This document shows positions 1 to 64,000 of a stretch of 64,000 nt of DNA, piece after piece. The translations under genes and the position numbers were made by a program. The notes under the pieces were generated by a model. The model ran no database searches. It was not told the origin of the DNA and saw only the letters and a program-made list of their open reading frames with translations. The stretch is from Siphonodentalium dalli (taxonomy: Eukaryota; Mollusca; Scaphopoda; Gadilida; Siphonodentaliidae). The stretch spans positions 128,531,989 through 128,595,988 of the forward strand of contig CP136068.1 of assembly GCA_032622095.1 (NCBI GenBank). Reading direction: 5' to 3'. Within the stretch, counting starts at the first letter, position 1, and every line of letters starts with the position of its first letter.

Positions 1-532
1 ATTTGGCCATGGGTTTGGGGAAATAGGTACACATGGAGTTAATATGGCCAATGGTGAGGTCAATAGGTGTGCAATTATTGACTATGATCATGAATGTGGT
101 GAATATGTATACATACAGTGACTATATGGTACATGTGTGATTCTATAGTCACGGGTGGGGTGTATGGGAGTGTATGTGTATAAAGCGAGTGATTATATGA
201 CCATTGGTGACCATCTGGATGAGGGGTATTTGAATAAAGCGAGTATTATATGGCCATTGATGGGGTGCATATGTATACCTGGAATGACTACATGGTCATG
301 GTGGAGTGTATATGCATATATTGAGTGGCTATTTGGCCATGGGTGTGGGTAATAGGTACACATGAAGTGGCTGTATGGCCAATGGTGATGTCAATAGGTA
401 TACAATGATTGACTGTATAGTCATGAATGTGGTGAATATGTGTAATATTGTGACGATATGGTCATGGGTCAAGTGTATTACCTATACCTGGTGTACCTGT
501 ATTGTTACTGATAGGTGTATGGTGATGTGCAT
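1..532. repeat. ~41-bp degenerate minisatellite with a 330-bp higher-order period
   Basis: Short units built around TATGGTCAT or TATGGCCA followed by a GTG-rich stretch and ATGTATA recur about every 40 bases. The block starting at position 1 (ATTTGGCCATGGGT) returns almost unchanged at position 331, so eight short units form a 330-bp larger unit. The array runs off the left edge of the window and is cut at about 530 by an insert, resuming near 1155. Reading frames inside it follow the repeat and look non-coding. Confidence 0.75.
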
Positions 533-1160
533 GGGTTTTTACAATTAGGAGATAAACATACCCTGTTGAGTTGTACATTCTGGGATTCGAGCATGAAAAC
601 AGTTTGTGAACGAGCCGGCTTGCCGGCGAGTTCACAAACTGTTTTCATGCTCGAATCCCAGAATGTACAACGAAACAGGGTACGTTTATCTCCATTGTAA
701 TTCAATCTGGCAAGGAATTTGCAAAAAAACTGTATAAAAAGTATTATTTAGTCATTTTCATGACACGAATCGAGACTTTCATTTCGCCGTTGTCACCGTG
801 CACAAATCATTGGGTGTGTCCATTGCGTTACTCGGAACACTGCTCCGTAACCATTTCCTGTGGGGCGGGTTGGCTCGTTTCGCCACTCCGTTCTGCGCCG
901 ATCAAATTGTACCGTACCACATTCAGATTTGATGCACGCTGAAGCGGCCGATGAACGGTATCTATAGACAACAACGCGCGGGTGTGTTCGTTTCGCTACT
1001 CGTTCTGCGCCGATTACATTTGACCGTGCTACATTCAGATTTGATGCACGCTGAAGCGGCCGATGTCGGTGAATCGAAAACGAAAGTTAGCCGCTCTCGG
1101 CCAATGAGAATGCTTGATTTTAGTGACAAATACTCAATTGAATTACAATTATTGGTGAAC
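528..1160. mobile_element. Insert interrupting the minisatellite; contains a long hairpin
   Basis: This ~630-bp stretch has a different composition and splits the 41-bp minisatellite. GGTGATG lies on both sides (521-527 and 1161-1167) and could be a 7-bp target duplication, although the surrounding repeat could produce the same match by chance. Its left part is a near-perfect palindrome; its right part carries an imperfect direct repeat with an offset of 112 bp (about 866-953 and 978-1066, sharing GATGCACGCTGAAGCGGCCG). No coding region is recognised. It may be a non-autonomous transposon, but its exact ends are unclear. Confidence 0.45.
540..702. repeat. Near-perfect palindrome (hairpin), arms ~80 bp
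   Basis: The arms 541-620 and 621-702 are reverse complements with only a few mismatches. The centre is GCCGGC-TT-GCCGGC at 614-627, so there is almost no loop. Reading frames on both strands through this segment look alike simply because of the symmetry. Confidence 0.9.
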
Positions 1161-1290
1161 GGTGATGGATGAGGTGTATGTGTAAACAGCGAGCGACTAT
1201 ATTGTCAGCTGTGTGGTGTTTATTTATATATGAAGTGACTTATGTTACTGGTGGGTTGTGCATGTGTATCTTGGGTGGATACCGCTTTCC
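1155..1290. repeat. Continuation of the ~41-bp minisatellite
   Basis: GAGGTGTATGTGTAAACAGC, then GACTATATTGTCAGC and a GTGTTTATTTATATATGAAGTG stretch repeat the grammar of positions 1-530 (compare 165-200). This supports the view that 528-1160 is an insertion into a once continuous array. Confidence 0.6.
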
Positions 1291-1439
1291 ACAATAACTC
1301 AATGATATGTTAATCGACAGAGAGGTCACGTCAGAGAGTCCTCCTTTTTGGTGGCGTTTATACACAATGGAGGAAATGCTAAACGACTTTCCTGACAACA
1401 ATTGATAAACTGTTAGGCTAATGGGCTATAGTAGCCACA

Positions 1440-2620
1440 TATTATGGTCCCTCTCAGTTCCGATTCAAAGTTCTGCCAATTTCTTTTCAAAAACATGGCC
1501 AGAATCCCAAAAAGACGTTTACGCACAATTCCACACTTCATACTTTAAAATTAAATGTTAATGACTCATAATGTACTGTGACAACCAGAATATAGTATTT
1601 AGTTGTCAGTCGATTAACTAACATGTCTAATAACCATGTGAGTCACACTGTGCTACAGTTTCACAACGTCAGAGCATTATGTTCCGGCTATATGTGAAAA
1701 TCAACTTTTTACCCAATTTATTTGCCATTTTGGAAGCCATCTTGAGTAATTTGGTCATTAAACACCTTAGTGTGACACATTTAAGATAGATTAAGACAAT
1801 AAACATCTTTCGAAACTAAGATAGTTACATTTTGCTTGACAAAAATGGTTAAAACCTGAGAAGATATTTTTTGCCGATATATATGTCAAGTTTGTGAGAG
1901 TAAAATCCAATATTCCCCAGTAATGTCTTTGTTATAATAGTGGCAAGTAACCAAAGTGCATCAAGCATCTTAGTTTTCAATGTATAGAAGGCAGAATATC
2001 CAATTGTATTCATCAACCACGACTTGTAAGCTATTGCAGGGCACACTGGGGCAATATATATCATTTTCCATATTTTGGCGGCCATTTTGGTGGCCATTTT
2101 GAGCCAAGGTAACAACTTTTGTTCCTATGAGTTGGAATATCGATGGGTAATGGTATTCTCAATTACATTCCACAGTTCTGCTCATTCCTTGTTGAAATAT
2201 GTATAGAAACCCAATTGTGAATATTTTTGGTGAAATTTTATACCGCGTTCTGTAAAATCAAACATTTAAGGGATCAGAAGGCGCTAGGAACCCAATAATT
2301 GCTTTTTTCATTACCCCAATGATAACTTAATATAAATATATAAAAATAAGGTCACAATCCTCAATCAGTTCCAAACAGTAGAAACTGATATAGAACATAT
2401 TAGTGAAAAAAAGTCATATTTTCCACTTCCTGCGGCCATTTTGACGGACATTTTGAATAAATGAAATTTATTTATACATTTAAATAAGGAGTACTCAATT
2501 ATCAATAGAACGACACATCGCACGACTTAATACCACATAAACTCCCTGCGTGATTGTAAATTAAAATTTGCCAGGTCAGATAATCAAAACACGTGACCAT
2601 TGACTACCTATATACATCCA
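1440..2620 (-). repeat. Degenerate ~175-bp repeat units with GGCCATTTTGG boxes
   Basis: Boxes of the form GCCATTTTGGnnGCCAT occur at about 1728-1750, 2077-2102 and 2433-2455, spaced about 352 bp apart (two units of ~176). The context also repeats: AGTTCTGCCAATTTC near 1472 resembles AGTTCTGCTCATTCC near 2173. The units are on the minus strand relative to the related plus-strand units at 3.4 kb. No gene is seen. The interval 1290-1440 holds nothing recognisable. Confidence 0.5.
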
Positions 2621-3245
2621 TGTTCTCGTGAAATGTTGTAGAAAACTGCCCTGGCCTATGTTCTCGTGGAAAATCATGAAAACATCGGTATTGTTCATTG
2701 TTTAATTACGTTATGCATGCGTAAGCTCACACACTGTACTTTTTCCGATATATCTTCAAAATAAATAAAAAATAATATAATCGGTGGCACTTTAAGAAAA
2801 ATATCGAGTCAGGTGCCCATGTAACGCTATCGACGTAAACACTTATTATATACAGTTCGAATAAAACTGAGTTTGAAAATATACCTATAGTTTTAGTATT
2901 AATTTTGAGATAAATATTTCCCCTACCCCTAATAAGGATTTTATCGCAAAAAATCGCAGTAGTTTGTTGAAAATCGCTATAAAATGAAAAAGCCCCCACG
3001 CCCGAGTGGCAAACAAGACGAAAAATGTGTGAAATACATCCTTCTAACGGAATAACATAGTCGGCAAAAATCCGCACAGGGGGAGGGTGGCCATATGGTA
3101 GCTCACGGTCTAAAGTGTTGTGCGTCAACTCTGTGCAAATATAGCATATCTGTCGAATTCTACCAAGTTATATATTTTTGGAAATGGAAGGGTACTCCCT
3201 ATATAAAGATGTTCCTACTTACATTATATCTCTCCAAGTATTGAC
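2621..3245. other. No feature recognised
   Basis: This is AT-rich single-copy-looking sequence. A 133-codon open frame lies on the minus strand (3128-2727), but its composition is like the surrounding non-coding DNA, no domain or motif is visible and there are no convincing exon borders. Confidence 0.5.
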
Positions 3246-3435
3246 ATAATAGACAAAAACTTAACCCTCCCCCCCCCCCCCCCATTTCAAAATTTCATAT
3301 ATAACCATGCAGTTTGTGTTCCAACAAATAAATTGACAATGCACAGTTTACCTTGTCATATGGTGTAGAATCGTACGGGGACACTGATAATGTAAAACAT
3401 CGTTCAAATCCTAGATAAAGAAGGTAATAAAATCC

Positions 3436-3620
3436 AAGATGGCGTCCAAGATGGCCGCCAATTTTTATATTGACGCTCTATACACCAGATGTATGCTAAC
3501 CGGACTAGATAATCGCGAGTGCTTTATATAATATGGCATTGTCTTGGATGGAGTCTGTATCTTAATACGTATAAGGCAACTAACGACGTAAAACCGATGA
3601 TGGAGACCAAAATGGCCGCC
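3436..3620 (+). repeat. Paired ATGGCGGCC boxes in the left arm of P1
   Basis: AAGATGGCGTCC (3436-3447), AAGATGGCCGCC (3448-3459) and AAAATGGCCGCC (3609-3620) are about 165 bp apart, the unit length seen in related repeats in this window. Each resembles the established YY1/Pho-type zinc-finger site AAnATGGCGGC. Binding is not shown by sequence alone. Confidence 0.55.
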
Positions 3621-4439
3621 AAAATAAACAGAACTGTTCCGATAGAACGACAAACTTCTGAGTTGCAATAAAATCACATGGTATGACTGTTGTAGCTTAT
3701 TTGTTCGTACATATATGTCATTGTGTCCAACGTGATCCGTATCTGAAGAAACTAGGGGCATTAAGATGGTAACTGTTCTTTAATTTCTCGAAATAACGAC
3801 ACCATATAATGTCAAATTGCCTATATAGGACCGAATTTCAACCTGACATCAATGTTCTGCTACACGATGCTACAACTGCAAACATCCACATTAGTATAGC
3901 AATAATGGAAGCCGCAATGCCGATTAAAACATGCCTATGCACTAATAGTTGTATATTCAATTATCAATAAATAAAGGAGTTGTTCCATGCAAGTAGCACA
4001 TTAGACCCACAATTGTAAATCGTCTGGAGATAATTGACCTATCTCTATTCCCAATAATTGCGGATATGGTGTTTATACGAAAAAGTTGGCCAACTTTGTT
4101 CACATTAAACCCGCTAATGTTGTCAATTGCTTACCATGGTAGTTGGTTTCTACGCCCAAAGAAGTGATGTTACAATGTAATACGAACAATAATCACCAGC
4201 AATTTAGACCGAACTAAAATTGTTTTCTCTACATTTCCTCGGGATGCCACCACGCACGGAAATGGTTGTTTGCATAAGCAGTTCTAATTCGTATTTGTTA
4301 GTACTTCTCAACTCTGAGGATTTAGATAACAATGAACGGTTACATGTTCGTTGCAAATACTCATTTTATGAACTATTCGCAGTTGCAACAGTTTAAATAA
4401 ATTTCCCACCAACGTACTATATTCATGGGTGTCTCAGCA

Positions 4440-6640
4440 GTGGTTGACGAGTTAATTCACAAGTTTATGCCCTCACTTCCATCTCATTTTATTTCACACC
4501 GGCAGTTCAGGTTTCGCGTCGCTGTCGCAATATATTAATACATCTATTGAGCGTGTTGTTATGATGTTCATCCATTTCGTCAAGAGACGAAGAAATGATA
4601 TGTTTCTGCCATATTTTATATTGGATAAGGCCTGTCCATTCGTAAACCATTTCGTTAGACATTTAACCACCGATAACATGATTTCATCAAGCTGGTAATT
4701 ATCGGCACAGAGTAACATACATCTAGCGGATTTACATAGCCAGGTGACACGATTAAGTTGATATTCGGATGTTATATGGACATAATTTAATCATTAGCTG
4801 TCAACTCGGGGAACACTGTAAAACAGTTGGTTGGCACAATGTGCGCGAGCAGCCGAGAAGTTGCGATTCATGCGCGGGCTGCAATTGCACGCTTGTTAGT
4901 CCACCGTGACAGTATTGTTGGATTCAATTGACCTGACCAATCATATTATGCAATCAAAATACTCCTCAGCTGGATACGTGATTGGTCCCAACACGTAATT
5001 GTTTATCACAAATAATTCATAAATGGCATGGGTATATATAATTGAAAACTGGACGAATTTTATTAATATTGGGACTAAATTCAAATTATAAGAAATATTT
5101 CTTTATTCGATTTAATGAGGTGGTGAGTTAGAATCGACAATTTTGAAGTCAAAATAACTTTAATCTCATAACCTTAGTCGAGAATATGTTGATTTATTGA
5201 ATGTAACACTTAACTGGTTTTCAAAGGGAAAACATGTCTGCATTATTTGTGTGTAATTTTAAACGTACCATATTTCAACTCATGAAGTATATCGATCTAA
5301 TTCCTACCAGGTGTACACATAAGAAAGTAGAGAGATTACTAATTTAATATGCTTGAAGCGAAGAGTGTTGCTACTTTCGAAGTTTCATATGTGTGGGATA
5401 ATATGTGTAAGTTTACTATATGCCTTGCCACCTGTCGCCGAAGAATCTATATTATGAGCAAATAGGTTCAACAGCCATCAAATGTCCTACTTCGATTGTC
5501 TATATATGTCACACATTGAATCCAACGACAAAAACTTGATAAGAACGTGGCATTGTCGAACATAGGACCGTCGCCACATGCAACGATGGAACCTGGTTTG
5601 ATTGTATGGTGCTCACAATGTAAACTTACTCAAAATATACTGACCCATTACGGCTTCAAATTCCTCAATATTAAGCTAAACATAAGGATTCAAAATCAAT
5701 TGTTTTCTGGGACGTCTACTACCACACCTATGTAGATTATCTGATATTTGTGATAATCGCATGCTTGCATATATGCTTTCGGCCAGATACATATAAATGT
5801 TTCACGCATACCGTAAAATGTATCCTGGGGACAATTAACAGAATCATGAATATTTGATATATATCAGATAAGTAGGTTGTTCATTGCAGAAAATTGGCAA
5901 TCGTGTAAAGGAGCTGCTACTTGTTGTTTGTGTTAAAAGTACTCCACGGCTAGTATATTTCTCGAGAATGCCTTACATACAAATGTGTAGCGGATATACT
6001 CCAAAACAGATCAGAAAACTAATTCCGCGGCTATGGCTGGTAACATGTGACCAACGAGTTGTCATCCTGTTGTTTGAAATGGATCAGCATCAGCGAAAGG
6101 GACAATTTTAGTATGACAAGCATCATTCTAATGCCTAAGCAACTGAGTATGTGAACTTTTGAGCGCGTCTTCTATCTGTGTGGCTTTCTAATCCTTGTAC
6201 TTTTCATTTTTGGATAATTGCCTACATTGCTCCATACTGATATATAAATTGGATGATATAGTTTTATCCCATTCGGGTACTGTACGTGCGATACCTACAG
6301 TGTGAGACCAACTTTCATGCAACCAAAATTCATGTGACTTAGTACAATCAATACCCAGGCCTCACACTTACCGTTGACATTTAAAGCATTAGCATTTACA
6401 AATCAGGGTTCAGTTTTGATAACATTCTACCTGTTCCAACCAAACGCTGAAAGTTAGTTCTGTGCAACATTCTTGGGGTGAGCTCCAAGTAACTTGATAT
6501 TATTTAAAACGACCAATGTCTTGTATGAAGTAAAATACTGAATGCATATAATGAGTTTAGATATATTGTGATAGCACCGTTAATTCTTGACACCCGGGAA
6601 GATATAAAATAATATGGAAGCGAAGGCATATATATAACTC
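4440..6640. other. Central part of P1; no gene recognised
   Basis: AT-rich sequence with short open frames only (for example 5547-5735 and 5884-6111 on the plus strand). CCAAT-like motifs (GACCAATCA near 4937, TGATTGGTCC near 4981) lie upstream of TATATATAA near 5033, an arrangement that could be a core promoter. No coding region follows, so it is not called. Confidence 0.35.
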
Positions 6641-7462
6641 GTCGAAGTCATCAGCCACTACTCAGACATACATGATCTATAGTACATTAGCAGGACAATA
6701 ATTATACTATTGTTCGTCAATATGTATTCAATAAAATAATTAATACACCTGCAACCGCGTATAGCAAGCGGCGTAGAATTAATTACTGCTAAGCAAATAC
6801 TCAAATGAACTGCTAAAGTAAATAAGCATAAATCCACGTCTGATGTGACCATAGCAGCTGCGATAATATAGCGACACAGATACGTATCATGTCAGGTTTA
6901 TTTGAGATTTGTTTCGGTTATTTCAATGGAACATCACTCGACTGAACGCGAAAACCAATGACCCCAGTACGCATTGACAACATTGACGAGATATATAAAC
7001 TAAGTTGTCCATTCTTTGCATACCCCAACTTATCAGGATTCTGAATTTGTTGTCATTGCTTGACGGTTTGTGTAAGCGCGTTTGATGAGTCATTACCATG
7101 GATACCTACATTGGTTATTGAGAATTGAATATGTATATTTAGTCGGCATTGTAGCTTCAATTCTTATTGTACTAATATCAAAGTCAGCAGTTTCATCACC
7201 AAGCAGAACGTTGACTTGTATACCACAAAATCGATGTAAGGTTGAAACACGGTCACATTGTGGCAATTTGGCATTACATGTCGATTTTGAGAAAAAATGA
7301 GCATTTACTTTCTCAATGCCAACAGCTTTATCGGATTCGGATCACATTATCAACATACATATATGCACGAACGAATAATCTAAAAATAAAACTCATAACA
7401 TGCAGATGAGATAACATTGCAACTCGGAAGCCGGTAATTTTATCGTAACATTTTTTAGTTTT

Positions 7463-7650
7463 ATGGCGGCCATTTTGGCCGCCATCATCGGTTTTACGTA
7501 ACCAGTTGACTTATACATATTACGATACAGCCTGTATGAAATAAAGATCAGCTACAATAAAGCACTTGCGATTTTTCCAGTCCGGTGTGCACACTCGCTG
7601 TGCACAGAGTGTCAATATAAAACTTGGCGGCCATATTGGACGCCATCTTG
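7463..7650 (-). repeat. Paired ATGGCGGCC boxes in the right arm of P1
   Basis: ATGGCGGCC-ATTTT-GGCCGCCAT (7463-7485) is itself a perfect small palindrome. About 160 bp further, GGCGGCCATATTGG and GCCATCTTGGATT (7625-7652) are the inverted partners of the boxes at 3436-3459. They carry YY1-like cores on both strands. Confidence 0.55.
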
Positions 7651-7827
7651 GATTTTATTACCTTCATAATCTAGGATTTGAACGGAATCTTACATTATCC
7701 GTGTTCCCGGATGGTTCTGCCCTGTATGACACTACAAAATGTGCATCGTCGATGTTTTATTCGAAACAACCTGCATGAGTGCATTTAAGTGGATATTTGT
7801 GAAATTGGTGTGAGGGTTAAGCTTTTG

Positions 7828-7890
7828 TCGATTTTGTCGAAAACTAGAGTAATTTTGTAGATTTTGTCGTAAACTAGAGTAATTTTCCCA
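7828..7890. repeat. 31-bp tandem duplication
   Basis: GATTTTGTCGAAAACTAGAG and the following AATTTT are repeated as GATTTTGTCGTAAACTAGAG plus AATTTT with an offset of about 31 bp, just outside the P1 arm. Confidence 0.75.
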
Positions 7891-7935
7891 TAAGAAAATG
7901 ATGGTCGCATAAATTCCCCCGATATGCGACGGCCA

Positions 7936-7958
7936 CCCCCCCCCCCCCCCCCCCCCCC
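7936..7958. repeat. Poly-C tract (23 C)
   Basis: An uninterrupted run of C follows CGACGGCCA. It is one of several long C or G runs in this window (also about 3269, 42174, 43403, 48263 as G, 53679 and 62166). The glycine-rich frame read on the opposite strand is an artefact of this run. Confidence 0.9.
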
Positions 7959-7959
7959 A

Positions 7960-8535
7960 GCACAGCCTAGACTAAAAAGCATGCAATTTCCAGTTTGGAC
8001 CTTCACATATAGTGAAGTATATTATTAAGGAACAAATAATAACTAAGAAATATATTCCCTGCGTTATTTTTTCGACATTATAAGGTTCCGTGTCAAAACT
8101 TCAAAAAGTTCCCAGCTTTTGTACTGGTGGAATATGATATCTGCGGGCGTTAGCCATAGTAGAGATTCGTGGCATGCATGATCTAGTATATATCTGCATT
8201 TTTTCAGAAGCGATCGGTTACTAGAATAAATATATCATGTCCGATATAACACCAATAAATTACTATTGACCTAACCACTAAAAGCGGCCAGCAGGATAAT
8301 TGGGGGTACTTTTCAAAGTTGGAAATAACAACTATAATAGGAAGATATGAATATCGTCCCTTTATGAATTCGATACAAGAGGCATAACCCAACATCAAAT
8401 TAAAAAAAGAGATTAAAATCAGTGTCATACTAAATCGGTACCATTTTTGTTTATGTGACGAAATGACATGTCTCGATCCGTGCGAAAGACTAGTCATGAT
8501 GGTACATGGTAAGATAGTCAACTAGCAATAAATTG
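7960..8535. other. No feature recognised
   Basis: AT-rich sequence. A 105-codon minus-strand frame (8521-8204) has no recognisable motif and no supporting context. Confidence 0.45.
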
Positions 8536-8539
8536 GTCA

Positions 8540-8960
8540 AAATTATGTTATGAATGAGCGATTGAGTGATCTTGTTAAAGTCATATGATGTACTTCTTCG
8601 ACTTCGTGAAACTGATAAGTTAGTACTCAGGCGCTATGCCAACCTGGGGAATGTAGCATTCTACTAACATCGCCGGAAATTTCAAAGAAATCGACCATAC
8701 CACTCCCTAGATAACATCGTCTGAACTACGCTCAATTGTAAATATATAAATCACGATTCGGGACGCAACTATCGACGATAAACTCACACAAATGATTTCG
8801 ACATTAAGAGTCACTGCATGTAATTAATATATAAGAATGGAAGCGTGTGTTGTCAATTTGGATTAATATTAGTAGAACTTTGAGCAAGATTGTTCCCAAT
8901 TTCTATTTTATCACACAACCGGAGTGTTTCACATCACTTTAATGTCAGTTAGAAAGGAAA
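8540..8960. repeat. Dispersed repeat, copy 1 (partner at 50.39-50.67 kb)
   Basis: GTTAAAGTCATATGATG, AATGTAGCATTCTACTA, AATCGACCATACCACTCC and GAACTACGCTCAA occur here in the same order and orientation as at 50385-50665. The copy here is longer: about 200 extra bases lie between the last shared landmark and the final shared stretch (CACATCACTTTAA). Neither copy has an open frame across it, so this is an old non-coding interspersed repeat. Confidence 0.65.
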
Positions 8961-9061
8961 CATTTTGTCAGTATTAACTAAAATCAGTCAGCGCAAAAGG
9001 CTGCAAAACAAATTTAATCGGAAGACTGAGCATTTGGTGTTATGTTATTACGAGCGCAATT

Positions 9062-9323
9062 TGTCTGCGCAAGCCTTGAAATAGTGTGTCTGTCATTTGC
9101 AGAATGAGGTTCCCAGAGGGTGAATTTAGTAATGCTACCCCGCATAGCATCACCAAATACACCCTCTGGGAACCTCATTCTGCTGAGGTGTAAGCAGAAT
9201 GGGGTCCCCAGAGGGTGAATTTTGTGATGCTAGCCCGATATGCGGGGTAGCATCACTAAATTCACCCTCTGGGGACCTCATTCTGCAAATGACAGGCACA
9301 CTATTTCAAGGCTTGTGTCTGCG
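9062..9323. mobile_element. hAT-like MITE with 8-bp target site duplication
   Basis: The element proper is 9070-9315. It begins CAAGCCTTGAAATAGTGTG and ends with the reverse complement CACACTATTTCAAGGCTTG; the terminal inverted repeats extend about 80 bp with few mismatches. TGTCTGCG flanks it on both sides (9062-9069 and 9316-9323). An 8-bp duplication with termini starting CA and ending TG fits the hAT superfamily. The 246-bp element has no coding capacity. Internally each half is again a palindrome, so the block GCAGAATGAGGT plus CCCAGAGGGTGAATTT appears four times in alternating orientation. Confidence 0.85.
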
Positions 9324-9764
9324 CACTGTGGTGCGCGATCACATAGTTTCCACAAACAGATAATATTTTTGTATTGCGTAAAACCCACCGAAGTGCTCTA
9401 AGGGTACGTTCATACGCTGGCAAAATTATTCTGCAAACTGCAAAAATGCCATGCCCGATGGTCGTTTTAATAGCTGTCATTTTTGCAGGTTGCCGACTAT
9501 AGCTCCGTCGTGGCTGATCAGGATGATGGTAAAATGTTCCAATTAGTTATGAAAAAAGAATAATGTCAAAATATTAACCAGGAGTAAAAAAGCAGGGAAA
9601 TGGTGGATTTAGCACTGTCAAATTCAACTATAATAGTTACACGACGAGTGTAATATTCATCCTCCACAGTCATGCAGACATTCACTATGTCTAGGTCCTT
9701 ACAATTGGACATCTTCAAGGGCTCTATTTTGTGTTTGTTTGGACATATTTTATTTGAACCCCTT
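9324..9764. other. No feature recognised
   Basis: No convincing frame or repeat, apart from a short inverted pair (CTGCAAACTGCAAAAATG near 9431 against CATTTTTGCAGGTTGC near 9479). Confidence 0.45.
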
Positions 9765-10270
9765 TATACAACAATACGTTTTATTACATGATCCTACCCT
9801 TATTCCAGTCAATAAACCCATTCTATAAATTGTTATATAAACGTTCGTTTCATAACAGGAAATAGGGCCAAATGACCTGTGACTTCCGATGTGTCGTCTA
9901 CGTACGCTACATCTCAAAATACTATGGCTTCCAATATTTTTCCAATAAACTCCAATTAATGAAAAGTTTGAAAAGTTATTTCAATAAATATACGCCATTA
10001 AATACGTTAGAGTCTTTATTTATCTGGGACTATTTCTTTACGCGGGCAAACAACGCATAGTTACGTGAAATGTCATCGCAGGCCTCTCGAAGCTGATGTT
10101 AGTTTCACGTCCCATCTGTTGCTTTAAGTATGTTTTATTGAGGTTTTGGATCATGTAATACATGGAATATACAACTCGTCACCAGTTTATAGCGGAATTT
10201 ACAAAACTCGTCCAGTAAATTAGGTCGTTTTGTAATTCTGCTTTAAACTGGGGCTCTTTGTAGACCATCT
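9765..10270 (+). repeat. ~500-bp dispersed repeat, copy 1 (inverted partner at 63.19-63.74 kb)
   Basis: ATGATCCTACC, ACCCATTCTATAAATTGT, AAACGTTCGTTT, ATACTATGGCTTCCAATAT, AGTCTTTATTTAT, GGGACTATTTCTTT, GTTAGTTTCACGTCCCAT and TTTATAGCGGAATTTACAAA all recur in reverse order and orientation at 63190-63740. The 62-codon frame inside (9872-10060) is not conserved as a protein in the other copy. It is probably a non-autonomous element; its true ends were not determined. Confidence 0.75.
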
Positions 10271-10750
10271 ATATATAATTAAGGAAGTACAGTATAAAAT
10301 ATCATACCAGGTAATCAAGGGATGGGAGCACTTGTCCGATTTTACACAATAAAACCACAATCTGTACGTTTTTTATATCAAAAGATAATCAATCACAGAG
10401 GTACATTCACTCAATGGTATGTACATGTGTTGGTACACATAACACATTCTGCTAGTTTGTATTGTGCAGTCGCATCGATAGTTAGAAACAAACTGGCTGG
10501 GGCGAGATTAAGACATCCATGTGCTTATCAAACAATCGCACACGAACTGGATCCTCCCGATTGCTGCATTGGTTGCCCTGGTAACAGATCAGCAGGAGGT
10601 TCGTCGAAGTATCTTGGAAAATATACCCTGGAATGAGAGGGGTTAATGCGTAATATAGAACGTAAAGATTTTGCTTGAGTTGAATGTATCTAGGGATATA
10701 TATTGCTTGATAATACGTGAGCATTATTGTATAAATGTGCATACATTTAA
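10271..10750. other. No gene supported; one 104-codon open frame
   Basis: A plus-strand open frame (10322-10636) is the longest here. It has scattered Cys residues near its end but no recognisable domain, and nothing marks it as an exon. I see no repeats. Confidence 0.4.
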
Positions 10751-10765
10751 TATTGGTTCTACTTT

Positions 10766-10925
10766 TCCCACAGCGTTACGATAGAGACGCCCCACCTGAG
10801 CCACATTCCCCATATCGTTACGATAAACACGATCCCTGAACCAATGTGTTCATAAACCTATATTCACATACACTCGATATTGCTTCCCCCGCAGCGTTAC
10901 GATAGACACGCCTCCTGAGACAATG
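10766..10925. repeat. Short degenerate tandem repeat (CAGCGTTACGATAGA)
   Basis: CAGCGTTACGATAGAGACGCC near 10772, TATCGTTACGATAAACACG near 10813 and CAGCGTTACGATAGACACGCC near 10894 are each followed by a CCTGAG or CCTGAA and an AATG-containing segment. Three copies with unequal spacing. Confidence 0.6.
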
Positions 10926-11153
10926 TTTTCAGACACATATGAACTACAATGAGTCAATGTGTTAATATGTCTATGAACCGGACATGAACGATATGTACAC
11001 TGCTTGAGTATTCAGTACGTTTGGATTCGGCAAACTATTTGTTTTGGTCTATAATTAGTGTTGTTATCCTTCGTCCCATTTCCCCCTCCTCCGATTGACT
11101 GAGGGCGCATCACACATGTCATTCCACCACCAGGGGGTAACGTTTCAGCAATG

Positions 11154-11575
11154 TTAAAGGTGCTCAATCCGATTCGATTCCAACAACAACATTTTTTGAA
11201 ATGCTGCTTCAGTTATCAGAATCGATTGATTGGCAAAAAATAATGTTAACCACAGTCAAATATAGTATAAAATTGCCAAATACCTGTTATTTATCAACAT
11301 TTTGTTCACCGAAATTTTGTCGGGTTGTCAAATATCTGACACAAAAAAGCCACTTGATCCATCTTCATCCGCAAATTGGTCCGAGACCGTCTTCTCGTCG
11401 ACTGTTTACTGGGCCACTAAAAAGTATCGGTGGCGAAAAAGAATAGATTTCAAAATCGATATCTGATCACTCTGAGCTTTGATGGGTGGGTTCCTCGACC
11501 CGAATCAAATATTTTTTACCCCCGAAGCCAAGGAAACAGTAATTTGCTAGCGTTAATTCGGATTTTGCATCTTTC
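11154..11575. mobile_element. TTAA-flanked AGGTACTCAA-type element, copy 1 (degenerate)
   Basis: It starts TTAA-AGGTGCTCAATCCG at 11154 and continues with ATTCCAACAACAACA. The right half (AAAATCGATATCTGATCACT, AGCTTTGATGGGTGG, CCCCCGAAGCCAAGG) matches the same parts of the intact family member at 51359-51838. The right terminus (ATTCGGATTTTGCATCTTT near 11556) is a decayed form of the inverted repeat. Open frames at 11201-11446 and 11430-11666 lie inside and are not conserved between copies. Confidence 0.65.
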
Positions 11576-12292
11576 ATTACTCCCCTCACCACCCTCTAAA
11601 CATTCATACTACAACACTCTGTTTATAATCTCTAACTTACGAAACAATTGCGAACTGCTTTGCTAATTTGCATAATTATTGTTCTTAATTTGCAATTAAA
11701 ATGCGTTGTCCATAAATAGTATTACGATCAACGTAAATTCGTTATATGGTGAAAGGTTTCAATTGGGTCTTTTGTGGACCAAATAAAACAATAGCATTTT
11801 TATGCAGATAATATAACTACCACAAACAAATACGCACCCGAGCGACGTTGTGCATACATTGCTTGTAAGTAAGATATGATGTTCAAATAGCCGTACTCAG
11901 TATTTGTTGGTAATTTACCTTTCCGCTACAGATAAAATTGCCCCGATTTCACAATTATTTGGTTATTATAATGGCAGAACGTTGTATTGTCAATTTCTTA
12001 TCCACAAGCTCCACAACCAAATCTTGTTAGTTTCACATGTTAAAATTCTTGAAAACAACACACCTGCGCTCATTCAAGCAAAATCGGACATTTCGTCGCA
12101 TGGGTAATGTAACATGGAATAGAGTCGTCAGTTTTGACTTTCCGTTTAAATTACGAAATGGAACGACCATGCACAAGCAACCAAGTCAATAGCACTAACT
12201 ATTTGAAAAATTATTCTTCTACAATATCCCACCATTAGTTCACATGGAAACCTCATATAACAGGCACGATCTGGTATCCACAGCTTGACTCC
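11576..12292. other. No feature recognised
   Basis: AT-rich sequence between two transposable elements. No frame over 70 codons and no obvious internal repeat. Confidence 0.45.
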
Positions 12293-12443
12293 TTAACCCT
12301 TTACACAACAAAGCGGCCAAAAACGCCCAAATAAAGCTTCACAGCCTAAAATATCTTCGGTCTGTCTCAATAACACCATACAAATATGGATATCATTGGA
12401 ACCGGCTCATTGACCACATTGTGATGGTTGCAGTTATGCCCTG

Positions 12444-12515
12444 TGCCAATGAATTCTCTTATATATGCGAGTCGACCATAGGTCGCCTCGCATATATAAG
12501 AGAATGCACTGGCCT
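12444..12515. repeat. Hairpin with ATTCTCTTATATATGCGAG stem
   Basis: CCAATGAATTCTCTTATATA and the following TGCGAG pair with CTCGCATATATAAGAGAATG and CACTGG; the loop includes TCGACCATAGGTCGC. The same stem recurs inverted at 12660-12731, and a single arm, GCCAATGCATTCTCTTATAT, appears at 52854. Confidence 0.85.
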
Positions 12516-12659
12516 AAAACAATTCTTTTTTTTTAACACTTTTTACCATTTTTTCTTACATTATTTAACAATTTTATAATTTTTTCTTACATTTTTTAAC
12601 AATTTTTATAATATGTTTCTACATTCTTTGACAATTTTATCATTTTCAATATGTGTTAA

Positions 12660-12731
12660 GCCAATGCATTCTCTTATATATGCGAGGCGACCTATTACCG
12701 ACTCGCATATATAAGAGAATGCATTGGCACA
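12660..12731. repeat. Second hairpin of the piggyBac-like MITE
   Basis: GCCAATGCATTCTCTTATAT pairs with ATATAAGAGAATGCATTGGC around a loop containing GGCGACCTATTACCGAC. It is the inverted counterpart of the hairpin at 12444-12515, so the two together form the subterminal structure of the element. Confidence 0.85.
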
Positions 12732-12834
12732 TGGTCGTTCTGTTGGGTAAAGGGTTAAGGATATGGATAGCCTAAAGTCATCAGGGCATACGACAGTAAG
12801 TCTATCTGACATAGAATCGTCAGCCTACTTGGAT

Positions 12835-13290
12835 TTAAGGTACTCAATCAGATCAGACGGTCGCCATATCATCAAGATACAACAACAACAACATTTCTTC
12901 AAAATACGCTTTAGTTATCAGAATCGATTAATTGCAACAAAATAATGCTAACCACTGTCAACTATGGTATCAAATTTCCCAAAAGGTGTTATTTATCAAC
13001 ATTTTGTTCAGCGAATTATGGCCGTATTATCACTTTAGTATCACGAAATTTTGCCGTATTAACACTTAATTTTAGAGTTATGCATCTTCATCCGCAATTG
13101 TGTCCGAGACAGTCGGTTTGCCGACTGTTTTCTGGGCCACAAATAATTGCGCATCTCGAGAAATAACAAACTTCAAAATCGATATCTGATCACTCTGAGC
13201 TTTGGTGGGTGGGTTCCTCGACTCCAATCAAATATTTTTATCCCCGAAGCCAAAGAAATAATAATTTGGGAGCGTTAATTTGAGAGAACC
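12835..13290. mobile_element. TTAA-flanked AGGTACTCAA-type element, copy 2 (degenerate)
   Basis: TTTAAGGTACTCAATCAG at 12834, then ACAACAACAACA, AATCGATATCTGATCACTCT, AGCTTTGGTGGGTGG and CCCCGAAGCC match copy 1 (11.16 kb) and the intact copy (51.36 kb) in order. The right end is decayed near 13285. Two short open frames inside are non-coding. Confidence 0.65.
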
Positions 13291-13424
13291 AGCTATAATG
13301 GACAGTTATTATCACAGCTGTGAGCCTATATGCGCAGTCATTCTCTAAGAAGGAGAGTCCTTTTGTACCAGTCTGAGTGAATGAACTCGTCTGTTTTACC
13401 TCATGACAGACTGTCTTGAACAGA

Positions 13425-14100
13425 GGACAATGCTATAATGCCATTAAACCTTATCCAAGTTTCAGTAAATATCTTATTCATATACCATTTTATTTGTCAG
13501 AACATTTGACGAACATCCGAACATCTAATCATCGGTTACCAAACGAAATGTGCAGATGGACATCTAACAATAGTGAAAACAATTGCAAAATATGTGGTGT
13601 TTTAGGGGATTAATTCCATTTTGTTTTAGAATGTGACGTAATTAAAGACCTCAGAGAAAAATACATCCCACAATATTAATGGAGGTATCCAGTTAGAAAG
13701 AAATTGCACGATTTACTCACTATATGTAACGTGGCAATACTGAAACGACTTTGTATATTTCTAAAACTTGCATTCAAATGGATAAGATGGTAATCTTACA
13801 TGAAGGAAGCAGTGAAGCTGGAGGTACAGAACATAATGGAAAGGGCTATTTAATGGCTTTCCGTTATGTTGTGTAAATCCTGTTTCATTTTGAAAATGAA
13901 AATACTACTGCATTGAAACTTGTAATCAAATTTTATACCCAGTTTCACTTAGCCAGTTCGGTAAAATCCATCTTTGTATATATGCATATATATATTATTG
14001 ACTAATGTATGTTATATTCATATGTGTACTATGTCTTATACCATGTGTTATTGGTGGTACAATACATACATAAATAAATAATTCAATCAATCAATATCAA
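13425..14100 (+). pseudogene. 5'-truncated LINE 3' fragment with ORF2 C-terminus
   Basis: The frame 13425-13798 reads a peptide containing IRTSNHRLPNE and a C-x2-C-x7-H-x4-C zinc-knuckle pattern (CKIC...HFVLEC), interrupted by in-frame TAA codons at 13611-13613 and about 13677. It aligns with the C-terminus of the LINE at 53-57 kb (IRTSNHRL, CQLCG, YHFVIVC, then a short Arg/Glu-rich tail). An untranslated region follows and ends in ATAAATAAATAATTCAATCAATCAAT (about 14068-14095), a repeated 3' tail typical of LINEs. The 5' break is near 13425. It is a related but different family from the 53-kb element, whose tail is TTAC-based. Confidence 0.7.
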
Positions 14101-14138
14101 CCAGTTCGATAGATAGTCTGTCACAAATAGCAGGGTAA

Positions 14139-14350
14139 TTACTTTCAGTGCCCAGTCCGATTTTTGTATCAACCCATATTTCCTTGATCATTTTTCAAAT
14201 TTATTGATTATAATAATGTGATACATTGATGGAAAGAGCTATAAGAGCTGTTTCCATCAATGTATCACATTATTATAAACAATAAATTTGAAAAATGATC
14301 AAGGAAATATGGGTTGATACAAAATTCGGACTTGGCACTGAAAGGGTTAA
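14139..14350. mobile_element. ~210-bp foldback element ending in TTAA
   Basis: The arms 14142-14235 and 14257-14346 are reverse complements (CTTTCAGTGCCCAGTCCGA against TCGGACTTGGCACTGAAAG, then TTTGTATCAACCCATATTTC and GATCATTTTTCAAATTTATTG with the matching right sequence). The loop holds AGAGCTATAAGAGCT. The right end is AAAGGG-TTAA (14341-14350); the left end is altered. CCCTTTCAGTGCC termini with TTAA suggest a piggyBac-like MITE. Confidence 0.75.
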
Positions 14351-15935
14351 AGCAAAGATTATGTCATTGTCAGCCAACCATATAATTTACACGCAACTAT
14401 CTTCCGATTGGCTCATTTCAGATTTGCCGCGAGTTGCAATTGGCTGACACTGTCCCAGACTGTCGTTGCACTATATTAACATCAAATTATATGACATCCT
14501 GCATGGTCCTCCAAACAAATACAGACACGTGGTTATATACTGTATCTATAGGGTGAAGGGACCCGTATAATGCAGTCCGACCACCATGTCCGGCATTCGA
14601 TCGGAAACGACTCAACAACTGAATTGCACACCTGACAAGCACTGATAATTCGTCGGACCACCAGATAGGGCTTCGCGGTTTTTCGGTATTTAGTCATACC
14701 GCGGTTTTATTTTTAATACCGTGTAGTCGGTCGGTATTGGATTACGTGAATAGTCGGCATATCGCCGCAAACTATAATTTCTTCTTTTATTCGGTTTTAC
14801 AACAGCAAACGTCAAAAAACTTGACATAATCCGAGGAAATAACGCGTGCTTGTAAGTAATGAACGAGAAATATGTATGCTGCGCCGTGTGTAAACTGGAC
14901 ATTCCATGGTCACCACGGCGGATTCCAGCCAGTTTCCAACTGATGTCGGTCCAAAATTTTGACAAAAAAGCACGAGAATATGCCACTTTTATCATGAAAA
15001 AAACAATTGTTTACAAAGTCAAACAATGACAACAACTGCAACCCATTTTTTATGTGAAATATGAATATCTAACTGTTGACACTTTTGAAAATATTGGAAC
15101 TAAGATATCCAAAATTGGGAATTAAACAACCAAAACCAACTGTCATCATCACATCCCTGCCCGATCGCATGGATATGTGTTATCTGGCTCCGCCTCGGAA
15201 ATCAGGGAAAGAAAAGTATCTTAAACTATATTTATATACGAGGCCAAATGTACTGAAATTAACACCGCTTTTCAGAACCCATGACGAGAACATATTCAGA
15301 AAATAGTATCATTCATTCGAAATGTGCCACAAGTAATATAATCTGAGTCCTCTTGAGGCTTAATTCATACAGCTAAAATGCATACCCAACTACCAAACAC
15401 GATGCCAATAACCCAGAACACAATAACAATAACACTATATGTATATATCAGACCAATCTAATTATATACATATATATGAATATACTATTTATATATACAA
15501 CTTACATTTGCTTTAATACATGTATGCCACTGATTACAATATATTTTCTGTCGTATCTATCTTGATGATCAGAATATTAATATTCTTAATTGAAATTGAA
15601 TCGAGGTACTAATTATCTATGTCCCATTGCGCCATGTTATCTTTGTTTTCTCAATGAAAATAAAAATATGATGCATCGCTTGGATGTGGCAAAATACACC
15701 CGTGGTTTGTCCCAAATGAAGACACGAACAAAGGGCCATCTCACGTGATGGTGCAAAGAGAGAGCTCAAAATCAAACTCAGCATCAGTGCTCAACAAAGG
15801 GCCATAACTCTAGTGAAAATTAGCGTAGCGGACGGCCGGGTCGACCAATATCAAAATAGGCCCCGTTTTGTTTTAAACCGGCGTATAAATGAGTCTCGGT
15901 GTACATTGTACCTCCGATAACTTATAATGTACTCA
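14351..15935. other. No gene supported left of the satellite
   Basis: Open frames at 14995-14690 (minus) and 15076-15306 (plus) have no recognisable motif. ATACCG and CCGCGGTTTT motifs repeat near 14670-14740. Two copies of AAAGGGCCAT (15730 and 15797), the second reading AAAGGGCCATAACTCTAGTG, resemble dispersed intronic sequence I associate with lophotrochozoan genomes. I looked here for a continuation of the minus-strand gene seen right of the array and found no convincing exon. Confidence 0.4.
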
Positions 15936-16890
15936 ACCTTATTGCTCTGACCCACTGTCGAGAGCTGTTATTACTGATATTCACCTTATTGCTCTGACCT
16001 ACTGTCGAGAGCTGTTATTACTGATATTCACCTTGTTGCTCTGACCCACTGTCGAGAGCTGTTATTACTGATATTCACCTTATTGCTCTGACCTACTGTC
16101 GAGAGCTGTTATTACTGATGTTCACCTTGTTGCTCTGACCCACTGTCGAGAGCTGTTATTACTGATGTTCACCTTGTTGCTCTGACCCACTGTCGAGAGC
16201 TGTTATTACTGATGTTCACCTTGTTGCTCTGACCCACTGTCGAGAGCTGTTATTACTGTTGTTCACCTTATTGCTCTGACCCACTGTCGAGAGCTGAAAT
16301 TACTGATGTTCACCTTATTGCTATGATCCACTGTCGCAAGCTGCTATTACTGATGTTCACCTTATTGGTCCGACCCACTGTCGGGAGCTGTTATTACTGA
16401 TGTTCACCTTATTGCTCTGACCCACTGTCGAGAGCTGTTATTACTGATATTCACCTTATTGCTCTGACCCACTGTCGAGAGCTGTTATTACTGATATTCA
16501 CCTTATTGCTCTGACCCACTGTCGAGAGCTGTTATTACTGATATTCACCTTATTGCTCTGACCCACTGTCGAGAGCTGTTATTACTGATATTCACCTTAT
16601 TGCTCTGACCCACTGTCGAGAGCTGTTATTACTGATATTCACCTTATTGCTCTGACCCACTGTCGAGAGCTGTTATTACTGATGTTCACCTTATTGCTCT
16701 GACCCACTGTCGAGAGCTGTTATTACTGATATTCACCTTATTGCTCTGACCCACTGTCGAGAGCTGTTATTACTGATATTCACCTTATTGCTCTGACCCA
16801 CTGTCGAGAGCTGTTATTATTGATGTTCACCTTATTGCTCTGACCCACTGTCGAGAGCTGTTATTACTGATATTCACCTTATTGCTCTGA

Positions 16891-19800
16891 CCCACTATTG
16901 AGAGCTGTTATTACTGATATTCACCTTCCTGCTCTGACCCACTGTCGAGAGCTGTTATGACTGATATTCACCTTATTGCTCTGACCCACTGTCGGGAGCT
17001 GTTATTACTGATATTCACCTTATTGCTCTGACCCACTGTCGAGAGCTGTTATTACTGATATTCACCTTATTGCTCTGACCCACTAACGGGAGCTGATATT
17101 ACTGATGTTCACCTTATTGCTCTGACCCACTGTCGAGAGCTGTTATTACTGATATTCACCTTATTGCTCTGACCAACTGTCGAGAGCTGTTATTACTAAT
17201 ATTCACCTTATTGCTCTGACCCACTGTCGAGAGCTGTTCTTACTGATATTCACCTTATTGCTCTGACCCACTGTCGAGAGCTGTTATTACTGATGTTCAC
17301 CTTATTGCTCTGACCCACAGTCGAGAGCTGTTATTACTGATATTCACCTTATTGCTCTGACCCACTGTCGAGAGCTGTTATTACTGATATTCACCTTATT
17401 GATCTGACCCACTGTCGAGAGCTGTTATTACTGATATTCACATTATTGCTCTGACCCACTGTCGGGAGCTGTTATTACTGATATTCACCTTATTGCTCTG
17501 ACCCGCTGTCGGGAGCTGTTATTACTGATATTCACCGTATTGCTCTGACCCACTATCGGGAGCTGTTATTAATGATGTTCACCTTATTACTCTGACCCAC
17601 TGTCGAGGGCTGTTATTACTGATATTCACCTTATTGCTCTGACCCACTGTCGAGAGCTGTTATTACTGATGTTCACCTTATTGCTCTGACCCACTGTCGA
17701 TAGCTGTTATTACTGATATTCACCTTATTGCTCGGACCCACTGTCGAGAGCTGTTATTACTGATATTCACCTTATTGCTCTGACCCACTGTCGGGAGCTG
17801 TTATTACTGATGTTCACCTTATTGCTCTGACCCACTGTCGAGAGCTGTTATTACTGATATTCACCTTATTGCTCTGACCCACTGTCGAGAGCTGTTATTA
17901 CTGATATTCACCTTATTGCTCTGATCCACCGTCGAGAGCTGTTGTTACTGATATTCACCTTATTGCTCTGACCCACTGTCGAGAGCTGTTATTACTGATA
18001 TTCACCTTATTGCTCTGACCCACTGTCGAGAGCTGTTATTACTGATATTCACCTTATTGCTCTGATCCACCGTCGAGAGCTGTTGTTACTGATATTCACC
18101 TTATTGCTCTGACCCACTGTCGAGAGCTGTTATTACTGATATTCACCTTATTGCTCTGACCCACTGTCGAGAGCTGTTATTACTGATGTTCACCTTATTG
18201 CTCTGACCCACTGTCGAGAGCTGTTATTACTGATGTTCACCTTATTGCTCTGACCCACTGTCGAGAGCTGTTATTACTGATATTCACCTTATTGCTCTGA
18301 CCCACTGTCGAGAGCTGTTGTTACTGATATTCACCTTATTGCTCTGACCCACTGTCGAGGGCTGTTATTACTGATATTCACCTTATTGCTCTAACCCACT
18401 GTCGAGAGCTGTTATTACTGATGTTCACCTTATTGCTCTGACCCACTGTCGAGAGCTGTTATTACTGATATTCACCTTATTGCTCTGACCCACTGTCGAG
18501 AGCTGTTATTACTGATGTTCACCTTATTGCTCTGACCCACTGTCGGGAGCTGTTATTACTGATGTTCACCTTATTGCTCTGACCCACTATTGAGAGCTGT
18601 TATTACTGATATTCACCTTCCTGCTCTGACCCACTGTCGAGAGCTGTTATGACTGATATTCACCTTGTTGCTCTGACCCACTGTCGGGAGCTGTTATTAC
18701 TGATATTCACCTTATTGCTCTGACCCACTGTCGAGAGCTGTTATTACTGATATTCACCTTATTGCTCTGACCCACTAACGGGAGCTGATATTACTGATGT
18801 TCACCTTATTGCTCTGACCCACTGTCGAGAGCTGTTATTACTGATATTCACCTTATTGCTCTGACCAACTGTCGAGAGCTGTTATTACTAATATTCACCT
18901 TATTGCTCTGACCCACTGTCGAGAGCTGTTCTTACTGATATTCACCTTATTGCTCTGACCCACTGTCGAGAGCTGTTATTACTGATGTTCACCTTATTGC
19001 TCTGACCCACAGTCGAGAGCTGTTATTACTGATATTCACCTTATTGCTCTGACCCACTGTCGAGAGCTGTTATTACTGATATTCACCTTATTGATCTGAC
19101 CCACTGTCGAGAGCTGTTATTACTGATATTCACATTATTGCTCTGACCCACTGTCGGGAGCTGTTATTACTGATATTCACCTTATTGCTCTGACCCACTG
19201 TCGGGAGCTGTTATTACTGATATTCACCGTATTGCTCTGACCCACTATCGGGAGCTGTTATTAATGATGTTCACCTTATTACTCTGACCCACTGTCGAGG
19301 GCTGTTATTACTGATATTCACCTTATTGCTCTGACCCACTGTCGAGAGCTGTTATTACTGATGTTCACCTTATTGCTCTGACCCACTGTCGAGAGCTGTT
19401 ATTACTGATATTCACCTTATTGCTCGGACCCACTGTCGAGAGCTGTTATTACTGATATTCACCTTATTGCTCTGACCCACTGTCGGGAGCTGTTATTACT
19501 GATGTTCACCTTATTGCTCTGACCCACTGTCGAGAGCTGTTATTACTGATATTCACCTTATTGCTCTGACCCACTGTCGAGAGCTGTTATTACTGATATT
19601 CACCTTATTGCTCTGATCCACCGTCGATAGCTGTTGTTACTGATATTCACCTTATTGCTCTGACCCACTGTCGAGAGCTGTTATTACTGATATTCACCTT
19701 ATTGCTCTGACCCACTGTCGAGAGCTGTTATTACTGATATTCACCTTATTGCTCTGATCCACCGTCGAGAGCTGTTGTTACTGATATTCACCTTATTGCT

Positions 19801-22800
19801 CTGACCCACTGTCGAGAGCTGTTATTACTGATATTCACCTTATTGCTCTGACCCACTGTCGAGAGCTGTTATTACTGATGTTCACCTTATTGCTCTGACC
19901 CACTGTCGAGAGCTGTTATTACTGATGTTCACCTTATTGCTCTGACCCACTGTCGAGAGCTGTTATTACTGATATTCACCTTATTGCTCTGACCCACTGT
20001 CGAGAGCTGTTGTTACTGATATTCACCTTATTGCTCTGACCCACTGTCGAGGGCTGTTATTACTGATATTCACCTTATTGCTCTAACCCACTGTCGAGAG
20101 CTGTTATTACTGATGTTCACCTTATTGCTCTGACCCACTGTCGAGAGCTGTTATTACTGATATTCACCTTATTGCTCTGACCCACTGTCGAGAGCTGTTA
20201 TTACTGATGTTCACCTTATTGCTCTGACCCACTGTCGGGAGCTGTTATTACTGATGTTCACCTTATTGCTCTGACCCACTGTCGAGAGCTGTTATTACTG
20301 ATATTCACCTTATTGCTCTGACCCACTGTCGAGAGCTGTTATTACTGATATTCACCTTATTACTCTGACCTACTGTCGAGAGCAGTTATTACTGATGTTC
20401 ACCTTATTTCTCTGACCCACTGTCGAGAGCTGTTATTACTGATGTTCACCTTATTGCTCTGACCCACTGTCGAGAGCTGTTATTACTGATGTTCACCTTA
20501 TTACTCTGACCCACTGTCGAGAGCTGTTATTACTGATATTCACCTTATTGCTCTGACCCACCGTCGAGAGCTGTTATTACTGATATTCACCTTATTTCTC
20601 TGACCCACCGTCGAGAGCTGTTATTACTGATATTCACCTTATTGCTCTGACCCACTGTCGAGAGCTGTTGTTACTGATATTCACCTTATTGCTCTGACCC
20701 ACTGTCGAGGGCTGTTATTACTGATATTCACCTTATTGCTCTAACCCACTGTCGAGAGCTGTTATTACTGATGTTCACCTTATTGCTCTGACCCACTGTC
20801 GAGAGCTGTTATTACTGATATTCACCTTATTGCTCTGACCCACTGTCGAGAGCTGTTATTACTGATGTTCACCTTATTGCTCTGACCCACTGTCGGGAGC
20901 TGTTATTACTGATGTTCACCTTATTGCTCTGACCCACTATTGAGAGCTGTTATTACTGATATTCACCTTCCTGCTCTGACCCACTGTCGAGAGCTGTTAT
21001 GACTGATATTCACCTTGTTGCTCTGACCCACTGTCGGGAGCTGTTATTACTGATATTCACCTTATTGCTCTGACCCACTGTCGAGAGCTGTTATTACTGA
21101 TATTCACCTTATTGCTCTGACCCACTAACGGGAGCTGATATTACTGATGTTCACCTTATTGCTCTGACCCACTGTCGAGAGCTGTTATTACTGATATTCA
21201 CCTTATTGCTCTGACCAACTGTCGAGAGCTGTTATTACTAATATTCACCTTATTGCTCTGACCCACTGTCGAGAGCTGTTCTTACTGATATTCACCTTAT
21301 TGCTCTGACCCACTGTCGAGAGCTGTTATTACTGATGTTCACCTTATTGCTCTGACCCACAGTCGAGAGCTGTTATTACTGATATTCACCTTATTGCTCT
21401 GACCCACTGTCGAGAGCTGTTATTACTGATATTCACCTTATTGATCTGACCCACTGTCGAGAGCTGTTATTACTGATATTCACATTATTGCTCTGACCCA
21501 CTGTCGGGAGCTGTTATTACTGATATTCACCTTATTGCTCTGACCCACTGTCGGGAGCTGTTATTACTGATATTCACCGTATTGCTCTGACCCACTATCG
21601 GGAGCTGTTATTAATGATGTTCACCTTATTACTCTGACCCACTGTCGAGGGCTGTTATTACTGATATTCACCTTATTGCTCTGACCCACTGTCGAGAGCT
21701 GTTATTACTGATGTTCACCTTATTGCTCTGACCCACTGTCGAGAGCTGTTATTACTGATATTCACCTTATTGCTCGGACCCACTGTCGAGAGCTGTTATT
21801 ACTGATATTCACCTTATTGCTCTGACCCACTGTCGGGAGCTGTTATTACTGATGTTCACCTTATTGCTCTGACCCACTGTCGAGAGCTGTTATTACTGAT
21901 ATTCACCTTATTGCTCTGACCCACTGTCGAGAGCTGTTATTACTGATATTCACCTTATTGCTCTGATCCACCGTCGATAGCTGTTGTTACTGATATTCAC
22001 CTTATTGCTCTGACCCACTGTCGAGAGCTGTTATTACTGATATTCACCTTATTGCTCTGACCCACTGTCGAGAGCTGTTATTACTGATATTCACCTTATT
22101 GCTCTGATCCACCGTCGAGAGCTGTTGTTACTGATATTCACCTTATTGCTCTGACCCACTGTCGAGAGCTGTTATTACTGATATTCACCTTATTGCTCTG
22201 ACCCACTGTCGAGAGCTGTTATTACTGATGTTCACCTTATTGCTCTGACCCACTGTCGAGAGCTGTTATTACTGATGTTCACCTTATTGCTCTGACCCAC
22301 TGTCGAGAGCTGTTATTACTGATATTCACCTTATTGCTCTGACCCACTGTCGAGAGCTGTTGTTACTGATATTCACCTTATTGCTCTGACCCACTGTCGA
22401 GGGCTGTTATTACTGATATTCACCTTATTGCTCTAACCCACTGTCGAGAGCTGTTATTACTGATGTTCACCTTATTGCTCTGACCCACTGTCGAGAGCTG
22501 TTATTACTGATATTCACCTTATTGCTCTGACCCACTGTCGAGAGCTGTTATTACTGATGTTCACCTTATTGCTCTGACCCACTGTCGGGAGCTGTTATTA
22601 CTGATGTTCACCTTATTGCTCTGACCCACTGTCGAGAGCTGTTATTACTGATATTCACCTTATTGCTCTGACCCACTGTCGAGAGCTGTTATTACTGATA
22701 TTCACCTTATTACTCTGACCTACTGTCGAGAGCAGTTATTACTGATGTTCACCTTATTTCTCTGACCCACTGTCGAGAGCTGTTATTACTGATGTTCACC

Positions 22801-23002
22801 TTATTGCTCTGACCCACTGTCGAGAGCTGTTATTACTGATGTTCACCTTATTACTCTGACCCACTGTCGAGAGCTGTTATTACTGATATTCACCTTATTG
22901 CTCTGACCCACCGTCGAGAGCTGTTATTACTGATATTCACCTTATTTCTCTGACCCACCGTCGAGAGCTGTTATTACTGATATTCACCTTATTGCTCTGA
23001 CC
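16891..23002. repeat. Higher-order repeat block 1 of the satellite (36- and 50-monomer periods)
   Basis: The rare variant CCCACTATTGAGAGC followed by ACCTTCCTGC occurs at 16891, 18583 and 20933. The spacings are 1,692 bp (36 x 47) and 2,350 bp (50 x 47). Neighbouring rare variants (CACTAACGGG, GCTGTTCTTACTG, CCACAGTCG, ATCCACCGTCGATAGC) follow in the same order. Segments 18301-20650 and 20651-23000 are an essentially exact 50-monomer tandem duplication; similarity stops near 23003. The 36-monomer copy lacks 14 monomers present in the other two. Confidence 0.9.
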
Positions 23003-24599
23003 CACCGTCGAGAGCTGTTATTACTGATATTCACCTTATTGCTCTGACCCATTGTCGAGAGCTGTTATTACTGATGTTCACCTTATTGCTCGGACCCACT
23101 GTCGAGAGCTGTTATTACTGATATTCACCTTATTGCTCTGACCCACCGTCGAGAGCTGTTATTACTGATATTCACCTTATTGCTCTGACCCACTGTCGAG
23201 AGCTGTTATTACTGATGTTCACCTTATTGCTCTGACCCACTGTCGAGAGCTGTTATTACTGATGTTCACCTTACTGCTCTGACCCACTGTCGAGAGCTGT
23301 TATTACTGATGTTCACCTTACTGTTCTGACCCACTGTCGAGAGCTGTTATTAATGATGTTCACCTTATTGCTCTGACACACTGTCGAGAGCTGTTATTAC
23401 TGATGTTCACCTTACTGCTCTGACCCACTGTCGAGAGCTGTTATTACTGATGTTCACCTTACTGCTCTGACCCACTGTCGAGAGCTGTTATTACTGATGT
23501 TCACCTTACTGTTCTGACCCACTGTCGAGAGCTGTTATTACTGATGTTCACCTTATTGCTCTGACCCACTGTCGGGAGCTGTTATTACTGATGTTCACCT
23601 TACTGCTCTGATCCACCGCCGAGAGCTGTTATTACTGATATTCACCTTATTGCTCTGACCCACTGTCGAGAGCTGTTATTACTGATGTTCACCTTATTGC
23701 GCTGACCCACTGTCGAGAGCTGTTATTACTGATATTCACCTTATTGCTCTGACCCACTGTCGAGAGCTGTTATTAATGATGTTCACATTATTGCTCTGAC
23801 ACACTGTCGAGAGCTGTTATTACTGATGTTCACCTTATTGCTCTGACACACTGTCGAGAGCTGTTATTACTGATGTTCACCGTATTGCTCTGACCCATTG
23901 TCGAGAGCTGTTATTACTGATGTTCACCTTATTTCTCGGACCCACTGTCGAGAGCTGTTATTAATGACGTTCACCTTATTGCTCGGACCCACTGTCGAGA
24001 TATGTTATTACTGATATTCACCTTATTGCTCTGATCCACTGCCGAGAGCTGTTATTACTGATGTTCACCTTATTGCTCTGACCCATTGTCGAGAGCTGTT
24101 ATAACTGATATTCACCTTATTGCTCTGACCCACTGCCGAGAGCTGTTATTACTGATATTCACCTTATTGCGCTGACCCACTGTCGAGAGCTGTTATTACT
24201 GATATTCACCTTATTGCGCTGACCCACTGTCGAGAGCTGTTATTACTGATATTCACCTTATTGCTCGGACCCACCGTCGAGAGCTGTTATTACTGATATT
24301 CACCTTATTGCTCTGATCCACCGCCGAGAGCTGTTATTACTGATATTCACCTTATTGCTCTGACCCACTGTCGATAGCTGATATTACTGATATTCACCGT
24401 ATTGCTCTGACCCACTGTCGAGAGCTGTTATTACTGATATTCACCTTATTGTGCTGACACACTGTCGGGAGCTGTTATTACTGATGTTCACCTTATTGCT
24501 CTGATCCACCGCCGAGAGCTGTTATTACTGATGTTCACCTTATTGCTCTGACCCACTGCCGAGAGCTGTTATTACTGATATTCACCTTATTTCTCTGAC

Positions 24600-27500
24600 C
24601 CACTGTCGGGAGCTGTTATTACTGATATTCACCTTATTGCTCTGACCCACTGTCGATAGCTGTTATTACTGATATTCACCGTATTGCTCTGACCCACTGT
24701 CGAGAGCTGTTATTACTGATATTCACCTTATTGCTCTGATCCACCGCCGAGAGCTGTTATTACTGATGTTCACCTTATTGCTCTGACCCACTGCCGAGAG
24801 CTGTTATTACTGATATTCACCTTATTGCGCTGACCCACTGTCGAGAGCTGTTATTACTGATATTCACCTTATTGCGCTGACCCACTGTCGAGAGCTGTTA
24901 TTACTGATATTCACCTTATTGCTCGGACCCACCGTCGAGAGCTGTTATTACTGATATTCACCTTATTGCTCTGATCCACCGCCGAGAGCTGTTATTACTG
25001 ATATTCACCTTATTGCTCTGACCCACTGTCGAGAGCTGTTATTACTGATATTCACCTTATCGCGCTGACACACTGTCGGGAGCTGTTATTACTGATATTC
25101 ACCTTATCGCGCTGACACACTGTCGAGAGCTGTTATTACTGATATTCTCCTTATTGCTCTGATCCACCGTCGAGAGCTGTTATAACTGATATTCACCTTA
25201 TTGCTCTGACCCACTGTCGAGAGCTGTTATTACTGATATTCACCTTATTGCTCTGATCCACTGTCGAGAGCTGTTATTACTGATATTCACCTTATTGCTC
25301 TGACCCACTGTCGAGAGCTGTTATTACTGATGTTCACCTTATTGCTCTGACCCACTGCCGAGAGCTGTTATTACTGATATTCACCTTATTGCTCTGACCC
25401 ACTGTCGAGAGCTGTTATTACTGATGTTCACCTTATTGCTCTGACCCACTGCCGAGAGCTGTTATTACTGATATTCACCTTATTGCTCTGACCCACTGTC
25501 GGGAGCTGTTATTACTGATATTCACCTTATCGCGCTGACACACTGTCGAGAGCTGTTATTACTGATATTCTCCTTATTGCTCTGATCCACCGTCGAGAGC
25601 TGTTATAACTGATATTCACCTTATTGCTCTGACCCACTGTCGAGAGCTGTTATTACTGATATTCACCTTATTGCTCTGATCCACCGCCGAGAGCTGTTAT
25701 TACTGATATTCACCTTATTGCTCTGACCCACTGTCGAGAGCTGTTATTACTGATATTCACCTTATTGCTCTGACCCACTGTCGAGAGCTGTTATTACTGA
25801 TATTCACCTTATTGCTCTGACACACTGTCGAGAGCTGTTATTACTGATGTTCACCTTATTGCTCTGACCCACTGTCGAGAGCTGTTATTACTGATGTTCA
25901 CCTTATTGCTCTAACCCACTGTCGAGAGCTGTTATTACTGATGTTCACCTTATTGCTCTGACCCACTGTCGAGAGCTGTTATTACTGATATTCACCTTAT
26001 TGCTCTGACCCACTGTCGGGAGCTGTTATTACTGATATTCACCTTATTGCTCCGACCCACTGTCGAGAGCTGTTATTACTGATATTCACCTTATTGCTCT
26101 GACCCACTGTCGAGAGCTGTTATTACTGATATTCACCTTATTGCTCTGACCCACTGTCGAGAGCTGTTATTACTGATATTCACCTTATTGCTCTGACCCA
26201 CTGTCGAGAGCTGTTATTACTGATGTTCATCTTATTGCTCTGACCCACTGTCGAGAGCTGTTATTACTGATATTCACCTTATTGCTCTGACCCACCGTCG
26301 GGAGCTGTTATTACTGATATTCACCTTATTGCTCTGACCCACTGTCGAGAGCTGTTATTACTGATATTCACCTTATTGCTCTGACCCACTGTCGAGAGCT
26401 GTTATTACTGATATTCACCTTATTGCTCTGACCCACTGTTGAGAGCTGTTATTACTGATATTCACCTTATTGCTCTGACCCACTGTCGGGAGCTGTTATT
26501 ACTGATATTCACCTTATTGCTCTGACCCACTGTCGAGAGCTGTTATTACTGATATTCACCTTATTGCTCTGACCCACTGTCGAGAGCTGTTATTACTGAT
26601 ATTCACCTTATTGCTCTGACCCACTGTCGAGAGCTGTTATTACTGATATTCACCTTATTGCTCTAACCCACTGTCGAGAGCTGTTATTACTGATATTCAC
26701 CTTATTGCTCGGACCCATTGTCGAGAGCTGTTATTACTGATATTCACCTTATTGCTCTGACCCACTGTCGAGAGCTGTTATTACTGATATTCACCTTATT
26801 GCTCTGATCCACTGTCGGGAGCTGTTATTACTGATATTCACCTTATTGCTCTGACCCACTGTCGAGAGCTGTTATTACTGATGTTCACCTTATTGCTCTG
26901 ATCCACTGTCGGGAGCTGTTATTACTGATATTCAGCTTACTGCTCTGACCCACTGTCGGGAGCTGTTATTACTGATATTCACCTTATTGCTCTGACCCAC
27001 TGCCGAGAGCTGTTATTACTGATATTCACCTTATTTCTCTGACCCACTGTCGGGAGCTGTTATTACTGATATTCACCTTATTGCTCTGACCCACTGTCGA
27101 TAGCTGTTATTACTGATATTCACCGTATTGCTCTGACCCACTGTCGAGAGCTGTTATTACTGATATTCACCTTATTGCTCTGATCCACCGCCGAGAGCTG
27201 TTATTACTGATGTTCACCTTATTGCTCTGACCCACTGCCGAGAGCTGTTATTACTGATATTCACCTTATTGCGCTGACCCACTGTCGAGAGCTGTTATTA
27301 CTGATATTCACCTTATTGCGCTGACCCACTGTCGAGAGCTGTTATTACTGATATTCACCTTATTGCTCGGACCCACCGTCGAGAGCTGTTATTACTGATA
27401 TTCACCTTATTGCTCTGATCCACCGCCGAGAGCTGTTATTACTGATATTCACCTTATTGCTCTGACCCACTGTCGAGAGCTGTTATTACTGATATTCACC

Positions 27501-29300
27501 TTATCGCGCTGACACACTGTCGGGAGCTGTTATTACTGATATTCACCTTATCGCGCTGACACACTGTCGAGAGCTGTTATTACTGATATTCTCCTTATTG
27601 CTCTGATCCACCGTCGAGAGCTGTTATAACTGATATTCACCTTATTGCTCTGACCCACTGTCGAGAGCTGTTATTACTGATATTCACCTTATTGCTCTGA
27701 TCCACCGCCGAGAGCTGTTATTACTGATATTCACCTTATTGCTCTGACCCACTGTCGGGAGCTGTTATTACTGATATTCACCTTATCGCGCTGACACACT
27801 GTCGAGAGCTGTTATTACTGATATTCTCCTTATTGCTCTGATCCACCGTCGAGAGCTGTTATAACTGATATTCACCTTATTGCTCTGACCCACTGTCGAG
27901 AGCTGTTATTACTGATATTCACCTTATTGCTCTGATCCACCGCCGAGAGCTGTTATTACTGATATTCACCTTATTGCTCTGACCCACTGTCGAGAGCTGT
28001 TATTACTGATATTCACCTTATTGCTCTGACCCACTGTCGAGAGCTGTTATTACTGATATTCACTTTATTGCTCTGACACACTGTCGAGAGCTGTTATTAC
28101 TGATGTTCACCTTATTGCTCTGACCCACTGTCGAGAGCTGTTATTACTGATGTTCACCTTATTGCTCTAACCCACTGTCGAGAGCTGTTATTACTGATGT
28201 TCACCTTATTGCTCTGACCCACTGTCGAGAGCTGTTATTACTGATATTCACCTTATTGCTCTGACCCACTGTCGGGAGCTGTTATTACTGATATTCACCT
28301 TATTGCTCCGACCCACTGTCGAGAGCTGTTATTACTGATATTCACCTTATTGCTCTGACCCACTGTCGAGAGCTGTTATTACTGATATTCACCTTATTGC
28401 TCTGACCCACTGTCGAGAGCTGTTATTACTGATATTCACCTTATTGCTCTGACCCACTGTCGAGAGCTGTTATTACTGATGTTCATCTTATTGCTCTGAC
28501 CCACTGTCGAGAGCTGTTATTACTGATATTCACCTTATTGCTCTGACCCACCGTCGGGAGCTGTTATTACTGATATTCACCTTATTGCTCTGACCCACTG
28601 TCGAGAGCTGTTATTACTGATATTCACCTTATTGCTCTGACCCACTGTCGAGAGCTGTTATTACTGATATTCACCTTATTGCTCTGACCCACTGTTGAGA
28701 GCTGTTATTACTGATATTCACCTTATTGCTCTGACCCACTGTCGGGAGCTGTTATTACTGATATTCACCTTATTGCTCTGACCCACTGTCGAGAGCTGTT
28801 ATTACTGATATTCACCTTATTGCTCTGACCCACTGTCGAGAGCTGTTATTACTGATATTCACCTTATTGCTCTGACCCACTGTCGAGAGCTGTTATTACT
28901 GATATTCACCTTATTGCTCTAACCCACTGTCGAGAGCTGTTATTACTGATATTCACCTTATTGCTCTGACCCATTGTCGAGAGCTGTTATTACTGATATT
29001 CACCTTATTGCTCTGACCCACTGTCGAGAGCTGTTATTACTGATATTCACCTTATTGCTCTGATCCACTGTCGGGAGCTGTTATTACTGATATTCACCTT
29101 ATTGCTCTGACCCACTGTCGAGAGCTGTTATTACTGATGTTCACCTTATTGCTCTGATCCACTGTCGGGAGCTGTTATTACTGATATTCAGCTTACTGCT
29201 CTGACCCACTGTCGGGAGCTGTTATTACTGATATTCACCTTATTGCTCTGATCCACTGTCGGGAGCTGTTATTACTGATATTCACCTTATTGCTCTGACC
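24600..29300. repeat. Higher-order repeat block 2 (52/48-monomer period)
   Basis: CGCGCTGACACACTGTCGGG is at 25061 and 27505, and CACCGTATTG is at 24677 and 27121; both spacings are 2,444 bp (52 x 47). Further right, GTTCATCTTATTGC is at 26225 and 28481, a spacing of 2,256 bp (48 x 47), so the second copy lost four monomers. Variants such as ATATTCTCC and GCTGTTATAAC occur in the same order in both copies. Confidence 0.9.
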
Positions 29301-29859
29301 CACTGCCGAGAGATGTTATTACTGATATTCAACTTATTGCTCTGACCCACTGTCGGGAGCTGTTATTACTTTACTGATATTCACCTTATTGCTCTGATCC
29401 ACTGTCGGGAGCTGTTATTACTGATATTCAGCTTACTGCTCTGACCCACTGCCGAGAGCTGTTATGACTGATATTCACCTTATTGCTCTGACCCACTGTC
29501 GGGAGCTGTTATTACTGATATTCACCTTATTGCTCTGACCCACTGTCGAGAGCTGTTATTACTGATATTCAACTTATTGCTCTGACCCACTGTCGGGAGC
29601 TGTTATTACTGATGTTCAACTTATTGCTCTGACCCACTGTCGAGAGCTGTTATTACTGATATTCACCTTATTGCTCTGACCCACTGTCGAGAGCTGTTAT
29701 TACTGATATTCATCTTATTGCTCTGATCCACTGTCGAGAGCTGTTATTACTGATATTCACCTTATTGCTCTGATCCACCGTCGAGAGCTGTTATTACTGA
29801 TGTTCACCTTGTTGCTGTGACCCACTGTCGAGAGCTGTTATTACTGATGTTCACCTTAT

Positions 29860-31520
29860 CGCGCTGACACACTGTCGAGACCTGTTATTACTGATATTCA
29901 CCTTATTGCTCTGACCCACTGTCGAGAGCTGTTATTACTGATATTCATCTTATTGCTCTGATCCACTGTCGAGAGCTGTTATTACTGATATTCATCTTAT
30001 TGCTCTGATCCACTGTCGAGAGCTGTTATTACTGATATTCACCTTATTGCTCTGACCCACTGTCGAGAGCTGTTATTACTGATATTCACCTTATTGCTCT
30101 GACCCACTGTCGAGAGCTGTTATTACTGATATTCACCTTATTGCTCTGACCCACTGTCGAGGGCTGTTATTACTGATATTCACCTTATTGCTCTGACCCA
30201 CTGTCGAGAGCTGTTATTACTGATGTTCACCTTATCGCGCTGACACACTGTCGAGAGCTGTTATTACTGATATTCACCTTATTGCTCTGATCCACTGTCG
30301 AGAGCTGTATTTAACTGATATTCACCTTATTGCTCTGACCCACTGTCGAGGGCTGTTATTACTGATATTCACCTTATTGCTCTGACCCACTGTCGAGAGC
30401 TGTTATTACTGATGTTCACCTTATCGCGCTGACACACTGTCGAGAGCTGTTATTACTGATATTCACCTTATTGCTCTGACCCACTGTCGAGAGCTGTTAT
30501 TACTGATATTCATCTTATTGCTCTGATCCACTGTCGAGAGCTGTTATTACTGATATTCATCTTATTGCTCTGACCCACTGTCGAGGGCTGTTATTACTGA
30601 TATTCACCTTATTGCTCTGACCCACTGTCGAGGGCTGTTATTACTGATATTCATCTTATTGCTCTGATCCACTGTCGAGAGCTGTTATTACTGATATTCA
30701 TCTTATTGCTCCGACCCACTGTCGAGGGCTGTTATTACTGATATTCACCTTATTGCTCTGATCCACTGTCGAGAGCTGTTATTACTGATATTCATCTTAT
30801 TGCTCTGACCCACTGTCGAGAGCTGTTATTACTGATATTCACCTTATTGCTCTGACCCACTGTCGAGGGCTGTTATTACTGATATTCACCTTATTGCTCT
30901 GACCCACTGTCGAGAGCTGTTATTACTGATGTTCACCTTATCGCGCTGACACACTGTCGAGAGCTGTTATTACTGATATTCACCTTATTGCTCTGACCCA
31001 CTGTCGAGAGCTGTTATTACTGATATTCACCTTATTGCTCTGACCCACTGTCGAGGGCTGTTATTACTGATATTCACCTTATTGCTCTGACCCACTGTCG
31101 AGAGCTGTTATTACTGATGTTCACCTTATCGCGCTGACACACTGTCGAGAGCTGTTATTACTGATATTCACCTTATTGCTCTGACCCACTGTCGAGGGCT
31201 GTTATTACTGATATTCACCTTATTGCTCTGACCCACTGTCGAGAGCTGTTATTACTGATGTTCACCTTATCGCGCTGACACACTGTCGAGAGCTGTTATT
31301 ACTGATGTTCACCTTATTGCTCTGATCCACTGTCGAGTGCTGTTATTACTGATATTCATCTTATTGCTCTGATCCACTGTCGAGAGCTGTTATTACTGAT
31401 ATTCACCTTATTGCTCTGACCCACTGTCGAGGGCTGTTATTACTGATATTCACCTTATTGCTCTGACCCACTGTCGAGAGCTGTTATTACTGATGTTCAC
31501 CTTATCGCGCTATCACACTG
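29860..31520. repeat. Local cluster of CGCGCTGACACAC monomers
   Basis: The variant starts at 29860, 30236, 30425, 30942, 31130, 31271 and 31506. Intervals are 8, 4 (+1 bp), 11, 4, 3 and 5 monomers. The extra base comes from a 48-bp monomer near 30310 (GCTGTATTTAACTG). The spread of one variant at short irregular intervals indicates repeated local unequal exchange or slippage. Confidence 0.8.
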
Positions 31521-33429
31521 TCGAGAGCTGTTATTACTGATATTCACCTTATTGCTCTGACCCACTGTCGAGAGCTGTTATTACTGATATTCACCTTATT
31601 GCTCTGACCCACTGTCGAGAGCTGTTATTACTGATGTTCACCTTATTGCTCTGATCCACTGTCGGGAGCTGTTATTACTGATATTCACCTTATTGCTCTG
31701 ACCCACTGTCGAGAGCTGTTATTACTGATATTCACCTTATTGCTCTGACCCACTGTCGAGAGCTGTTATTACTGATGTTCACCTTATTGCTCTGACCCAC
31801 TGTCGGGAGCTGTTATTACTGATATTCACCTTATTGCTCTGACCCACTGTCGAGAGCTGTTATTACTGATATTCACCTTATTGCTCTGACCCACTGTCGA
31901 GAGCTGTTATTGCTGATATTCACCTTATTGCTCTGATCCACTGTCGGGAGCTGTTATTACTGATATTCACCTTATTGCTCTGACCCACTGTCGAGAGCTG
32001 TTATTACTGATGTTCACCTTATTGCTCTGACCCACTGTCGGGAGCTGTTATTACTGATATTCACCTTATTGCTCTGACCCACTGTCGGGAGCTGTTATTA
32101 CTGATGTTCACCTTATTGCTCTGACCCACTGTCGAGAGCTGTTATTACTGATGTTCACCTTATTGCTCTGACCCACTGTCGAGAGCTGTTATTACTGATG
32201 TTCACCTTATTACTCTGACCCACTGTCGAGAGCTGTTATTACTGATATTCACCTTATTGCTCTGACCCACTGTCGGGAGCTGTTATTACTGATGTTCACC
32301 TTATTGCTCTGACCCACTGTCGAGAGCTGTTATTACTGATATTCACCTTATTACTCTGACCCACTATCGAGAGCTGTTATTACTGATATTCACCTTATTA
32401 CTCTGACCCACTGTCGAGAGCTGTTATTACTGATATTCACCTTATTGCTCTGACCCACTGTCGGGAGCTGTTATTACTGATATTCACCTTATTGCTCTGA
32501 CCCACTGTCGATAGCTGTTAATACTGATATTCACCTTATTGCTCTGACCCACTGTCGGGAGCTGTTATTACTTATGTTCACCTTATTGTTCTGACCCACT
32601 GTCGAGAGCTGTTATTACTTATGTTCACCTTATTGCTCTGACCCACTGTCGAGAGCTGTTATTACTGATATTCACCTTATTGCTCGGACCCACTGTCGAG
32701 AGCAGTTATTACTGATATTCACCGTATTGCTCTGACTCACTGTCGAGAGCTGTTATTACTGATATTCACCTTATTGCTCGGACCCACTGTCGAGAGCAGT
32801 TATTACTGATATTCACCTTGTTGCTCTGACCCACTGTCGGGAGCTGTTATTACTGATATTCACCTTATTGCTCTGACCCACTGTCGGGAGCTGTTATTAC
32901 TGGTATTCACCTTATTGCTCTGACCCACTGTCGAGAGCTGTTATTACTGATATTCACCTTATTGCTCTGACCCACTGTCGAGAGCTGTTATTACTGATAA
33001 TCACCTTATTGCTCTGACCCACTGTCGAGAGCTGTTATTACTGATATTCACCGTATTGCTCTGACCCACTGTCGAGAGCTGTTATTACTGATATTCACCT
33101 TATTGCTCTGACCCACTGTCGAGAGCTGTTATTACTGATATTCACCTTATTGCTCTGACCCACTGCCGAGAGCTGTTATTACTGATATTCACCTTATTGC
33201 TCTGACCCACTGTCGAGAGATGTTATTACTGATATTCACCTTATTGCTCTGACCCACTGTCGAGAGCTGTTATTACTGATATTCACCTTATTGCTCTGAC
33301 CCACTGTCGAGAGCTGTTATTACTGATATTCACCTTATTGCTCTGACCCACTGTCGAGAGCTGTTATTACTGATATTCACCGTATTGCTCTGACCCACTG
33401 TCGAGAGCTGTTATTACTGATGTTCACCT

Positions 33430-34150
33430 TATTGCTCGGACCCACTGTCGAGAGCTGTTATTACTGATATTCACCTTATTGCTCCGACCCACTGTCGAGA
33501 GCTGTTATTACTGATATTCACCTTATTGCTCTGACCCACTGTCGAGAGCTGTTATTACTGATATTCACCTTATTACTCTGACCCACTATCGAGAGCTGTT
33601 ATTACTGATGTTCACCTTATTGCTCGGACCCACTGTCGAGAGCTGTTATTACTGATATTCACCTTATTGCTCGGACCCACTGTCGAGAGCTGTAATTACT
33701 GATGTTCACCTTATTGCTCTGACCCACTGTCGAGATCTGTTATTACTGATATTCACCTTATTGCTCGGACCCACTGTCGAGAGCTGTAATTACTGATGTT
33801 CACCTTATTGCTCGGACCCACTGTCGAGAGCTGTTATTACTGATGTTCACCTTATTGCTCGGACCCACTGTCGAGAGCTGTTATTACTGATATTCACCTT
33901 ATTGCTCGGACCCACTGTCGAGAGCTGTAATTACTGATATTCACCTTATTGCTCGGACCCACTGTCGAGAGCTGTAATTACTGATGTTCACCTTATTGCT
34001 CTGACCCACTGTCGAGATCTGTTATTACTGATATTCACCTTATTGCTCGGACCCACTGTCGAGAGCTGTAATTACTGATGTTCACCTTATTGCTCGGACC
34101 CACTGTCGAGAGCTGTTATTACTGATGTTCACCTTATTGCTCGGACCCAC
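33430..34150. repeat. Satellite sub-block rich in CGGACCC monomers
   Basis: Most monomers here carry CTCGGACCC instead of CTCTGACCC, often paired with GCTGTAATTACTG; the pair is rare elsewhere. Within the block a sub-unit with GAGATCTG recurs at about 33733 and 34013. It marks another locally homogenised segment. Confidence 0.75.
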
Positions 34151-36329
34151 TGTCGAGAGCTGTTATTACTGATATTCACCTTATTGCTCTGACCCACTGT
34201 CGAGGGCTGTTATTACTGATATTCACCTTATTGCTCTGATCCACTGTCGAGAGCTGTTATTACTGATATTCACCTTATTGCTCTGACCCACTGTCGAGAG
34301 CTGTTATTACTGATATTCACCTTATTGCTCTGACCCACTGTCGAGAGCTGTTATTACTGATATTCACCTTATTACTCTGACCTACTGTCGGGAGCTGTTA
34401 TTACTGATATTCACCTTATTGCTCTGACCCACTGCCGAGGCTGTTATTACTGATATTCACCTTATTGCTCTGACCCACTGTCGGGAGCTGTTATTACTGA
34501 TATTCACCTTATTGCTCTGACCCACTGTCGAGAGCTGTTATTACTGATATTCACCTTATTGCTCTGACACACTGTCGAGAGCTGTTATTACTGATATTCA
34601 CCTTATTGCTCTGACACACTGTCGAGAGCTGTTATTACTGATATTCACCTTATTGCTCTGACCCACTGTCGGGAGCTGTTATTACTGATATTCACCTTAT
34701 TGCTCTGACCCACTGTCGAGAGGTGTTATTACTGATATTCACCTTATTGCTCTGACCCACTGTCGAGAGCTGTTATTACTGATATTCACCTTATTGCTCT
34801 GACCCACTGTCGAGAGCTGTTATTACTGATATTCACCTTATTGCTCTGACCCACTGTCGAGAGCTGTTATTACTGATATTCACCTTATTGCTCTGACCCA
34901 CTGTCGAGAGCTGTTATTACTGATATTCACCTTATTGCTCTGACCCACTGTCGAGAGCTGTTATTACTGATGTTCACCGTATTGCTCTGACCCACTGTCG
35001 GGAGCTGTTATTACTGATGTTCACCGTATTGCTCTGACCCACTGTCGAGAGCTGTTATTACTGATATTCACCTTATTGCTCTGATCCACTGTCGAGAGGT
35101 GTTATTACTGATATTCACCTTATTGCTCTGACCCACTGTCGAGAGCTGTTATTACTGATATTCACCTTATTGCTCTGATCCACTGTCGAGAGCTGTTATT
35201 ACTGATATTCACCTTATTGCTCTGATCCACTGTCGAGGGCTGTTATTACTGATATTCACCTTATTGCTCTGACCCACTGTCGAGAGCTGTTATTACTGAT
35301 ATTCACCTTATTGCTCTGACCCACTGTCGAGAGCTGTTATTACTGATATTCACCTTATTGCTCTGACACACTGTCGAGAGCTGTTATTACTGATATTCAC
35401 CTTATTGCTGACACACTGTCGAGAGCTGTTATTACTGATATTCACCTTATTGCTCTGACCCACTGTCGAGAGCTGTTATTACTGATATTCACCTTATTGC
35501 TCTGACCCACTGTCGAGAGCTGTTATTACTGATATTCACCTTATTGCTCTGACCCACTGTCGAGAGCTGTTATTACTGGTATTCACCTTATTGCTCTGAC
35601 CCACTGTCGGGAGCTGTTATTACTGATATTCACCTTATTGCTCTGACCCACTGTCGAGAGCTGTTATTACTGATATTCACCTTATTGCTCTGACCCACTG
35701 TCGGGAGCTGTTATTACTGATATTCACCTTATTGCTCTGACCCACTGTCGAGAGTTGTTATTACTGATATTCACCTTATTGCTCTGACCCACTGTCGAGA
35801 GCTGTTATTACTGATATTCACCTTATTGCTCTGACCCACTGTCGAGAGCTGTTATTACTGATATTCACCTTATTGCTCTGATCCACCGTCGAGAGCTGTT
35901 ATTACTGATATTCACCTTATTGCTCTGATCCATCGTCTAGAGCTGTTATTACTGATATTCACCTTATTGCTCTGACCCACTGTCGAGAGCTGTTATTACT
36001 GATATTCACCTTATTGCTCTGACCCACTGTTGAGAGCTGTTATTACTGATATTCACCTTATTGCTCTGACCCACTGTCGAGAGCTGTTATTACTGATATT
36101 CACCTTATTGATCTGATCCACTGTCGAGAGCTGTTATTACTGATATTCACCTTATTGCTCTGATCCACTGTCGAGAGCTGTTATTACTGATATTCACCTT
36201 ATTGATCTGACCCACTGTCGAGAGCTGTTATTACTGATGTTCACCTTATTGCTCGGACCCACTGTCGAGAGCTGTTATTACTGATGTTCACCTTATTGCT
36301 CGGACCCACTGTCGAGAGCTGTTATTACT

Positions 36330-39300
36330 GATGTTCACCTTATTGCTCTGACACACTGTCGAGAGCTGTTATTACTGATGTTCACCTTATTGCTCCGACA
36401 CACTGTCGAGAGCTGTTATTACTGATGTTCACCTTATTGATCTGACCCACTGTCGAGAGCTGTTATTACTGATGTTCACCTTATTGCTCTGACCCACTGT
36501 CGAGAGCTGTTATTACTGATGTTCACCTTATTGCTCGGACCCACTGTCGAGAGCTGTTATTACTGATATTCACCTTATTGCTCTGACCCACTGTCGAGAG
36601 CTGTTATTACTGATATTCACCTTATTGCTCTGACCCACTGTCGAGAGCTGTTATTACTGATATTCACCGTATTGCTCTGACCCACTGTCGAGAGCTGTTA
36701 TTACTGATGTTCACCTTATTGCTCGGACCCACTGTCGAGAGCTGTTATTACTGATATTCACCTTATTGCTCTGACCCACTGTCGAGAGCTGTTATTACTG
36801 ATATTCACCTTATTGATCTGACCCACTGTCGAGAGCTGTTATTACTGATATTCACCTTATTGCTCTGACCCACTGTCGGGAGCTGTTATTACTGATATTC
36901 ACCTTATTGCTCTGACCCACTGTCGGGAGCTGTTATTACTGATATTCACCTTATTGCTCTGATCCACTGTCGAGAGCTGTTATTACTGATATTCACCTTA
37001 TTGCTCTGACCCACTGTCGAGAGCTGTTATTACTGATATTCACCTTATTGCTCTGACCCACTGTCGAGAGCTGTTATTACTGATATTCACCTTATTGCTC
37101 TGACCCACTGTCGAGAGCTGTTATTACTGATATTCACCTTATTGCTCTGATCCACTGTCGAGAGCTGTTATTACTGATATTCACCTTATTGCACTGACCC
37201 ACTGTCGAGAGTTGTTATTACTGATATTCACCTTATTGCTCTGACCCACTGTCGGGAGCTGTTATTACTGATGTTCACCTTATTGCACTGACCCACTGTC
37301 GAGAGCTGTTATTACTGATATTCACCTTATTGCTCTGATCCACTGTCGAGAGCTGTTATTACTGATATTCACCTTATTGCTCTGACCCACTGTCGAGAGC
37401 TGTTATTACTGATATTCACCTTATTGATCTGACCCACTGTCCAGAGCTGTTATTACTGATATTCACCTTATTGATCTGACCCACTGTCGAGAGCTGTTAT
37501 TACTGATATTCACCTTATTGCTCTGACCCACTGTCGAGAGCTGTTATTACTGATATTCACCTTATTGCTCTGACCCACTGTTGAGAGCTGTTATTACTGA
37601 TATTCACCTTATTGCTCTGACCCACTGTCGAGAGCTGTTATTACTGATATTCACCTTATTGCTCTCACCCACTGTCGGGAGCTGTTATTACTGATGTTCA
37701 CCTTAATGCACTGACCCACTGTCGAGAGCTGTTATTACTGATATTCACCTTATTGCTCTGATCCACCGTCGAGAGCTGTTATTACTGATATTCACCTTAT
37801 TGCTCTGACCCACTGTCGAGAGCTGTTATTACTGATATTCACCTTATTGCTCTGACCCACTGTCGAGAGCTGTTATTACTGATATTCACCTTATGGCTCT
37901 GACCTACTGTCGAGGGCTGTTATTACTGATATTCACCTTATTGCTCTGACCCACTGTCGAGAGCTGTTATTACTGATATTCACCTTATTGCTCTGACCCA
38001 CTGTCGAGAGCTGTTATTACTGATATTCACCTTATTGCTCTGACCCACTGTCGAGAGCTGTTATTACTGATATTCACCTTATTGCTCTGACCCACTGTCG
38101 AGAGCTGTTATTACTGATATTCACCTTATTGCTCTGACCCACTGTCGGGAGCTGTTATTACTGATGTTCACCTTATTGCTCTGACCCACTGTCGGGAGCT
38201 GTTATTACTGATGTTCACCTTATTGCACTGACCCACTGTCGAGAGCTGTTATTACTGATATTCACCTTATTGCTCTGATCCACCGTCGAGAGCTGTTATT
38301 ACTGATATTCACCTTATTGCTCTGATCCATCGTCGAGAGCTGTTATTACTGATATTCACCTTATTGATCTGACCCACTGTCGAGAGCTGTTATTACTGAT
38401 ATTCACCTTATTGCTCTGACCCACTGTCGAGAGCTGTTATTACTGATGTTCACCTTATTGCTCTGATCCACTGTCGAGAGCTGTTATTACTGATATTCAC
38501 CTTATTGCTCTGACCCACTGTCGAGAGCTGTTATTACTGATATTCGCCTTATTGCTCTGATCCACTGTCGAGAGCTGTTATTACTGATGTTCACCTTATT
38601 GCTCTGACACACTGTCGAGAGCTGTTATTACTGATATTCACCTTATTGCTCTGATCCACTGTCGAGAGCTGTTATTACTGATATTCATCTTATTGCTCTG
38701 ACCCACTGTCGAGAGCTGTTATTACTGATATTCATCTTATTGCTCTGATCCACTGTCGAGAGCTGTTATTACTGATATTCATCTTATTGCTCTGACCCAC
38801 TGTCGAGAGCTGTTATTACTGATATTCGCCTTATTGCTCTGATCCACTGTCGAGAGCTGTTATTACTGATGTTCACCTTATTGCTCTGACACACTGTCGA
38901 GAGCTGTTATTACTGATATTCACCTTATTGCTCTGATCCACTGTCGAGAGCTGTTATTACTGATATTCACCTTATTGCTCTGACCCACTGTCGAGAGCTG
39001 TTATTACTGATATTCGCCTTATTGCTCTGATCCACTGTCGAGAGCTGTTATTACTGATGTTCACCTTATTGCTCTGACACACTGTCGAGAGCTGTTATTA
39101 CTGATGTTCACCTTATTGCTCCGACACACTGTCGAGAGCTGTTATTACTGATGTTCACCTTATTGATCTGACCCACTGTCGAGAGCTGTTATTACTGATG
39201 TTCACCTTATTGCTCTGACCCACTGTCGAGAGCTGTTATTACTGATGTTCACCTTATTGCTCGGACCCACTGTCGAGAGCTGTTATTACTGATATTCACC

Positions 39301-41240
39301 TTATTGCTCTGACCCACTGTCGAGAGCTGTTATTACTGATATTCACCTTATTGCTCTGACCCACTGTCGAGAGCTGTTATTACTGATATTCACCGTATTG
39401 CTCTGACCCACTGTCGAGAGCTGTTATTACTGATGTTCACCTTATTGCTCGGACCCACTGTCGAGAGCTGTTATTACTGATATTCACCTTATTGCTCTGA
39501 CCCACTGTCGAGAGCTGTTATTACTGATATTCACCTTATTGATCTGACCCACTGTCGAGAGCTGTTATTACTGATATTCACCTTATTGCTCTGACCCACT
39601 GTCGGGAGCTGTTATTACTGATATTCACCTTATTGCTCTGACCCACTGTCGGGAGCTGTTATTACTGATATTCACCTTATTGCTCTGATCCACTGTCGAG
39701 AGCTGTTATTACTGATATTCACCTTATTGCTCTGACCCACTGTCGAGAGCTGTTATTACTGATATTCACCTTATTGCTCTGACCCACTGTCGAGAGCTGT
39801 TATTACTGATATTCACCTTATTGCTCTGACCCACTGTCGAGAGCTGTTATTACTGATATTCACCTTATTGCTCTGATCCACTGTCGAGAGCTGTTATTAC
39901 TGATATTCACCTTATTGCACTGACCCACTGTCGAGAGTTGTTATTACTGATATTCACCTTATTGCTCTGACCCACTGTCGGAGCTGTTATTACTGATGTT
40001 CACCTTATTGCACTGACCCACTGTCGAGAGCTGTTATTACTGATATTCACCTTATTGCTCTGATCCACTGTCGAGAGCTGTTATTACTGATATTCACCTT
40101 ATTGCTCTGACCCACTGTCGAGAGCTGTTATTACTGATATTCACCTTATTGATCTGACCCACTGTCGAGAGCTGTTATTACTGATATTCACCTTATTGAT
40201 CTGACCCACTGTCGAGAGCTGTTATTACTGATATTCACCTTATTGCTCTGACCCACTGTCGAGAGCTGTTATTACTGATATTCACCTTATTGCTCTGACC
40301 CACTGTTGAGAGCTGTTATTACTGATATTCACCTTATTGCTCTGATCCACTGTCGAGAGCTGTTATTACTGATATTCACCTTATTGCTCTCACCCACTGT
40401 CGGGAGCTGTTATTACTGATGTTCACCTTATTGCACTGACCCACTGTCGAGAGCTGTTATTACTGATATTCACCTTATTGCTCTGATCCACCGTCGAGAG
40501 CTGTTATTACTGATATTCACCTTATTGCTCTGACCCACTGTCGAGAGCTGTTATTACTGATATTCACCTTATTGCTCTGACCCACTGTCGAGAGCTGTTA
40601 TTACTGATGTTCACCTTATTGCACTGACCCACTGTCGAGAGCTGTTATTACTGATATTCACCTTATTGCTCTGACCTACTGTCGAGGGCTGTTATTACTG
40701 ATATTCACCTTATTGCTCTGACCCACTGTCGAGAGCTGTTATTACTGATATTCACCTTATTGCTCTGACCCACTGTCGAGAGCTGTTATTACTGATATTC
40801 ACCTTATTGCTCTGACCCACTGTCGAGAGCTGTTATTACTGATATTCACCTTATTGCTCTGACCCACTGTCGAGAGCTGTTATTACTGATATTCACCTTA
40901 TTGCTCTGACCTACTGTCGAGGGCTGTTATTACTGATATTCACCTTATTGCTCTGACCCACTGTCGGGAGCTGTTATTACTGATGTTCACCTTATTGCAC
41001 TGACCCACTGTCGAGAGCTGTTATTACTGATATTCACCTTATTGCTCTGATCCACCGTCGAGAGCTGTTATTACTGATATTCACCTTATTGCTCTGATCC
41101 ATCGTCGAGAGCTGTTATTACTGATATTCACCTTATTGATCTGACCCACTGTCGAGAGCTGTTATTACTGATATTCACCTTATTGCTCTGACCCACTGTC
41201 GAGAGCTGTTATTACTGATATTCACCTTATTGCTCTGACC
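36330..41240. repeat. Higher-order repeat block 3 (58-monomer period)
   Basis: CTCCGACACACTGTCGAGAG is at 36393 and 39119, and GCACTGACCC followed by GAGTTGTTATT is at 37191 and 39917; both spacings are 2,726 bp (58 x 47). A one-base deletion (CACTGTCGGAGCTG near 39976) and at least one extra monomer shift the register further right. The block reaches the right end of the array. Confidence 0.9.
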
Positions 41241-41355
41241 CACTGTCGAGAGGTGTGATTATTGATGGATTGTTCTGCGTCTTCTTCGTTTATACCGGTC
41301 TTGGATGCTTCTTTGTAGAAATATCGAACAGTCTCCACATCGAATATATCGAGAC
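41225..41355 (-). CDS. Candidate exon of an unrecognised host gene, running into the satellite
   Basis: On the minus strand TTTTAATTTGTCATTATAG is a good 3' splice site ending at 41356. The exon from 41355 begins with two bases that complete a Gly codon from the exon at 43252-43013, and then reads LDIFDVETVRYFYKEASK and an acidic stretch. It continues through the degenerate last satellite monomer to a TGA at 41224-41222. Alternatively it could splice at AAG|GTGAAT (exon end 41226), a donor-like sequence within the monomer, or earlier at GGTATAAAC. The coding-like part is the right two thirds; the last ~15 codons are satellite-derived. The family is not recognised. Confidence 0.55.
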
Positions 41356-43012
41356 CTATAATGACAAATTAAAACAGTTGAACATTTGAGACAAGAAACG
41401 CCATCAATATAATATTATTAGGCATATATATAAATTATAATATAAAATATATTGGTTTCATGAATGCACCACCTCAGAATTCCGTTAAAACAACTATTCC
41501 TTCAAATTATTACAACTACGGCTTATTACTGCATGCATGTTTCTCATTCACCACACCAGTAATCCTCTAAATGCGGTCCAACAAATGTACCAATCGGATT
41601 AAATACACACCCGATACTTCACAACACGAACTTTAGTCTACATTCCATCTGCGACATACTTGATCAGCAATGCTACCTGTTATATTACACATTGTGTTCC
41701 CGCAATACAATCTTCAAGAGTGACCCACCCATTGTTCATAACTGATATCGAAAGAAATTAACACGATCATAACAGTTATATACAGCAGTAATGAGACATC
41801 CGCGAAGATGCATCCGCGAATACACACATCCTGCAAAAAGTCTAACCGGTACGCAATATACGTTAATCAAGGTTACCCCATAGCTCAAGGTTACCCCATA
41901 GTTAAATACACCAAATATTCCATCTCCTCACATCTGTATGTTGCAGGTCTCTGTCCAAAGATTATGCGGCAAAGTTGATTAAACATCTCTAGATATCTAC
42001 CGTTATAAATGCACAGTGTTGTAAAATGAATTATTGTTCTAATAACTTTTAATCAACATGTTGAACCGAAACAGATATCCTGATTTGTCATTGTTGAGAT
42101 CTCGTTACTCAACCGCTGAGTACAATCGCTCAACAAATTCAAATAATCACTCAATGTGTTGTATGGTATTACTCCCCCCCCCCCCCTTCGGTACGCGGGA
42201 TTCAGGGTGTTTTGAAGCCGTACGCGGGATTCATACCCCGGAATTAACTGGTATTCGGGTTCAATCAAAACATCTTGGACGCAGGTTTTGATGGCGCAAA
42301 ATAATATGTTGTGCTAGTTATCTGTATGAATGAGTGGGTAGAATAGCTTCTTGGGCATATTCGACCACCATGCCATCATAAAGTATCATTAATCGTATCA
42401 TAACTGCCTCATAACGCCCATAATACTCTACTCCAATATCATATCAGGTATAATGGATCAAAATGTGTCTATGTAACTTCTGCTTGCATCTGTCTGATAT
42501 TAAAACAGTCAATTTGTATGTCATTTATCGCATATTATTTTTTAACATGTATTCAGGATTCACCCCACAAAATTAACTGGTATTCATGATTCACACCACA
42601 AAATTAACTGGTATTCAGGATTCAGGGGGAGGGGTGATACCCTCGTGTTGAGTAGACAATTTAGTTGTAACAGAACGAGATAGAGATAGAGAGGGGATGG
42701 AGACAGACAGAGAGCGGGAGATAGGAGAGACAGATGGAGGGAGGGAGTGAGAGAGAGAAAGGGATAGAGCAGTTCGGGAGTCACACCGAAAGCTGGCAGT
42801 ACCCGGAACTCCCAGCCGGTCACCAATCCAAGGAATATCCTTAACGTCGGTGATCACACAAAGTGCCTAACGACTGTGACCAAGAGATATAGATAGACCT
42901 CTCGAGCAGAGAAGTCAGCTGCCTCTATATTTACACCGCGACCGCCACATATATAATAAACAAGATTTCCAATGTTTATGTTCGGCCAATATAGGCTGGC
43001 GTTTAAACTTAC
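41356..43012 (-). other. Putative intron with simple repeats
   Basis: This lies between two phase-compatible exons. It contains a short duplication (CAAGGTTACCCCATAG near 41869 and 41886), a 13-C run (42174-42186), about three copies of a ~32-bp unit with AAAATTAACTGGTATTCA (42547-42628), and a purine-rich AGAG/GGGAG tract (42658-42775). Open frames across the purine tract are Ser/Leu/Pro-rich and non-coding. Confidence 0.5.
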
Positions 43013-43252
43013 CTGTCACCCTGAGCCAAGCTTCCAGTCTGTACATCGTCTGGTACATAGACTCAAACGACTTGGAATGTAAACGAACTGGAACGAACAA
43101 CCTGGACGCCAGTTCGACGTTATTGTAGGCGACCTTCGATGACGTATCCGTGACGAAAAATATCCTGATCGCCCGCACTTGCTTCTCGTTGCTCATCCGG
43201 ATATCCCATTCATCTAAATTCTCTGTATGATATACGGCCGTGCCGGCAAAGT
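43013..43252 (-). CDS. Exon of an unrecognised host gene (240 bp, phase 1-1)
   Basis: Read on the minus strand, ATATATATTTTCAG precedes the exon and GTGACAG|GTAAGT ends it, both strong splice signals. The 240-bp exon is open throughout. It encodes FAGTAVYHTENLDEW near its start, RIFFVTDTSSKVAY in the middle and YQTMYRLEAWLRVT at its end. No transmembrane segment or known catalytic motif is visible. It starts with two bases and ends with one, so it joins in frame both to 45217-45128 (Tyr codon at the join) and to 41355 onward (Gly codon). This is the best-supported coding exon in the window. A short similarity (GTxxY...E and the later R-x(3)-WL) links it to the candidate exon at 51113-50998. 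Confidence 0.7.
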
Positions 43253-45127
43253 CTGAAAATATATATAAATAGAGGATACCTATGGGTTTTTGGTTGAAAC
43301 CCCGAATTATCTCATGAGCGGCTACACGGAAATTCGCAACGTTATAACAATCCCCATATTTAACAAAGACATTAGTCCAGGAGATATTGGTCGACCTCTG
43401 TACCCCCCCCCCCCCCCCCAGGACTTAACTTCACCCCACTAATTTTCTTCCTTAAGGTCTCCTCTAATTTTTTTCACTTGTTAACAAGAAAAAAAAGTGG
43501 CCGCAGAGACTCCAGACAAGATGGCGTCCATCATGGCGGCCATTTTTTTTTAATGCACCAGGTCTCTTTGATCGCCATTATAGTAAAGATGATAGCAAAT
43601 GCGGTCTTGTTTTCCGTTCGATTCGTTATGCTAATATAAAACCCTTACAAATTAGCCAAAAATCCGACACCAGAATCCAATATGGCGTTCAAGATGGCCG
43701 CCGAAATGTGAAAATATGCTATTTTTCTGACATGTTACCACCTTTCGTTTGTCTCTGTGGGAAAATGTTAGAATTTTTGCGTCAGGCTATAGGTTTATCA
43801 TATAGAGGAGTCATTGGCGAACACATGGGGACCATAATAGGCATTCATTGCGGGATATTTTTGTCCGATATCACGTTTTCCCAAATGCCGGTATCATAGG
43901 TCGAAGCCGAATCTCCGTTAATAACGGGATGTTATGTTTCGAATCAATGAATGTTATTGCTATTATAACAACACCCATGAATATATATTTGCAGGAGATA
44001 CTCGAGCTAGGATTCCTCTTATACCTGAGTTGAGGAATATTTACCCAAATCCAAGATGGCGGCCAAAATGGCCACCAGAAATAAAAAATCGCCGAAAATC
44101 GCTGATTTTAACATCAGTGAGCATTATTGTCATGACAACTCCACACCTGCTTACTATTGTAAGTTGGGAACACTTAGGCGAAGAACTTTCCTTGTACCAT
44201 ATCCAAATAAAAGTCACCCAAATCCAAAATGGCACCCACAATGGCGGACAGATTTTGAATAATCACCGAAATTCCCTCATATTCACATCATTGGGCATTA
44301 TTGTCGATAAAACTCCACCCATGCTTACAATTGAGTTGGAAATACTGAGGTGAAGTAATTACATTACATCACATGCAAGAAATTGTTTTCCAAATCGAAG
44401 ATGGCGGCCAAAATGGCGACCGAAATTTGAAAACAAATCTACATTCCTTTACTTTCTTAGGATGGGCGTTATTGTTTCGCGATTTCTATCCACCATTACA
44501 TGTTGATATGGAATAGTGACATGAAGTATTCATTAGAGTTTGGCAATTGATAGACACAGCCAAGATCGCTGGTAAATTGGCGACTAGAAATTGAAAAGAA
44601 ATCGATATTTTCACATATTAATTTCAACTTTTTGTCATAATATCGGTATGTATGGACGAAATTGTACATAAACCATCTACTAGTTCAACTTAAAGGTATC
44701 AAAGCGCATAACATAGCTCGTATCCTTCTGGAAAGATGAAACACCACAATTAATATCGCGATGTGGCATTTCGAAATCCAGTCTCCACTTAGCGCCGATA
44801 ATGGCCATAAGCGTAGGTGCGCCGAATAGTTATATCAGAACAATTACCTGATAACATATTCTGATTTGCCACGTCACGTCCATAATGATCTGGACCAGCT
44901 TCCATTTCTTTGTCTGATAAATCTAGGTCGCTCGCACCGACAAAGTATTCACCACTTACTGGGAGTAGGGTCCCTCTAATCATAACGTTTCAAACAATTC
45001 ATTTTCCGGTGTCTAGCTTACAGAAGGTCATCTCTATATATGTGTCTCATACCCCATGGGATAACGACATGTATACCTGGCGAACCAGTTAGCTAGTCAC
45101 TTCTCAATAAATAGTTCGTCAACTCAC
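43253..45127 (-). other. Putative intron occupied by the left arm of palindrome P2
   Basis: Between the 240-bp and 90-bp exons lie the C-run 43403-43419 and ~172-bp repeat units of the left arm of P2. Plus-strand open frames (43708-44353) follow the repeat and have the same length in the inverted copy only because the sequence is duplicated; they are not called genes. Confidence 0.5.
43518..44590 (+). repeat. ~172-bp units with AAGATGGCGGCC boxes, left arm of P2
   Basis: Boxes occur near 43518, 43690, 44053, 44225, 44398 and 44570, so successive units are about 172 bp, with one box missing between 43690 and 44053. AAGATGGCGGCC at 44053-44064 and 44398-44409 matches the YY1 consensus AAnATGGCGGC exactly. 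Each unit also carries an ATTATTGT or GTTATTGT segment followed by CTCCACCC-like sequence. Confidence 0.7.
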
Positions 45128-45217
45128 ACTCAGCGAACGCATTGGCATATGTGGACAACTTCGACAGTGTTTCGAAGGTTGCTAGCTGTCTCATTCCCTT
45201 GGACAGATGTCTATCAG
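45128..45217 (-). CDS. Candidate 90-bp exon of the same host gene (phase 1-1)
   Basis: On the minus strand TCTTCTCCTTAG precedes the exon and GCTGAGT|GTGAGT ends it. The 29 complete codons read DRHLSKGMRQLATFETL and then SKLSTYANAFAE. The final single base T joins with the first two bases of the 43252 exon to make Tyr. Homologous nucleotides on the plus strand at about 46350-46440 in the other P2 arm retain a similar peptide (QKLSGYVSALDEY). The 3' splice site is short and the upstream frame (45481-45218, also open) is offset, so the real exon could start elsewhere. Confidence 0.5.
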
Positions 45218-45492
45218 CTAAGGAGAAGACCCTAGTGTACAGACTACCCACACTTCTTGACCATTATCCGAAGCAAACTGTGTGACGCCCCGCAGTTGTC
45301 TCGTCGAATATCTCCCAGCAGAGAAGAACAATGCTCGCGGTGCTAGTTTGTGGACATGCGCCATGATAGTGGGAATGAAATGGGCCACTGTATACACCAC
45401 CCCTACACCTGGTGCATGTTTAAGATATCGAATGTCATGCGTGTCGGTTTTGTTTAGCCTTTCTGATTCAACTACGTACACTTTTGTCTGGA
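45218..45492 (-). pseudogene. Coding-like segment upstream of the 90-bp exon
   Basis: An open frame of ~90 codons follows TATTATTATCCAG, a possible 3' splice site. It includes FIPTIMAHVHKLAP and FASDNGQEVWVV, and ends at TAG (45220-45218) in a frame different from the 90-bp exon. The inverted copy at 46122-46446 retains similar words (FISTIMIHTHKLAP) in a mixture of frames. This may be a true exon spliced differently from what I can deduce, or a decayed duplicate. The protein is not recognised. Confidence 0.4.
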
Positions 45493-45509
45493 TAATAATA
45501 TGCTAGCCT

Positions 45510-46121
45510 CCCTCAAAACAGTCGGATGGACTAAAGGATAATGTCTTTATAGCATGGATGTATGCGTGTTTTGTTATCCTCTCTCGGGGTTAGTGTCAGT
45601 ATGTGGGCGGTATTATTCAAGAGAATGTCAGGAACTGTGGTGCATTTATTTCACTATGTGTTTAAAGAACAATTTACAGTCTCGATGGCGATGGCTGTGG
45701 CCGTTGGGGACGCGACCTTTATGATCATATAGCTTTATATATATAACTTTAGAATATAGTAGTTAATGTCTCATGCAGGAAAATGGTCGCATTGGTGATG
45801 TTATCAAGAAATCACTTGGTGTACCAACGTGTGTTGAACTGAATGCAAGAGCTCATCAACGTAACATTCCTCTGGATGTTCTTCGCGTTGAACATTTCAC
45901 CCTTTTGTTGATGGCATTTGTACTTTCTTGAACAATACCGCCCAGCGTGAGTATGACATATCAACCAACTATCAAAGGTAACGCCTTTAAGACTACACCA
46001 CAGTCTTTGTGGGGCTTATACAGCAGTAGCCAATGACATACCCCTGGTCCAGTTGTTTAAGAACGGTTTCCAAACGGATGGGAACATACAATCTTAGCAT
46101 ACAAGGAAAGCAAAGCCACAC
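45510..46121. other. Asymmetric spacer of palindrome P2
   Basis: This ~610-bp stretch has no inverted partner. No open frame over 60 codons and no repeat was recognised. Confidence 0.5.
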
Positions 46122-46446
46122 ATGAGATCCTGTCTGAATCTAAAACATAACAAAATAAGGGGCGGTACAGTCATGGTCCAATTTCATTTCCACTATCATG
46201 ATACATACCCACAAACTAGCACCGTGTGTATTGTTATCATCTGCTTGGATCTGTTCGGTGAGACGATTGCTGGACGCCAACAAGCTTGTTCTTATGATCA
46301 TGTTCAAGGAGTTTGGGTATATTATGCATTATGGTCTTCTACGCCTTAGCAGAATTGCATCCGGCAAATGTCGGGCTTTCAACATTCGAAGCCATATACA
46401 GAAGTTGTCCGGGTACGTCAGTGCATTAGATGAGTATGTGAATTGA
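46122..46446 (+). pseudogene. Decayed inverted copy of the 45.1-45.5 kb coding-like segment
   Basis: Plus-strand sequence here aligns with the minus strand of 45128-45492. The shared peptide pattern IM-x-H-x-HKLAP is in one frame and the QKLSGY-type segment follows in the same frame, while other parts match only after frame changes. It therefore looks like a diverged, probably non-functional copy carried in the opposite arm of palindrome P2. Confidence 0.5.
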
Positions 46447-47130
46447 TGAACCATATATTGAGAAGTGGCTGTTTGGGAAGATCACCAGGCGTACACGTTG
46501 TTATCCCATTAGGTCACCAAAGCTGACAATACGCAGATAGATAGGTCCTTGTGAAAGCTAGTATACGCATCGACAGAATACCTTTATAGTGTATCGCACA
46601 AGATGACGCATATACCCCATATGTAACATCTGAAGTATACCATAAGCTATACCACGAATAAAGCTTTCTAAACCAACACGTGAGCTGGACACCGGCATAT
46701 GTATTGTTTGAAACATTGCGATTAGTGGCACACTCCTACAAAGAAGAGTAGTGAACTGCTGTTGTGAGTGAGATAGATTAATATGACGAAGAGACGGAAA
46801 CGAGTCTAGATAATGCTGAATGTGGCAATTCAGAATAAGCTCAGGTACTGTTGTTTTGATTCTTGGAAGTCATAATATGACTATTCGGCGCACCTATATA
46901 CGGTTACGGCCAGTATGAGCCCTTAGTGGAGAATGGATTTTGAAATGCCACATTGCGATTGTGGGTTTTCATCCTTCCAAAAGGCTACGACTTACATTGG
47001 AACTAATATATGGCTTATATTATGTACCGTTTTGTTTATACAAATCAATATTATGACAAAAAGTTGAAATTAGTATGGGATAATATCGGCTTCTTTTCAA
47101 TTTCTGCCCGCCAGTTTGGCCGCCATATTG
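46447..47130. repeat. Inner right arm of palindrome P2
   Basis: This is the diverged inverted counterpart of about 44500-45120. GTGCGCCGAATAG, TCTCCACTAAGG and ATGTGGCATTTC words pair across the centre. No gene is called. Confidence 0.6.
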
Positions 47131-47354
47131 ACTGTGAGTATCACTTGCCAAACCCTAATGAATAATTCATACATATCAACATGTAATGGTGGGTAGAAAT
47201 CGCGAAACAATAACGCCCATCCTAAGAAAGTAAAGGAATGTTGGCGTGTTTTCAAATTTCGGTTGCCATTTTGGCCGCCATCTTCGATTTGGAAAACAAT
47301 TTCTTGCATGAGATGTAAGGTAATTACTTCACCTCAGTATTTCCAACTCAACAG

Positions 47355-49136
47355 TACGCATGGGTGGAGTTGTCTCGACAATAATGCCCAATTATGTGAA
47401 TATGAGGGAATTTCGGTAATTTTTCAAAATCTGTCCGCCATTGTGGGCGCCATTTTGGATTTGGGGGACTTTTATTTGGATATGGTACAAGGAAAGTTCT
47501 TCGCCTAAGTGTTCCCAACTTACAATAGTAAGCAGGTGTGGAGTTGTCATGACAATAATGCTCACTGATGTTAAAATCAGCGATTTTCGACGATTTTTTA
47601 TTTCTGGTGGCCATTTTGGCCGCCATCTTGGATTTGGGTAAATATTCCTCAACTCAGGTATAAGAGGAATCCTAGCTCGAGTATCTCCTGCAAATATATA
47701 TGCATGGGTGTTGTTATAATAGCAATAACATTCATTGATTCGAAACATAACATCCCGTTATTAACGGAGATTCGGCTTTGACCTATGATACCGGCATTTG
47801 GGAAAACGTGATATCGGACAAAAATATCCCGCAATAAATGCATAGTATGGACCCCATGTGTTCGCCAATGACTCCTCTATATGATAAACGTATAACATGG
47901 CGCAAAAATTCTACTATTTTCCCACAGAGACAAACGAAAGGTGGTAACATGTCAGAAAAATAGCATATTTTCACATTTCGGCGGCCATCTTGGCCGCCAT
48001 ATTGGATTCTGGTGTCGGATTTTTGGCTAATTTGTAAGGGTTGTATATTAGCATAACGAATCGAGCGGAAAACAAGACCGCATTTGCTATCATCTTTACT
48101 ATAATGGCGATCAAAGAGACCTGGTGCATTTAAAATAAATGGCCGCCATGATGGACGCCATCTTGTCTGGAGTCTCTGCGGCCACATTTTGTTCTTGTTA
48201 ATAAGTGAAAAAAATTAGAGAAGACCTTAAGGAAGATAATTAGTGGGGTGAAGTTAAGTCCTGGGGGGGGGGGTGCAGAGGTCGACCAATATCTCCTGGA
48301 CTATACGCATGGGTGGAGTTGTCTCGACAATAATGCCCAATGATGTGAATATGAGGGAATTTCGGTAATTTTTCAAAATCTGTCCGCCATTGTGGGCGCC
48401 ATTTTGGATTTGGGGGACTTTTATTTGGATATGGTACAAGGAAAGTTCTTCGCCTAAGTGTTCCCAACTTACAATAGTAAGCAGGTGTGGAGTTGTCATG
48501 ACAATAATGCTCACTGATGTTAAAATCAGCGATTTTCGACGATTTTTTATTTCTGGTGGCCATTTTGGCCGCCATCTTGGATTTGGGTAAATATTCCTCA
48601 ACTCAGGTATAAGAGGAATCCTAGCTCGAGTATCTCCTGCAAATATATATGCATGGGTGTTGTTATAATAGCAATAACATTCATTGATTCGAAACATAAC
48701 ATCCCGTTATTAACGGAGATTCGGCTTTGACCTATGATACCGGCATTTGGGAAAACGTGATATCGGACAAAAATATCCCGCAATAAATGCATAGTATGGA
48801 CCCCATGTGTTCGCCAATGACTCCTCTATATGATAAACGTATAACATGGCGCAAAAATTCTACTATTTTCCCACAGAGACAAACGAAAGGTGGTAACATG
48901 TCAGAAAAATAGCATATTTTTACATTTCGGCGGCCATCTTGGCCGCCATATTGGATTCTGGTGTCGGATTTTTGGCTAATTTGTAAGGGTTGTATATTAG
49001 CATAACGAATCGAGCGGAAAACAAGACCGCATTTGCTATCATCTTTACTATAATGGCGATCAAAGAGACCTGGTGCATTTAAAATAAATGGCCGCCATGA
49101 TGGACGCCATCTTGTCTGGAGTCTCTGCGGCCACAT
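47355..49136. repeat. Recent 949-bp-offset tandem duplication of the outer P2 arm
   Basis: 47355-48187 and 48304-49136 are 833-bp direct copies offset by 949 bp. I noticed only two differences (CCAATTATG against CCAATGATG, and ATTTTCACATT against ATTTTTACATT). The junction falls at 48303/48304, inside CTATACGCATGGG. The distal copy stops at GGCCACATTT, where 48188 continues differently. Minus-strand open frames of 111-147 codons occur in each copy and follow the repeat; the peptide changes where the repeat ends. AAGATGGCGGCC boxes (inverted) lie at 47618-47629 and 48567-48578. Confidence 0.9.
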
Positions 49137-49225
49137 TTATAGTCAAATAGAATATAGTTCGCAGTATGTTTTCTTATAAGTCGCCTTGTCGTTCAACTTA
49201 TCGGCGTAATTCCGCCAACACAGGA

Positions 49226-49959
49226 ACGATTTGATAGCAAAGATACTTAATCAGGGTTCACGATTAGATAGTGATTGATATTCAATCACAATTACACGTG
49301 GCACACGAGGTTAGGATTGCTATTGAATTTGATCAATACAAATGTCCGCTATTTCATTTAAAGTACGTTCTATATAAGAGTCATCGCCCTTCCAATTTAC
49401 TTATTTCGAAATGTAATCCTAAACTCCCGTGTCATCTATTACAGCCTAACAAAAATCAGACCATGTTTCATTTCAATCAACTTACCGCCTGATGACTCTC
49501 ATGGTTAAAATGATTTCAAACGAGACAAATCTAGCCAATACGGAGCAAGCGATGCCTTGATTGACCTATGCATAGCTTCCTGGAAATTCAATTAATATTC
49601 ACTTATTCATACAAGCCACACCCGCGGCATTTGACTACAATCTTATGAAGTTATCGCTATATTTTCATTACATTGTGCTTTATTATATAGCATCTGAATT
49701 GCTAAACTTGTATTCTGCATGTGCAGTGAAGCAATTAACCTTGAGAACATTTTATTGCACATGTTTACATGACCTCGGGCGCACTTGTGTCCAGATATGT
49801 GTGTGTTTCGCAATGATAAACACTGCCTTATGAATATTAATTGGTTTTCGCCAAAAAAAAGAAGGAATCCCCCCTTCATCTCTGAAATCAGATACAATGC
49901 GAGCTATCTTATCGTGAAATTACTGAACCCCGATTAAGTATCTTTCGCTATCCAATCGT
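49226..49959. mobile_element. Possible ~734-bp element with 35-bp terminal inverted repeats
   Basis: The left end ACGATTTGATAGCAAAGATA and following CTTAATCAGGGTTCA (49226-49260) match the reverse complement of the right end (49924-49959) with about three differences including a one-base indel. Similarity does not continue outward. No target duplication is obvious. Small open frames inside (49271-49492, 49645-49833, 49897-49643) show no motif. Confidence 0.55.
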
Positions 49960-50384
49960 GTGCGTATTAGGTGCATAATTATTCGTCGAATCCTGGCGAA
50001 GTATATTACGTGGTGCTTTCGGACCAAGACTATTTCCATAGCAACCCAGGTTTGCAGTTTGTCGGTTTACAGTCTAATAATCGTGGTGTTCATAATTTAA
50101 TATATATATATACTCACTGTTTTCTTCTGCCTTTATTGGTTCTGATGAAATGCCGACTACTCGAATATTCTATAAAATAGAAATTGCCAACGTATTATGT
50201 ATATCGTATACCCGTATTAGTCTATCTCTATACGTTGATGGCTCGGAAATAGTCAGGTTCAGCCACACGCAAATATGTACGTGGTAACCTGTAAAATGTG
50301 TAATTGCTATGAAGATGCACATGGCGGGAACAGTGACATTATTTTGCGGCGGCAAACCCACATGTTAAATAATATCGGCCAACG
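49960..50384. other. No feature recognised
   Basis: AT-rich sequence with short frames on both strands and no supporting signals. Confidence 0.4.
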
Positions 50385-50665
50385 TCTAGCGATACGTGTA
50401 AATAATACTCGGCGTTTTGTTAAAGACATATTATGGACTTGTTCACGTGCATGCAACTGGTAAGTTTGTATTCAGGCACCATGCCAACTGAGATAATGTA
50501 GCATTCTACTATCATAGCCGAAAATCTGAAGAAAATCGACCGTACCACTCCAAAGAAAACAGCGTCCGAACTACGCTCAAATAATATATGTAAAATATAA
50601 CTACTTTGAGGAAAATTATTCACCATTTCTATTTGGTCACCCAACATCACATCACTTTAAGGTGC
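50385..50665. repeat. Dispersed repeat, copy 2 (partner at 8.54-8.96 kb)
   Basis: GTTAAAGACATATTATGGAC, GCCAACTGAGATAATGTAGC, ATTCTACTATCATAGCC, AATCGACCGTACCACTCC, GAACTACGCTCAA and CACATCACTTTAA are in the same order as in copy 1 at 8.54-8.96 kb, where the last landmark lies farther away. Confidence 0.65.
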
Positions 50666-50997
50666 CACACTGCGACCACGGATACCATTAAAGGGACCCA
50701 TATGCACTCGCAGTGAGTAAATGTGTGAAAAAATAAAATTCTGTAAAACAAACTCCACCAAGAAGAACAAGGAGAAATGGATAAACTTTATTCTGATATT
50801 AAATATTTATAGTTCTTTCGTGCACTGAACCATTGTAATATAAACAAAACTGTTTTATAAAAGTTATTAGGAATGGATTAAATTATGTTTACACTAAGAT
50901 TGGCTCACGAAACTCTTAATGATTTTGTGTCAAATCGGACCGTGGATCATTAACATGCATTTAATTAAAATAAATTAAGACTATAAGCTAAGCCTAC

Positions 50998-51113
50998 CAG
51001 CTGTGCCTTCAGCCAATATCGGGTTCTTTCGATAACTTCTGAGAATTTTCCGTACAATGCTTTCTTGTCTATATACGGTCCGCGTAGTATCTCTGGCGTG
51101 AAAATCTCTGTCC
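50998..51113 (-). CDS. Candidate exon with a module related to the 43.0-43.25 kb exon
   Basis: On the minus strand GTTTCTTTTACATTCTCAG is a strong 3' splice site. The exon reads TEIFTPEILRGPYIDK and then YGKFSEVIERTRYWLKAQL, and ends at CTG|GTAGGC, a weak donor; if unspliced the frame stops 11 codons later (50965). The start is phase 1, like the other three exons, but the end is phase 0, so it does not join directly to the 90-bp exon; an intermediate exon or a separate gene is needed. GTEIF...E and R-x(2)-YWL echo GTAVY...E and R-x(3)-WL at 43.0-43.25 kb. Confidence 0.4.
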
Positions 51114-51229
51114 CTGAGAATGTAAAAGAAACTTCGTTGGGGAAGCAGTTTGACGCCACACATGGGCGTGGTGGGTGACATGGGGCATGGGGTGTCTCAA
51201 CCCCAAGTTGTCCCAACTTTGGTAAAGAT

Positions 51230-51354
51230 GTTAGGCGGAATTAGGTTTAAATGCTTGGTTTTAAATGTAAATTTAGTACAACGATGGGGCATTCAGACAA
51301 ATTTGAAAATAAAGAGCGTTTTATTGATAGATACGCTGAATTAGGTTTAAATGC
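51230..51354 (+). repeat. Partial unit of the ~330-bp AATAAAGAGCG repeat, interrupted on its right
   Basis: GAAAATAAAGAGCGTTTTAT, then GATACGCTGAATTAGGTTTA and AATGC, match 52705-52754 and 57402-57453. The unit is cut after AATGC by the TTAA element starting at 51355, and its expected continuation (GTGACGTGTACC) resumes at 52430. Confidence 0.7.
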
Positions 51355-51842
51355 TTAAAGGTACTCAACCCGTAAAGAGGGTCCCCATCTCAACAGATTC
51401 CAACAACAACAATCCGATCAGAGGGTCCTATATTACTATTTCTTTGGCTTTGGGGGTAAAAAATATTTGATTCGAGTCGAGGAACCCATCAAACAAAGCT
51501 CAGAGTCATTAGATATTGATTTTTGAAAATTCTTATGTTCTCGAGATGAGTACTTATAACTGCCGTCAATTTGGTAACATGCTCGAGATTTTACGCCAAA
51601 ATTCTATTCAAACAGACAAGGATGGATAACTCTATAATCAAGTGGGTAATAATAACGAATTTTTTACTATCTTCTGGGCCAGAAAGAATTCCCGATAATG
51701 AAAAATAATAGATTTCTAAAATCGATATCTAACAAATCTGAGCTTTGATGGGTGACTTCCTCGACTCGAATCAAATATTTTTGACCCCCGAAGCCATTGA
51801 AATAGTAATTGAGAGGAGTTTTATCGGGTTGAGTACCTTTAA
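51355..51842. mobile_element. Intact TTAA-flanked MITE, AGGTACTCAA family
   Basis: TTAA at 51355-51358 and 51839-51842 flanks a 480-bp element whose ends AGGTACTCAACCCG and CGGGTTGAGTACCT are perfect inverted repeats. Degenerate relatives are at 11.16 and 12.84 kb. TTAA target choice suggests piggyBac-type mobilisation, although the AGG terminus is not the canonical CCC. It has no coding capacity. Confidence 0.8.
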
Positions 51843-52429
51843 AGGGGTACTGTACGCCATTTTCATTAAATTTCCGGTGACAACAACGATCTAATATCGA
51901 TAATATATAGAAACTTAAGTAATTTGAGTCGAAGATGTATTCTGTAAACGCTCAGGTTAATAGGCTATCTTAAAATTTAATAATTTAAAAGTTAATAATT
52001 TGATATAAATTGAATTTATGACTGGAGCCATAAAATGGCGTCAATTAAATTACGAATTTTTGTAATCAAACAAAGTAATTGAGGGATACTGGATTGTTAA
52101 ACCGATCGCACACACGATCGCTTAAAATATTATGATGATACGGGGAGAACACTCAAGCCACTCACTGACTATCGACGATACAATAACTTAAATGATTATA
52201 TGGGACTAGTATGCCTATAATATAACTTTTATTTGATTCATTTGGTTGAAAACTGTACAAAAATTACTCGACAACGACAATTTGTATTTTTGCATTCCGG
52301 TAAATTTGTCATCCGTAACACTACTTCGTACTCAACAGACTTTCAAATAATGAAAAAATTGTTACCTTATTTTCCGACTCGGAGACTATAGAAACCAACA
52401 ACAACATTTGGCGTACAGTACCCCTTTAA
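51839..52429. mobile_element. Second TTAA-flanked MITE, AGGGGTACTGTACGCCA family
   Basis: TTAA at 51839-51842, shared with the previous element, and at 52426-52429 flanks a 583-bp element with perfect 17-bp inverted ends AGGGGTACTGTACGCCA and TGGCGTACAGTACCCCT. No reading frame. The two elements abut exactly at one TTAA. Confidence 0.85.
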
Positions 52430-52944
52430 GTGACGTGTACCTTTACAATAGTATGCTATAGGAACCATTTCTGAAGTAATGACACCTTATTATTAGCAGT
52501 AACATTGTGCCAATGCTATTTTCTCTTATGTATGTCTGTCTCCCATAAATGTACAGGCAAATATGACCTATAACTTGAAGGTAAGTGGCCAATCTGTTTT
52601 ACAATGTTGTTGTCGTTTAACATACATTTCGTCAATTTTATATGAATGAAAGCATGTAGATTGCAAAAATCTTTGTTAAAACTAGGGACATTCAAACAAT
52701 TTTGAAAATAAAGAGCGTTTTTATTAATGTATACGCGGAATTAGGTTTAAATGCATAAGTGACGTGTACCTTTAAGGTATGTGACCAAAATGCGGTCAAA
52801 TGTATGAACCATTTCTAAACTAAATAACACCTTATTATTAACAGTAACAGTAGCCAATGCATTCTCTTATATATGTGAGTAACCCATAAATGTACATGCA
52901 AATATGATGTATAACTTGAAGGTAAGTGGCCAATGTGTATATAA
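52430..52944 (+). repeat. Tandem ~330-bp repeat units (GTGACGTGTACCTTTA start)
   Basis: The unit 52430-52758 is followed by a second unit from 52759, both beginning GTGACGTGTACCTTTA and both containing ACACCTTATTATTA, GCCAATGC-TTCTCTTAT, CCCATAAATGTACA and AACTTGAAGGTAAGTGGCC. The second unit is broken near 52944 by the LINE and seems to continue after 57208. The junction AAATGC-ATAA-GTGACG at 52750-52763 is the empty version of the site occupied by the TTAA elements. Confidence 0.75.
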
Positions 52945-52970
52945 TGATAAATCTCAACCACATATAATTA

Positions 52971-55900
52971 TGGATGAGCAATATTTGCCCGATGTCCGTA
53001 AATCTATAACTGACTCTCATCACATTTCAGATACCTCTATGCTGGGCACAGGTGAGTTAGAACCATTCGGTGGTATTACACAAGAATGGATTTATACAAA
53101 CACTAGTGTGTTTATCGATTTTTTAAATGATAATTCATCTGTCAACTATGACGATGACCACGACGAGGACAGTGATGAAAATGATGATGATGACGATGAT
53201 GACGATGATGATGATGATGACGATGATGATGATTATGACGACGACGATTGTGATGACGATGACAGTGATGACGATAACGTCGATGATAATGATGCTGATG
53301 ACGGTAACGATGGTGCTGGTATTGACGATGGCACAAGTAAGTTGAAGTTCATAGCACTAAATGTAGGCGGCATACGGAAGCGCCTTCATTATCCTGAACT
53401 TGTGTCACTCTTGAATATATATGATATAGTGTGTTTGTCAGAAACGAAGCTGTATGCAGAGGAATCAGTTATCATTCCAAACTTCGAAATTATATCAAAT
53501 GTATGTAAAAGCCACTTCTAGTGGCAGCCGGGCAGGTGGTATTTTAATTGCTACAAAGACAGCTTCACGTTTGCGTATTGACGTGATACGAAGCGAACTC
53601 AAAAGTGTTGCATGGGTTAAAATTGGTCGACCCGGACACAAGGCAGATAGTTGTCTGATTCTAGGGGCGGTATATAATCCCCCCCCCCCCCCGAAAACAC
53701 AAATTATGCTGATAGTAAGTGGCATTCGGACTTACAATTAGAAATTATACGTTTACGAGAACTTAGTCATGATATACTCCTTATGGGGGATTTTAATGCA
53801 CGAACGGCTCTATTGGATGACCGTATTGAAAATAATAATATTACACTAGCCGGGGCGCAAGTGCGATACTAGATGAATACATGTTTGACGTTAGCACGGA
53901 GTCAGATATTCTCATTCCGGCGCGATGTTCCGAAGACACCGGGAGGCCTACCACATACGGATACAGATTTATTGACGCATGTCGCTTCAGCAACATGTAC
54001 ATAGTTAATGGTCGCGTAGGCAGTGATAAAGGGATTGGTAAGCGCACATGCAGAGACGCAAGCCTTGTTGACTATGCAATCGCTTCAAAAGATGTATTTG
54101 CGCGTGTATGGGAGTTTGAAGTATTGGAATTCTCATGTTTGAATTCAGATGTGCATTGTGGTATAAGTTTGGAACTTAAAACGCAACCCCGTGATGTGCG
54201 AGCTCTTACCAAACAAACCAACATACGTGCCGAATTGTCATTCAATTAAACCGATAATCAAACCGTGGAATGATATGAAAGCGCAGGATTGTATAGCGGG
54301 AGTTAAAGAACGTTCAGATGAAATAGAATCCACACTTAAAGCAGTTGAAAAGGCTCCATCGCAGTCATCGGGCTGCTTTTGGAAAACTTTGAAAAATTTT
54401 ACAAACGATAGTGCACGTGTAGCAGTTGAACATATTAACCTTGATAGTTTATTCGATCATTTTAAGGCATTGAATGAGGCAACAAATGATACTGACTTGA
54501 CTTCGCTCATCGATAGTATGTATGCCCTCAATAACGCAGACGGCGAGCTCAATTTACCTATTGAAACGCATGAAATCATTGATGTGGTTAATTCTTTGAA
54601 AGTAAATAAAGCTGCTGGCGTTGATCAGGTAAGTAATCGTTATATCAAATCTACAATTGATGTACTTTTACCATATTACTCAAGATTATTCAACTTGGTA
54701 TTAGATACGGGAATATTCCCAGATGGGTGGGCTATCGGCATGATAATGCCACTGTATAAAAATAAAGGATGTAAAACCGACCCTAACTCATACCGAGGCA
54801 TCACCTTATTGAGCTGTATTGGTAAGATGTTCACTGGAATCCTGAATCGGCGTCTTGGAACTTATGTCGAGAGTAACAATTTGCTCAAGGATAACCAAAC
54901 GGGTTTTAGAAAGGGTCGCTCAACACTAGATAATATTTTCGTCTTATACAGCCTAACTGAAATTTACCTGCGTGATGGGAAGAAACTGTTCTGTACTTTC
55001 GTTGATTTTAAAAAGGCTTTCGATACTATTTGGCGAGAGGCGTTATGGGTGAAACATATGAGAACCGGAATCAACGGCAAGATATTTAATATAATCCGGA
55101 ACATGTACCAGGCTACAAAGTCTTGCGTAGTCAGCAATGGTCGGTTGTCAGATTATTTTGTAAGTAACGTAGGGGTAAAACAAGGCGATATCTATCCCCT
55201 CTCCTGTTCTCTTTTTACTTAAATGATCTGGAAGATTTTCTAGAAAATTGCGTTACCGAGGGGTTAAAGTATCTTAACGATCGAGTTTCCATGAGTTAGT
55301 GATTTATCTCAAACTATGGTGCATCTTATATGCAGATGATACTGTTTTGTTTGCGGACAATCCATATGAAATGCAACGAATTTTAGATGCTTTTTCTGAC
55401 TATTCAGAGTCTTGGGAGCTCAAAATTAACACTAAAAAAACTAAGACATTGAATTATTTTATAACGGACGATTCTGTCGGGCAATCAAGTTGATAAAAAT
55501 GAAATCGACAAAAGCTATGTACGGACTCCTGTCCAAGGTGAGAAATCTTCACCTATCTGCAGACTTAGCATTAAAACTTTTTGATTACCTCATACAACCC
55601 ATTCTGTTATATGGATGTGAATTGTGGGGCTTTGAGAATACTCGCGATATCGAGGCTGTCCATCATCTCAAATTATGTAAGCTCCTAACGAACATGAAAA
55701 TGAGTACTCCAAATTATATGGTTTATGGTGAGCTTGGAAGATGGCCATTGCGTGTTGAAATTGACAAGAGAATGACCTCATTTTGGAGCCGCCTAATGAC
55801 GAAAAAAAAGTAATCACCCCTACATATTGTACAAGTTAATTTTAGCTATGAAAGGCGGTGGCAAAATAATACGATACCTTGATCACATTGAAGACATTTT

Positions 55901-56351
55901 TGTGCGTGCGGATTGCGAAGACAACTGGAAAACACAGTTACCCGTTTCGAATACTAAACTTCAATATATGCACAAAAAACTACTTGGTAATTTTTTCCTC
56001 CAGTGGAATAATGAAGTTTCTCAATCGTCACGAGGAGAATTTTATCGTAATCTGAAAAAATGTCCTTCGCTTAGTCGTTTTTATGTTGAATGTCCCTTTA
56101 ATTCAATTATCTCGCTACAGAGAATTCGTACATCAAATCATAGATTAGGCGTTGAGACTATGAAGTGGGCAAAATCTAAGAACCAAAAGAAAGGGATATC
56201 TGGAATTGGCTCATGTCAGTTATGTGGCGCCATCATGTGCGATGAATATCATTTTGTAATAGTTTGTCCAAATTTACGTGAATACCGGATGGAATATATT
56301 GACGAATCGATCTGGAAAAATCCATCGCGAGAGTCTTTTTATGATTATTAA
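52971..56351 (+). pseudogene. LINE ORF: endonuclease-reverse transcriptase, multiply frameshifted
   Basis: From 52971 an acidic N-terminus leads into an EEP endonuclease (FIALNVGGIRK, LSETKLYAEE; GDFNART near 53795; NMYIVNGRVG and SLVDYAIASK near 54000-54090). The frame changes near 53510, again at the C-run (53679-53692), near 53865 and near 54200. The reverse transcriptase is open over 54191-55222 with FVDFKKAFDTIW (motif A) and GVKQGD (motif B); FYLNDLEDFLEN follows in another frame, and LYADDTVLFA (catalytic YADD) lies at about 55320-55350. Between 55480 and 55500 the usual thumb start appears deleted. The C-terminal part (55827-56351) has IRTSNHRL and C-x2-C-x8-H-x4-C. It cannot make a functional protein as it stands. 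Confidence 0.85.
53148..53331 (+). repeat. GAT/GAC trinucleotide tract encoding Asp runs
   Basis: About 60 codons are mostly GAT and GAC with scattered Asn, Ser, Val and Tyr. The tract lies within the LINE ORF just before the endonuclease. The Met/Thr-rich and His/Arg-rich frames seen in other frames and on the other strand are by-products of this trinucleotide repeat. Confidence 0.9.
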
Positions 56352-56627
56352 ATTCTTCTGACACAATGAAGCTAAACAAACTTTCAAACTTTATAAAAAT
56401 CGGATTGAAACAATTTAAATAACTATTCAAATATTTGGCGAGCGTGGTGCTTATATGAGGGTGCGTCTGTATGTGTGAACATGCAGACATACATATATGT
56501 GAAGATCACGTCGTAGATTCCTTATTCATAGTACAACTATGCATATTATGTTGCTATTTGTATGGTTTCTACGTGTGTTAGATATGCAAAATTCCATAAC
56601 GAATATCGAGTGTGCCATAATACAATG

Positions 56628-56850
56628 TCTATGTGTATGTGTTTATATATGTATATATATGTATATATGTGTGTATATGTATGTATATGTATATATATAT
56701 GTATTTATGTGTATATATATGTATGTGTATGTATATGTTTGTATGCATGTATATTTATACATATGTATGTATGTTTGTGTGTGTAGGTATATGCATGAGT
56801 ATGTATACGTATATATGTGTGTATTTATAAGTGTGTGTATACATTATATG
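56628..56850. repeat. Degenerate TATG/TGTATA microsatellite
   Basis: Alternating TG and TA steps with units such as TATATGTATG fill the LINE 3' untranslated region. Three Tyr/Val/Cys/Met-rich open frames here are low-complexity artefacts. Confidence 0.9.
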
Positions 56851-57207
56851 AGTCAATTTAATTACAGATAATAATCATGTACGTAATATTGGTACATCAT
56901 CATTTACAACAACTTGGTTTCGAAAAAGAAAATGAGAAAACAGTACTATATATACTAACCATGATGTATATTTATGTAATTTCTTCTTTTTTTCCCGGTT
57001 CGCTTAGAATCTTTAAATAAGTCTATCGAGATCTGTATTGTTCTATTCCGGACATGTTAATGCAATATTGGACTGTAACTGATTATTATCTGCATTGTAT
57101 TCTGTCTATGTATACCCCGGAAAGTTCTAATTTGTATATAGTGTATATATGTTTTCTCATGTAAATGTATTATAATGGCTGAGAATAAAGCATTACTTAC
57201 TTACTTA

Positions 57208-57480
57208 CAATGCTGTTGTCATAACACGAATTGCATCCCATCCCTCTAACTTCCACATGTACATCAAATGTACATGCATATGTAATGTATAACTTGAATT
57301 CCAATTTGTTACAATGCTGTGGGTATTGGGTAATTTTATATGAGTGAAAGCATGTATATTGCGAACATGTATATCAAAACTAGGGACATTCCGACAATTT
57401 TGAAATTAAAGAGCGTTTTTATTGATGGATACGCTGAATTAAATTTAAATGCATAAGAGCCGTGTACCTTTAAGGTATGT
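57208..57480 (+). repeat. Repeat unit resuming after the LINE
   Basis: ATGTACATGCATATGTAATG, TATAACTTGAA, TTTTATATGAGTGAAAGCAT, AAACTAGGGACATTC, AAATTAAAGAGCGTTTTTAT, GAATTAAATTTAAATGCATA and GTGTACCTTTAAGGTATGT match 52570-52785 in order. A part of the unit near its start is duplicated on both sides of the LINE. Confidence 0.7.
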
Positions 57481-57557
57481 CACACCCAGACGTCGTCAGC
57501 GACGTCCGCGCGTTTTACACATAACACAATGCCACTATCTCATATCATTTCTCCACG

Positions 57558-57989
57558 ATGGAATACGCAGCTAATGATATTGGATGTTATGTGAGAGCCA
57601 TCCGTGTAACGGCCCCGAGGGACATAGTGGTGTGGAAGACCCTTTCATGGGCAGTGTATGGCACAGGTGAAAAGTTCTTTGAACATTTCACTCTTGTCTG
57701 TACAGTGTGGGCTTTCAACCCTACACTGTTCAACGGATACGAGATAGAACACATCGAATGGCTTGGCACAACATATCTCTTGCTCACGATAGCGGCAACC
57801 CTTCTATAGAGAAAGCGCAGGTTTTGGAGAGAGAAAAAGAAATACACATTAGACGTATGCCCAATGAAGGATGTGAGTGTACCGAAAGGTATATTTCCAT
57901 CTCTCATCGAGGGTACGCTTGTGTTTCGGGAGTTGGACCAAGAGGATGGATTTGAGTTCATTAAGCCCCCTTATCCACTTTTCTTGTAA
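57558..57989 (+). pseudogene. Unrecognised coding remnant with one in-frame TAG
   Basis: From ATG 57558 the frame is open for 83 codons, hits TAG at 57807-57809, and then stays open to TAA at 57987-57989, 143 codons in all. The second half (basic KRRFWREKKK, then VPKGIFPSLIEGTLVF and PPYPLF at the end) has a protein-like composition; the first half is hydrophobic and aromatic-rich. I recognise no family. It lies directly after the 330-bp repeat and directly before a LINE tail. An open minus-strand frame over the same region is less protein-like. Confidence 0.4.
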
Positions 57990-58120
57990 ATACTTTTCAT
58001 ATATTATAATGTATATCAATTGTATATCTATTATGTAAGTCATGTACATAAAATGTATTATATGTTATCTTAATACCTATGTATTATGGGTCAATAAGAT
58101 TAATCGAATTGAATTGAATT
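57990..58120 (+). mobile_element. LINE 3' end with GAATT tail
   Basis: AT-rich sequence ends in GGGTCAATAAGATTAATCG followed by AATTGAATTGAATTG (about 58105-58120). A polyadenylation-like motif plus short tandem tail is characteristic of CR1/L2-like LINEs. It is heavily 5'-truncated; its left border may coincide with the end of the frame at 57989. Confidence 0.5.
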
Positions 58121-58225
58121 GTGATCTGATGTAAAACGGCCCTTTTCAGTGCCACCAAAACTTTGCTATAAGATTACTCTTGTGTGTACATTTCACAGAA
58201 GAAAGCTGCGCGATGTGCAGGCGAT

Positions 58226-58588
58226 ATGAACACATTAAAAAGTATGTTGAAACGCGTCAACGATGATGCGGAAGCGGTGGAAGTGCGGTCTGATAAGGTT
58301 GATCAACTGATGGAAGAAGAGGGCATATCTGAAGAAGAGGCTTAGGAAACAGCTCAACGAGAATGCATCGACACATAGTTTGGACTCTTTCGCAAAAGTT
58401 ACAGACGTTTGATAGAATACCATGCAGTATCGATTGAAAAAAAACCCATACATAACACTACCATGAAGAAAATGGTCAGACTGACCAAACTCGGATATAA
58501 TAATGAATGGGTTGCGGATGAAGCGATGAGAAACTTCAAAAAACTCCTAGAAATAAATATAATGGTTGAAGATTCAGACAGTGATTAA
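58226..58588 (+). pseudogene. Unrecognised coding remnant with two in-frame TAGs
   Basis: The frame from ATG 58226 to TAA 58586-58588 is 121 codons long and broken only by TAG at 58343-58345 and 58376-58378. It begins with an acidic, helix-like segment (VDQLMEEEGISEEEA), and ends with MKKMVRLTKLGYNNEW... and an acidic EDSDSD tail. AATAAA at 58594-58599 is six bases after the stop, an unusually compact arrangement. TGTGTACATTTCACAG (ending 58201) could be a 3' splice site. The family is not recognised; a retroposed host gene or an old viral insertion are both possible. Confidence 0.4.
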
Positions 58589-58618
58589 ATTTCAATAAAC
58601 TTCATCAAAATGTTATTC

Positions 58619-58805
58619 TCGTCCTTTTAACTTTCACCCATTGCGTGTTTCTTGTGTTTCTTTAACATTCATTCACAATGAGTGCCGTGTGTCCCTTTAT
58701 AGTGCATTGTGTTCCCTTTAACTTGCACATACCGAGATTACCCTTTTAATATTCCCCACCGTGAGTGCAGTGCCCCCTTTAATGATGTCATAGCGTGGGT
58801 GCACA
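58619..58805. repeat. Degenerate ~40-bp minisatellite (CCTTTAAC...GTGAGTG)
   Basis: About five degenerate units pair CCTTTTAA or CCCTTTAA with a later AATGAGTGC, GTGAGTGC or GCGTGGGTGC segment between 58619 and 58805. Confidence 0.55.
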
Positions 58806-59635
58806 TAAGACTGTACTGTGAAAGGTTATAGCGCAGAAACAAACAGGAAAGATATTTTAATTAGTTATTAATGTGGATTCAAAGAGATTGGTTTACCATA
58901 TATGGAAGTCGAATGTTTTGAGCCACTATGCAATGGATCTATCAGTCTGCCTATGGCGTAAGATGGTAACACGTCTGGTTTTCGGTCCACATTGAGTTAT
59001 ATATGTAGTCGGATGAGAAAAGTTGTGCTTTATGTGATATAAATAGGAAAATGTATGAAATGGTGGTCTTATACGTTCAGCAAACTAATCACAGATTAAA
59101 CACCAATATTTGCATAACTCTCACTTACACGTGCGGAGAATATTCAAGTAATAGAGAGATGCTGTCGTTATCTGTATCGTGGCAGTTAATGACTTAAACG
59201 TGTGTTTAATTACGAAGCTTCGAGAAAGTGTCTGGCCCGTGTTGTATAGGAAAACATATCTCTGTGATTTACTTTATTTGATATTGATATGTTTTACCCC
59301 TAGTGCAGTTTGATTGATTCATGAGAATTCGATTACAGGTATCAAATCTTAAAGAGACCATATACGACACAGATATAAAACTTAAAGGGACCATATACGA
59401 TGCCATTGAAATTATGAAGGGATTTTAAATATGAGCCAGATAGAATGTTCCAGAAAAATTGTGTGGGTTGAAGATTACAGAGCGAATGCCTCGAGGCTTA
59501 ACTCATAGGTGCTTATAAGTTAATTAACAGAGTGCGTCTACCGTTTCTGTGTGTGTGAGAGAAAAGCATTGTTAGTTTAAATATTAAAGTGGCCGTATAC
59601 AGGTATGAATTTTAAAAACTTACACAAATCCATTA
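58806..59635. other. No gene; one short repeated phrase
   Basis: CTTAAAGAGACCATATACGA (59348) recurs as CTTAAAGGGACCATATACGA (59381) with an offset of 33 bp, and a weaker third copy lies near 59586. Otherwise nothing is recognised. Confidence 0.45.
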
Positions 59636-59835
59636 TGGATTTTACTAGAATGTTGTAGAAAAAAAAAATTTCCAGAATTTTCCAGAAGAAAAAATTGCTT
59701 GGGAAGGAGGGATTATTTTGGAGAATTTTACTAGAATTTTCCAGAAGTTAAATTGGATGGGAAGGAGGGAATATGTTGGAGAATTTTACTAGATTGTTCC
59801 AGAAGATAATATTGCGTGGGGAAGGACGGAATTAA
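59636..59835. repeat. ~58-bp tandem repeat, about three copies
   Basis: GAGAATTTTACTAGA at 59721 and 59779 (58 bp apart), with a more diverged copy at 59638, is each time followed by TTCCAGAAG and GGGAAGGANGGAAT. Confidence 0.75.
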
Positions 59836-60440
59836 GAAAAAGGAGGAGCGATATATAATAATTAAACATATAAAATTAATATTACATAAAAAGGAGGAGT
59901 TTGTAAGCCTTTGTAAGACTATGGGACCATAGATAAACACATTCAGAAAAGGGGGCGTTGCACTACTATGGGGGCTTAGACATACACACACCTATAGGGG
60001 AAGGGGCCCCATACCATCTGCCCCCGCAGCAGCATGTATGCTGCTGTTATCCACTATTTTGGACCCCTCTGGGCGGCGGCCATTTTTAATCGGATGTGTT
60101 TGGTGAATATGTGGGGTGTCTTGTGTGGCAAACCTAAACCACTCTTTGTTCGACCTAAATCGATAAAGGGCCGAGAACTGGCATGGGTTCCCTATTGTAA
60201 TCCCTCTAGACGGCGGCCATGTTGGATTGGGTGGGGGAGTGTGTGTAAATATAGTCTTGTGGCCATCCTACAACACCCTTTATTTGAGCGAAATATTAAA
60301 ATTTTCAAATAAAGAATAGAAGTCACATTAGTCGTATACGTTGAGTAAAAGCTGAATGAATTTATTAGATAAAATGTCATTATGCTCGGCTATAACGCCT
60401 ATAATCTACTAAATCCTCGATGAATTATGTGCAATATCAA
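59836..60440. repeat. Region with two GGCGGCCAT boxes
   Basis: CCCTCTGGGCGGCGGCCATTT (about 60064-60084) and CCCTCTAGACGGCGGCCATGTT (about 60200-60221) are ~136 bp apart in similar contexts (ACTATTTTGGACCCCTCTG and CCTATTGTAATCCCTCTAG), suggesting two diverged units of a GGCGGCCAT-type repeat. The 92-codon frame across them (60034-60312) is not supported otherwise. Confidence 0.45.
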
Positions 60441-61735
60441 AATTATTTATCGTGGGTGCGCACTGGAGCTTATCATTTTTGTTCGTTTTCGAACTGGAGC
60501 CATACAAATTTCGCACTGGAGCCACCGTATGCTTGTCTTTTAATGTGCCACCTGTAGACCTGTTCAGATTGTCCGTGTATATATGCTTGCATTTTCGTGT
60601 CCCGGAGATAACAAACTTACCAGAAAAATATTGTTTGCCCATTGGAATGTCCCATTTCTGGTCTAAAACAAACTTTATCGCCGAAGGTTACGGTAAAATG
60701 TCGAAAAAGAAGTGATAAACTCCTGATTGTTCAATCTTCCGTGAGCGCTACAATTCAAATTCAACACACACGGATACAGACGTTGATATTGAAAAAATCA
60801 CACTTTAAATTTGAAAGAATAATTTAGATTGTTAAGTGCCGTCACGCTAATATTTATAATATTGCAGAGAGTGCAACTTAGCATTTATCTATGCGCACTG
60901 GACGATTATACGATTTCGGACGGATTTAGCAGGAGCGGTGGGCCCCCAGTGGGTATGATTGCTCACCAAACAATTCTTCTATTCGAACTTTGAATTATGT
61001 GATTTGAATTATGAGCGTTCTGGAAGTTTGAGACGTTGGCAGAATATCTAGAATTGTACTACAAAACGACGTTCACGTATCCATGGCAATACCGGCTACT
61101 GGCCAATCAGGACGGGCCTTGTATGCAGGTTTGGGCAAGGTCGTATTACAATTATGATTATTTGATTAACAGCTATGGGAAAGTCCATTAACAGATATAA
61201 TTCAGAATCGTCTTATAGCGCAACAAAAAAGAAAGAGACGCTGGGGAAGTTTATGATACAAGTACGTCATATAAAGTTTAAGATTGCGGAACATTCCATA
61301 TGCAATAATAATAGGCCTACTAATATAATATAAGGCTCATTGAACGGTCATGTGACACTTCGAAATGAGACACTCACCGATTTCACCAGTTTCTGGTTGA
61401 CCTTTTGTGTAGAAAATTCGGAAGACTTTTGTGCGGCGTTTCATCATGGAGTCGCCACTCTCGTGTCGACAGGTCCCGGTGACATCCATGTCAATTTTAG
61501 ACAAGTTCTCCGTTATCGTTATTGTCGTCGTGTCGATGTTCAGTATTCTTCCTGTTAATGATTTGGTTCATATAGTGTAAGCGTATTTATTAGCAATACT
61601 CAATACTGCTAAAGGGTCGGGACAATTTTGATATCAACTTAGTAATCACACGACATACTATACATACTAATAAAGAATGAATTTCGTATTGATATTCTGT
61701 TATGGATAAAGCCTTTTGTCCCCACTGCCGGTTTA
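60441..61735. other. No gene recognised
   Basis: Short frames (60452-60715, 61340-61558 and others) lack motifs. ACTGGAGC recurs three times (60462, 60493, 60517), a minor short repeat. Confidence 0.4.
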
Positions 61736-61737
61736 AC

Positions 61738-61967
61738 TAGCAATCTGATTGGCTATAGTTTACTTCACCAATGGCACCGTTACCATTGACAGCGGGTTAT
61801 AAGATAACATGCGCGAAACATCGGGGTATATATATGCGCATTTGTTCCCACATCCAGTTGTAATTAGCAATCTTGTTGGCTGCAACACCACGTTCAACTC
61901 ACCATGTCCCCGTCACCTTTGGAAGCGGGGTATAAGAGAACATGCGCAACAGATCAGGGTATATGAA
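61738..61967. repeat. 127-bp tandem duplication
   Basis: TAGCAATCTGATTGGCTATA (61738) and TTAGCAATCTTGTTGGCTGC (61864) start two units that share AGCGGGTTATAAGATAACAT or AGCGGGGTATAAGAGAACAT and end in GGGTATATA or GGGTATATG. CCAAT-like and TATA-like motifs recur in each, but no downstream gene is seen. Confidence 0.65.
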
Positions 61968-62600
61968 TGACACTTGAACTAGCAGTTTCCACCAATCGTG
62001 AAGTGGCTCTAGGATACCGAGCTTGACGTTACCTTACGCCGATCCATAGGTCGAATACTGAATTGGTGCTGATTGGTGTGAATTTATCTGAGAACCTATG
62101 AAAAGCACACTTAAATTGAGGCCGCATGGCTATTGTTGTGTGAACAAAACGTTATCTCTTTTTGACCCCCCCCCCCCCCCCCCCCCCCCATCGGGTTCAA
62201 AATCGACACGATTGTATTAAATCTCCATGTACCCAAACGATGTTGCCGAACATAACTAATAGTGAAACATCGGGGGTATATGATTAACTTTTGAACTAGC
62301 CGTTTCCGCCAATCGTGACGTTCTCGCACGCGGAGTTTGACGTCACCTGACGCCGGTTGCCCGGTCCTTAGGTCGGCAACTGAATTATTCTTATTGGTGT
62401 GAATTTGTTCTGAAAAACACACTTAATTTAAGGATACATAGCTATTGGTGTGGGGACAAAATCGTTATCTCCGACAACATCCTGGTTACATGGAGATAGA
62501 TACATCATGCATGTCTCTCTTTGAACCCCGAGGCTCGACAACCAGGTATTAAATATGCATGTACCCCGATGTTGCCGAACATAACTAATAGTATGTGCGT
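61968..62600. repeat. 329-bp tandem duplication with a long C run
   Basis: GATGTTGCCGAACATAACTA occurs at 62239 and 62568, 329 bp apart. Upstream parts (AATCGTGA, TTGACGTCACCTGACGCC, ATTGGTGTGAATTT, CACACTTAAT) also recur. The first copy contains a 24-base C run (62166-62189). Confidence 0.75.
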
Positions 62601-63189
62601 CAAGTGTGATTGGCCACAATAAAAGTCGTGATTTATAACTGGAATAAATTTACACCCATAACAATATAAAACTAAATTTTATCCTGATATGTTATCACTA
62701 AAGTCCTTTCTATCAGAACTACAATCTAGATATTTATAGAAGACATTGTTGGCACAGTGCCAAATAAAATTACCCTCTTTCGAGAAAACTGGTTTCTAAT
62801 CATAGAAGCTCTTAACAAAACGTCAAAATACAATTAATATCTTATAAACATTGGACCATTGATTAATGGTTTTGGTAGCCATGCATCTCGTCTCGGTTGG
62901 TGAAACACGGCTGACATCTTGAAATTGGTGGTTTGAATTTCCGATGCAACGTTGGAAGTCGGAATGTTTGTTTTTTTTTAAAGTTTTTATTGATCAAAAT
63001 TAAATGTATATAAATATATATTGTAACAAAATTAGCAAAAAGATTATCTCACACAAGCTCTTTTATCCCCAGGCTATCAATAACTTGCACACATCCTTTC
63101 ACTCACATGCTCAACTTGTACATAACGGCCCACCACACTGGCCAGGGGAGCCCACTTTAATCCAACTGTATTTATATGTCATGTATATA
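62601..63189. other. No feature recognised
   Basis: AT-rich sequence. A GGTTTGAATTTCCGATGC phrase near 62931 is reminiscent of a tRNA T-arm, but no tRNA fold accompanies it. Confidence 0.4.
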
Positions 63190-63345
63190 GAGGATCTACA
63201 ACGAGTCCCCAGTTTATAGCGAAATTTACAAAACGAGTCCAGTAAATTAGGTCTGGACCGAGCCTTTGGCGAGGTCCAGACTTAATTTACTGGACGAGTT
63301 TTGTAAATTCCGCTATAAACTTGGGACGAGTTGTAGATTCTATTT
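63190..63345. repeat. Palindrome with ~67-bp arms
   Basis: GATCTACAACGAGTCCCCAG, TTTATAGCGAAATTTACAAA and ACGAGTCCAGTAAATTAGGT pair with the matching inverted sequence through 63345. The centre is CTGGACCGAGCCTTTGGCGAGGTCCAG (63253-63279), a stem-loop. A related arm is in the repeat at 10.17-10.25 kb. Confidence 0.85.
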
Positions 63346-63740
63346 ATTACATGATCCAAAACCTCGACAAAACATACTTAAATCAACAAATGGGACGCGA
63401 AACTAACATCAACTTCTATAAGGAATGCGATGACGTTTCACACAACTCTGCGTTGTTTGCACGCGCAAAGAAATAGTCCCATATAAATAAAGACTCTTTG
63501 GCGTATTTAATGGCATATATTTAATGACATAACATTTCAAACTCTTCATTCATTATAGTTTGTTGAAATTATATTGGAAGCCATAGTATTTTGAGACGTA
63601 GCGTACGGAATGTAAAGAAACCACAAACCGGAAGTCAAAGGTCACCTGGCACTATTTCCTGTTATTAAACGAACGTTTAATATCACAATTTATAGAATGG
63701 GTTTATTGAATGGAATAAAGGTAGGATCATGTAATAAATT
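63346..63740 (-). repeat. ~500-bp dispersed repeat, copy 2 (inverted partner of 9.77-10.27 kb)
   Basis: ATCATGTAATAAA flanks both sides of this half (about 63350 and 63730, the first inverted). TGGGACGCGAAACTAACATC, AAGAAATAGTCCCATATAAA, GGAAGCCATAGTATTTTGAG and ATAGAATGGGTTTATTGA are reverse complements of segments at 9.77-10.12 kb. Confidence 0.75.
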
Positions 63741-64000
63741 GATCTCTCCTATACTTGGAGGTAATAAAGATATCTTTCTCTTTCACTCACCGTGACAAGT
63801 CTATAATTATACACTCTTCTGGTATGGGTCTCGCAAGCTATATTAGACATAGATTTAGTCAAAGAGCTAATTGGTCCAATGTTTATAAGATATTAATTGT
63901 ATATATAGCTCTTTGCTAAGTATAATGGGATCTTAATTTAATGTAGAAATAAGTTTTTTCCTTTCTGGTGGATCAACTCGGCGGTTCCTCGGCACTTATT
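63741..64000. other. No feature recognised to the window edge
   Basis: AT-rich sequence without open frames or repeats; it ends in TGGATCAACTCGGCGGTTCC, which I could not assign. Confidence 0.4.

Follow-up and report, generated by a model that had tools for sequence, protein, structure and literature searches.

The 47-bp array and its flanks

The window (i.e. the whole 64,000-nucleotide stretch analyzed, C8:128531989-128595988 of the Siphonodentalium dalli assembly) carries a tandem array spanning 25.3 kb on contig C8. TRF resolves this array as a 47-bp period in 538.9 copies with 95% matches and 0% indels, and a unit parse separates 539 units, all in a single orientation and without interruption. 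Unit length is 47 bp in 533 of the 539 units, with the other 6 measuring 43–52 bp. The units fall into 130 sequence types, their mean identity to the consensus is 97.1%, and random pairs within the array are 94.8% identical. GC content and skew both shift at the two array ends. The uninterrupted, one-orientation, 25-kb array of 47-bp units described in a first-pass annotation is thereby borne out by both TRF and the unit parse. We reject a coding function for the array, as the longest open stretch in all six frames is 55 codons, and we find no known RNA family at the gathering threshold in the window or in L026.

Table 1. Window coordinates of the array, its duplicated blocks, and its flanks.
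Feature	Position	Strand	Evidence
Left flank, inverted-duplication arm	8200..15935	.	Reverse match to C8:128504780-128494839, about 89–93%
47-bp tandem array, 539 units, consensus ACCTTATTGCTCTGACCCACTGTCGAGAGCTGTTATTACTGATATTC	15936..41266	+	TRF, unit parse
36-unit block, copy 1	16876..18567	+	4 mismatches in 1692; copy 2 = 18568-20259
50-unit block, copy 1	18286..20635	+	2350/2350 identical to 20636-22985
50-unit block, copy 2, adjoining copy 1	20636..22985	+	Diagonal run scores, gapped alignment
36-unit block, further copy	20918-22609		Placed by the later 50-unit event
52-unit block, copy 1	24537..26980	+	Diagonal run scores, gapped alignment
52-unit block, copy 2, net 4 units shorter	26981..29236	+	4 mismatches in 2256
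58-unit block (lag 58–59), copy 1	36337..38404	+	9 mismatches in 2068, small indels
58-unit block, copy 2, ending near array right end	39063..41176	+	Gapped alignment
Terminal unit, diagnostic variant GTGATTA	41224..41266	+	Variant comparison of both arrays
Right flank, same arm, with insertions, past window end	41270..62918	.	Reverse match from C8:128494087 downwards

Block duplications within the array

Runs of shared variant units were scored on every diagonal, with 5 shuffles of the unit order as control, and were then followed by gapped alignment. The main ungapped runs score 107–297 compared with at most 27 in the shuffles, and the alignments resolve four large block events with copies that are 99.6–100% identical head to tail (Table 1). 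Copies are directly adjacent in the 36-, 50-, and 52-unit pairs, and the blocks share a common whole-unit register. Smaller events are also present, with lags of 5, 6, 14, and 15 units. For the perfect 50-unit pair, the 95% upper bound on divergence is 0.13%.

The order of some of these events can be read directly. Specifically, the 50-unit event is recent and later than the 36-unit event, because the 50-unit block holds parts of both 36-unit copies together with their junction. The additional lag of 86 units (i.e. 36 + 50) has the same source, as the 50-unit event copied a segment that already held this junction, and the change in lag from 52 to 48 arises because the second 52-unit copy was shortened by 4 units. 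One stretch is present in three copies, where the 36- and 50-unit duplications overlap; otherwise each block forms one pair.

The spacings of 36, 50, 52 then 48, and 58 units listed in the first-pass annotation are all real, and our results support its view that they arose through recurrent unequal exchanges of large size, or through block duplications, with no single fixed higher-order unit. Its description of three independent higher-order systems goes too far: the duplicated blocks exist, but they represent four two-copy tandem duplications, two of them overlapping. The copies have the identity expected between higher-order units, but we find no multi-monomer unit that is repeated many times.

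A sister array in an inverted duplication

A second array of 16 units (751 bp) is located about 53 kb upstream on the opposite strand, at C8:128494088-128494838. The two arrays lie in a large, decayed inverted duplication with arms of tens of kilobases: one arm extends from window position 8200 to past the right window end at 64000, its partner runs from C8:128504780 down to at least C8:128467396, and the spacer between them is about 35 kb. Where the arms are collinear (pieces totalling 13.8 kb), the substitution distance between them is ~5%, and each side carries many large insertions. Among the scored matches, the parts of the flanks that are not dispersed occur in the two arms only, and the remaining matches are dispersed repeats.

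Flanking sequence agrees between the two arrays, in reverse orientation, right up to the junctions (91% left, 95% right). The left junction TACTCA|ACCTTATTG is common to both arrays, and GTGATTA, which the big array has only once, in its final unit, recurs in the final unit of its sister. Because these boundaries and the terminal variant are shared by both arms, the array and its boundaries are older than the inverted duplication. Judging from the sequence, the interior of the big copy was reshaped by turnover after that duplication.

Distribution of the monomer in the genome

We searched the 2.23-Gb assembly, which comprises nine contigs. An exact 35-mer is found 208 times in forward and 5 times in reverse orientation, with all 208 forward matches inside the window. 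Allowing up to 3 mismatches, a 46-mer has 504 forward and 15 reverse matches genome-wide (0 for the reversed control); every forward match is in the window array and every reverse match is in the sister array, with no other close copy at this threshold in the assembly. The only other relative found consists of three ~46-bp units at C7:6332213-6332350 that are 90% identical, and a search for a second locus with this variant returned none. The trio sits between two different dispersed repeats, possibly as an older trace of the monomer. We considered an origin from a dispersed repeat on the basis of this position and rejected it, as the units are not found as part of either repeat. In this assembly, the monomer is therefore local and close to confined to a single locus.

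A hairpin in the unit

Each unit can fold into a hairpin (GCTCTGAC/GTC-GAGAGC), for which single-stranded DNA folding gives z = -5.05 against shuffled controls. Stem columns carry 1.9 variant types compared with 1.4 elsewhere, so the stem is not less variable than the rest of the unit, and only one compensatory double change is observed in it. Selection on the hairpin is thus not supported, and the hairpin may at most be a physical promoter of instability. Human MSY1, a minisatellite with 25-bp hairpin-forming units, offers a precedent for repair-based turnover, and there a hairpin-forming unit combined with constant unit length has been read as secondary structure acting in mutation (PMC2599865).

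Probable growth of a minisatellite

Minisatellite units range from 9 to 100 bp (PMC2599865), and their arrays typically span 0.5–30 kb (PMC8122249). With 47-bp units in arrays of 25.3 and 0.75 kb at a discrete locus, both copies fall within these ranges. By size and single locus, the big array belongs to the large end of minisatellites, and calling it a satellite on length alone is a matter of naming. We consider it highly probable that this is a single-locus minisatellite (VNTR-type) that was short before the inverted duplication and grew to 539 units in the window arm. A short ancestral array would have predated the duplication of its neighborhood, and in the other arm it would have stayed at 16 units. 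In the window arm, whole-unit gains would have followed, both small (a few units) and large (at least four of 36–58 units, i.e. 1.7–2.7 kb), leading to about 34-fold growth with the register preserved throughout. Growth in this arm, as opposed to loss in the sister arm, is suggested by the recent large gains visible in the window array.

The nearly constant unit length and the unchanged boundaries point to a pathway operating within the array, either misaligned repair guided by homology or unequal exchange between sister chromatids, and away from insertion. The misaligned sister-chromatid repair could have taken the form of unequal exchange or of synthesis-dependent strand annealing, the latter being the preferred pathway at MSY1 (PMC2599865), and the hairpin in each unit may favor breakage or misalignment. 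It is conceivable, although we rather doubt it, that the two arms amount to a natural experiment in which an arm-specific trigger (in chromatin, in the direction of replication, or through a threshold length) lies behind the kilobase-scale whole-unit gains that separate 16 from 539 units. The array itself appears to have no function.

Like MSY1 and other VNTRs, the array has a unit within 9–100 bp, a discrete locus, variants arranged in blocks, whole-unit changes, and a hairpin-forming unit. It differs from MSY1 in size, with 539 units compared with 77 in the allele studied, and in its visible events, which involve 36–58 units and are read from one assembly, compared with steps of 1–3 units in MSY1 mutations (PMC2599865). 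Near-identical multi-unit blocks that are closer to each other than neighboring units are also a feature of primate alpha satellite higher-order repeats; here, by contrast, each block is one tandem pair, differing block lengths lie side by side, the locus is single, and the units are already 95% alike. For the Ogre-derived satellites of Lathyrus, short and expanded arrays of the same unit are likewise both visible, but retrotransposons spread the short arrays there (PMC7004042), whereas a local inverted duplication made the pair described here.

Alternative explanations

The length and homogeneity of the array, together with its multi-unit block duplications, are what a satellite with higher-order repeats, centromeric or widespread in some other way, could show, and the first-pass annotation had considered such a role. 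The genome-wide search makes this extremely improbable. A widespread satellite should be present in many arrays or at megabase-scale abundance, whereas the 504 + 15 close copies all lie in two neighboring arrays, with three diverged units on C7 besides; moreover, the window array is a single locus of 25 kb, confined to one of the 9 contigs, and its blocks occur in two tandem copies (three for one overlapping stretch), not many. Restriction of the monomer to one locus had been named in advance as evidence against a widespread satellite, and the assembly comes close to this state, with the sister array and the C7 trio as exceptions.

An assembly artefact, i.e. haplotype mixing or misassembly affecting the array length, the block pairs, or the arms, could turn the 16 and 539 units into two alleles. 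The block pair that is 100% identical over 2350 bp would fit, as would arm substitutions of ~5%, a level that a highly heterozygous animal might reach. However, the arms stand in inverted orientation with about 35 kb between them, numerous large insertions distinguish them, the block pairs of 1.7–2.7 kb are within long-read span, and the older pairs carry private substitutions. We regard an artefact as improbable, and give similarly little credence to a transposon-derived array, in which tandem repeats within a mobile element later expanded, as in plant Ogre elements. Dispersed repeats do lie near the array on either side, at about 15210-15600 of the window on the left and at 41397-41886 on the right, and the diverged C7 units are themselves bordered by such repeats. 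Among the scored matches, however, members of the dispersed families align with the family part only, excluding both the array-adjacent stretch and the units, and the array-adjacent flank is confined to the two arms.

A link to a gene is very unlikely, barely more credible than a centromeric role. Under this explanation, the units would be tandem copies of an exon end and splice donor from a minus-strand open frame at about 41225-41360. Read on the minus strand, this AG-bounded frame does extend into the first unit, which contains AAG|GTGAAT. Between the arms, however, the codon differences in this frame comprise 6 that change the amino acid and 0 silent ones. Searches of Pfam and PDB gave no match, and the genome contains no further copy of the frame. 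With coding constraint absent between the arms and no homologue found, we reject an exon or splice-donor origin.

The array that we interpret as a grown minisatellite is ordinary in kind, and its history is unusually readable. It provides a clean case of array growth, with a short sister that has the same boundaries, a terminal unit that was kept, and overlapping blocks in a readable order. It is therefore a useful test case for models of minisatellite growth to satellite size; it has no bearing on centromere identity.

Other repeats at the locus and beyond

Several other elements are present in the region. A broken non-LTR-like retrotransposon occupies window 53839-56351, with an RVT_1 domain (E 3.6e-19) in the frame at 54167-55222. 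Nested modules at window 43373-49138 include two direct 835-bp copies (47355-48189 and 48304-49138) that are 99.8% identical, as well as an inverted copy of the same module at 43493-44327 (96.6%). These modules have an internal period of about 173 bp, and nothing in the other arm matches them.

The spacer between the arms contains a second, unrelated minisatellite at C8:128516124-128516555, with a 43-bp unit in 10 copies. At C8:128528939-128529153, a degenerate 83-bp repeat resembles C2H2 zinc-finger linkers (HKRIHTGD) on the reverse strand; we looked for an intact zinc-finger pattern in this repeat and found none. Lastly, the dispersed repeat of the right flank recurs every ~7.6–7.9 kb at C3:254764552-254818786, a spacing that suggests a large tandem array distinct from the one described here.
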